Below are positions 1 to 41,077 of a stretch of 41,077 nt of DNA, piece by piece. Within the stretch, counting starts at the first letter, position 1. Every line of letters starts with the position of its first letter. The position numbers and the translations under genes are program-made. This DNA comes from Pseudomonadota bacterium (GTDB lineage: Bacteria; Myxococcota_A; UBA796; SXON01). The stretch lies in assembly GCA_030685065.1 (NCBI GenBank), contig JAUXQH010000005.1:1-41077 (forward strand), given 5' to 3'. The notes under the pieces are model-generated. The model saw only the letters and a program-made list of their open reading frames with translations, did no database searches and had not been told where the DNA came from.

Positions 1-18
1 GGACGGGCATCGGGGGCT

Positions 19-234
19 CTACGGGGGAGTGGCGGGCGCGCCGTTCTGGGGGTCGATGGGGGTCTCGCTGGAGGTCGCGGCGGCGCCGTGCGAGCACGGC
101 CCGTGCCATCCGGAGTAGCCCAGCCCGCTCGAGGAGCCAAACCCGCCCCCCGAGCCGGCCCAACCGGCGAACGCGCTGCCGTAGCCGGCCACCACTCCGG
201 TCCCAAGCAACAGGACGAGGAAGAAGCGGCGCAT
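19..234 (-). CDS. small secreted Gly-rich protein
   Basis: This 71-aa protein has an N-terminal signal peptide (Arg-Arg followed by a hydrophobic core, ending near AFA at about residue 24). The rest is a Gly/Ser-rich mature part with a single Cys-His pair (PCSHG). No domain is recognised. An upstream in-frame GTG would add 12 residues, but the ATG at 234 sits 2 nt after the stop of the Metal_resist gene and gives a clean signal peptide, so I chose it. The tight spacing implies co-transcription and probably translational coupling with that gene. A role in periplasmic metal or stress response is only inferred from the neighbour. Confidence 0.55.
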   Translation of the reverse strand: MRRFFLVLLLGTGVVAGYGSAFAGWAGSGGGFGSSSGLGYSGWHGPCSHGAAATSSETPIDPQNGAPATPP

Positions 235-236
235 GA

Positions 237-734
237 TCAAACCCACCCGCCGTCGGTCGACCCCAACCACTCCGCCGCGTGCTTGCGCTGGTCCGCGTCG
301 AGCACCGCGTGCACCTGCTTCATCGCGGAGACCACCTCGCGGCGGGCCCGGGCGATGGCGTCATCGTGACGCGCGAAGGCGCTCGCGAGCGCGGCGTCGT
401 CGATGACCTCGGCCACGAACGCCCCGCTGATGGCGGCGCGGCTGCCCTCGAGCTCCTCCATGAGCTCCTTGAGCGACTTGCGCAGATCGATCAGCGCGTG
501 GTCGACGATGGGCTCCTGCTCCTCGTCGATGCGGAGCCGCCGCTTGAACACCTCGCCCGCCGCCCGGGCGAAGCCGTCCCCCCGGCGACCGGGCCGCCCG
601 CGGCGCGCGCCACAACCGCCCCAGCCGCCCCGAGCGCCGCAGTGCCGGTGGCACCCGCCGCCCCCGTGGATGGCGCGCTTTGCCATCCCCACCAGACCCA
701 ACAGACACACCGTCCCGAAGAAGAAACCAAGCAT
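237..734 (-). CDS. Metal_resist/CpxP-like periplasmic protein
   Basis: This 165-aa protein begins with a hydrophobic segment (about residues 1-16) that could be a signal anchor. A Cys/His/Gly/Arg-rich stretch follows at residues 22-50 (HGGGGCHRHCG and similar). From residue about 55 it is a charged all-alpha region of the type seen in the heavy-metal-resistance/Spy-CpxP group, with an FARHDDAI helix and a later helix containing LDADQRKHAAEWL. Related proteins are periplasmic sensors or chaperones. The Cys/His-rich linker could bind metal. A Shine-Dalgarno-like GGGAG lies 6 nt before the ATG. It is the first gene of a pair with the 71-aa secreted protein. The family assignment is from pattern recognition only. 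Confidence 0.7.
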   Translation of the reverse strand: MLGFFFGTVCLLGLVGMAKRAIHGGGGCHRHCGARGGWGGCGARRGRPGRRGDGFARAAGEVFKRRLRIDEEQEPIVDHALIDLRKSLKELMEELEGSRAAISGAFVAEVIDDAALASAFARHDDAIARARREVVSAMKQVHAVLDADQRKHAAEWLGSTDGGWV

Positions 735-834
735 TCGATGCTCCCTGCCCCCAGAACTTCGCCTCGCGGCATGAAGGGCTCGTGGAGCGGGGTGTGAAGA
801 AGTGCGAAGGAGAGGGCTCCGACCGCGAGGTGTG

Positions 835-1449
835 TCAGCCGCCCGGCTTCCGCCACGCCCACACGGTCTCGCTGACCCGCTCGGGCTTCAATCCGAGCGA
901 GCGTCCGACGCGGGCCCACTCCCTCCAGCGCAGGGACAGCCCCCCCGGCTGCCGCCAGCGGGCGCCGCGCTCGTCGGTGAGGAGCCGGCCGCCGGGCGCG
1001 AGCAGCCGGGCGTACCGCTCGACCGTGAAGCGGAAGTGCCGCCGGCAGCAGGCGAAGCTGCCGGGGTTGTTGTCGACGATGAGGTCGTACGGCCCGGGGA
1101 GCGCCGCGAATGCGAGCGCGTGCTTGTTCATCGTCCAGACTTGGTAGTTGGGTAGCGCGAGCGCCTCGGCCGTCGCGTGTTCGTCCGCCATGACCGTGAT
1201 CCCGTCGATGCGGGCGATCGCCGCGGCGAAGGTGACCGCGAGATCGCTGCATCCCACGCCCACGTGGAGCAGCCGGGTGCCCGGGCCCAGGAGGGGCGGG
1301 AGCGCCAGGGCGATGCGCGCCTGATCCGGGCTGATCAGGCCGTCGGCGAACGAGACGTCGCGGTAGGTGTGGACGGGGTCTGCCTGCCCGCAGTCAGCGG
1401 GGCACCGGACCAGCGCGGCCCGCGCGCGTCTCAACAGTCGGGGGAACAT
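835..1449 (-). CDS. class I SAM-dependent methyltransferase-like protein
   Basis: This 204-aa protein has a Rossmann-type SAM-binding motif I (LLHVGVGCSDLA), a following acidic strand end (TVMADEHAT) and a motif-IV-like strand (YDLIVDNNPGSF). Next comes a helix and the PGGRLLTDERG turn typical of class I methyltransferases. The substrate cannot be told. Two cysteines follow the DNNPGSF turn (FACCRRHF). The ATG at 1449 was preferred over an earlier start at 1482 because the extra residues look non-coding and would cut into the promoter space shared with the divergent peptidase gene. About 100 nt separate it from the Metal_resist gene downstream, so co-transcription is possible but not shown. 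Confidence 0.7.
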   Translation of the reverse strand: MFPRLLRRARAALVRCPADCGQADPVHTYRDVSFADGLISPDQARIALALPPLLGPGTRLLHVGVGCSDLAVTFAAAIARIDGITVMADEHATAEALALPNYQVWTMNKHALAFAALPGPYDLIVDNNPGSFACCRRHFRFTVERYARLLAPGGRLLTDERGARWRQPGGLSLRWREWARVGRSLGLKPERVSETVWAWRKPGG

Positions 1450-1543
1450 GCGCGGGCGTATCCTCGTCGGGGTCGCCTGCACGCACGAGCGCGACCGTAC
1501 GCATTACGCGGGCCTGCACGTGCCCCCGCTCCCGCCCCGCTCC

Positions 1544-3034
1544 ATGCTCCTCGCCGCCGCCCTGCTCGCGGGGGCCGCGGCGTGGCCGCGCCTGCCCGAC
1601 GTGACTCCCGCGGACGCCCCGCTGGACGTGTTCTCCGCCGAGCGTGCCCTGGTGCACATCCGCGCATGGGCCGCCGCTCCCCGGCCCAGCGGGAGCAAAG
1701 CCCACGCCGCCGTGATCGTAGGGGCGGAGGCCGAGCTCTCGCGGCTCGGGTTCTCGGTCGAGCGGGAGCACGTCTCCGGCAAGCGCCCCCTCACCAACGT
1801 GGTCGCCCACGCCCCCGAGTGGGATCGCGACGACATCGCCCAGACGGGCGTGTGGTTGGTCGCGCACACGGACACGGTGCCGGAGTCGCCGGGCGCCGCG
1901 GACGACGGGCTCGGGCTCGGCGTGGTCATGGAGGCGGCGCGGGCCCTGAGCGCCGAGGGAGCTCCGCCGAACCTGCACGTGCTCCTCACGGACGGGGAGG
2001 AGCTGGGGCTACACGGCGCGATCGCGCATGTCCAGGGTCGGGTGGGCGCCGCGCCGAGGGTCGTCCTGAACGTGGAGGCGCGCGGCACGGAGGGGCCCGC
2101 GTACATGTTCCAGTTGGCCGGCGCCTCCACCGCGCTGCTCGACGTATGGAACGAGTCGCGGTGCCGGGCGCAGGCAACGTCACTCGCCCGCGCCGTGTAC
2201 GACGTGCTCCCCAACGACACCGACTTCAGCGTGTTCCGGCGCGCGGGCTTCTGGGGCTACGACTTCGCGCTCATCGGCGGCGCCCACCGCTATCACTCCC
2301 CTGAAGACACGCCGGAGAACCTCGATCCGCGGAGCGTGCAGCAGGTTGGTGGGTGTGTCGTCGGGCTCGCGCGGGGGTGGCTCGGGCGATCGGTGGCGAG
2401 CGAGGCGCCGGAGGTGGCGCCGGTGTACTTCCAGGTGCCCGGCGGCACGTTCGTGGGCCCGCCATGGGGCGTGCGGGCCCTGGCGATCGGGGCGCTGCTC
2501 GCGCTGCCCCGGCCGCGAGGGTGGCGCGCCCTCGCCGGGGGAGCGGCCTGGATCGGCGCGCTGGTGTCGTCGCTCGTGGCGGGCTTCGCGCTGCTCGGCG
2601 TGGCGCTGGCGACGCGGCCGGACTTCTGGGAGCGCGACGCGGAGATGGCGGGGGCAGGGGGCTGGTACGTCGCGGCGGCGGTGACCGGGAGCGTCGTGAC
2701 CTCTGCCGCCGCGCGGTTCGCGCGCCACCCCGTCTCGGCGTGGGGCTGGCACGCCACGATCGTGACGCTGTCCGCGATCGCGGCCCTGGGCGCCCCGACC
2801 TCCGGCTACGTGCTGCTCCCCGGAGCCCTCGCCAGCGCGCTGATCGCGCGTGGGCGCCCGGGGCTCGCGGTGATCCCGGCCGCGGCGTCCGGGATCCTCC
2901 TCACGCCGGTCCTCTACGCCATCTTCCCCGCGCTCACGACGCGGCTGCTTCCCGTGCTCGCCGTGGTGCCCGTGCTGACGTTGGGTTGGCTCCTCGGCCC
3001 CCTCATGCCATCTCGGTCTTCCGGATCTGCTTGA
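1544..3034 (+). CDS. M28-family membrane metallopeptidase
   Basis: About 496 aa. A hydrophobic N-terminus (MLLAAALLAGAAAW) acts as signal or anchor and is followed by an M28 (aminopeptidase Y-like) zinc-peptidase domain to residue about 290. The expected ligands are visible in order: His in VAHTDTVP, Asp in AADDGLGLG, the Glu pair in TDGEELGLHG, an acidic residue near LNVEARGTEG and a late His in RYHSPEDTPENL. From residue about 305 the protein has a run of hydrophobic segments, several likely transmembrane helices, so the peptidase faces the periplasm from a polytopic anchor. An in-frame GTG at 1520 is an alternative start that adds 8 residues. The 3' end overlaps the convergent hemerythrin gene by 32 nt. 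Confidence 0.85.
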   Translation: MLLAAALLAGAAAWPRLPDVTPADAPLDVFSAERALVHIRAWAAAPRPSGSKAHAAVIVGAEAELSRLGFSVEREHVSGKRPLTNVVAHAPEWDRDDIAQTGVWLVAHTDTVPESPGAADDGLGLGVVMEAARALSAEGAPPNLHVLLTDGEELGLHGAIAHVQGRVGAAPRVVLNVEARGTEGPAYMFQLAGASTALLDVWNESRCRAQATSLARAVYDVLPNDTDFSVFRRAGFWGYDFALIGGAHRYHSPEDTPENLDPRSVQQVGGCVVGLARGWLGRSVASEAPEVAPVYFQVPGGTFVGPPWGVRALAIGALLALPRPRGWRALAGGAAWIGALVSSLVAGFALLGVALATRPDFWERDAEMAGAGGWYVAAAVTGSVVTSAAARFARHPVSAWGWHATIVTLSAIAALGAPTSGYVLLPGALASALIARGRPGLAVIPAAASGILLTPVLYAIFPALTTRLLPVLAVVPVLTLGWLLGPLMPSRSSGSA

Positions 3035-3467
3035 GGATCTCTTCCCGACGGTTCTCGAGCTGGTCCCCGATCTTCTCGAGCCGATCTCCGGAGATGTGCT
3101 TCTTCGCGAGGGGGAAGATCTCGCTCTCCTCCTCTTCGACGTGGTGATCGAAGTTCTCCCGTAGCACCTCGATCTTGGCCGCGTAGTCGATGTCGGTGGG
3201 GTGGAGCCGCGCGATCTCGGCGCACAGATCCTTCACCAGCTGGTGCTCCGCCCGGGCTTCGGCGACCAGGTCGGCGGCTTCGGGCACGCGCTCGAGCTCC
3301 GGGTAGAACAGCTCCTCCTCCACGCGCAGATGCACGTCGAGCTCCTGGCGGATCCGATCGACCAGCTGCCGTTGCACCAGCGTGTCGTCGTCCGCGAGAC
3401 GCTCGAAGTCCCGGAACAGCCCGTTCACCGTCTGGTGGTCGCGCTTCAGCACCATTGTCGCCTTCAT
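3003..3467 (-). CDS. hemerythrin HHE-domain protein
   Basis: This 154-aa cytoplasmic protein is a four-helix hemerythrin-type diiron domain. Candidate ligands are His11 (KRDHQTV), His46 and Glu50 (HLRVEEE), His75 (AEHQL) and His108/His109 with Glu112/113 (FDHHVEEEE). This is the usual H-HxxxE-H-HxxxE order. Such proteins bind oxygen, NO or peroxide, or repair iron centres. The gene lies 51 nt downstream of the RND permease on the same strand, so read-through is possible, but its own G-rich Shine-Dalgarno stretch precedes the ATG. The last 32 nt are antisense to the M28 gene. Confidence 0.9.
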   Translation of the reverse strand: MKATMVLKRDHQTVNGLFRDFERLADDDTLVQRQLVDRIRQELDVHLRVEEELFYPELERVPEAADLVAEARAEHQLVKDLCAEIARLHPTDIDYAAKIEVLRENFDHHVEEEESEIFPLAKKHISGDRLEKIGDQLENRREEILKQIRKTEMA

Positions 3468-3511
3468 CGTCCCCCCCGCCTTCTCCCTGGCTAGGACCGG
3501 GACTCGATCTT

Positions 3512-3527
3512 GCCAAGCCTACTTGGC
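3512..3527 (-). terminator. small hairpin across the RND stop codon
   Basis: GCCAAG (3512-3517) pairs perfectly with CTTGGC (3522-3527) around a 4-nt loop that contains part of the RND permease stop codon. No U-run follows on the minus strand, so this is at best a weak terminator or an mRNA-end stem between the permease and the hemerythrin gene. Confidence 0.25.
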
Positions 3528-6500
3528 GGCTGTGCTACCGGCGTGATCTTCGGTACGTTCGATGCGGGGTTCGTGGTCCACGACCGAATCCGGATTGAAC
3601 CGCGCCCACATCGCCGCCAACCGCGCGCTCTGGCGCTCGACCCACAAGAACGCGACCGGCACGACGAAGACCGTGAGCACGGTCGACGAGAGAACCCCGC
3701 CGATGACCGCGGTCGCCATCGGTGCGCGGAACTCTGAGCCGACGCCGCTCCCGATCGCGGTGGGGATCATGCCGAGCACCATCGCGGCCGAGGTCATGAG
3801 GATCGGGCGAAGGCGGCGCGGGCCGGCGAGGCGGATGGCGTCTTCGGCGGTGTGACCGTCCCGAATGAACTGAAGCGCGCCGTCCACCAGGAGGATCGCG
3901 TTCTTGGTCACGAGCCCCATCAGCAGGATGATGCCGATCTGGGACCCCATGGAGATGCTCTGGCCGGCGACGAACAGGCCAACGAACGCGCCGACCATCG
4001 CGAGCGGCACGGAGATGAGCAGCGTGAAGGGATGGAGCAGGCTCTCGAACTGGCTCGCGAGCACCATGAACACGAACACCGCCGCGACGCCGATGGCCAG
4101 GCCCATCGCCGCGCCGGTCTCCGTCATGTCCTTGGCCTGCCCGTCCACCGTGAGGAAGTAGCCCTCCGGGAGCGGCGCGAGGAGCAACGCGGCGTTGAAG
4201 CCGTCGACCACGGCGCCGAGCGCCGCCCCGTTCGCCACCTGCGAGGTGACGGTCACCGAGCGCATCCGGTTGTAGCGCGCGATCTCGGAGGCGCCGGCGC
4301 CCATCTCCACGCTCGCGATCTCGCCGAGGGTCACGAGGCCGCGGGGGCTCGGCACCGGGAGGGCGCGGAGCGCGTCGAGATCGTCGGTGAAGCGCCGCGC
4401 CGCGCGCACGCGAATGTCGGCTTCGTCGCCACCGTCGCGCAGGGTGCCGACCAGCTCGCCTTCGACGAGGAGGCGGGCCATCGAGCCGGCGAGCCCGGCG
4501 GGGATGCCGCGATCCGACGCGACGGCGCGGTCGATGCGCACGGTGAGCTCGGGCTGCCCGGGCTCGATGGTGAGGCGCACGTCCGACGTGCCGGGCACCG
4601 CCTGCATCAGCGCCTTGAGGCGCTCGCCCTGCTCGAGGAGGCCCGCGAGCTCCTCGCCCTGGATGATGAGGAGGAGCGGCGGCCAGTCGCCGAGGCCCTC
4701 GATCATGCCGGGCGCGGAGAGGGTCACCTCCGCTTGCGGCACCTGCACGAGGCGGGCGCGCACGGCGTCTTCGTAGACGGAGAGGGGCTCGGTGCGCTTG
4801 GTCTTGTCGATCGCACGGATGCGGAACCGCGTGCGGTTCGGCTGGTTCTCGTGGCCGACGATGCTGTACACGCGCTCGATGCCCGGCACCTTCAACAGGT
4901 CGGCTTCGACCGCGCGCGACACCGCGTCCGTCACCTCGAGATCGGTCCCGACGGGGAGGCGGATGTCGGCGAAGATCTCGCCGCGGTCCTCCTTCGGGGC
5001 GAACTCCGTCGGGAGCTGCGCCGCGATCACGACGGCGCCGATGAGCAGGAGCACGGTGACGCCCACCGTGGTCCACTGGTGGCCGAGCACCCACTCGAGC
5101 ATGCGGCGGTAACGGTCGTCGATGCCGTCGAGGAAGCGCTCGATCCCGCCCACGATCCCCTTCTTCTTTCCGTGCACGACGCGCTTGGAGAGCCGCGCCG
5201 AGAGCATCGGATCGAGGGTGAAGGCGACGAAGAGCGACAGGAGCACCGCCACCGCGATGGTGAGGCCGAACTGCTTGAAGAACTGGCCGACGATGCCGGT
5301 CATGAAGGCGACGGGCACGAACACCGCCACGAGCGACAGCGTCGTGGCGAGCACGGCCAGCGCGACCTCGCGGGTGCCGCGGGAGGCGGCCTCGGCCGGG
5401 GAGTCTCCCGCTTCGAGGCGGCGCGTGATGCTCTCGCGGACGACCACGGCGTCGTCGATGAGCAACCCGATGGCGAGGCTCATCCCGAGCAGCGTCATCA
5501 TGTTGATCGAGAAGCCGAGGGCGTACATCGCGGCGAAGGTCCCGATGATCGACGTCGGGAGCGCGAGGGCGCTGATGAGCGTGCCGCGCACGTCGAGCAG
5601 GAAGAAGAGGATGACGAGGATCGCCATCGCGCCGCCGAAGTAGATGGCGACCCACACCTCGTGGGCGTTGGCGCGCACGTCGCGGGACTGGTCGGCGATG
5701 ATCTCGTAGGCGGCGCCGTTGCCGAGGGTGGGGATGACCGCGGCGAGGGTGGCCATCGCGCCGTCCGCAACCGCGACAGTGTTGGCGCCCGACTTCTTCA
5801 CGATCTCGATGGCCACCGCGGAGCGGCCGTTGTTGCGGACGTAGCGCTTCGCATCGCTCCAGCCGTCCACCACGTCGGCGACCTCGCCCAGGCGCACCTG
5901 CTTGCCCTCGCGCGTCATCGAGACCACGACGCTCTTCAGATCGTCCACCGAGGTCAGCTGGCCCTCGGCGCGGATCGCCACGTCGAACGCGCCGGACGGG
6001 AAGGAGCCCACCGGCACGGACACGTTCTCGTAGCCGATGCGCTGGGCGATGTCGGCGGGGGCGAGGTCGAGGGCGCGGAGGCGGTCGAGATCGAGGTTGA
6101 CCTGGACCTCGCGATCCTGCCCGCCGATCACGTTGACGGCGCCGACGCCGAGCACCTGCTCGAGGAACGGGCGGAGCCGCTCGTCGGCCATCGCGCGGGT
6201 CTCGTTGACCGAGCCGTCGGAGGAGAGCGCGAGCACCACCACCGGCAGCGCGCCGATGTCGATCTGCTGGATGACCGGCTTCTCCGCGCCGGCGGGGAGC
6301 TTGCCTTCCACCGCGCCGATGCGGTCGCGCACGGCGTTGGTGGCGGCCTCCAGATCGGTGCCCATCGCGAACTTGAGGAGGAGGAGCGTGTAGCTGTCCC
6401 GCGCGAACCCCTGGAGCGTCTCGATGCCGGAGATGCCCGCCACCGCGTCTTCGATGGGGCGCGTCACGTCGCGCTCGATGTCGGCGGGGCTCGCGCCCGG

Positions 6501-6653
6501 GTAGACGACCTGCACGGTCATGAACGGAAAGGCGACCGGCGGGTACAGATCCGTGCCGAGGCGCCCGAGCGAGAGGAACCCCATCACCAGGATCGCGACG
6601 GAGAGCATCGCGGTGAAGACCGGACGACGAATCGCGATGTCGGAGATGTTCAT
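3519..6653 (-). CDS. RND efflux permease (AcrB-like)
   Basis: This 1044-aa protein matches the usual length of inner-membrane RND (HAE-1/AcrB-type) pumps. It opens with the cytoplasmic helix and TM1 (residues 1-30) and has the pore-domain pattern, including [10 protein letters not shown] near residue 51. TM4 carries the proton-relay Asp pair D400-D401 in [10 protein letters not shown], and the TM10 lysine lies in [13 protein letters not shown]. The two halves are internally similar, as the family requires. It exports substrates by proton antiport within a trimer joined to an adaptor and an outer-membrane channel. The adaptor gene directly precedes it, with stop TAG abutting this ATG. No TolC-type channel gene lies in the window, so the outer partner is elsewhere. 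The Asp pair argues for HAE-1 drug or lipid-like substrates rather than the metal (HME) group. Confidence 0.95.
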
Positions 6654-7724
6654 CTACTCTCCAAGGCCGTTGGGCGGGTCGACGATGACGACGACGCCCG
6701 CGTCGAGGCCGAGGCCGCGCACGATCGTCATGCCGTCTCGCTCCGCGAGCACCTCGACAGCGACCTTCCGGACCGCGCCGCTCGCGCCGGCCGCGCTGCT
6801 TGCGCCCTCCGCACTCGCCACGGCGTCCGTCACCAGCACGCAGAAGTCGGGCCGCGCGATGACGGCGCCCTTCGGCACGGCCACCGCAGCCACGTCCTCA
6901 CCGGCCTCGATCTTCACCCGGGCGAAGGCGTGCGCGCGCACGGTGGAGGGCGGCGCGTCGATGCGCACCTCGACCGGGATGCGGCGGGTCGCGGGGTCGA
7001 GGGAGGGGATGACCCGCACGACCTTTCCCGGGACGCCGCCGATCGCGCCCGGCGTGCCCGGCAGGACGAGCGCCGGAAGGTCGGCGCGGATCCAGGCCGC
7101 TGTCTCCGGGGCGGTGGCCTTGAATTGCAGCGCCGAGAGATCCTCGACGACGAAGAGGGGGGTCCCGGCGCCGACGAGCATGCCGGCGTTGTCGGGCCCG
7201 TTCGTGACCATCCCGTCGATCGGGCTGCGGAGGGTGTGGAAGCCGAGGTTGGTGCGCGCCATCCGCACGGCGGCGGCCGCCTGATCGACCCCGGCGCGCC
7301 CAGCGAGGACGCCCGCCTCCGCGTCGATGTATTGCTGCTGGGAGACGCCCCCGGCCTCCTTCAACGTCTTGACGCGGGCGAACGCGGCCTCCCCGGCGGC
7401 GATCTGCGCGGCGGCGCCGGCGTGCGCGGCCTCGGCCTGCGCGAGCTGGGCGTGCGCCACCGCGTCATCGAGGCGCGCGATGGCCTCCCCCTTCTTCACG
7501 CTTCCGCCGCGCGGCACCAGGATCGTCTCGATGCGGCCGGGCACGTCGAACCCGAGCTGGACCGAGGCGATGGGCTCGAGCGAGCCGGTGAGCTCGGTCG
7601 TGGGCCGGTAGCCGACGGCCTCGGCCACGGCGGTCCGCAGCGCGGGGGCGGCGACGGCGGCTTGCGCCGTGGGAACCGTCGGATCGGCGGAGCAGCCGGC
7701 GAGGAGGAGGAGGACGAGGTTCAT
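6654..7724 (-). CDS. RND periplasmic adaptor lipoprotein (MFP)
   Basis: This 356-aa protein is a membrane-fusion adaptor for the downstream RND pump. It has a lipobox LLAGC with Cys at residue 11, a biotinyl-lipoyl half (GFDVPGRIETILV and RGGSVKKGEAIARLDDA) and an Ala-rich alpha-hairpin. The second lipoyl half follows (TLRSPIDGMVTNG), then beta-barrel and membrane-proximal regions ending in a GLDAGVVVIVDPP strand. The ATG at 7724 gives a very short lipoprotein signal without an N-terminal charge. An earlier in-frame start would add 42 low-complexity residues and is less likely. Its stop codon abuts the permease ATG, which implies a two-gene operon. Its start is only about 20 nt from the most upstream possible start of the divergent gene. 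Confidence 0.9.
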   Translation of the reverse strand: MNLVLLLLAGCSADPTVPTAQAAVAAPALRTAVAEAVGYRPTTELTGSLEPIASVQLGFDVPGRIETILVPRGGSVKKGEAIARLDDAVAHAQLAQAEAAHAGAAAQIAAGEAAFARVKTLKEAGGVSQQQYIDAEAGVLAGRAGVDQAAAAVRMARTNLGFHTLRSPIDGMVTNGPDNAGMLVGAGTPLFVVEDLSALQFKATAPETAAWIRADLPALVLPGTPGAIGGVPGKVVRVIPSLDPATRRIPVEVRIDAPPSTVRAHAFARVKIEAGEDVAAVAVPKGAVIARPDFCVLVTDAVASAEGASSAAGASGAVRKVAVEVLAERDGMTIVRGLGLDAGVVVIVDPPNGLGE

Positions 7725-7744
7725 GGGGCACCATCCGGTGGGGC

Positions 7745-9892
7745 TTGGGTGCTCGACCGGCGCCCCACCTATACGGCCGCCCCTCTCCTCGCCAAGCGTG
7801 GAGGCCCCACGCGGACGGGAGCCGATGCCCGCTCGGCGCGGCCCCGGCACAGCATGCGTTATCGCAGGGCGGACACGTCGAGGTCAGCACGAGAACGGGA
7901 GCGCCGGGTCTGGGTACACGCGTCGGGCGCCTCGTCCGGAACCTCGGGCTGCTCCTGGCGCTGCCCGCGGCGGTGCTCTTCGGCGTGAACATGTTCATCA
8001 ACCTCGGGCTGCCGATGGTGCTGAACCTGCAGCCCGAGCAGGTCCGGATCACGTACGAAGTCGCCTGGATGATCGTCCCGTTCGACGTCGAGGTGCGCCA
8101 GCTGCGGATCCGCTCGCAGAGCCCCAACGACCAGCTGATCATCGAGGTCGACCGCGCGTCCGCCACCCTCGATCTGACCGCCCTGGTCGACCGCACGTTC
8201 AGCGCCCACACGATCGAGGCGCACGGGGCCAGCTTTCGCTACCGCATCCGCGAGGACGCGCCGGTCGTGGTCGATCCCGCCGCGCCCATCGTCGTTCCGC
8301 CCGTCGTCCTTCCGCCCCCCATCGCCGTGGTGGCGCTTCCCGCGCCGGTGGCCGTTCCCGAGCCGGAGCTCCCCTCCCGCACCCCGCCCATCGAGGGCCT
8401 GCAGAACCCGCCGGTGCCCCGGCCGGAGGACATCTACCCGCCCCCAGGCGACTTCTGGACGGTCGTGCTCGCGAATGTCACCGTCGAGGGGATCCGCGAG
8501 ATCTGGATGGAGGACTACCACTTCGTCGGCGACGCCCGCATCACCACCGGCGAGTTCCGCCTCCAGCCCACCCTGTTCGTGTCGACAAAGGACACCGTGC
8601 TCGAGATCCGGGACGGGCAGATCCTCACCGGCGAGGATCCGCTGCTCCTCGGGCTCCGCGGGAAGGTCACGGTCGGGCTCGACGGGCTCCGCCCGAAGGA
8701 GCACCCGGGCCGCACCGTGTTCGGCTTCCTGTCGGCGCACGCCACGCTCGACGCGAACGTCAAGAACCTCGGCTTCCTCGATTACTATCTGCGCAAGGCG
8801 CCATGGCTCGGGATCCACGGTGGCGCCGGGGCCATCCACGTCGACCTCTCGATGGAGAACGGGGCCTTTCAGGTCGGGAGCCTGCTGACGGCGGGGGTGG
8901 ACGACATCGCCGCGCGGTTCTTGTCCTACTCGGTCGTGGGGGACGGCGGCGTGCGCTTTGAAGTCACGACGCAGGCCGACGGGGCGCCGGAGTCCCGCCT
9001 CGCCGTGGCGTTCGACGACTTCGCGATCACGCGCGACGGCGACGCCACTCCCCACGTGGAGGGCAAGGGCTTCCTCGTGTCGGCCCGCACCGACGACGTG
9101 GCGCTCGATGCCCCGTTCACCGCGCTCGACGTGGTTCTGGAGATCCCGCGCTCAGACGTGCGGGACGTGGGCGTGTTCAACGCCTACCTGCCCCGAGACA
9201 TCGGGCTGTCCCTCTTGGGGGGGACCGGCTCGGTGCACGGCCGCCTCGAGGTGTCCACCGTCGACAACATCGGCCGCGGCGAGCTGTTCCTGGCCGGCAA
9301 GCGGCTCAGCGCCAGGCTGGACGATCTCACGATCATCGGCGACCTCGCGCTCCACGCCGTGGTGCCGGAGGGGCGCCTGGAAGAGGGGCACTACGACATC
9401 TCCGGGTCGCGGCTCGAGCTCCGCAACGTGAGCGTCTCGGACAGGACCGGCCGGCGGAGCGGCAAGGACGACTCGAACGGGTGGTGGGCGACCATCGCGC
9501 TTCCGCGGGGCTACGCGGCGAACGGCGCGGCGGTGTTCCTCGACGCGACGCTCGAGGTGAAGCTGCGGGACACCGTGCCGTTCATCACCATCTTCGCCCA
9601 GAAACAGGCTGTGCCGGGCTTCGTCCGGGGCATGCTGGACATCAAGAACGTGTCGGGCGAGGCGCGCATCCGCCTCGGGGACACCGTGCTTCACCTGCCC
9701 ACGTTCGAGGTCCGGGGCGGCAAGAACTTCTTGTTGTCGATGCAGCTTCGACGCAAACAACTCGAGTACTTCGGCCACCTGTATGTACGGTTCGGCGTGC
9801 TCTCCCTCGGCATGGAGCTCATCGGGAAGAAGAGCCGGGTACACGTGATCGGCGCGCGGCGGTGGTACGAGGCGCAAGCGGACGTCGAGTGA
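7745..9892 (+). CDS. AsmA/TamB-like anchored beta-rich periplasmic protein
   Basis: Up to 715 aa. A single N-terminal membrane helix (LGLLLALPAAVLFGVNMF) is followed by a long periplasmic part of alternating beta-strands, interrupted by a Pro/Val-rich linker (about residues 175-220). The overall look resembles AsmA-clan or TamB-type bridge-like lipid-transfer proteins, but no specific family is recognised. The start is uncertain. TTG at 7745 is the only canonical start that keeps the membrane helix, yet the first 55 codons look non-coding. A CTG at 7910 has GGGAG 8 nt upstream and would give MGTRVGRLVRN directly before the helix. It precedes the Omp85 and TamB genes on the same strand (87-nt gap), which supports a shared envelope role by inference. 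Confidence 0.75.
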   Translation: MGARPAPHLYGRPSPRQAWRPHADGSRCPLGAAPAQHALSQGGHVEVSTRTGAPGLGTRVGRLVRNLGLLLALPAAVLFGVNMFINLGLPMVLNLQPEQVRITYEVAWMIVPFDVEVRQLRIRSQSPNDQLIIEVDRASATLDLTALVDRTFSAHTIEAHGASFRYRIREDAPVVVDPAAPIVVPPVVLPPPIAVVALPAPVAVPEPELPSRTPPIEGLQNPPVPRPEDIYPPPGDFWTVVLANVTVEGIREIWMEDYHFVGDARITTGEFRLQPTLFVSTKDTVLEIRDGQILTGEDPLLLGLRGKVTVGLDGLRPKEHPGRTVFGFLSAHATLDANVKNLGFLDYYLRKAPWLGIHGGAGAIHVDLSMENGAFQVGSLLTAGVDDIAARFLSYSVVGDGGVRFEVTTQADGAPESRLAVAFDDFAITRDGDATPHVEGKGFLVSARTDDVALDAPFTALDVVLEIPRSDVRDVGVFNAYLPRDIGLSLLGGTGSVHGRLEVSTVDNIGRGELFLAGKRLSARLDDLTIIGDLALHAVVPEGRLEEGHYDISGSRLELRNVSVSDRTGRRSGKDDSNGWWATIALPRGYAANGAAVFLDATLEVKLRDTVPFITIFAQKQAVPGFVRGMLDIKNVSGEARIRLGDTVLHLPTFEVRGGKNFLLSMQLRRKQLEYFGHLYVRFGVLSLGMELIGKKSRVHVIGARRWYEAQADVE

Positions 9893-9979
9893 CTCGGGAT
9901 TCGGCTCAGGAGGTCTGGATTTCCCTCGAACGGTGACATCCGTACCCGACCTGGACGTGGTCGAACACGACCGGGGTAC

Positions 9980-12082
9980 ATGGCACGGATCGTGCCTCGC
10001 TCCAGCCGGCTCTCCATGCCCCTCGCACTCCTGCTCCTCGCCGGCTGCGCGTCGCGCCGCGCTGGGGACGCATTGGGCAGCGTCGACTTCGTGTTCGAGG
10101 GCGAGCGCGGGGACAAGCGCGTGCAGGGAAGCTTCACCCGGCCCAACAAGCGTGCGATGCGCAACACGATGAGCCACCCCGCGCCGCGGTGGCAGTCGTT
10201 CCTCGTGCCCGGCCTCGTGGAGCCCACCTGGCTCGCCCGCGATCAGCTCGACAGCGACGTCTACCGCATCGAGATCTATTTCGCGAACCAGGGCTATTTC
10301 GACGCGCGCTTCCTCGGATGGGAGCTGCGCCGCGAGAGCCCCGCCGGGAAGCCGGTCCAGCGGCTCCGCGCGATCGGCCACGTGGCGGAGGGGGAGCCCT
10401 CCCTGCTGGCCGAGGACGTGGTGTTCGTCGGGATCGACAAGATGGGGGCCCCGCTCCAGCGCCGCGTCCGCTCGATGGCCGTCCTCGAGAAGGGCGACAT
10501 CTTCACGCTCGAAGGCTACGAGGCGACGCTCCGGAGCGTCCGCGGCACCTTGTTGGACCGCTCGTACGCGTACGCCAAGGTGACCGGCAACGTGCAGGTC
10601 CGCGCGGATGAGCACCTCGTGGACATCCAGGTCGCCGTGATCTCCGGGCCCGCGTCCCGCTTCGGCGCCATCACGATCGAGGGCCTGGAGAAGGTCCCCG
10701 AGCCCATCGTTCGCGAGCTGTTGGACGTGGAGGAGGGCGAGCCCTTCTCGGCCTCGGCGATCGCCCGCACCCGCGCGAAGCTCTACGCGCTGCACGTCTT
10801 CGGCGTGGTCGACATCGTGCCCGACCTGTCGGATCCCACGTCGTCGACGGTGCCCGTCCGGATCCAGGTCAAGGAAGCGAAGTTCCGGGAGCTCCGGGCA
10901 GGGCCGGTGTTCGAGGCGGAGACCGGGAAGATCGCGCTCATGGCGCAGGCCAACTACAAGGACCAGAACGTCGGCGGCCGCTTGTGGCGCACCGAGCAGG
11001 AAACCCGCGTCGGCGTGGGCGCGATCGTCGAGAACATCCAGGCCCTGCCGGCGCTCCGCCCCGCCGATCTGAAGCCCGTGCTCGACGTCAAGGGCCTGGC
11101 GGAGCTGCCCCACCTCTTCGGCGGCGACTGGTCGCAGGTCAACGAGGGGCGCGTGGAGGTGGGCCTCGAGCCCGCCTACTCCTACTTCGCCGCGTCGTTC
11201 GCCCCGACCGTGGCGTACACGGGGTTCGAGAAGCTTCGGCTCTCGCTCGGCTACCGCATCCGCTACTTCGACTACTTCGACTACGAGGAAGGCAGCCTCG
11301 ACGCGATCGAGGACTCGCCGCTCGGCCGGGACCTGACGGATCCGTACCTCCTCTCCATGTTGGAGCAGAGGGTCGTCTACGACGGGCGCAACGACCCGGT
11401 GAACACGACGCGGGGTTGGTACTGGAGCGCTGCTCTGGCCGAGGCCGGCGTGTTCGACGAGGGAGACTTCAGCTTCTTTCGCGCGGTGGCGGAGGTGCGC
11501 GCCTACCGGGGGATCCTCTCCATCTTCGGCTGGGATCCCGACACCGTCGTCGCGGGGCGGCTCGGCGGCGGCATCATCATCCCCTACGGATCGGCGGACA
11601 CGGGGGCCAAGCCGGTCGCGCCGTACGCGGAGCTGCTCTACCTGGGCGGATCCAATACCGTCCGCGGATGGGCGGCCAACCGACTCGGGCCCTGGATCGA
11701 CGTTCCGTGCGAGGACGCCCACGAGTTCCCCCTTCCCGACCTCCCCGCCGACTTCCCCCCGCTCGAGCTCCCGCACGCATGCTCCACGCTGGAACACCAG
11801 CTCCCCGCGGGCGGCAATCTCCAGCTGTTCGGGAACTTCGAGATCCGGAAGGGCCTGCCGCTCGGGCTCACCGGCGTGCTGTTCGTGGACGCCGGCCGCG
11901 TGTGGGACCGCGTCGACAAGTTCAATTTCAGCGAGATCCAGGTCAGCGTGGGTGGCGGGGTGCGGTACGGCACCCCCGTCGGCCCCATCCGGCTCGACGT
12001 CGGGTTTCGCCTGAGTGACCCGGAGTACTTCGACGGCCATCCCCGTCCGACGGTGCACCTCTCGCTCGCCGAGGCCTTCTGA
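9980..12082 (+). CDS. Omp85/TamA-type outer-membrane barrel with lipobox
   Basis: This 700-aa protein begins with a signal peptide ending in the lipobox LLAGC (Cys23; a start at 10016 would leave 10 residues before this Cys). POTRA-like repeats follow, the clearest running from ASRFGAITIEGLEKV to VPVRIQVKEAKF. The C-terminal part is a 16-strand Omp85-type barrel. The family's L6 motif is present as VRGW (about residues 561-564), and the protein ends in an aromatic strand (HLSLAEAF). An insertion just after the L6 motif carries two cysteines (577 and 601). The stop codon overlaps the TamB ATG (TGATG), so the two genes are translationally coupled, which argues for a TamA role rather than BamA. 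Lipidation of an Omp85 protein is unusual. Confidence 0.9.
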   Translation: MARIVPRSSRLSMPLALLLLAGCASRRAGDALGSVDFVFEGERGDKRVQGSFTRPNKRAMRNTMSHPAPRWQSFLVPGLVEPTWLARDQLDSDVYRIEIYFANQGYFDARFLGWELRRESPAGKPVQRLRAIGHVAEGEPSLLAEDVVFVGIDKMGAPLQRRVRSMAVLEKGDIFTLEGYEATLRSVRGTLLDRSYAYAKVTGNVQVRADEHLVDIQVAVISGPASRFGAITIEGLEKVPEPIVRELLDVEEGEPFSASAIARTRAKLYALHVFGVVDIVPDLSDPTSSTVPVRIQVKEAKFRELRAGPVFEAETGKIALMAQANYKDQNVGGRLWRTEQETRVGVGAIVENIQALPALRPADLKPVLDVKGLAELPHLFGGDWSQVNEGRVEVGLEPAYSYFAASFAPTVAYTGFEKLRLSLGYRIRYFDYFDYEEGSLDAIEDSPLGRDLTDPYLLSMLEQRVVYDGRNDPVNTTRGWYWSAALAEAGVFDEGDFSFFRAVAEVRAYRGILSIFGWDPDTVVAGRLGGGIIIPYGSADTGAKPVAPYAELLYLGGSNTVRGWAANRLGPWIDVPCEDAHEFPLPDLPADFPPLELPHACSTLEHQLPAGGNLQLFGNFEIRKGLPLGLTGVLFVDAGRVWDRVDKFNFSEIQVSVGGGVRYGTPVGPIRLDVGFRLSDPEYFDGHPRPTVHLSLAEAF

Positions 12083-15000
12083 TGAGCGCCGAGGGCGAGC
12101 CCCCCGCGCCCCCCGCGCCCGAGCCCCCCGCGCCCGCGCCCCTCGACGCGCCGCCGGTAGCTCGCCGCCGCTGGCGCCTCCTCTCGGGCTGCTTCGTCGT
12201 GTTCGCGTCCGTATTCGGGCTGCTCGCGGCGGTCCTGATCGGGGCGGCCATCGCCGCACGTACGGACGGGGGGCGCGCCTGGATCCGGGATCAGCTCGTC
12301 ACGCTCATCTCGCCCGTGAACGGCGCGCTCGCGGTGGGCGCCCTGGAGACCGACCTGTTCTCCCAGGCCGTCGCCCGCGACATCACGCTGACGGACGCCG
12401 CGGGCAACACGGTCGGCCACGTCGACACCCTGTCCGTGACCTACCGGCTCGGGGGGCTCGTCGGGCGCCGGCTCGTGGTGCCGACGGTGCGCATCGAGGG
12501 GCTCGACCTCACGCTGACCGACAGCGCCGCGGGCCTCGACATCGCCGGGATGTGGGACGACGGCAGCCCGCCCACCGGCAAGGCGTGGACCGGCCTCGGG
12601 TTCGACCTGGTGCTTCCGGACGTGCACGTGAGCGACGCGAACGTGCATTACCGGCGCGTGGTCGAGGGCGGTGAGGTCGCGGCCGCCCCGGCCTACTCCG
12701 ACTACGGCTTCGACGGCGCCACGCTCCAGGCCGGCGTGGAGCTGCGCGGCTCGGCGGTCCTCGTGACCGGCCTGGAGCTCGACGCGCCTGCCACGACCCC
12801 GGCCCTCGGCGCGCTCTCCCTCGGGTCGGACATGCGCTGGGATCCCGCCAATCTCTGGTTCGATCGCGCCGACCTCGCCGTCGGGCCCAACCAGGCCTCG
12901 CTCGTGGGCGGCATCGGCCGCCTGAACGCCGAGGCGACCGTGGGGGTGCAGGTGGTGGCGCTCCACGTCGACACCGACTCGCTCGCGCCGTTGGTGGCGG
13001 GGGCGCCGCTGCCCGTCACGGGCGTGTTCGACGCGACCGGCAGCGTGGCCGGGCTGATGCGCGCCCCCACGGCGGTCCTCGAGGTGCTGACCCCGGGCGG
13101 CGCGCTGCACGCGAACGCCGCGCTCGACCTGCGCGAGGCCCGCCCGACGTGGAAGGCCAACCTCGTGCTCGACACCGTCTCCATCCATTCCTTCGTCCCC
13201 GCCGCGCCCGATCCCACCGTCGTCGGCGGGGCGGTGACCGTCGATGGCGCGGGCCTCACCTGGCCCGATGACCTCGAGGGCAACGTCACCTTCGACCTCA
13301 CCTCGCCCGAGCTCGCCACGCTCGACGCGCTCGCCGCCCGCGGCACCGCCCACCTCGCGAAGGGCGTGATCGTGGCCCCCGCCGTGCACCTCGACGGGCC
13401 CGGGATGGGGGTCGACGGCGCGGTCACCGTGCGCCTCCTCGAGGAGTCGGGCGACGCGCGGCTCGAGACGGTCTTCGTCGACCTCGCGCGGCTCGACCGC
13501 TTCGGCGCGCCGGGCGGCCGGGGCCGGGTGACCTTCGCGGGGAACGTGCGGTACGGGTGGGGGGAGCGCCTCGGCTTCGCGGCCGATGGGGCCATCCGCG
13601 GTAGCCGGGTCGGGTGGGCGGACATCCTCGACGCGACCACGGTGAGCGGCCCGGTGGCGGCGTCGTGGAGCGCGGAGCGCGGGGTGGACGCCACGGTGGG
13701 GCTCGATCTGAGCGCCGTCGTCCCGGTGGCGGCCACGGCCTACTCCGCCGCGACGGGCCGGCTCGACGCCACGTTCGCCCTCGCCCCGGGCGGCGCGCTC
13801 GCCGTCGACGGGGTGACCACCCTCGCGGGCGTCGTCGGCCCCGAGGTGAGCATCGGGAGCATCGATGCCACCGTCGCGATGACGCGCACCTCCGCCGGGC
13901 GCATGGATGGGACGGCCGACCTCACGACCTCCGCCCTGGCCGTGGCGGGGATCCGCTCCGATCGCGGCGTGGGGCACGCGCGGTTCGCCGGAGAGACCAT
14001 CATGGTCGTGCTCGACCTGATGGACGAGAAGCGCACGGTCGTGGGGCTCGACGGGGAGATCGACGTCGGGGCGCTCGCGATTCGGGCGCGGCGCCTGGAG
14101 CTCGCGCCCACCGCGGAGCTCGCGTGGAAGAACGAGGGGGTGCAGCGGCTCCGACTGGTCGAGGGCGGCGCCCGGGACGTCCACCTGCGGCTCGTGTCCG
14201 AAACCTCGAGCATCGCGGTCGACGGCGGCGGGCAGCTGAAGGGCCTGCTCGATCTTCGCGTCGACGCCCGTGATCTGCGCCTGGACACGCTCGCCAGGCT
14301 GTGGCCCGACCGCTTCGCCGGCTACGCCGGGCGGGTCGATCTGCGCGGGTCGATCGAGGGGCACGCGTCCCGGCCGTCCCTCCTCGTCGACCTCGCCGCC
14401 GTCGGCCTCAGCGTGCCCGATGTCGTCCAGGCGCTGGATCTGAACGTCCAGGCCGTCGGAGGAGACCGCCGCCTGAGCGTCGAGGGCGACATCCGGGCCG
14501 GCGGCGGCACCCTCGCGCGCGTGGACGCCGACCTCCCGTTCTCGCTCGCCCTCGCCGCCCCCGGCCTGCTCACCGACGGCGACGTCGACATCCACGTGAT
14601 CGTGCCCCCCTCGGGCTCCGAGGGGTGGACGGCCGCGCTGCCCGGCGTCGACCTCCCGACCTTCCGCGCCTCCGCCGAGATCGTGCTCACCGGACCGGTG
14701 CTCGATCCCACGCTGAGCGTGGTGGCGGCCGTCGCGGCGCCGATCGGACAGCAGAGCGACTGGGTGCGCGTGGATCTGGACGGCTCCACGGTCGGGGGCC
14801 TCTTCCAGGTCCGGGCGGTCGCCCGGGAGCGCCTCGAGCGGCGCGCCCAGGTGGAGGGCACGGTCGCGCTGCACGTCCGCGAGGTGGTGCGGAGCCTGCT
14901 CGGCGAGGGCCCCGCGATCGATCTTGCGGCCCCCGAGTCCTGGGTGGGCGCCATCGAGCTCGACGTGGTGCCCCTCCGGCTCCCCATCCAGACCCTCGCC

Positions 15001-16704
15001 GCCCTCGTCGAGCTTCCGGCGAGCCTCCTCGGGGATCTCTCCGGCGGCGTCCACGTGAGCGGGGATGTGCGCGCCCCGCGGGTCGAGGGCGCCCTGTTCC
15101 TCACGGGCGGCCGGCTCGGAGAGGCCTCCTTGTCCCCGGCGATCGTGGCGGTGATCCCCACCGAGGGGGGCTACCAGGTCGACGCGAACCTGGGCTTCGG
15201 CGGCCCGAGCGCCGTGGCCGTCACCGGGTTCATCCCCTTCGCCCCCACGCTGAAGGGCGATTTCGGCGCGGAGCTCGCGCGCACCGGCCTCGCGATCGCC
15301 GTCACCGCCGTCGATGTCCCGCTCGCGGCCATCAGCGCGGCGTGGCCGCCGCTCGAGGACGGCAGCGGCACCGTGTCGGTGAACGGCACCGTCACCGGCT
15401 CCCTCGCGGACCCCGCCCCCGACTTCACCTTCGGGCTCGAGCAGGGCGACTTCGTGCTCGCGCTCACCGGCGTGCACTACAGCGAGGCCGAGTTCTCCGG
15501 CGTGTTCACGCACGACGGGCTCCGGATCGACGGCCTCCACGTGCGCACCTCGCGCGTGAGCCGCGCCCGCCGCGGAAAGAGCGAGGCGCCCGCGCGTGAC
15601 GGCGTCAACACCGGCACCATCAACGGCACCGTCACCGCCAAGCGCGTCGGGGACCGCCCGGTGTTCGACGGCAAGCTCGACTTCGATCGCGCCTGGATCG
15701 TGGACCTCCCGGCGCAGGTGCTCCGCACCCAGGGCAGCCTCACGGTGTCCGATCGCGCCGAGAAGCTCCGGGTCACCGGGCAGCTCGCGGTGGTCGAGGG
15801 GCAGCTGGTCGTGCCCGAGCGCTTCTTCACCAAGACGAGCGCGCTCTCGCTCGACTCCGACATCGAGGTCATCCGCGCGGGGGACGCCGTCCGAGAGACC
15901 CCCCGCGACGCCACGGAGGAGGGGCTCGGCATTCCCAAGTGGCTCGACCTCGACGTGACCGTCAAGCTCGCCCGCAACGCCTTCATCGACGCGGTCCTCC
16001 CGCTCGAGCAGATGCTGATGAGCGAGCTCAAGGGCTTCTCGACGATCAAGGTGAGCGCCCAGCTCGACGGCGAGCTCGACGCCCGCATCTGGGAGGGGGA
16101 GCTCTCGCTGGTCGGCCAATTGGTGCCCCTACGCGGCACGGCGCACGTGTTCAGCGTGCCCTTCGAGCTCACCGGCGACTCGATCTCGTTCACCGGCCGC
16201 GACTTCGCCGATCCGGTGCTGGACCTGGTCGCGGTGCACCAGAACTCCCAATACGGCGACGTGACCACCCACATCACGGGCACGCCGTCGTCGCTCGGCT
16301 TGTCGTTCTCGAGCGACAACCCCGACCTCGCGCCCGACGACGTGTTGGCCGTGCTCATCCTCGGCAGCCCCACGAGCGAGGTGGGCGCGGGGGAGAGCGC
16401 CGCGTCGAACGAGCTGCTGACCGGGGCCATCGCCTCCGTCGCGAGCTCGCTCGTGAAGGACGAGAGCAGCAGCTCGCGCGCCTTCGACGTGTTCGATCTG
16501 AGCGCCGGGGGCGTGCGCGTCGGCAAGCGCGTGGGCGACAACATGTTCCTGCTCGGCGCCTACAACTGGGACGCCGATCCCACCGAGGAGAACGTGGGAG
16601 AGGTCACGCTGGAGGTCCGGTTGGATCGCGCGTGGCAGTTCGACTTCACCACGGGCACGTCGGGGATCAGCTCGGTGGGGTTGACACGGAAATGGCGGTT
16701 CTGA
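12082..16704 (+). CDS. tamB: TamB translocation/assembly module protein
   Basis: This 1540-aa protein has a Pro/Ala-rich cytoplasmic head (residues 1-27), one membrane helix (about 33-59) and then more than 1400 residues of repetitive beta-strand. The C-terminal 350 residues show the TamB/DUF490 pattern, including repeated G-x-v/l strands, FTGRDFADPVLDLVAVH and SFSSDNPDLAPDDVLAVLILG. The last strand (SVGLTRKWRF) has the usual aromatic end that docks in the TamA barrel. The beta-taco groove of this family carries lipids or unfolded OMPs across the periplasm. The length is at the upper end of the family range. Its start overlaps the Omp85 stop, which fixes the partner. Confidence 0.93.
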   Translation: MSAEGEPPAPPAPEPPAPAPLDAPPVARRRWRLLSGCFVVFASVFGLLAAVLIGAAIAARTDGGRAWIRDQLVTLISPVNGALAVGALETDLFSQAVARDITLTDAAGNTVGHVDTLSVTYRLGGLVGRRLVVPTVRIEGLDLTLTDSAAGLDIAGMWDDGSPPTGKAWTGLGFDLVLPDVHVSDANVHYRRVVEGGEVAAAPAYSDYGFDGATLQAGVELRGSAVLVTGLELDAPATTPALGALSLGSDMRWDPANLWFDRADLAVGPNQASLVGGIGRLNAEATVGVQVVALHVDTDSLAPLVAGAPLPVTGVFDATGSVAGLMRAPTAVLEVLTPGGALHANAALDLREARPTWKANLVLDTVSIHSFVPAAPDPTVVGGAVTVDGAGLTWPDDLEGNVTFDLTSPELATLDALAARGTAHLAKGVIVAPAVHLDGPGMGVDGAVTVRLLEESGDARLETVFVDLARLDRFGAPGGRGRVTFAGNVRYGWGERLGFAADGAIRGSRVGWADILDATTVSGPVAASWSAERGVDATVGLDLSAVVPVAATAYSAATGRLDATFALAPGGALAVDGVTTLAGVVGPEVSIGSIDATVAMTRTSAGRMDGTADLTTSALAVAGIRSDRGVGHARFAGETIMVVLDLMDEKRTVVGLDGEIDVGALAIRARRLELAPTAELAWKNEGVQRLRLVEGGARDVHLRLVSETSSIAVDGGGQLKGLLDLRVDARDLRLDTLARLWPDRFAGYAGRVDLRGSIEGHASRPSLLVDLAAVGLSVPDVVQALDLNVQAVGGDRRLSVEGDIRAGGGTLARVDADLPFSLALAAPGLLTDGDVDIHVIVPPSGSEGWTAALPGVDLPTFRASAEIVLTGPVLDPTLSVVAAVAAPIGQQSDWVRVDLDGSTVGGLFQVRAVARERLERRAQVEGTVALHVREVVRSLLGEGPAIDLAAPESWVGAIELDVVPLRLPIQTLAALVELPASLLGDLSGGVHVSGDVRAPRVEGALFLTGGRLGEASLSPAIVAVIPTEGGYQVDANLGFGGPSAVAVTGFIPFAPTLKGDFGAELARTGLAIAVTAVDVPLAAISAAWPPLEDGSGTVSVNGTVTGSLADPAPDFTFGLEQGDFVLALTGVHYSEAEFSGVFTHDGLRIDGLHVRTSRVSRARRGKSEAPARDGVNTGTINGTVTAKRVGDRPVFDGKLDFDRAWIVDLPAQVLRTQGSLTVSDRAEKLRVTGQLAVVEGQLVVPERFFTKTSALSLDSDIEVIRAGDAVRETPRDATEEGLGIPKWLDLDVTVKLARNAFIDAVLPLEQMLMSELKGFSTIKVSAQLDGELDARIWEGELSLVGQLVPLRGTAHVFSVPFELTGDSISFTGRDFADPVLDLVAVHQNSQYGDVTTHITGTPSSLGLSFSSDNPDLAPDDVLAVLILGSPTSEVGAGESAASNELLTGAIASVASSLVKDESSSSRAFDVFDLSAGGVRVGKRVGDNMFLLGAYNWDADPTEENVGEVTLEVRLDRAWQFDFTTGTSGISSVGLTRKWRF

Positions 16705-16754
16705 CTGGTTCCGGACGCGCGGGGCTCCCGGGGTGGCGCGCCCCGCCCCCGCCG

Positions 16755-16787
16755 CATACTCCGCCGTCCGCCCCCTTCTGACCGGAG
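16755..16787 (+). promoter_or_regulatory. possible -10 and RBS of the AIM24 operon
   Basis: CATACT (16755-16760; four of six matches to TATAAT) is followed by a Shine-Dalgarno GGAG (16784-16787) 8 nt before the GTG start at 16796. No convincing -35 element is seen. This is a weak call from a short gap after tamB. Confidence 0.3.
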
Positions 16788-16795
16788 CCTCGCCC

Positions 16796-17416
16796 GTGCC
16801 CACGTTCCACCTGAACAATGAGCGGCTCCTCGAGGTCACCCTCGCGAACGAGAAGGTGCTCGCCCTCGCCGGAGCCATGGTGGCCTACCACGGCGCGATC
16901 AAGTTCGAGAAGTCGCTCACCGGGGGCGAGGGCTTCTTCGGCGCGCTCAAGCGCAAGGTCGCGAACGAGTCGTTCGACCTGATGATCTCCAGCGGCACCG
17001 GCACCGTCTTCTTCGCCAACCAGGCGCGGGAGATCACGGTCATCCCGCTGCGGGGCGAGAAGATCTTCGTCGAGAGCCGCAGCCTCCTCGCGCTGGACGC
17101 CGGCCTGAAGACCAACACCGTGTTCGCCGGCCTCCGCGGCGCCGCGTCGGGCCAGGGCCTCTTCACCACCACGGTCGAGGGCACCGGCAGCGTCGCGATC
17201 ATGTCGTTCGGCAACCTCCTCGAGCTGGAGGTCACCCCGGCCACCCCGCTGTTCGTCGATCCCGACGCGTTCATCGGCTTCATGGGCCAGCTCACGCAGG
17301 AATTCGTGTTCGACGTCAACTGGCGCACCATGGTCGGGCAGTCCTCCGGGGAGTCCTACCAACTCAAGTTCAGCGGCACCGGCGTGGTGTACGTCCAGCC
17401 CAGCGAGCGGAAGTAA
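16796..17416 (+). CDS. AIM24 family protein, copy 1
   Basis: This 206-aa soluble all-beta protein belongs to the AIM24/TRAP-like family. It has the family's opening strand pattern (FHLNNERLLEVTL), a central block (FFANQAREITVIPL) and the conserved C-terminus GESYQLKFSGTGVVYVQ. The GTG at 16796 was chosen because GGAG lies 8 nt upstream and the family normally starts here. Bacterial AIM24 proteins have no settled function; the yeast relative is mitochondrial. It is the first of three paralogues in a row with 3-5 nt gaps, so they form an operon and probably a hetero-oligomer. Confidence 0.88.
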   Translation: MPTFHLNNERLLEVTLANEKVLALAGAMVAYHGAIKFEKSLTGGEGFFGALKRKVANESFDLMISSGTGTVFFANQAREITVIPLRGEKIFVESRSLLALDAGLKTNTVFAGLRGAASGQGLFTTTVEGTGSVAIMSFGNLLELEVTPATPLFVDPDAFIGFMGQLTQEFVFDVNWRTMVGQSSGESYQLKFSGTGVVYVQPSERK

Positions 17417-17419
17417 CAG

Positions 17420-18058
17420 ATGTCCCAATTCACGTCCGTCAACGAGAAGGTGGTGTCGGTGACGCTCGGCGGCGAGGAGGTCTACGCGCGCCAGGGGTCG
17501 ATGATCGCCTACACGGGTGACGTGAGCTTCGCGCGCTCCTTCCTCGGGAACGGCGGCGTCCAGAACATGGCGATGCGGGCGGCCACCAACGAGGGCATCG
17601 CGTTGATGACGGCGCGCGGCAAGGGCGAGGTCTTCTACGCGCACCGGGGGCGCCACGTGAAGGTGATCACGCTCCGGGGTGACATGCTCTGCGTCGAGAG
17701 CGACAGCATCCTCGCTTTTGACGCCCAGCTTCGAGCGGGCACCATGTTCCTCGGCGGGCAGGGGCTCAAGAGCCTGGTCGGCGGTGTGGCCACCGGTCAG
17801 GGGCTGTTCACCTCCACGTTCGAGGGCAACGGCGACGTGGCCATCCTCTCCGACGGGGACGCCATCGGCCTCGAAGTGAGCCCCGCGCGCCCGATCTTCG
17901 TCGACCCGCAGGCGTACCTGTGTCATTCGGGCCAGCTGACCTCGTCGATCGTCTCCGACGTGAATTGGAAGACGCTCATCGGCCAGGCCTCCGGGGAGAG
18001 CTACCAGATGAAGCTCTCCGGCACCGGCACCGTGTACATCCAAGCGAGCGAGAGGTAA
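17420..18058 (+). CDS. AIM24 family protein, copy 2
   Basis: This 212-aa protein is clearly paralogous to copy 1 along its length. Shared landmarks are VFYAHRGRHVKVITLRG against VFFANQAREITVIPLRG, ATGQGLFTSTFEGNGDVAI against the same block in copy 1, and the C-terminus GESYQMKLSGTGTVYIQ. No signal peptide or membrane segment is present. It begins 3 nt after the copy 1 stop. The function is unknown; a cytosolic beta-prism assembly is expected from the family fold. Confidence 0.88.
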   Translation: MSQFTSVNEKVVSVTLGGEEVYARQGSMIAYTGDVSFARSFLGNGGVQNMAMRAATNEGIALMTARGKGEVFYAHRGRHVKVITLRGDMLCVESDSILAFDAQLRAGTMFLGGQGLKSLVGGVATGQGLFTSTFEGNGDVAILSDGDAIGLEVSPARPIFVDPQAYLCHSGQLTSSIVSDVNWKTLIGQASGESYQMKLSGTGTVYIQASER

Positions 18059-18063
18059 CGACG

Positions 18064-18795
18064 ATGCGCTTCAACCAACAGAGCCTGCCGTCCGACGACA
18101 ACCTGAACCGCTTCGCGTTCTGCACCGACGTGAAGGGGGACATGGTCATCCGCCGCGGCAAGATGATCGCCTGCTACGGGCAGCTCCGCTTCGAGGCGCT
18201 CGGCTCGAGCGTGCTCGATCTGGGCGTGCGGCGCTCGTTCAACGCCCCCGCGTACGTGAATGACTTCATGGGCGTGACCGGGCAGGGCAAGCTGATCCTC
18301 GGGGACAACGGCAACGACATCGCCGCCTACCTCGTGGAGGACGCGACGTTCACCCTCAAGGCCGACCACGTGCTCGGTTTTCAGACCTCGCTCAAGTGTC
18401 AGGAGTCCACCCTCCCCGGCTACGTCACGCTCATCGGCAGCGGCCGCCTCATCGCGTCGTCCAACGGTCCTGTGGTGTTCATGGAGCCCCCCTGCCGCGT
18501 CGATGAGGACGCGATCCTCGGCTGGGCGGACCTCCCGAGCCCGTCGTATCGCTACGACTACGCGTACGTGCAGGGCATCCTCGGCGCCGTCGGCGCGATG
18601 GCGGGGATGACACGTTCGGGCGAGGAGCGTCAGCTCGACTTCATCGGCAAGGGCACCGTGCTCGTCCAGTCCTCCGAGGAGGGCCTCGCCGGGCGCTCCG
18701 GTCTCGCGTCGGTCATCGCCCAGATCTCCGGGCTCCATCAGAACGAGCTCGCGCAGCTCTCGCAGGCGATCGCGGGGCGGATGACGCGGCGGTGA
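18064..18795 (+). CDS. AIM24 family protein, copy 3 (divergent)
   Basis: This 243-aa protein is a more distant AIM24 relative. It keeps GKMIACYGQLRFE near the start and GEERQLDFIGKGTVLVQ near the end, in register with the other two copies. It has an extra helical tail after residue about 210 that ends SQAIAGRMTRR. It contains four cysteines, unlike copy 1. The ATG at 18064 lies 5 nt after the copy 2 stop and was preferred over upstream in-frame codons inside copy 2. It is the last gene of the three-gene run; the hairpin array follows after 30 nt. Confidence 0.82.
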   Translation: MRFNQQSLPSDDNLNRFAFCTDVKGDMVIRRGKMIACYGQLRFEALGSSVLDLGVRRSFNAPAYVNDFMGVTGQGKLILGDNGNDIAAYLVEDATFTLKADHVLGFQTSLKCQESTLPGYVTLIGSGRLIASSNGPVVFMEPPCRVDEDAILGWADLPSPSYRYDYAYVQGILGAVGAMAGMTRSGEERQLDFIGKGTVLVQSSEEGLAGRSGLASVIAQISGLHQNELAQLSQAIAGRMTRR

Positions 18796-18825
18796 GGGGC
18801 GTGCTCACGACGGCGTAGGGCGGCC

Positions 18826-18920
18826 CGGCGCTGCGCGCCGTCGGCTGTCCTCCGCGCTCGGCCTCCGGCCTCGGTCGCCCCTGTCGGGGCGGACCGGCCG
18901 CTGCGCGGCCGCGCTGCGGC
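18826..18920. repeat. array of five short GC-rich hairpins
   Basis: Within 95 nt of non-coding DNA there are consecutive perfect hairpins: 18826-18840 (CGGCG/CGCCG, loop CTGCG), 18860-18870 (GGCC/GGCC, loop TCC), 18877-18890 (GCCCC/GGGGC, loop TGTC), 18896-18910 (GGCCG/CGGCC, loop CTGCG again) and 18908-18920 (GCCGC/GCGGC, loop GCT). The whole gap 18796-19022 has no gene. It lies between the convergent ends of the AIM24 operon and the DNA methylase, so it may end transcription from both sides or be a dispersed palindromic element. Confidence 0.5.
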
Positions 18921-19022
18921 CCGCCTGCCGCGCCCCCCTCACGGCCCCGCCGCAGCGCCAAACCCCCATCGCCCGCGGTCGGCGCCGTCCGCGGCGCCGG
19001 GCACCGCGGGCGCACGCTCCGC

Positions 19023-20075
19023 TCAACCCAAGCCCAACTCCCGCACCCGCCCCACCGCCGCGGCATCCGCGCTCACGACATAGAGCAGCTCGGTGTTCCG
19101 GAGATGACTCACCGCGCCGACGCGCTGCCCCTGCGGGTTGTGGATGCCGATCTGGGCGCCGACGTAGCGCTTGTAGTCGTGGGTGAGCACCGCGACCTCT
19201 CCCCGGTGGGCGAGCATCGCCTCGATGTCGGCGCGGGACAGGTACCCCTCGTCGCTGAACGACACGACCAGGTGGGGGGCGCGGACGCCGCGGATCACCC
19301 GCTCCAGCGCATCGCGGGCGTTGGGCTTGGAGTTGAAGGCGCTCCCGCGAGTCTTCACGTCGATCCGCTTGCAGGCGGTGCCGTACACCTCGGGGGCGTC
19401 CCACAGGGTGAGCGTCTCCCAGACGTGGTAGTTGCCGATGTACTTGTGTTGGTTGTAGGGCGGGTCGATGTAGCAGATGTCGCCCTCCAACCTGGCCACG
19501 GCGTCGAGCGCGTCGAGCTGCCAGGCCTCGCCACCACCCAAGTCGGAGCGCGGCAGCAGCTCGGGGACCCGGAGCGCGAGCTCCTTGTGGGCGCGTGACG
19601 CCCAGCCCTTGAGGTAGGCCATCTGCACGCCGGTGGTGGAGTCCACGCGGTCGGCGGCCTCCATCAGCGCCACGATCAGCACGGCCTCGAGCACCGGGTC
19701 GAGCCCCTTCCGGGCGATGCCGTCGCGGATCGCGTCGACCCGCGCGCCGTTCTTCGGGTGCAGGAACCGGCTCTGCTCGCAGAAGGTGGCGGTGAAGTAG
19801 CCGGGGGCGCCGGGGAGGGCGTCCAACTCGGCGACGAGGCGCGCGGCATCGGCCCCGTGGCGCTCGAGGTCGGCGGCGACGTAGCAGGTGGCCAGCGCGT
19901 GGGCGTAGGTGTTGTGGTCGTTGGCGAGCACGCGGTATCCGGCGCGCTTGAGCGCGTGCCCCACGCGCGAGGTGCCCGAGAACAGGTCGATCACCGTGCC
20001 GGTGGGCGCGAGCGCCTCCACCACGCGGCGGATGGTGGGCAGCAGGAGACGCTTGCTGCCGAGGTACTTGATCAC
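19023..20075 (-). CDS. D12-class adenine DNA methyltransferase (orphan)
   Basis: This 350-aa protein matches the D12 (Dam-like) N6-adenine methyltransferase family. It has the N-terminal KYLGSKR block, the SAM-binding motif DLFSGTSRVG (residues 30-39) and the catalytic DPPY (residues 204-207, in CYIDPPYNQHKY). A SFSDEGYL strand sits in the C-terminal half. The GTG at 20075 is the natural family start; longer readings into the divergent gene are shadow. TAACAG lies exactly 7 nt before this GTG, with no Shine-Dalgarno. No restriction endonuclease is next to it, so it is probably a solitary regulatory or phage-type methylase. The recognition sequence cannot be told. Confidence 0.9.
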   Translation of the reverse strand: MIKYLGSKRLLLPTIRRVVEALAPTGTVIDLFSGTSRVGHALKRAGYRVLANDHNTYAHALATCYVAADLERHGADAARLVAELDALPGAPGYFTATFCEQSRFLHPKNGARVDAIRDGIARKGLDPVLEAVLIVALMEAADRVDSTTGVQMAYLKGWASRAHKELALRVPELLPRSDLGGGEAWQLDALDAVARLEGDICYIDPPYNQHKYIGNYHVWETLTLWDAPEVYGTACKRIDVKTRGSAFNSKPNARDALERVIRGVRAPHLVVSFSDEGYLSRADIEAMLAHRGEVAVLTHDYKRYVGAQIGIHNPQGQRVGAVSHLRNTELLYVVSADAAAVGRVRELGLG

Positions 20076-20120
20076 GACGGGGCTGTTAGTCCGACGGGCC
20101 CCCCAACGAAGGAGTTCGCG

Positions 20121-20525
20121 ATGAAGTTCTGGGTCCCCGCCGGGGTCGCGTTCCTCGTCGCGGGCGTGCTCGAGCTCCTGTTCCTGGCGTTGTCGGTGCT
20201 CGGAACGCTGCTCGGCGGCGTGATGACGATCGGCACGCTCGCGGGGGAGATGCGGAACGAAGCCGCCCTGCTCGGGCCGGTCGTGCTGCTGTTCTACGGG
20301 CTCTGGCTCGGAGTCACCGCGATCGCGACGCCGGTGCACATCGTCGCGGGCGTGTCCATCGTGATGGGGCGGCGCAACCGGAAGCTCTTGTGGGCGGCCA
20401 CCATCGTGTCCCTGCTGCCGGTGATGACGGTGTACTGCGCGCCCACGTCGTTGATCGCCGGCGTGCTCGGCTTGCTGGCCGCCATCTTGACGATCCCGCC
20501 CCCGCCGGAGTCGCCCGCCCCGTGA
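20121..20525 (+). CDS. small four-helix membrane protein
   Basis: This 134-aa protein has about four hydrophobic segments (near residues 3-25, 28-42, 50-70 and 85-125) and a short Pro-rich cytoplasmic tail. A strong Shine-Dalgarno (AAGGAG, 20109-20114) precedes the ATG by 6 nt. No family is recognised; it resembles the short uncharacterised membrane proteins common in this kind of genome. It diverges from the methylase with 45 nt between starts and lies 32 nt before the SGNH gene start. Confidence 0.75.
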   Translation: MKFWVPAGVAFLVAGVLELLFLALSVLGTLLGGVMTIGTLAGEMRNEAALLGPVVLLFYGLWLGVTAIATPVHIVAGVSIVMGRRNRKLLWAATIVSLLPVMTVYCAPTSLIAGVLGLLAAILTIPPPPESPAP

Positions 20526-20544
20526 TCCCTGGCGCCCACCCTGC

Positions 20545-20550
20545 TACAGT
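20545..20550 (+). promoter_or_regulatory. -10-like TACAGT before a leaderless start
   Basis: TACAGT ends 7 nt before the GTG of the SGNH gene, so a transcript would begin at or next to the start codon. No Shine-Dalgarno is present. No clear -35 is visible at 16-18 nt upstream. The same spacing recurs before other genes in this window. Confidence 0.4.
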
Positions 20551-20557
20551 GCGCCCC

Positions 20558-23185
20558 GTGTCGGCCGAACAAGCACTCCAGCCGCCTGTGATCACGCCGT
20601 CCGTGCGTCCGGGCGTCGTCGCGATCGCGCTGGCGATCCTTCTCCCGCTCGCGACGCTCGCCATCCCTCTCGCGTGGTGGGCCCGCCCGGATCCGGAGGC
20701 GTCGCTCGCGCCTGTCGCCGCCGGGATGGAGAAGAGCCTCGCGAACGACCCCGAAGTCGTGCTGCTCGGCGCGTCCAAGGTCTACACGGACCTCGACCAG
20801 GCCGCGCTCGCGGGGGCCCTCGCGTCCTCGCCCGACGAGGTCAAGCCGCTCAACCTCTCGGGTACGACGGCGCCGGTGTGGTACGCCGTGCTCAAGAACC
20901 GGGTGTACGGCACCGGCAAGAAGCCGAAGCTGATCCTCGTCTACTCCACGTTCGACTGGGCGCTCGCGGCGCGCCCCTCCGGGGAGACCGAGCGCGCGGT
21001 GCTGCTCGCCCAGATGGGCTCCGACGAGGAGGTGCTGCGGCGAAAGTCGCTGGGCGCGGGGGCCGGCGGAGCGATGTGGGATCGCGTGCGGCGCCGCCGG
21101 ACCGAGTCCCACGCCGCGATGATGGGCTTGGTGCGCGACGCCGCGGTCGGCTTCACGCTTGCCACTCCCGGAGCGGCTCCAGCAGGGGAGGGCCGCGTGG
21201 CCGCAGGCGCCGCGTTGGCCGCGCCCGCGCTGGACGCGCTGTTCGGCATGGAGGCCGGGCTCGATCTGTCGGCCGCCAACCGCGCGATCCCGATCGTGGA
21301 GGAGGCCCGCAAGCAGGCGGCCGCGTCCACGCGCCTCGAGGACACCCTGCTCCCCGACTTTCTCGAGATGGCGGCGGCGCACGACGCGAAGATCGTGTTC
21401 ATCCACGCGCCGGTGCGCCTCTCCTCGGAGTTCGGCTTCCAGGTCGAACCGCAGCTCATGCGGGACGCCGTGCAGGCCATCAACGACGCGGGCGCCGGCT
21501 ACGTCGACCTTCGCGAGCTCCGCCTCGGGGATGCCGCCTTCGGCGACGCCGCGCACCTCAACCGCGTCGGCCGGGACACGCTCACGCGCGCGCTGATCGA
21601 GCGGCTCCTGGCCATGGGGGTCGGCGGGGACGGGCCGATCGCCGCGGCCAGGCTCCCCGTGGTCACGACGCCCCCGCGGGTTGCCCGCGTCGGCACGCCG
21701 CCGGTGTTCCCCGCCGTCGTACCGAAGCGGGGCCCGCGTGCGTGCGGCTGGGAGGCGCCCATCCCCGAGCTCCGCCCGATCAACGACTTCGCGCTCCAGG
21801 CGGCCGGGCTCGGGATGGTCTCGCCGCTCGTGCTGCTCGAAGACGGCGTCCCGATGAAGGCGCACGCCACTCGCGACGAGTTCGACGACGCGTGCACCGG
21901 CGCGTTCCTCCACCAGGAGCGCGGCGCGAAGTTCTCGCCCACCGGCTCCGATCCGGCGGCCGCCTCCGCGCGCACGTACACCTTCGCGCTCTCCCCCGAC
22001 GCGCCGATGCGCACGGAGCAGGGCTTCGAGGCGTGGTGGGTGTACCCGGGGACCAGCCTCACGTTCGATTTCGACGCGGCGGAGGAGCCGGCCGCGGACC
22101 GCCGCATCGTCGTCGATGCCGTCGTGTTCGGCGCCGGCACGGGCGCCGCCACCGCGCGCGTCGGGGACGGCCCGGAGGTCCCGCTCGCCGGGGTTGGTCT
22201 CCACCGCACCGCCACCCTCGTCTCCCCGACCCCCGCCGGCTCCCCGCCGTCGGGGCCCTGGCGCCTCACGATCTCGGCCCCGGCGGACGGCGGGTGGGTG
22301 CTCCTCCGCCGCGTCGTCTACGGCACGGCCGAGGATCCACGCTTCGTCGTGGGCGCCCCGGGCGGCAGCAGCGTCGGCATCGTGACGGCGGACGTGGCCT
22401 ACGCGGCCCCCCCCCAACCCCTGGGCCCCCTCGGCGTCGCCACCCCCGGCGCGGGCGGCACCGCGACCTACGATCTGGGCGCGATGGGCGTGCCCGACAC
22501 CCGCGCGCTCTGGCAGCTCGCGAGCGTCTCGGGCTGCTCGCCGGTGCGCGTCCTCGAAGACGGCACGCCGCTTCCTTCCCCCGTCGTGCGCGCGGAGGAG
22601 GTGACGAAGGGCCCCGGCCGCTTCGCGCAGGTCGGCACGCTGCTGACCGTGACCGGGAGCGACGCGACGGCCCCCGGCGCGAACGGGCGCGCCTACACCG
22701 CGCGGCTCGACGAGTCGCGGCGCTGCCGCGGGCTCCGCTGGCTCTACCCGGGGGACACCGCCACGTTCACCGTCAAGCCCGCCTCCCTCTCCCCGCTCCT
22801 CGCGGACGCGACCCGCGTCGAGATCGGCGGAGCGGCGATCGTCGCTTCGAACGCGCCCCCTGCCGCCACCGTCGGCGCCTCCATGGGGAGCGTGGGCGCC
22901 ACCGGCGGGACCGAGCCGGGGAGCGGCCCCCAGGGCACCCTGCGCATCCACGTCGGCGACACCGTGTACCTCGACGCCCGCTTTCCCCTCGCGGACCTCG
23001 CGACCACGCCCCCGGCGTGGACCATCGATCCGCCGCTCCCGCGCGGAACCGAGCCGATCGTCCTCGAGCTCGCGATCCCGCCGGACGCGCCCTACACGCT
23101 GTTCACCAGCCTCGCGCTGTCGGAGCCGGGCGTGATCCCGTTCTCGTCGTCCGTTCCCGCACCGACACCGGAGCCGGCGCCATGA
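20558..23185 (+). CDS. SGNH-type acyltransferase partner with duplicated C-terminus
   Basis: 875 aa. One N-terminal membrane helix (about residues 17-39) is followed by an SGNH-like periplasmic domain to residue about 355. The nucleophile block is VVLLGASK (Ser73) and the catalytic pair is D330-xx-H333 in FGDAAHLNRVG. The remaining 500 residues are beta-rich and contain two related segments. Residues 421-506 have LLEDGVP, PTGSD, ARTYTF and WWVYPGTSLTF. Residues 661-740 have VLEDGTP, VTGSD, GRAYTA and RWLYPGDTATF. The stop overlaps the MBOAT start (ATGA), matching known SGNH-MBOAT pairs such as AlgX/AlgJ-AlgI that O-acetylate exported polysaccharide. The substrate here is unknown. GTG 20558 was chosen from its -10-like context; GTG 20549 is the alternative. 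Confidence 0.8.
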   Translation: MSAEQALQPPVITPSVRPGVVAIALAILLPLATLAIPLAWWARPDPEASLAPVAAGMEKSLANDPEVVLLGASKVYTDLDQAALAGALASSPDEVKPLNLSGTTAPVWYAVLKNRVYGTGKKPKLILVYSTFDWALAARPSGETERAVLLAQMGSDEEVLRRKSLGAGAGGAMWDRVRRRRTESHAAMMGLVRDAAVGFTLATPGAAPAGEGRVAAGAALAAPALDALFGMEAGLDLSAANRAIPIVEEARKQAAASTRLEDTLLPDFLEMAAAHDAKIVFIHAPVRLSSEFGFQVEPQLMRDAVQAINDAGAGYVDLRELRLGDAAFGDAAHLNRVGRDTLTRALIERLLAMGVGGDGPIAAARLPVVTTPPRVARVGTPPVFPAVVPKRGPRACGWEAPIPELRPINDFALQAAGLGMVSPLVLLEDGVPMKAHATRDEFDDACTGAFLHQERGAKFSPTGSDPAAASARTYTFALSPDAPMRTEQGFEAWWVYPGTSLTFDFDAAEEPAADRRIVVDAVVFGAGTGAATARVGDGPEVPLAGVGLHRTATLVSPTPAGSPPSGPWRLTISAPADGGWVLLRRVVYGTAEDPRFVVGAPGGSSVGIVTADVAYAAPPQPLGPLGVATPGAGGTATYDLGAMGVPDTRALWQLASVSGCSPVRVLEDGTPLPSPVVRAEEVTKGPGRFAQVGTLLTVTGSDATAPGANGRAYTARLDESRRCRGLRWLYPGDTATFTVKPASLSPLLADATRVEIGGAAIVASNAPPAATVGASMGSVGATGGTEPGSGPQGTLRIHVGDTVYLDARFPLADLATTPPAWTIDPPLPRGTEPIVLELAIPPDAPYTLFTSLALSEPGVIPFSSSVPAPTPEPAP

Positions 23186-24591
23186 ACTTCGTCCAGACCG
23201 AGTTCCTCTGGTTCTTCGGCATCGTGTTCACGGTGTACTGGGCGCTCCCCCGGCGCACCTGGCAGAACGTGCTGCTCACCGTCGCGAGCGCCGTCTTCTA
23301 CGGGTGGGTCCACCCCTGGTTCCTCGTCCTCCTCTACGTCTCCGCCGTCATCGACTACCTCGGCGGGCTGGGGATGGTCCGCTTCCCGGACCACAAGAAG
23401 CTCGTGCTCGGGATCACGCTCGGGAGCAACCTCACGCTCCTCGGGTACTACAAGTACTTCGACTTCTTCGTCGAGAACGCCGCCGTCGCCCTCTCCGCGC
23501 TCGGCGTCGATAATTCGCTCACTCCGCTCGGGATCTTCCTCCCCGCGGGCATCAGCTTCTACACGTTCCAGTCGATGGCCTACTCGATCGACGTGTACCG
23601 CGGCGAGCTCAAACCGCGGAAGAACCTCCTCGACTACCTCCTCGCCGTGAGCCTCTTCTGCCACCTCGTGGCGGGGCCGGTGCAGCGGGCGAGCAACCTG
23701 CTCCAGCAGGCGGAGACCCCCCGCGTCTTTTCCTGGGACATGATCCGGTCGGGGTTCGCCCTCGCGATGTGGGGCGCGGCCACCAAGATCGTCGTGGCGG
23801 ACACGCTCTCGCCCTACGTCGACAAGATCTACGCCCTGCCCAGCCCCTCGACTCCGCTCCTGGCCGCGGGGACGCTCGCGTTCGCGGTGCAGATCCTCGC
23901 GGACTTCGCGGGCTACTCGAACATCGCCCGCGGCACCGCGCGCATGCTCGGGTTCGAGCTCATGGTCAACTTCGACGCCCCGTACCTCGCGAAGAACCCG
24001 AGCGAGTTCTGGCGGCGCTGGCACATCAGCTTCAGCACCTGGATCCGCGACTACGTGTACATCCCGCTCGGCGGCTCCCGGGGAACGTTCGCCCGCGTGC
24101 AGGCCAACACCGTCGCGGCGATGGTGGTGTCGGGCATCTGGCACGGGGCGAGCTGGAACTTCGCGCTCTGGGGGCTCTACCACGGCCTCCTCCTGGTCGG
24201 ATACCGGCTGGTCACGCCGCGGATTCCGGGGAGTTGGAAGCAGGTTCCGGGGGCCGGCGCCATCGCCGTGGCGATCATGTTCGGGTTCACGCTGTTCGGG
24301 TGGTTCCTCTTCCGGGCGCTCGAGCTCCATCGGATCGCGACCGTGCTCGCCCAGGACCCGTTCGCGTTCCCTGCGGATCAGCAGATCGCGACGGTGGTCG
24401 TGGTCGCGGTGACGCTGGCGTGCGCGACCCCGCTGGTCCTCGCGAACGTCCTTCAGCGCCGCGTGGTGCCCGCGCTCGCGCGCTCCCAGTGGTGGCTGCC
24501 GGTGCAGACCACCGCGTGGGCGGCCTTCGCGCTCGCCATGTTCACGTTCGTGCGGATGTCGGCGGCCGACTTCATCTACTTCGCGTTCTAG
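23182..24591 (+). CDS. MBOAT O-acyltransferase (AlgI-like)
   Basis: This 469-aa polytopic membrane protein belongs to the MBOAT family. Landmarks are LPAGISFYTFQSM (residues 120-132), FWRRWHISFSTWIRDYVYIPLGG (277-298, described here by its ends F277 and G298) and the catalytic His321 in WHGASWNF. AlgI/DltB/PatA-type enzymes pass an acyl group from a cytoplasmic donor across the inner membrane to a periplasmic SGNH partner, which is encoded just upstream with a 4-nt overlap. No alginate or peptidoglycan-specific gene lies nearby, so the acceptor glycan is not known. Confidence 0.95.
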   Translation: MNFVQTEFLWFFGIVFTVYWALPRRTWQNVLLTVASAVFYGWVHPWFLVLLYVSAVIDYLGGLGMVRFPDHKKLVLGITLGSNLTLLGYYKYFDFFVENAAVALSALGVDNSLTPLGIFLPAGISFYTFQSMAYSIDVYRGELKPRKNLLDYLLAVSLFCHLVAGPVQRASNLLQQAETPRVFSWDMIRSGFALAMWGAATKIVVADTLSPYVDKIYALPSPSTPLLAAGTLAFAVQILADFAGYSNIARGTARMLGFELMVNFDAPYLAKNPSEFWRRWHISFSTWIRDYVYIPLGGSRGTFARVQANTVAAMVVSGIWHGASWNFALWGLYHGLLLVGYRLVTPRIPGSWKQVPGAGAIAVAIMFGFTLFGWFLFRALELHRIATVLAQDPFAFPADQQIATVVVVAVTLACATPLVLANVLQRRVVPALARSQWWLPVQTTAWAAFALAMFTFVRMSAADFIYFAF

Positions 24592-24670
24592 CTCCGTCGG
24601 GAGCGAGCGCGGGGGGAGGGGAGCGCGGTGCCTGCGCGGGGCCCGAGGCGCGCCGGTGGGAGGGTCCGGC

Positions 24671-24699
24671 TTGCGGCGGGGGGCGGTGTCACCTAAAGT
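24671..24699 (+). promoter_or_regulatory. promoter TTGCGG-N17-TAAAGT
   Basis: A -35-like TTGCGG (24671-24676) and -10-like TAAAGT (24694-24699) are separated by exactly 17 nt. The -10 ends 7 nt before the GTG start at 24707, and no Shine-Dalgarno lies between, so a leaderless transcript is expected. This is the best-supported promoter in the window. Confidence 0.55.
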
Positions 24700-24706
24700 C
24701 ACGCCC

Positions 24707-26074
24707 GTGAAACACCGCAGCCTCATCGCTCTCCTCGGCTCCGTCTCGCTCCTGGTCGCCTCCGGATGCGGCAGCGAGCCGCCGGTGGCCGCCGCGCCGG
24801 TCGTGCCGCCCGGCCCCACCCCCGCTCCGCGGGGCACGCCGAACGTCCTCGTGATCGTGATCGACACCCTGCGCGCGGACGCGCTCGGCACCTACGGTCA
24901 GAAGCGGCCCACGTCGCCCAACATCGACAAGCTGGCCGAGCAGAGCGTCGTGTGGGAGACAGCGTGGACCCAGTACACGTGGACCCTCCCCTCGTTCGTC
25001 TCGTACATGACGTCGTCCTGGGCGCGTACGCACGGCTGGGACTATGCGATGGGCAAGCTCGACACCTACAAGATGCTCGACGCCAAGATTCCGACCATCG
25101 CCGAGGTGTTCTCCTCCGCCGGCTACAAGACCGACGGCCACTACGCCAACATGCACCTGAAGGCCGAGCTCGGCTTCGGCCGCGGGTTCGACACGTGGAA
25201 GCTCGCCCCCGAGCCCGCCACCGTGCGTGACTCCATCGCGAGCATCGGCACCTGGAAGGATGACGGAAAGCCGAACTTCCTCTACGTCCACCTCATGGCC
25301 CCGCACGTCGCGCTCCTCCCCACGCCCGAAGCGCAGGCCGCCGTGGGCGTGAGCGTGACCTACGAGCCCAAGAAGGGCCTCAACTACGACCACATCGTGA
25401 GCGCGCCCCCCGAGCTGAAGGAGGCACGCAAGCAGGAGATGCTCGACGCCTACCACGCGTGCGTGTGGAGCGGCGATCAGGAGGTGGGGCAGATCCTCGC
25501 CGCGGTGGACGCCGCGGGCGCGGACGACACCATCGTCGCGTTCTGGTCGGACCACGGCGAGATGCTCGGCGAGCACAACCACGTCGGGCACAACCAGTAC
25601 GTGTGGCAAGAGGTCGTGACCGTCCCGCTCCTCATCAAGGCGCCGGGGCTCGAGCCGCGTCGCGAAACAAAGCGTGTTGGTCGCCTCATCGACGCCGCGC
25701 CGACCCTCCTCGAGCTCGCGGGGCTCCACGTGCCCGACATGTGGCAGGGCCAGTCGCTGTTCACGGGCGAGCAGCCCATCGTCGGCACCGAGCGCGACGG
25801 CCTCGCGGCGTTCACCCGCGGCGGCTTCAAGACCGTCGAGGACCGCGCGAAGGAGAAGTTCATGTACGCCCACGACCTGGCCGCCGATCCGACCGAGCTG
25901 ACCCAGATCAAGGACCCCATCCTCCCCAAGATCGCGGCGCTGGTCCGGGACGCGGCGGCGTGGCGGCAGCAGGTGCCGAAGGGCGTCAACACGGGCGAGG
26001 GGCTGGACCTGACCGCTGACGAGCACGCCGAGACGGTCAAGCAGCTCGAGGCGTTGGGGTACACGGGGAAGTAG
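24707..26074 (+). CDS. lipoprotein of the sulfatase/phosphatase fold with Thr active site
   Basis: 455 aa. A lipoprotein signal ends at Cys21 (VASGC), followed by a Pro/Ala-rich linker and an alkaline-phosphatase-superfamily domain. Metal-site blocks are VIDTLRAD (Asp53) and SDHGE with a following GEH (D282, H283, H290). The position of the sulfatase formylglycine Cys (CxPxR) is occupied by Thr93 in TLPSF, and the Arg is Phe. It therefore cannot mature as an ordinary type I sulfatase. Thr is the nucleophile in phosphoethanolamine and phosphoglycerol transferases of the same fold, so a transferase or phosphodiesterase is possible. It follows the MBOAT gene by 115 nt with its own promoter. Confidence 0.85.
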   Translation: MKHRSLIALLGSVSLLVASGCGSEPPVAAAPVVPPGPTPAPRGTPNVLVIVIDTLRADALGTYGQKRPTSPNIDKLAEQSVVWETAWTQYTWTLPSFVSYMTSSWARTHGWDYAMGKLDTYKMLDAKIPTIAEVFSSAGYKTDGHYANMHLKAELGFGRGFDTWKLAPEPATVRDSIASIGTWKDDGKPNFLYVHLMAPHVALLPTPEAQAAVGVSVTYEPKKGLNYDHIVSAPPELKEARKQEMLDAYHACVWSGDQEVGQILAAVDAAGADDTIVAFWSDHGEMLGEHNHVGHNQYVWQEVVTVPLLIKAPGLEPRRETKRVGRLIDAAPTLLELAGLHVPDMWQGQSLFTGEQPIVGTERDGLAAFTRGGFKTVEDRAKEKFMYAHDLAADPTELTQIKDPILPKIAALVRDAAAWRQQVPKGVNTGEGLDLTADEHAETVKQLEALGYTGK

Positions 26075-26092
26075 CGATCGACGGGTCGTGCA

Positions 26093-26098
26093 TATAAG
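26093..26098 (+). promoter_or_regulatory. -10-like TATAAG upstream of vapBC
   Basis: TATAAG matches the -10 consensus in five of six bases within an AT-rich patch that stands out in this GC-rich DNA. A Shine-Dalgarno GGAGG (26106-26110) follows, 7 nt before the antitoxin ATG. No clear -35 is seen. VapBC complexes usually repress their own promoter, so an operator probably overlaps this region. Confidence 0.45.
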
Positions 26099-26117
26099 AT
26101 GTCTCGGAGGACGCATC

Positions 26118-26306
26118 ATGCGCACCACCATCGACATCGACGACGAGGCGCTCGCCCGCGCGCAGGAGTACGCGCCTCACCTCAACAAGACGGCGCTGGT
26201 CGCCGAGGCCTTGCGTGCGTTCGCGCGGCAGGAGGCCCGGCGCCGCATCGTCGAGGGCGGGCTCCACCAGCCGGACTTCGCGGAGCCGCCCCGGCGGAAG
26301 CCGTGA
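26118..26306 (+). CDS. vapB: VapB-family antitoxin
   Basis: This 62-aa protein has the short ribbon-helix-helix start (MRTTIDIDDEALARA) typical of VapB antitoxins (PF09957-like). A helix NKTALVAEALRAFARQEARRR follows (one residue longer than can be quoted safely in full elsewhere), then a Pro-rich C-terminal arm of the kind that fits into the toxin active site. The ATG at 26118 is fixed by GGAGG 7 nt upstream. Its stop overlaps the toxin GTG (GTGA), which couples the two products and is usual for type II modules. Confidence 0.88.
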   Translation: MRTTIDIDDEALARAQEYAPHLNKTALVAEALRAFARQEARRRIVEGGLHQPDFAEPPRRKP

Positions 26307-26665
26307 TCCTGGTCGACACGTGCGCCTGGAGAAAGTGGGCGATCCACCTGCGTGTGCCTGATCCGGCGTTCGCCCGGTTGGTGGTCGACGGGGATGTCGT
26401 GACGCATCCGTGGGTCGTGGCCGAGCTGTTGCTCGGGGGGCTCTCCCCACCGCGCCTCCAGATGATCCTCGAGCAGCCCACGCTCTCGATCACGCCCTAC
26501 GACGAGGTCATGCGCTTCATCCGCCGGCACCGCCCCAAGGGCATCGGCTGGGTCGACGTGAACCTGCTCGTCTCGGCGCTGGATGCTGGAGCGAGCATCC
26601 TCACGACGGACGACGGTCTACGGGAGAACGCGGAGCAGCACGGCGCCGCCTGCCGAATGAGCTGA
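26303..26665 (+). CDS. vapC: VapC-family PIN-domain toxin
   Basis: This 120-aa PIN-domain ribonuclease has all four expected acidic residues: Asp5 (ILVDTCAW), Glu41 (VVAELLL), Asp85 (GWVDVNLL) and Asp103 or Asp104 (LTTDDGL). The domain looks intact, so the module is probably active. VapC toxins cleave tRNA or rRNA in a Mg-dependent way when the antitoxin is degraded. The GTG start overlaps the vapB stop. The gene ends 1 nt before the convergent stop codon of the GT-C gene. Confidence 0.9.
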   Translation: MILVDTCAWRKWAIHLRVPDPAFARLVVDGDVVTHPWVVAELLLGGLSPPRLQMILEQPTLSITPYDEVMRFIRRHRPKGIGWVDVNLLVSALDAGASILTTDDGLRENAEQHGAACRMS

Positions 26666-26666
26666 T

Positions 26667-29384
26667 CTACCCCCCCGTGATCCCCACCCCGTCCACCGTC
26701 ACCGTCCCCACCACCCCGTCGAGCACCACGCACGGCCGCACCAGCGCCGTGTTGTCGGGAAACGGAAGCGCGCGCGTCTCGTCGAGCTTCGCGTCCGGCC
26801 CCCCGAGAGGCCCGACGTGCTCGATGCGGCCTCGGCCCTCGGGGTCCTGTAGGAGCACGGCGTCCGCGTCGAGCGCGCGCAGGTGCACCCAGGCCTTGCC
26901 CTCGGTGACCGCGCCGTGGGCGTGCACCGTGGCGGACATGGGGGCCTTCCACGGCACGGTCGGGCCGCACGCCTGGAGCTGCGGGCGCGCGGCGTTCACC
27001 TGCACCTCGAGCGTGCTCCCGACGGTGCGCAGCACGGCGTCCGCGTCCGGGGGGTAGAGGCGCCAGCCGGTGGGGACCGGGGTGTTCGCGGGCGCCCCGC
27101 CGGTCGACGCCGCGGCGATCGCGATCACGGCCCCTTCGCCGTAGAGCGCGATGTCCTCCATCCGCACGGTGCCGGTCAGGCCGTCGAGCATGACGCACAC
27201 GCGCAGCTTGGGGCTGTCCACGTCGAGCACGACGGCCTTCTGGATGACGTTCGCGCCGGCGACGAGCGGCCCGGCGTGCGTGATGTCGTAGCCCCCGGCC
27301 GGCAGCGCGCGGAGCTGATCGTCCGCGCCCATCCCGCGGAAGTGCAGGAACGCCTTGCCGGAGAGCCCCTCGGTGGTGGCGTTCACGACGGCCGTGAAGC
27401 GGCTCGCCGGCGTCACCTGGACCGCGTTGCACACCTGGAGCGACTTCTGCGCCACCTTCACCCGGATCTCCAGCGCGCTCCCCTCGCGCACGAGCTCGAC
27501 GTCGCCGAGCGCGCTCGCCGGGTACGCCATCCACTTGCGCGCCTTGGCGTGGAACGTCTCGCGCGCGATCGGGGCGACGCCCCCGGGAAGCCACACGCCC
27601 ACGTCGTCCTCGGGGGTGGGGCCCGTGTCGCGCGAGGCGAGCGTGGCGGCAGAGGGGGTGTCGTTCGTGCGGTACACGCGCAGGGTGAGGCCAGCGTCCA
27701 CGAACTCGATCCGATCGATCTCGGGCACCAGCGTCTGCTCGGCGAACGCGCGGGCGTAGTGGTTGCCGAAGGCCTTCCACTGGTCGAAGTACCGGGTGCC
27801 GGGCACCGTCTCGATGGTGATGTACGTCGTGCGGTCGCGCTGGCCGGGCGCGAGCACCGTCTCCGCCGTCCACGCCGTGTACTCCTCGCTCCAGGGGGCC
27901 TCGACCCCCGTGCGCGACTGGGTGCCGAACAGCTGCTGATCGAGCCGGAGCTTGGCGGTCACGCCGTTCACGCGCAGCCAGTAGTCGATGAGGTTCGGCG
28001 AGATGCGGAACACCCAGCCGGTCACCCAGGCCTGCTCGCGTTGACGCGCGTGCTTCTCCATGAACTGCAGCGCCGCGAACGCGGTGGGATCGGGCTGGAA
28101 GTCCGTGCGGGCCGCGAGGCCCCCGCCGTCCCGGCTGGCGAGGGTGACCTCGTGCTGCCACGCGCCGTAGCCGCACCCGAGCGCCAGCATCGACGCGAAG
28201 CCGACGAATTGGGGTGTCACGACGCCGCGCGGCCGGAACCGGATCATCGCGAGCGGCGCGACGGCGCACAGGTAGAAGACCGGCAGGACCGTCGCGAGGT
28301 TGCGGGCGATCTTGAAGTCGTGCCACGTGAGCGCGGCGAACCCGATGAGCACGTATGCCTGGAGCCGTCCGAGGCCCGCGCCCGAAGGGGAGTCTGGCGC
28401 CGCGGTGGCGTCGGCGCCTCGGGACCTCCACACCCACGGCACCAGCCCCACGAAGAACGGCACGAACAGCGCCGCCCCGAGCCAGGGCAGGTAGCCGCGG
28501 TGCGTCGAGAGCGGCACGAACAGGAGGCTCTCGGCGCTCCAGAAGTCGAGGCCGGAGGAGCGGTTCTCGAAGAACTTCTGAACGAAGTCGTACAGGTCCG
28601 GCCGGCTCAATTGCCAGAGGCCGAAGCCCACGAGCGTCGGCACCGCCCACAGCAGCACGCGCGGGTCCATGAGCGCTTCCCGGTCACGACGGAAGCGCCA
28701 GGCGTGGTGCACGTACAGCGGCGCGAGCAGCATCGGCGCCATGTTGAAGCGCACCAGCGTCGCGGCGAGCACCGCGAGGCCGATGCCGAGCTGCACGCGC
28801 GCGTCCCGACGATCCGCCCAGTGCACCGCGAGCCCGAGGGCGAGGAGCTGGGTGAGCAGGCCGGTGGACTCGGTCATCGGGCTCGAGAGCAGCTCGAGGT
28901 TGCCGCTGGAGAGCGCCGTCAGGAGCGCCGCGACCAGGCCGACTTCGAGGCCTCGACGCCTGTTGGGGGGCCCCGGGAGCGCGCGGTGGGCGGTCCACAC
29001 GAGCAGCCCGAGGGACGCGATGAAGCAGAGCACCGGGTAGAGCCGCGCCGACGCCATGGTGTTGCCGGCGAGGGTCAGCCACAGGGCGAGCAGGCCGGAG
29101 TGCAGGGGCGGGTGGAGGTCGGGCTTGGTCAGGCCCTTGAGCACCTCCCACACGTTCCCGGAGACCAGGTTCGCGTGGATCTTCACCGCCTCGAGCAGGT
29201 AGCCGGCGGGGTCCCACGTGGGCAGGCCGTCGGGGGCGTACGCGAGCGCATGCGCGTGCCACACGGAGGCGGCGATGCACGACGCGGCCCCGATCGCGAA
29301 GGCGCCGCGGATCAGGGAGCCACGGAGGGAGCCCCGCCCGAAGTCCCGCTTGGAGTCCCGCTCGGGCAGGTCGCTGTCAAACAT
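26667..29384 (-). CDS. GT-C-type membrane protein with two Cys-paired modules
   Basis: 905 aa. The N-terminal 440 residues are polytopic with an early periplasmic-loop acidic motif (TWDPAGYLLEA) and resemble GT-C (GT39/83-like) glycosyltransferases that use polyprenyl-phosphate sugars. Two copies of a beta-rich module follow: about residues 617-750 (Cys652, Cys730) and 769-905 (Cys806, Cys885). Each closes with the pattern R-x-C-V-x-L-D-G-x-x-G-T-V. The ATG at 29384 was chosen over 29396 because TATGCT lies exactly 7 nt upstream. The gene stands alone on this strand, divergent from two related genes. The sugar and acceptor are unknown. Confidence 0.8.
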   Translation of the reverse strand: MFDSDLPERDSKRDFGRGSLRGSLIRGAFAIGAASCIAASVWHAHALAYAPDGLPTWDPAGYLLEAVKIHANLVSGNVWEVLKGLTKPDLHPPLHSGLLALWLTLAGNTMASARLYPVLCFIASLGLLVWTAHRALPGPPNRRRGLEVGLVAALLTALSSGNLELLSSPMTESTGLLTQLLALGLAVHWADRRDARVQLGIGLAVLAATLVRFNMAPMLLAPLYVHHAWRFRRDREALMDPRVLLWAVPTLVGFGLWQLSRPDLYDFVQKFFENRSSGLDFWSAESLLFVPLSTHRGYLPWLGAALFVPFFVGLVPWVWRSRGADATAAPDSPSGAGLGRLQAYVLIGFAALTWHDFKIARNLATVLPVFYLCAVAPLAMIRFRPRGVVTPQFVGFASMLALGCGYGAWQHEVTLASRDGGGLAARTDFQPDPTAFAALQFMEKHARQREQAWVTGWVFRISPNLIDYWLRVNGVTAKLRLDQQLFGTQSRTGVEAPWSEEYTAWTAETVLAPGQRDRTTYITIETVPGTRYFDQWKAFGNHYARAFAEQTLVPEIDRIEFVDAGLTLRVYRTNDTPSAATLASRDTGPTPEDDVGVWLPGGVAPIARETFHAKARKWMAYPASALGDVELVREGSALEIRVKVAQKSLQVCNAVQVTPASRFTAVVNATTEGLSGKAFLHFRGMGADDQLRALPAGGYDITHAGPLVAGANVIQKAVVLDVDSPKLRVCVMLDGLTGTVRMEDIALYGEGAVIAIAAASTGGAPANTPVPTGWRLYPPDADAVLRTVGSTLEVQVNAARPQLQACGPTVPWKAPMSATVHAHGAVTEGKAWVHLRALDADAVLLQDPEGRGRIEHVGPLGGPDAKLDETRALPFPDNTALVRPCVVLDGVVGTVTVDGVGITGG

Positions 29385-29391
29385 GGCGGCG

Positions 29392-29397
29392 AGCATA
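29392..29397 (-). promoter_or_regulatory. -10-like TATGCT before a leaderless start
   Basis: On the minus strand TATGCT ends 7 nt before the ATG at 29384. No Shine-Dalgarno and no clear -35 are visible. The alternative ATG at 29396 would lie inside this hexamer. Confidence 0.35.
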
Positions 29398-29525
29398 TCC
29401 GATCGACATCGTGCGCTCGTCGGGCGCCTCGGAGACCAGCGGGTGCGGGGGCCCGCGCCGCGCGAGGCGCGCGTCGCCGCGTGTCTTCCGGGCCCGCTTC
29501 GCTCGGTCGGCGCCGAGCCGCCGAC

Positions 29526-29577
29526 GCGCCGCCGGGCGGCGCCCCTCCAGCCCCGCTGGGCCGGAGGACCGGCCTCC
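29526..29577. repeat. two strong hairpins in the divergent gap
   Basis: GCGCCGC/GCGGCGC (29526-29532 with 29536-29542, 3-nt loop) and GGAGG/CCTCC (29563-29567 with 29573-29577, 5-nt loop) lie in the 281-nt gap between the divergent GT-C genes. The gap (29385-29665) shows no gene; the hairpins may insulate the two promoters. It resembles the hairpin-rich gap at 18826. Confidence 0.35.
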
Positions 29578-29650
29578 TCCAACTCGTCACGTGACGGTCA
29601 GGTCCAGGGTTCGTGGTCGAGCGCACACCCACACGACCCGCTCCAATCGA

Positions 29651-29656
29651 GATAGT
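29651..29656 (+). promoter_or_regulatory. -10-like GATAGT
   Basis: GATAGT (four of six -10 matches) ends 9 nt before the GTG at 29666. There is no Shine-Dalgarno and no recognisable -35. It is the proposed promoter for the three-gene plus-strand run 29666-35378. Confidence 0.35.
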
Positions 29657-29665
29657 CCGCTCCCC

Positions 29666-31996
29666 GTGCGTCTCCGCCACGCCCCCGTCCTGCTCGCCGC
29701 CCTCCTCGCGCTCGTCGGGATCGGCCACTGGCCCCTCTGGCAGGACGAGGCGTTCACCTGGGCGTTGATCCAGCAGAGCGCCGGCGCCATCGTCGACGGC
29801 GCGGCCGGCGATCGCCACCCGCCCCTCTACTACCTGCTCGTGGCGCCGCTCCGGGTGTTCGGGGACCGCGACGAGCTCGTCCGGCTCCCCTCCGCGCTCG
29901 CGTTCATCGCGGCGGTGTGGATCGCGGGGAGCGCCGCGCGGCGGCACTTCGGGGAAAACGTCGCCATCATCGTCGGCTTCACGATCGCGCTGTCGCCGGT
30001 CGCGCTGCTCCACGCGAACAACGCCCGTATGTACGCCCTGCTGCTCCTCTGGGGCGCGGGCCTCCTCTGGGGCGGCCTGGAGCTGGTGTGCGGGGACAAG
30101 CCGCGTCGTGGCGCGCTCGCGCTCGGCCTCGCGGCGGCGGGCGCGGTGTGGACCCACTACGCGGGCCTCGCGGGGATCGCGTCCGCGGGCGCGGGGGCCG
30201 CGCTCGGCTGCCTCGCCCGGGTCGACCTCCCCTGGAAGGCCCGGTTCGGCCGCGTCGGCTGGCTCGCCCTCGCCCTCGGCGTCGCGGGCGTGAGTTTCCT
30301 GCCCTGGGCCACCGGCCCCCTCCAGTTCCAGCTCGTCAACAAGGACGCGCCCGCCGAGCGCACGCTGACCGTCCTCGCCTACGCGCTCTGGAACTTCGAC
30401 AACCGCGTGCCCGCCCTCTCCATCGCGCTCGTGATCGCGCAGATCGCGGGCGTGATCGCGCTCCTCCGCCGTCGTGACCCGCCCGCCGTGGTGCTCGGGA
30501 TGTGGGCGCTCGGCGGCGTGGTGCTCCCCTGGGTGCTCTCGCGCTCCTTGCCAGCGCAGAACCCACGAAACTACCTCGACTTCCTGCCCGCCGCGGCCGT
30601 GCTCGTCGGCCTCGCGGTCCAGCGCTGGCCGCGCGCGGCGGTCGGCACCCTCGCGCTCCTCGCGGCGGAGCCCCTCTGGGATCTGCTCACGCGCACCGTG
30701 AGCCCGCAGGAGACAGGCGTGGGCTTCGACTACCACGTCGAGGCCGACGTGTTCGACGCCTCCGTCCCCGCTAACGCCGGCTTCTACTTCCGCCCCAGCT
30801 ACATGCTCACGCAGTATCGTCGCTACGCGCCCGCGCTCGAGACACGCACGGGCCTCCCGGTGACCGCGAACGCGTGGATCGCCTCGCCGCGCACCGAGTG
30901 GCTCGACTCGTCGATCACCGCCCGGTACACCGAGGCGTGCACGTTCCGGCAGGCGTTCCGCGTGGTCGTGTACGCGCCGGACGGCAGCGGGTGTGACGCG
31001 ATGGCCGCCTGGGTCCGCGCCGGTGCCGAGGCCGGCTACGCGCCGTTCCGCATCGAGATGGGCACTCGGGCCCTCGCCGCCAACAAGGTCGCGGAGGCCG
31101 AGGAGTGGGTGCGGCCCGCCGCCGAGGCCGTGCGCGCGCACCCCGCCGCGTGGATCACCCTCACCGACATCCGGCTCCGCGCCCAGGACGGCGCCGGGAT
31201 GCTCGCGGCCGCCGATGAGGCGCTCGCGACGGCGAAGAGCTGGCACTTCCCGGGCCGCGTGATCGGGGGGGTCCACAACACGCGCGCCCGGGCCCTCGCG
31301 ATGCTCGCGCGGGACGAGGACGCCGCCGCCGCGCGCAGCGCCGGCACCTGCGCCCAGACCAGCCCGCTCCCGGCGCTGTGCGGCACCTGGGCCGCCCCGT
31401 GGGTGCCGACCCTCCCTCCGCTCGACACGCCGCCCGCCACGCTCCCGCCGCTCCCCGCGCTGACCGAGCCGCAGGATGCGGCGCCTCCGGTCGATCCTCC
31501 CCGCGGCGCCGCCCGCCTGTCGATGTGGGCGCTCGAAGGCGAGGCCCTGCCCGCCGGCTGGGCCGACGGCACCGGAACTGCCGACGATCCGTCCGCCACC
31601 ATGGAGCCCGCCGAGGACCAGAAGAGCGGCATCAGCCTCGTTCTCCGCGTGCGCCCCGATCGCCCCGCCGCGGTGGTGTGCGCCACGCTCGTGGACGCCG
31701 CGCCCCGCATGGCCCTCCGCGCCCGTTGGCGCCTGCATGCCGACGGCCCCGCCGGGTGGACGCGCCTGGTGTTCGAGGCCCGCCTCGCCGACGCCGAGGG
31801 CAACGTGAAGAAGCTCGCGGACCAGCCCATGATGGAGCGCCCGCTCCAGACCGCCACGCCCACCACCTGGCGCGTCGACCGGTTCGACTTCCGCACGACC
31901 GACGCCGCGAAGGTCCGCCTCTGTGCCAAGCTGGAGGGCAAGGTGCCCGCCACGGCCTCCATCGACTGGATCGAGATCGGGAGCGTGGACGAATGA
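29666..31996 (+). CDS. GT-C-type membrane protein with Cys-paired module
   Basis: 776 aa. The N-terminal 350 residues are polytopic and carry the GT39-like loop acid motif LWQDEAFTW soon after the first helix, then a periplasmic DRHPPLYYLL block of the ArnT/PMT type. A helical TPR-like stretch follows at about residues 455-560. A Pro-rich linker leads to one Cys-paired module (about 617-776, Cys672 and Cys753) ending ASIDWIEIG. The GTG at 29666 gives a normal first helix. Its stop overlaps the next ATG by 4 nt. It probably transfers a sugar from a polyprenyl carrier on the periplasmic face; the acceptor is not known. Confidence 0.8.
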   Translation: MRLRHAPVLLAALLALVGIGHWPLWQDEAFTWALIQQSAGAIVDGAAGDRHPPLYYLLVAPLRVFGDRDELVRLPSALAFIAAVWIAGSAARRHFGENVAIIVGFTIALSPVALLHANNARMYALLLLWGAGLLWGGLELVCGDKPRRGALALGLAAAGAVWTHYAGLAGIASAGAGAALGCLARVDLPWKARFGRVGWLALALGVAGVSFLPWATGPLQFQLVNKDAPAERTLTVLAYALWNFDNRVPALSIALVIAQIAGVIALLRRRDPPAVVLGMWALGGVVLPWVLSRSLPAQNPRNYLDFLPAAAVLVGLAVQRWPRAAVGTLALLAAEPLWDLLTRTVSPQETGVGFDYHVEADVFDASVPANAGFYFRPSYMLTQYRRYAPALETRTGLPVTANAWIASPRTEWLDSSITARYTEACTFRQAFRVVVYAPDGSGCDAMAAWVRAGAEAGYAPFRIEMGTRALAANKVAEAEEWVRPAAEAVRAHPAAWITLTDIRLRAQDGAGMLAAADEALATAKSWHFPGRVIGGVHNTRARALAMLARDEDAAAARSAGTCAQTSPLPALCGTWAAPWVPTLPPLDTPPATLPPLPALTEPQDAAPPVDPPRGAARLSMWALEGEALPAGWADGTGTADDPSATMEPAEDQKSGISLVLRVRPDRPAAVVCATLVDAAPRMALRARWRLHADGPAGWTRLVFEARLADAEGNVKKLADQPMMERPLQTATPTTWRVDRFDFRTTDAAKVRLCAKLEGKVPATASIDWIEIGSVDE

Positions 31997-34284
31997 GCGC
32001 GCATCTTGCGACGGAGCGAGCGGAGCGGCCGGTGTTCGTGGCGGTCGGGGCCCTCTGCCTCCTCGCCACCTACAACGCCCTCTATTTCTTCCCCATCACC
32101 GTCGACGACGCGTTCATCAGCCTGCGCTACGCGTGGAACCTCGCGCACGGCGAGGGCCTCGTGTTCAACCCCGGCGAGCGCGTCGAGGGCTACTCCAACC
32201 CGAGCTGGACCCTCCTCGCGGCGCTGTTCCTCACGCTCGGGATCGAGCCGCTCGTCGCGCTCAAGTGGCTGGGCGTCGCGTGTGTCGGTGTCCTCCCGGC
32301 CGTCGCGTGGGCGTCGTCCCGCCAGCTCGGCCTCACGGCGCGTTGGGCGCTGATCCCCGCCGGGCTCTGCGCGGTGGATCTGAACATCGCGTTCTGGGCC
32401 CCGAACGGCCTGGAGGCGCCCCTGTGGACCGTGCTCCTCGCCGCCTTCCCCGGCCTGCTCGCCCGCCGCTGGACCACCGGCGAGCGGTTCCCCGTCAGCG
32501 CGCTCGTCGGCGCGGCGCTGTACGTCACGCGTCCGGAGGCACCGCTGTTCGTGGCGCCGGCCCTCCTGTTCGAGGCCATCCGCGCCGCGCGCGATCCATC
32601 GCGACGCAAGGCCGCGCTCGTGTGGGCCGCGACCCTGGCCGTACCGTGTCTCTCGTGGCTCGGCTTCCGCATGCTCTACTACGGAGACTGGGTCGCCAAC
32701 ACCTACTACGTGAAGGCGTCCGACGGCTTCCACCCCGACATCTTCAAGAAGTACCTCGCGAGCTGGCTCGTCGTGAACGCGCCGATCACCGGCGCGCTGC
32801 TCGCGCTCACCGCGCCGCTCGCCCTGCGCACCGTCGGCGGCCGGCTCTCGGTCGCGGCGCTGGTGATCCAGCTCCTCTTCGTGCTCCGTGCGGGTGGCGA
32901 CTGGATGGCGCAGAACCGCTTCTGGGGCCCGGCCGTGCCGCTCGCCGGGTACGTCATCGCGACCGGTGCCGCGTCGCTCGCGCAGCTCCTCGTCGGCAGA
33001 GGCCAGGCGCTCGCACCCCGCGTGATCGCCGCCGCGATCGTGCTCCCGCTGCTCCCCCAGGCGTGGCGGCACCTCACGCTCGAGTTCCTCTACCTCGACA
33101 ACGGCAAGCCCAGTGTCGTCGCCCGCTGGGAGGGGAACACGAAGCGCACGATCGATCGCGTGCGGGCCCCCTTCCGCACGGGCGTGCCCGACCGCGTGGC
33201 CCGCGTGCTCGAGTACGTTCCCGACGGCGCGACGGTCGCGCACTCCGAGATCGGCCTGCTCGCGTACGTGTCCGACAACCCGCTGCTGGACGCCTTCGGG
33301 CTGGTCGATCGTCGCCTCTCCGGCGCGTCCGGCGAGGCGCTCACCGACGTGATCGAGAGCCTCGACCCGCCCGACTACCTCCTCATGCGGGACCAGGTCC
33401 CCATGCTCAAGAAGATGACGAAGACCGCCTGGTATGCCGAGCAGGGCTACACCGAGCGGCAGCGTTGGCAGAACGTGTGGTTGGAGTCTCCGGCGGCGAC
33501 CGGTGCGGCCGAGCGCCTTCCCCCCGAGCAGGTGTTCGTGCGCTACGACCGTGCCGTCGAACGTGTCCCGCGCGACGTGACCTTCCACCTCGCCCGCATC
33601 GATCTCGCGCGCACCGTCGGAGACAAGGAGCGGGAGGCGCGGTACTGCGCCGCGGCGGAGGCCGCGATCCCCTCGCTCGCGAATGTCTGCAAGGGCCCGG
33701 GTGCCCAGGCGGGCGGGGCGGCGCCCCGGGCCGACTCGATCGTGTTCAGCCCCTTCCTGTCGCAGACCCCGAACGTCGGGTTCGAGGCCGCCACCGACGG
33801 CAAGCCCGACGGATGGACGCCGCTCCCCGGCCACGCGACCGGGTTCGGCGTCGTCACCGAGGGCGCGGCCGCGGGCACCTCCGCGCTCCGCATCACGGGG
33901 AACCAGTGGGTGTGCAGCGACTGGGCGCCCGTGAAGGGTGACTTCCGCGTCTCCGGCAAGGTGCGCGCGGACAACGTGACCGGCGCGCAGAACGAGCGGC
34001 AGGGCGCCGCGGTGAGCCTCCGCATCCGGAGCGCCGGCCAGAAGAACGAGGACCTCCCCGTGCTCAAAGCGTGGACCGACACCACCGAGTGGCAGGACTT
34101 CGCGCTCACCTGGGCCGCGAAGCCGGCGTACACCGAGTTCCGCGCGTGCGTGGGCCTCAACAACGCGTCCGGGGCCGCGTGGTTCGACGATGTCGCGGCG
34201 GGCACGGAAGACGCTCCCGAAGGGACCGCCGGGGCCGCGGCCGCGGCAACCCCGGCGCCTCCCGTCGAAGTGGCCGCCCCGTGA
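31993..34284 (+). CDS. GT-C-type (AftB-like) membrane protein with Cys-paired module
   Basis: 763 aa. The first loop has VDDAFISLRYAWNLAHGEG, then FNPGERVEGYSNPSWTLL. This is a widespread GT-C signature also found in AftB-like arabinosyltransferases, with the Asp pair as the likely catalytic/metal motif. About ten hydrophobic helices reach residue about 370. A globular periplasmic part and a helical segment follow, then a Cys-paired module (597-740, Cys641 and Cys719) and an Ala/Pro-rich tail. The ATG overlaps the previous stop, and the stop overlaps the following GTG (GTGA). The three genes thus form one translationally coupled operon. Confidence 0.82.
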   Translation: MSAHLATERAERPVFVAVGALCLLATYNALYFFPITVDDAFISLRYAWNLAHGEGLVFNPGERVEGYSNPSWTLLAALFLTLGIEPLVALKWLGVACVGVLPAVAWASSRQLGLTARWALIPAGLCAVDLNIAFWAPNGLEAPLWTVLLAAFPGLLARRWTTGERFPVSALVGAALYVTRPEAPLFVAPALLFEAIRAARDPSRRKAALVWAATLAVPCLSWLGFRMLYYGDWVANTYYVKASDGFHPDIFKKYLASWLVVNAPITGALLALTAPLALRTVGGRLSVAALVIQLLFVLRAGGDWMAQNRFWGPAVPLAGYVIATGAASLAQLLVGRGQALAPRVIAAAIVLPLLPQAWRHLTLEFLYLDNGKPSVVARWEGNTKRTIDRVRAPFRTGVPDRVARVLEYVPDGATVAHSEIGLLAYVSDNPLLDAFGLVDRRLSGASGEALTDVIESLDPPDYLLMRDQVPMLKKMTKTAWYAEQGYTERQRWQNVWLESPAATGAAERLPPEQVFVRYDRAVERVPRDVTFHLARIDLARTVGDKEREARYCAAAEAAIPSLANVCKGPGAQAGGAAPRADSIVFSPFLSQTPNVGFEAATDGKPDGWTPLPGHATGFGVVTEGAAAGTSALRITGNQWVCSDWAPVKGDFRVSGKVRADNVTGAQNERQGAAVSLRIRSAGQKNEDLPVLKAWTDTTEWQDFALTWAAKPAYTEFRACVGLNNASGAAWFDDVAAGTEDAPEGTAGAAAAATPAPPVEVAAP

Positions 34285-35378
34285 TCCTCGCCCTCCTCGC
34301 CCTGTCCGCGTGCACCCCCGAGGCCGACGTCAGCGCGCTCCCGCCCATCGCGAGCGTACCGGTGGTGCCCGACGCCGACGTCGCCGCGTTCACGGGCGAG
34401 TCCAAGGCGCTCGAGATGGACTTCGCGGGCGGCACGAACGGCGCCCCGTACGCGATGGCGTTCTTCATCCCTCCGGGCACGCAGGCAGTCGCGACGGCGG
34501 GCGTGCTCTCGGACGGATCCGAAGGCTTCACCTTCACCGCCACCGCCCCGGGGGACGGCGTGGTGTGCAGCCAGCCGATCGGCGTCGCCGGGCCGATCAC
34601 CGTCGCCGCGCGCCAGCGGGTCACGACGCTCGGGCCCGTGGCGCAGGCGTGGCACGGCGCCCAGGTCGAGCTCCGCGCGCGCACGGAAGCCGGCGTCCTC
34701 GTCGAGGTGCCCGGCACCCGCTACCTCCCGCTCCGCCAGGTCAACGCCGCGGGCGACTGGGAGTCCTGGGAGCAGAGCGTCGATCCACCCGCAGGCTCCC
34801 GCAAGGTCGAGCTCTGCTGGCGCCTCGTCGGCACCACCGGATCGGTCGAGGTCGATCGTGCGACCGTCGTGAGCGACGGTGTGCCGCTCCCCCTCGCCAT
34901 GCCGGTGGTGTCGGTGCGGTGGGAGCTCGACACCCCCGGCCCGAGCGGCGCCCCGGAGGGTTTTGACTTCATGCTCCCGCCGGGCACGCGCGGCGCCACG
35001 CTCGTCACCGAAGAAGGCGCGATCCGCTTCGAGACCACCAGCGCGAGCAACGCCCTCGCGTGCAGCCAACCCTTCTCGGTCGCCCCCGGCATGCTGTTCC
35101 GCGGGCGCTACCGCCTCCGTGACCTGCAGACCGACACGCGCACGTGGACAGGTTTTGTCGCCGAGGTGCGCACCTACGACATGATCGGCGGGCTCGCGTC
35201 CCCCGCGGGCCTGCCGTTCAGCGTGCTGGAGACTTGGAAGGCGCCGACCGCCGACTGGGCCGAGTTTGAGAGCGCCTTCGCCCCGCCGACCGGAGCGGTC
35301 ACCGGGAAGCTCTGCTTCCGCTTCGTGGAGTCGACCGGCGCGGCAGACCTGGACTGGGTGGCCGTGGGCCCGGGGTAG
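34281..35378 (+). CDS. lipoprotein made of two Cys-paired modules
   Basis: This 365-aa protein is a short lipoprotein (LSAC lipobox, Cys11) consisting almost wholly of two copies of the beta-rich module. They span residues 41-198 (Cys96, Cys179) and 211-365 (Cys261, Cys345). The copies align through PPGT, then V/A-x-C-S-Q-P, then L-C-x-R-x-V-x-x-T-G. It is the stand-alone version of the domain fused to the three neighbouring GT-C proteins. No catalytic motif is seen, so a binding or scaffold role on the periplasmic side of a membrane is inferred. The GTG start overlaps the upstream stop. It converges with the heparinase-like gene, leaving a 5-nt gap. Confidence 0.8.
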   Translation: MILALLALSACTPEADVSALPPIASVPVVPDADVAAFTGESKALEMDFAGGTNGAPYAMAFFIPPGTQAVATAGVLSDGSEGFTFTATAPGDGVVCSQPIGVAGPITVAARQRVTTLGPVAQAWHGAQVELRARTEAGVLVEVPGTRYLPLRQVNAAGDWESWEQSVDPPAGSRKVELCWRLVGTTGSVEVDRATVVSDGVPLPLAMPVVSVRWELDTPGPSGAPEGFDFMLPPGTRGATLVTEEGAIRFETTSASNALACSQPFSVAPGMLFRGRYRLRDLQTDTRTWTGFVAEVRTYDMIGGLASPAGLPFSVLETWKAPTADWAEFESAFAPPTGAVTGKLCFRFVESTGAADLDWVAVGPG

Positions 35379-35383
35379 GACCC

Positions 35384-37228
35384 CTACCGGACCTCGAAGC
35401 TCGTCACGAACTCGGCGCCCCCGTCCACCCCGCCGTCCCCGACCAGGCACGGCGCCGCCACCACGCCCCCGCTCGCCGTCCGCACCCACCCAACCGGGCC
35501 GGGCGTGGACTCGCCGGAGTGGACCGACCACGCGAGCGCCGCCGGGAGCTGGATGACCAGCGTCAGATCCCCCCGCTTCGCGAGGTAGCCAGTGCCTTCG
35601 GGCGTGAGCGACCAGCCGGGCCCCAGCTGCCACGAGAGGCGCACGGCGTGGCGGCCGACGCGACGGCCCGCGGGCACGAGGCGGTCGGTGACGATGAGCC
35701 GGGCCTGGTTGAGCAGCACGTCGCGCTCGTGGGTGAGCGGCACGCGCAGGCGGTGCCAGCCGGTGTGGCTGCCCTCGATGCGCGCCTTCTTGCCGTCGAC
35801 GCGGGCCACGCCGAGCGAGGCGGGCACCCCCTCGGCGACCGCATGCCCGTCCAGCAGCAGCACGTTGTGGGCCCCCGGGGAGCGCAGCCAGCTCGCGAGC
35901 CGCCCGGCGCCCTGGGAGGGGCCGGGGTCCGCGAGGACGCTGGCATCCCCCACGTCCCAGAGCAGGTGCAGCGGCGCAACGTGGGTGTCGTGCGTGCTGC
36001 GGAGGGGCGTGCCCATCGCGGCGACCACGCGGCTGGGGCGGTTCTTGATGCGCATGTGCGCCACCGCGAGCCCGCTCTCGCGGAACACCCACATGCTCCA
36101 CGTCTTGCCTGCGGCCTCGTGGGACAAGGGCTCCGCGAGCGGGCCGGCGGGGTGGGGCACCCCGGGGGCCAGCCACGCCACGCGCGGATCGTCGTCCGCG
36201 TGCGGAGCCGGCGGACCGTCGTCCAGGCCCCAGGCGCGGACCAGGTTCCAGAGGCCCCACGCGAGCGGGCGCCCCGGGACGTCGAGCAGATCCCCGAGCG
36301 GGGCCTCGCCGAGGGGCGGGAGGGCGCCGAGCTCCCCCGCGAGCCGCTCGAGGAACCGCGCGCCCCGCACCAGCGCGGCGTCGGCTACCGTCGGAAACGA
36401 CGCGCCGTTCGCGCGGGCCACGGCGCGGGCCACCGCGACGTACCACAACGTCTCCGCCAGGCGCAGCGGCGCGTCGTCCTGGGGGGAGCCGTCGGGGTGG
36501 AGCTCTTCGGGGAGGGCGAAGCGCAGGGCGGAGACGCTCTCGGTCCACGCCGCGCGCGAGCCCGGCAGGTCCGGGAAGGTGAGGGCGCCCACGATCACGC
36601 CACAGTGATGCGCGATGCGACGCGCGTGGTCCCCCGGCGCGCGCGGCAACCGCTCGCGGAGGTGTTCGATGTGCCACTGCGCGCTCCCGGCCATGGCCGC
36701 GCGCAACGTGTCGGGCGCGGCCGCGCCGAGCCACGCGAGCCCGGCGTGCCAATGGAGCAGCCGGGCGGCGAGATCGGACGGGTGGGCCCAGGCGACGCCG
36801 GTGCCCGGAATGTCCTGCCGGAGCCACCCGTCCATCGCGCCGACCGCGGCCTCACCGGCGGCGGTGTCCCCTTGCGCCGCCGCGAAGGCGAGCGCCGGGA
36901 ACCAGGCATGGCGGTGCGCGATGCGCGCCTCGCGGAAGGCGCCGGGATCGAGGACGAGCCTCGGCCCGACGGGGAGCGGCTCGCCCGTGGTGGGGTCCTC
37001 CCCCCAATTGGGCAGCGGAGGGGGGGCCTCGGGCCCGACGCTCGCATGACCCCCGGCGACAACCGGCGCGGCGCGACGGGGGCCCAACCCCTGCCAACGC
37101 TCCGGCTCTCGAGACACGAACGGGCTCGCGCCGAGGCGCGACGAGAGGGGCTCCGCGGCGCGCACGGCGACCTTGCCGGCGGGCGGGGAGGTGAATGCGC
37201 GTGCACGCGCGAGAAGCCCCTCCAACAT
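35384..37228 (-). CDS. heparinase II/III-like protein
   Basis: This 614-aa protein has an Ala-rich alpha/alpha-barrel first half (residues about 75-340) and a beta-sheet second half, as in heparinase II/III and alginate-lyase-like polysaccharide lyases. The ELHPDGSPQDDAPLR block matches the family's D-G-x-x-x-E region, and ARRIAHHCGV sits where the family has an Asn-His pair. SHDTHV-type (here STHDTHVAPLHLLWD) and SPGAHNVLLLDG blocks mark the beta half. The Asn is replaced, so catalysis is uncertain. No signal peptide is visible. Its ATG overlaps the stop of the sigma-factor gene (TGATG), which ties the two together. Confidence 0.75.
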   Translation of the reverse strand: MLEGLLARARAFTSPPAGKVAVRAAEPLSSRLGASPFVSREPERWQGLGPRRAAPVVAGGHASVGPEAPPPLPNWGEDPTTGEPLPVGPRLVLDPGAFREARIAHRHAWFPALAFAAAQGDTAAGEAAVGAMDGWLRQDIPGTGVAWAHPSDLAARLLHWHAGLAWLGAAAPDTLRAAMAGSAQWHIEHLRERLPRAPGDHARRIAHHCGVIVGALTFPDLPGSRAAWTESVSALRFALPEELHPDGSPQDDAPLRLAETLWYVAVARAVARANGASFPTVADAALVRGARFLERLAGELGALPPLGEAPLGDLLDVPGRPLAWGLWNLVRAWGLDDGPPAPHADDDPRVAWLAPGVPHPAGPLAEPLSHEAAGKTWSMWVFRESGLAVAHMRIKNRPSRVVAAMGTPLRSTHDTHVAPLHLLWDVGDASVLADPGPSQGAGRLASWLRSPGAHNVLLLDGHAVAEGVPASLGVARVDGKKARIEGSHTGWHRLRVPLTHERDVLLNQARLIVTDRLVPAGRRVGRHAVRLSWQLGPGWSLTPEGTGYLAKRGDLTLVIQLPAALAWSVHSGESTPGPVGWVRTASGGVVAAPCLVGDGGVDGGAEFVTSFEVR

Positions 37229-38253
37229 CAGGGCGCCTCCGGGATGTCGAACTCGAAGTCGATCTCTCCGCCGAACTCCTGTTGGAGGTAGGTCTTGAGG
37301 CGACGCTTGATCCGCACCTCGATCTGCCGGATGCGCTCCTTGCTCACGTCGTACCGCTCGCCTAGATCGGAGAGGCTCGCGGGCTCGTTCGCGACGAGGC
37401 GTTCGGACCAGATCGCGCGCTCGCGCTCATCCTCCAGCGTGAGCTCGAAGGCGCGGAGCTTGCCCTGCACCAGCACGCCCAACTGCGACCCCGCGACGCG
37501 GTCCTCCGGACCGGTCGCCTCGTTGTCCGGCACGATTTCGGCGAGCGAGCGGCCGTCCTCCCCGCCGACGGGTGCGTGGAGCGACATCGCCGGGGCGCGC
37601 ATGTGTTGATCGACCGCGATGACCTCGCTCTCCGGAACCTCGAGCCGCGCCGCGAGCATCTGGGCGGAGGCCTGGATGCCCTCCCGCAACAGTCGTTCGC
37701 GCTCCTTCTGGAGCTGGAAGAACAGCTTGCGCCCGTTGCGCGTGCTTCCCAGCCGCACGAGGCGGAAGTTGTCCATCAGGAAGCGGAGGATCATCGCCCG
37801 GATCCAGTACTGGGCGTAGCTCGAGAACCGGATGCCGCGGTACGGGTCGTAGCGGGAGAGGGCCTCGACCAGGCCGACGTTCCCCTCCTGGATGAGGTCG
37901 AGCACGTTCGCCCACTGCCGGTGGTACTGGAACGCGATCTTGACCACGAGCCGCAGGTTCGCCGTGACGAGGCGCTCGGCCGCCGAGGCGTCCCCCGACT
38001 CGTAGTAGGCGAGGGCCACCTTTCGCTCCTCCTCCGGGTCGAGGAGCGCGTAGCGGCGCACCTCGGAGAGGTAGTAGGCCAGCAGGTCCCCGCCGCGCGA
38101 GGCCTCGCCACGCGGGGCCAGCGCGGGCAGCTTCGGAATCGGATTCCGTCGAGGATTTCCGAGCGGATCCAACGGTTCACCGCTCGCGTCGAGCAGATCC
38201 TCGGGATCTCCCTCTTCGTCCTCGGTTTCGCGGCTACCGTCCCGTTCGACCAT
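37228..38253 (-). CDS. RpoH-type alternative sigma-70 factor
   Basis: 341 aa. After an acidic head (residues 1-30) come region 1.2 (about 55-90) and region 2 (about 94-165). Region 2 contains the core-binding and -10 segments: ANLRLVVKIAFQY, LIQEGNVGLVEAL and YDPYRGIRFSSYAQYWIR. The RpoH-like box GRKLFFQLQKER is at 175-186, and region 4 has a helix-turn-helix ending SKERIRQIEVRIKRRLK. The ATG has AAGGAG 6 nt upstream. The gene overlaps the preceding IMPase-like gene by 20 nt and the heparinase-like gene by 1 nt. A sigma factor embedded in a carbohydrate operon may control envelope or polysaccharide genes, which is inference. Confidence 0.92.
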   Translation of the reverse strand: MVERDGSRETEDEEGDPEDLLDASGEPLDPLGNPRRNPIPKLPALAPRGEASRGGDLLAYYLSEVRRYALLDPEEERKVALAYYESGDASAAERLVTANLRLVVKIAFQYHRQWANVLDLIQEGNVGLVEALSRYDPYRGIRFSSYAQYWIRAMILRFLMDNFRLVRLGSTRNGRKLFFQLQKERERLLREGIQASAQMLAARLEVPESEVIAVDQHMRAPAMSLHAPVGGEDGRSLAEIVPDNEATGPEDRVAGSQLGVLVQGKLRAFELTLEDERERAIWSERLVANEPASLSDLGERYDVSKERIRQIEVRIKRRLKTYLQQEFGGEIDFEFDIPEAP

Positions 38254-39100
38254 GCCTGGCTCCTTCTGAAAACGAGGAAATCGGCGACTCCAACCCTCGG
38301 CGGGGGGCGACCCGGCCCAGCGAGGCCAGCTCCGCCACGGCGGTGGCTTCCCCCGCGATGAAGGCCGCCCCTGTGTCGCGAAACGGATCGAGCGGCGCCG
38401 GTCCGAGCCCCCCGTGCGGCAAGCGGAGAGCCCGACCTCCAACCGCCTCTATCAAGGCCAGACCAGCCGCGGTATCCCAGATCGACCACCCCGGGGCGAC
38501 GATCGCCGCGAGCGCGCTTCCGCGCGCCACGAGCGCAAGATGCGCGGCGGTGCCCCCTAGGCAGCGGGCCTTCCCCGCGAACGCCACGTTGAAATGACGG
38601 TGAAAGGCTGACGGCAGATACAACACACGAGGGATGGCCTTTGCATCCAAGGGGGGGAGCACGGCGCCGTTGAACCAGCCGACCCCGCCCTCCACGTGGA
38701 AGTGCTCGCCCAACCGGGGCAAGTAGATGGCACCGAAGTCCACCCGCTCGCTCGCGCCGTCCCGAACGAGCCGCGCGACCGCCGGCCCCCAGTGCGCGAG
38801 GCCCTCGGTGAACGCGCTCGTTCCGTCCAGCGGATCGACCACCCACCGGGCGTCGGGGTGCCCCGCGATCGCCCCACGCTCCTCCGAGAGGATGGTGTCC
38901 TCGGGCCACTCGCGGTGGATGGCCTCGAGCAGCACGGCCTCGGCGGCGAGGTCGGCGTCGGTCAGCCAGGTTCCGTCTGCCTTCCGGCGCGGATCGCCGC
39001 CGCCGAAGTGGCGCATCGAGGCCGCCCCCGCCGCTTCGAGCAGCGCGCGCAGCGAGTGGCCTCGGGGCGGAAGGGGAAGGGGGGGTGGCCCAGCGTCCAT
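38234..39100 (-). CDS. inositol-monophosphatase-family phosphatase
   Basis: This 288-aa protein has the metal-binding motifs of the IMPase/CysQ/HisN family: Glu73 in SEERG, Asp89 and Asp92 in DPLDGTSAF, and Asp209 in WSIWDTAAGLALIEAVGG. All Mg ligands are present, so it should be an active phosphatase; myo-inositol phosphate, histidinol phosphate and PAP are all possible substrates. It is the first gene of the run IMPase-sigma-heparinase; its last 20 nt overlap the sigma gene. Upstream is a 211-nt gap (39101-39311) shared with the divergent pseudokinase; no other feature is seen there beyond the promoter element listed. Confidence 0.9.
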   Translation of the reverse strand: MDAGPPPLPLPPRGHSLRALLEAAGAASMRHFGGGDPRRKADGTWLTDADLAAEAVLLEAIHREWPEDTILSEERGAIAGHPDARWVVDPLDGTSAFTEGLAHWGPAVARLVRDGASERVDFGAIYLPRLGEHFHVEGGVGWFNGAVLPPLDAKAIPRVLYLPSAFHRHFNVAFAGKARCLGGTAAHLALVARGSALAAIVAPGWSIWDTAAGLALIEAVGGRALRLPHGGLGPAPLDPFRDTGAAFIAGEATAVAELASLGRVAPRRGLESPISSFSEGARHGRTGR

Positions 39101-39281
39101 CGAGGCACGAAGTAATCGCGGCGAGGGCGGATCGCCGCTCGCGGGCGTGATCCGGCACGGCAGAGTTTGCGGTGCTGTGGGCCGGCGCACGCACCCGCGC
39201 GGCGTTCGCGCGCGGGTACTCGGCGCTTCTCGGCCTGGAGCGCGGACCGTGCGGCCCGGGCCCTCGACGGATGTCCGACTG

Positions 39282-39302
39282 TGGTATCTTGGACGGCTGG
39301 AG
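39282..39302 (+). promoter_or_regulatory. extended -10 and RBS of the pseudokinase gene
   Basis: TGG-TATCTT (39282-39290) is an extended -10-like element. GGAG (39299-39302) follows and lies 9 nt before the TTG start at 39312. No -35 is clear, which is normal for extended -10 promoters. Confidence 0.35.
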
Positions 39303-39311
39303 AAACGGCGG

Positions 39312-41077
39312 TTGGGAAAATCCACGCTCAAGCTCACCGGCGTCTTCGAGGCGTGGTCCCGGAACGTTCGGCAGGGGCGCTTGACCCGCGCCAACGGCAC
39401 CGAGGCCCCCGTCCTCGTCTGGGTAGATGAGGCGAGCGCATCGCCCGAGGTCCTCCTCCGCCTCAGGGAGGACGCCCGGCTCCTCGGCCGGCTCCAGCAC
39501 GAGAGCGTGCTCCGCATCGAGCACGTGAGCGCGGTCGGCGGCAAGGTCGGCGTGGTGTACGAAGGGTTCGAGTGTGCCAGCGCCGCGCGCATCCTCCGCG
39601 TGCTGCGGGCCCGGAACCAGGTGCTCCCGGCGCGCGCCGCGGTCGAAGCCGCGGCCGCCGTGGGGCTCGCCCTCGACGAGGCGCTGCGCATCGTCGATGG
39701 GGATCGGGCGGTGCACCACCCGTCGCCCTCTCCGGAAGACGTGCTGGTGGACACCTCGGGCCGCGTCAAGCTCGCCGGATTCCGCGTCGCCCGCCCGGGG
39801 GACGCGCCGGCGCCGCCGCCCAAGGGCTACGCCTCGCCGGAGGGCGGCTCGGCGCCCCCTTCCGCGACCTACCTCGTGGGCGCCCTGCTGGTCGAGCTGC
39901 TCTCGGGTGACAGCCCGCCCGAGGCCTCCGCCGAGCCCGAGCGTCACGAAGCCGCCGTCCGCCGCGCGCTGATCCGGGTGCTCGCCCGCCCCGGGGACAC
40001 ACCGGGGGAGCCCGTCGTCGCGGCGATCCGCCAGGCGCTGGCGCACGATCCGACCATCCGCGGCGGGCCCGGCGCGCTCGGCAAGAAGCTGCGGGAGCTC
40101 GCGGTGGCCCTGCAGAGCCCCGGCCTCCGGGCCTGGGCACCCGGATCCATCCCTTCGATCCAGCGCTTCGCCGCGCCGGTCGACGCGCGCCCGGTCGGCT
40201 CCCTGCTGCCCTTCCCGAATGACGACAGCGCGCTGCGGAGCCCCGAGGGCCTTCAGCTCGGCGCAGGGCAGACGTTGGCCCCGCTCGACGCCGAGAGCCT
40301 CGTCGACAGTACGCGCCCCGCCTCGGCCTCCCGATCGGGCGGGGCACCGCCCCCCGCGCCGGCCTCCGCTCGCCCTTCCCGCCCGGCCCTGCCGGACGCT
40401 CCGAGCCGCGCGTTCGCCCACGGCGCGGGCACGATCGTGCCCCCCGCGGAGATGTCCGAGGAGCTCCTCCGGGCCTCCCCCGCGCGGCCGTCGGGGCCGG
40501 TCATCTCGCACGGAGCGCCCCCGATCCTGGACAAGTCGGCGGCGCCCGGCCGCCCCGTCGCCGCGCGGCCTCAGGGGCCGGCGCCCGCCCCCTCGGCAGC
40601 TCAACAGGCCCCGGCGGCTTCAGCGCCTCGGGCGGTGCTTCCGAGCACCGGCACGGGGTCGGTACCCTTGCCGAGCCCGGCCGCCCAAGGCGGGGCGGCC
40701 GATCTCACCCGGCCTTCCCCCTCCCTCCAGAAGAGCACGGGGGCGCCCCGGATCGACGGCAAGGCTCCCGAAGCCGGAGCCGGGCGATCCGATGGAGGGC
40801 CCCGCGTCGAGGGTGGCCCGATGGGTGGCCCGGCGGTGAAGCCGAGTCCGGGCCCCGTGCTGAGCCCGATGGTGAGCCACGCGCAGAAGAGCCCCGACGG
40901 GCCGGTCGTCGCCCCCGCGCGCCGGCCGGGCGGGTTCCCGCCTGCCGTGGGCCCGCTGCTCGACCCCATCTCCGAGGAAGACGAGTCCGAGCTCACCGTC
41001 GTCGCCGGCCACCGCCCGTCCGGCCCGGCCGCCCCGTTCGATCCCCTGGCGGACGAGCCCAGGCCGATCCGCCCTCG
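39312..41077 (+). CDS. pseudokinase with long Pro/Ala-rich tail (partial)
   Basis: Open frame to the right edge, at least 588 codons, no stop. Residues 30-200 follow the Hanks protein-kinase order with key residues lost. The VAIK lysine position reads VLVWV, while the alpha-C helix is kept (LREDARLLGRLQHESV). The catalytic HRDxKPxN is HHPSPSPED (135-143), DFG is GFR (156-158) and APE is SPE (175-177). Helix F is YLVGALLVELLSG (187-199). No glycine loop is seen. From residue about 210 the protein is Pro/Ala/Gly-rich and disordered-looking, with no membrane helix so far. TTG at 39312 is supported by GGAG upstream; GTG 39249 is the alternative. It probably binds a partner rather than phosphorylating. 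Confidence 0.72.
   Translation, partial: MGKSTLKLTGVFEAWSRNVRQGRLTRANGTEAPVLVWVDEASASPEVLLRLREDARLLGRLQHESVLRIEHVSAVGGKVGVVYEGFECASAARILRVLRARNQVLPARAAVEAAAAVGLALDEALRIVDGDRAVHHPSPSPEDVLVDTSGRVKLAGFRVARPGDAPAPPPKGYASPEGGSAPPSATYLVGALLVELLSGDSPPEASAEPERHEAAVRRALIRVLARPGDTPGEPVVAAIRQALAHDPTIRGGPGALGKKLRELAVALQSPGLRAWAPGSIPSIQRFAAPVDARPVGSLLPFPNDDSALRSPEGLQLGAGQTLAPLDAESLVDSTRPASASRSGGAPPPAPASARPSRPALPDAPSRAFAHGAGTIVPPAEMSEELLRASPARPSGPVISHGAPPILDKSAAPGRPVAARPQGPAPAPSAAQQAPAASAPRAVLPSTGTGSVPLPSPAAQGGAADLTRPSPSLQKSTGAPRIDGKAPEAGAGRSDGGPRVEGGPMGGPAVKPSPGPVLSPMVSHAQKSPDGPVVAPARRPGGFPPAVGPLLDPISEEDESELTVVAGHRPSGPAAPFDPLADEPRPIRP

What the first reader, a model, noticed from the sequence alone, without database searches (positions are those of the whole stretch)
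26670..35378. Six copies of a Cys-paired beta module fused to three GT-C proteins and a lipoprotein
The C-termini of three adjacent GT-C-type membrane proteins and both halves of a lipoprotein share a module. It opens with a strand containing [VA]C followed about 80 residues later by a strand ending C-x-x-L/R, then G-x-x-G-[ST]-[AV]-x-[VFL]-[DE]. The Cys-Cys distances are 78, 79, 81, 78, 83 and 84. The modules occur on both strands, so the family spread by duplication and fusion. The constant spacing suggests a periplasmic disulfide-closed beta-sandwich, perhaps a carbohydrate-binding domain that holds the acceptor glycan or docks the three transferases to the lipoprotein. I know no described system with this architecture.
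Basis: partly seen in the sequence, partly recalled or inferred. Interest (0 to 1): 0.75.

Follow-up and report, generated by a model that had tools for sequence, protein, structure and literature searches.

The report
Shared sugar-clamp domain on envelope glycosyltransferases
In an uncultured bacterium with Myxococcota relatives, three neighbouring membrane proteins that resemble sugar transferases, plus a predicted lipoprotein, carry six related copies of one two-cysteine domain that is predicted to fold like known sugar-binding modules and would likely hold the same sugar chain for several envelope enzymes.

The parts
26667..29384 (-). GTC1: GT-C-type (PMT_2) membrane protein with two C-terminal modules; start codon uncertain (29384 or 29396)
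   Evidence: Pfam PMT_2 28.7 bits, cut-off 26.1; core matches at 53-86% identity in 3 genomes and 37% in a fourth, all four with modules
27117..27617 (-). GTC1 module a (Cys codons 27429-27431 and 27195-27197)
   Evidence: profile match; Cys in 12 of 12 rows; CBM-type fold predicted
26673..27083 (-). GTC1 module b (Cys codons 26967-26969 and 26730-26732)
   Evidence: 99.4% profile match to module a; Cys in 12 of 12 rows
29666..31996 (+). GTC2: GT-C-type membrane protein (PMT_2 26.0 bits, cut-off 26.1) with one C-terminal module; start uncertain
   Evidence: homologues L049 and L043 pass the PMT_2 cut-off
31499..31990 (+). GTC2 module (Cys codons 31679-31681 and 31922-31924)
   Evidence: found by the LP profile in the whole genome, E 6.7e-4; 93% profile match to LP modules
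31993..34284 (+). GTC3: AftB-like GT-C membrane protein with one C-terminal module; overlaps GTC2 by 4 nt
   Evidence: profile hit to AftB 9dlf E 3.8e-11, DD motif aligned
33751..34224 (+). GTC3 module (Cys codons 33913-33915 and 34147-34149)
   Evidence: found by the LP profile in the whole genome, E 8.4e-5; weak direct hit to CBM4-2 xylanase module 1k42, E 0.0097
34281..35378 (+). LP: predicted lipoprotein (lipobox Cys codon 34311-34313, motif reading) made of two modules; overlaps GTC3 by 4 nt
   Evidence: 45 homologues; AlphaFold2 pLDDT 89
34392..34880 (+). LP module N (Cys codons 34566-34568 and 34815-34817)
34902..35372 (+). LP module C (Cys codons 35061-35063 and 35313-35315)
24656..26074 (+). 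Sulfatase-family predicted lipoprotein (start uncertain, 24656 or 24707); Thr in place of the formylglycine Cys; probable functional partner
   Evidence: Pfam Sulfatase 3.6e-37; alignment WTLPS against LCGPS; homologues fused to the module in L103 and L109
20588..23185 (+). SGNH-like protein (motif reading, no Pfam family above cut-off) overlapping the MBOAT gene; possible partner
   Evidence: homologues beside GTC3 homologues in L110 and L121
23182..24591 (+). MBOAT O-acyltransferase; possible partner
   Evidence: Pfam MBOAT 1.1e-19; homologue near LP in L048

Best explanation
The six segments are diverged copies of one two-cysteine module, predicted to be a CBM-type jelly roll, that likely serves as a shared clamp for the acceptor glycan of the three GT-C-type proteins. 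Shown by sequence: the six copies, their conserved Cys pairs, their homology (GTC1 copies through merged profiles), and the repeated fusion of the same module to GT-C-like proteins, to a sulfatase-family enzyme and to predicted lipoproteins in relatives. Predicted: the jelly-roll fold, for LP and the GTC1 tail. Inferred: each GT-C protein transfers a sugar from a lipid-phosphate donor on the outer face of the inner membrane; its tail module lies in the periplasm and holds the growing glycan at the active site; the two-module lipoprotein supplies the same grip in trans, presenting or retaining the same chain, and the sulfatase-like and O-acyltransferase enzymes next door modify that chain. The two Cys likely form a disulfide that pins the sandwich.
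Confidence: 0.6

Rival explanations
1. The module is a protein-docking domain: tails of the GT-C proteins and the lipoprotein bind one another (or a common scaffold) and gather the enzymes into one complex, without touching sugar.
For: Same module on several different enzymes and on a lipoprotein; protein-binding jelly rolls (MAM, ephrin receptor) match at similar scores; FecB and LpqZ co-purify with AftB and AftA (PMC12802301, passages seen).
Against: Most listed solved-structure matches are polysaccharide-binding modules (28 of 50 and 41 of 50 rows).
Confidence: 0.25
2. The module is a passive, stabilising C-terminal domain inherited by fusion, kept rigid by its disulfide, with no specific ligand.
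For: Strict Cys pair and poor conservation elsewhere; four more distant GTC1-core matches lie in frames of 530-589 aa with no module match there.
Against: Retention as a free-standing two-module lipoprotein in 24 of 25 LP loci (the other is cut by a contig end), and the cis-to-trans swap in L115, are hard to explain for a passive tail.
Confidence: 0.12
3. The GTC1 modules are not homologous to the LP, GTC2 and GTC3 modules; their two-Cys pattern and jelly-roll fold arose independently.
For: Pairwise LP-GTC1 probabilities of 4.6-55% with a reversed control at 56%; the LP profile alone does not find GTC1 at E 10.
Against: Merged profiles 96.3% against at most 4.9% for reversed controls; both Cys columns co-align in 12 of 15 pairs (local) or 11 of 15 (global) against 0 of 36 reversed; the same fold matches; module b of the GTC1 homologue L114 also scores 12.9 bits with the LP+GTC2+GTC3 profile.
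Confidence: 0.06

Closest known systems
EmbC / AftD (mycobacterial GT-C arabinosyltransferases with C-terminal CBM-like domains)
   Same: GT-C-type membrane core followed by extracytoplasmic jelly-roll CBM-like domain(s) at the C-terminus; EmbC has a disulfide in its C-terminal domain (PMC3044687, passages); AftD has three CBMs (PMC12802301, discussion passage)
   Different: No Emb model was hit at the thresholds used; here one module family is shared by three GT-C-type proteins plus a lipoprotein; the EmbC disulfide Cys749-Cys993 brackets the domain (subdomain II is 761-966) rather than lying inside the jelly roll
LpqZ-AftA and FecB-AftB (lipoprotein helpers of CBM-less GT-C enzymes)
   Same: A lipoprotein working with a GT-C transferase, suggested by its authors to play a CBM-like role (PMC12802301, passages)
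   Different: LpqZ and FecB resemble substrate-binding proteins; here the lipoprotein is built from the same module that the GT-C proteins carry
AftB (GT-C, terminal arabinofuranosyltransferase)
   Same: GTC3 family profile matches AftB over the N-terminal part (E 3.8e-11), including the DD motif (catalytic D62 in a DD motif, PMC12041299, passage)
   Different: NCBIfam AftB equivalog 27.6 bits against a cut-off of 1050; GTC3 has the added module
CBM families 4, 16, 22, 29 and the hyaluronan-binding module 4d0q
   Same: Predicted fold
   Different: 4-18% identity in those rows; no curated Pfam model recognises the module; conserved Cys pair

Membership tests
GT-C enzyme with C-terminal CBM (EmbC/AftD kind) | GT-C-type multi-TM core | tested here: met
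   PMT_2 in GTC1 (28.7 bits, cut-off 26.1), GTC2 26.0 just below it with homologues above it; GTC3 to AftB E 3.8e-11; hydrophobic segments lie N-terminal of the modules except one called inside GTC1 module b, which I take as false
GT-C enzyme with C-terminal CBM (EmbC/AftD kind) | C-terminal jelly-roll CBM-like domain | tested here: met
   predicted model of the GTC1 tail; GTC2 and GTC3 modules by homology only
GT-C enzyme with C-terminal CBM (EmbC/AftD kind) | domain binds the acceptor glycan and is needed for transfer | not testable with these tools
   needs binding and activity assays
CAZy CBM family (4, 16, 22, 29) | fold | tested here: met
CAZy CBM family (4, 16, 22, 29) | recognised by a curated Pfam sequence model | tested here: not met
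   no Pfam family for the modules at E 0.1; weak profile hit to CBM4-2 1k42 E 0.0097
CAZy CBM family (4, 16, 22, 29) | carbohydrate binding | not testable with these tools
   needs a binding assay
AftB (GTC3) | NCBIfam equivalog score | tested here: not met
   27.6 against 1050 bits
AftB (GTC3) | GT-C core with DD motif | tested here: met
   alignment of VDDAF with ADDGL
S1 sulfatase (24656-26074) | Cys or Ser converted to formylglycine | tested here: not met
   Thr aligned to that Cys; other alkaline-phosphatase superfamily chemistry possible
Disulfide-closed beta-sandwich | the two Cys within bonding distance | not testable with these tools
   models returned without coordinates; 81 of 81 modules with exactly two Cys is indirect support

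The most novel reading that the evidence does not exclude
A lineage-restricted new CBM family forms an interchangeable glycan clamp: the same two-cysteine module is plugged into AftB-like and PMT-like transferases, a threonine-type sulfatase-family enzyme and a lipoprotein, in cis or in trans, so that a whole periplasmic glycan assembly and decoration line in one order of uncultured Myxococcota-like bacteria handles one shared, still unknown envelope glycan.
Probability: 0.45. Interest if true: 0.75.

Novelty: new variant of a known kind. Interest (0 to 1): 0.6.

Why it matters
GT-C enzymes build cell walls, lipid A caps and glycoproteins, yet how they grip long acceptors is known to me mainly from mycobacterial arabinan enzymes. 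Here, outside that group, the same clamp-like module recurs on several GT-C lineages and also as a separate lipoprotein, and in one genome it stands free beside a homologue of an enzyme that carries it fused. That gives a natural test of whether CBM-like tails work in cis, in trans, or both, and marks a family of uncharacterised proteins (no Pfam model) as candidate glycan binders in an order of uncultured bacteria.

Tried and rejected
Pairwise profiles did not by themselves join GTC1 to the rest; Cys masking cut both-column agreement from 12 of 15 to 6 of 15 pairs, with 0 of 36 reversed in both cases. Considered and dropped: convergence of GTC1; simple membership in a Pfam CBM family; formylglycine sulfatase. 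A strand-order reading of where the two Cys lie was attempted from the DSSP strings and the EmbC description but left out as undecided: the residues on either side of the second Cys are the hydrophobic ones, so that Cys may not face the core. A PDB search with the module profile gave only 8ag9 at E 0.0066 and four weaker chance-level rows. The solved-structure search for the SGNH-like protein gave one row at E 0.25, nothing significant. Rows dropped before counts: 9 of 45 LP homologues were left out of the 37-row alignment A1 (window plus 36), by choice; 1 of 26 LP places (G041, on a 3.3 kb contig) was not fetched; of 34 further module places, 20 were fetched, chosen by me with a lean to long frames, so several short frames of 328-340 aa like L119 are under-represented; of the 20, L113 and L122 gave no module by my own gene calling although genome search had matched them (E 7.8e-10 and 1.2e-6) and are not in the 81. 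L118 was not scanned against Pfam. Support values of the module tree were not inspected. Searches of whole genomes scored only part of the first-look candidates. Paper searches for the architecture; none of the listings described it, in a library of open-licence papers only.
Full report
What is there. The region 26667-35378 encodes GTC1 on the minus strand, then GTC2, GTC3 and a predicted lipoprotein LP on the plus strand, the last three overlapping by 4 nt. GTC1 has Pfam PMT_2 above cut-off, GTC2 just below it, GTC3 and LP no Pfam family at E 0.1. GTC3 is related to the mycobacterial GT-C enzyme AftB: NCBIfam E 7.3e-7, far below the equivalog cut-off, phmmer E 4.3e-4 to 9dlf with the DD motif aligned, family profile E 3.8e-11. 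The genome is an 8.09 Mb assembly in 175 contigs, 92% complete with 5.8% contamination; the window is 72% GC. Named homologues are MAGs labelled Myxococcota, Myxococcales, Pseudomonadota or proteobacterium; the genome's own name is not given, so 'Myxococcota' rests on these labels.

The six modules. They are conserved in all ortholog rows for GTC1 (12), GTC2 (6) and GTC3 (10), and invariant or nearly so in 37 LP rows. A profile of the LP family, run over the own genome at E 10, finds LP, an LP paralogue on contig C90, the GTC3 tail (8.4e-5), the GTC2 tail (6.7e-4) and one chance-level hit (0.14), not GTC1. Profile-profile comparison joins LP to GTC2 and GTC3, and GTC1a to GTC1b; GTC2 to GTC3 directly gives 0.1%, and GTC1 joins the rest only with merged profiles: 96.3%, against at most 4.9% for reversed merged profiles. 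Both Cys columns co-align in 12 of 15 pairs locally and 11 of 15 globally, and in 0 of 36 reversed comparisons; with Cys masked, 6 of 15 and 0 of 36. A module profile A4 (27 rows, which include the six) finds eight modules in the genome, six here and two in the C90 paralogue; the next hit is E 0.09. In A4 the only two invariant columns are the Cys; a Pro and an Arg reach 90%.

Spread. 31 of 63 genomes of the order have the module at E 1e-3. At E 1e-5 it is 30 of 71 in the class, with 0 of the 8 outside the order, and 27 of 282 drawn from the phylum, all 27 in the same order (only 13 candidates per genome were scored there). From fetched stretches I collected 81 modules: all have exactly two Cys, 73 to 97 apart, 79 of them 76 to 92 apart. 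Random windows of 452 non-module proteins from the same loci meet that in 1.8% of draws.

Architectures elsewhere. Of 34 further module places I fetched 20, leaning to long frames; 18 module proteins came out. Eleven are multi-TM and GT-C-like: PMT_2 at E 0.05 or better in L104, L105, L107, L108, L111, L112 and L114, of which L104, L105 and L108 pass the curated cut-off; homologues of GTC1 (L114, 44% over 942 positions), GTC2 (L107, L120) and GTC3 (L110, L121) by blastp; L106 by TM segments only. L104/L105 and L111/L112 are pairs from one genus. Two (L103, L109, one genus) carry the module in front of a sulfatase-family enzyme that is 41-44% identical to the one at 24656-26074 in the window. 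Two carry a weak AhpC/TSA hit (L116, L117) and L118 looks alike by start, size and tree position; one is unassigned (L119); one is a one-module predicted lipoprotein (L115). In L115 the adjacent upstream gene is a GTC2 homologue of 600 residues that stops where the GTC2 linker would start; the two genes overlap by 4 nt. This looks like the same module supplied in trans. The tree of 81 modules groups them mostly by host protein (support not inspected), which suggests that the fusions are old.

Neighbourhood. LP genes were examined in 25 of 26 places (24 by gene calling, L049 by tblastn). A sulfatase-like gene, about 30% identical to the window's, is directly beside LP in 11 (L049 and L052-L061, the latter ten in one genus) and the window's or its orthologue is in the same cluster in 2 (window, L039). 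Module-bearing GT-C genes lie in the same locus in 6 (window, L039, L041, L043, L045, L049). A second LP paralogue type sits by two M16 peptidases, in four of five loci with a class IV aminotransferase (Pfam run on L040 only). The window pair 20588-23185 and MBOAT 23182-24591 is conserved upstream in G034 and, in G036, two such pairs, GTC2, GTC1, two LP genes and the sulfatase-like gene lie within about 30 kb of one contig. The 20588 protein is SGNH-like only by my reading of motifs (recalled pattern); homologues lie beside GTC3 homologues in L110 and L121. The sulfatase-like enzyme has Thr where sulfatases have the formylglycine Cys.

Mechanism, with status. Shown: homology, Cys pairs, fusions, gene order. 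Predicted: jelly-roll fold. From established knowledge of GT-C enzymes: catalytic side and C-terminal domain face the periplasm and donors are polyprenyl-phosphate sugars. Inferred: the module grips acceptor glycan for the GT-C enzymes; LP does so in trans; the sulfatase-like and O-acyl enzymes act on the same chain; the Cys pair is a disulfide. Against: protein-binding jelly rolls match too, aromatics are not the best-conserved positions, and the AhpC/TSA fusions and the peptidase-linked LP paralogue are unexplained.

Known work. EmbC's C-terminal subdomain II is a CBM-like jelly roll and Trp868 there matters for acceptor binding and LAM synthesis (PMC3044687, abstract and passages). [quoted passage not shown] the authors' later attempt to co-purify tagged AftB with FecB failed, which they put down to the tags. 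AftB's D62 in a DD motif is catalytic (PMC12041299, passages). PMC11127046 (passages) describes a GT-C enzyme with a C-terminal beta-rich periplasmic domain in a three-component pentofuranose pathway. I found no paper on this module or cluster in the listings.

Verdict. Real, homologous, and a new variant of the GT-C plus CBM theme; interest 0.6.

Noticed in passing
24656-26074: Sulfatase-family predicted lipoprotein with Thr in place of the formylglycine Cys; relatives sit beside LP in 11 of 25 LP loci and homologues are fused to the module in two genomes of one genus.
   Followed up: partly
20588-24591: An 866-aa SGNH-like protein overlapping an MBOAT gene by 4 nt, an alginate-O-acetylation-like pair; relatives have it next to LP or GTC3 homologues.
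   Followed up: partly
16733-18795: Three consecutive AIM24-domain genes.
   Followed up: no
10016-16704: Omp85-family gene followed directly by a TamB gene.
   Followed up: no
L116:4142-5236, L117:7684-8745, L118:7060-8163: Module at the C-terminus of proteins with one TM segment; two have a weak AhpC/TSA hit, the third was not scanned; unexplained use of the module.
   Followed up: no
L038, L040, L042, L047, L048: A second LP paralogue type lies beside two M16 peptidase genes and a PDZ-trypsin gene, in four of the five with a class IV aminotransferase (Pfam run on L040, the others by blastp clusters).
   Followed up: partly
L040:12885-14291 and ten other loci: A sigma-54 activator-like regulator gene recurs near the LP or sulfatase-like genes (Pfam run on L040).
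   Followed up: no
26303-26665: PIN-domain gene between the sulfatase-like gene and GTC1.
   Followed up: no
29573-31996 (Cys 456, 474, 593, 603 counted from 29573) and 31993-34284 (Cys 552, 566): Further Cys outside the modules are present in 6 of 6 GTC2 rows and 9 of 10 GTC3 rows, perhaps additional disulfides.
   Followed up: no
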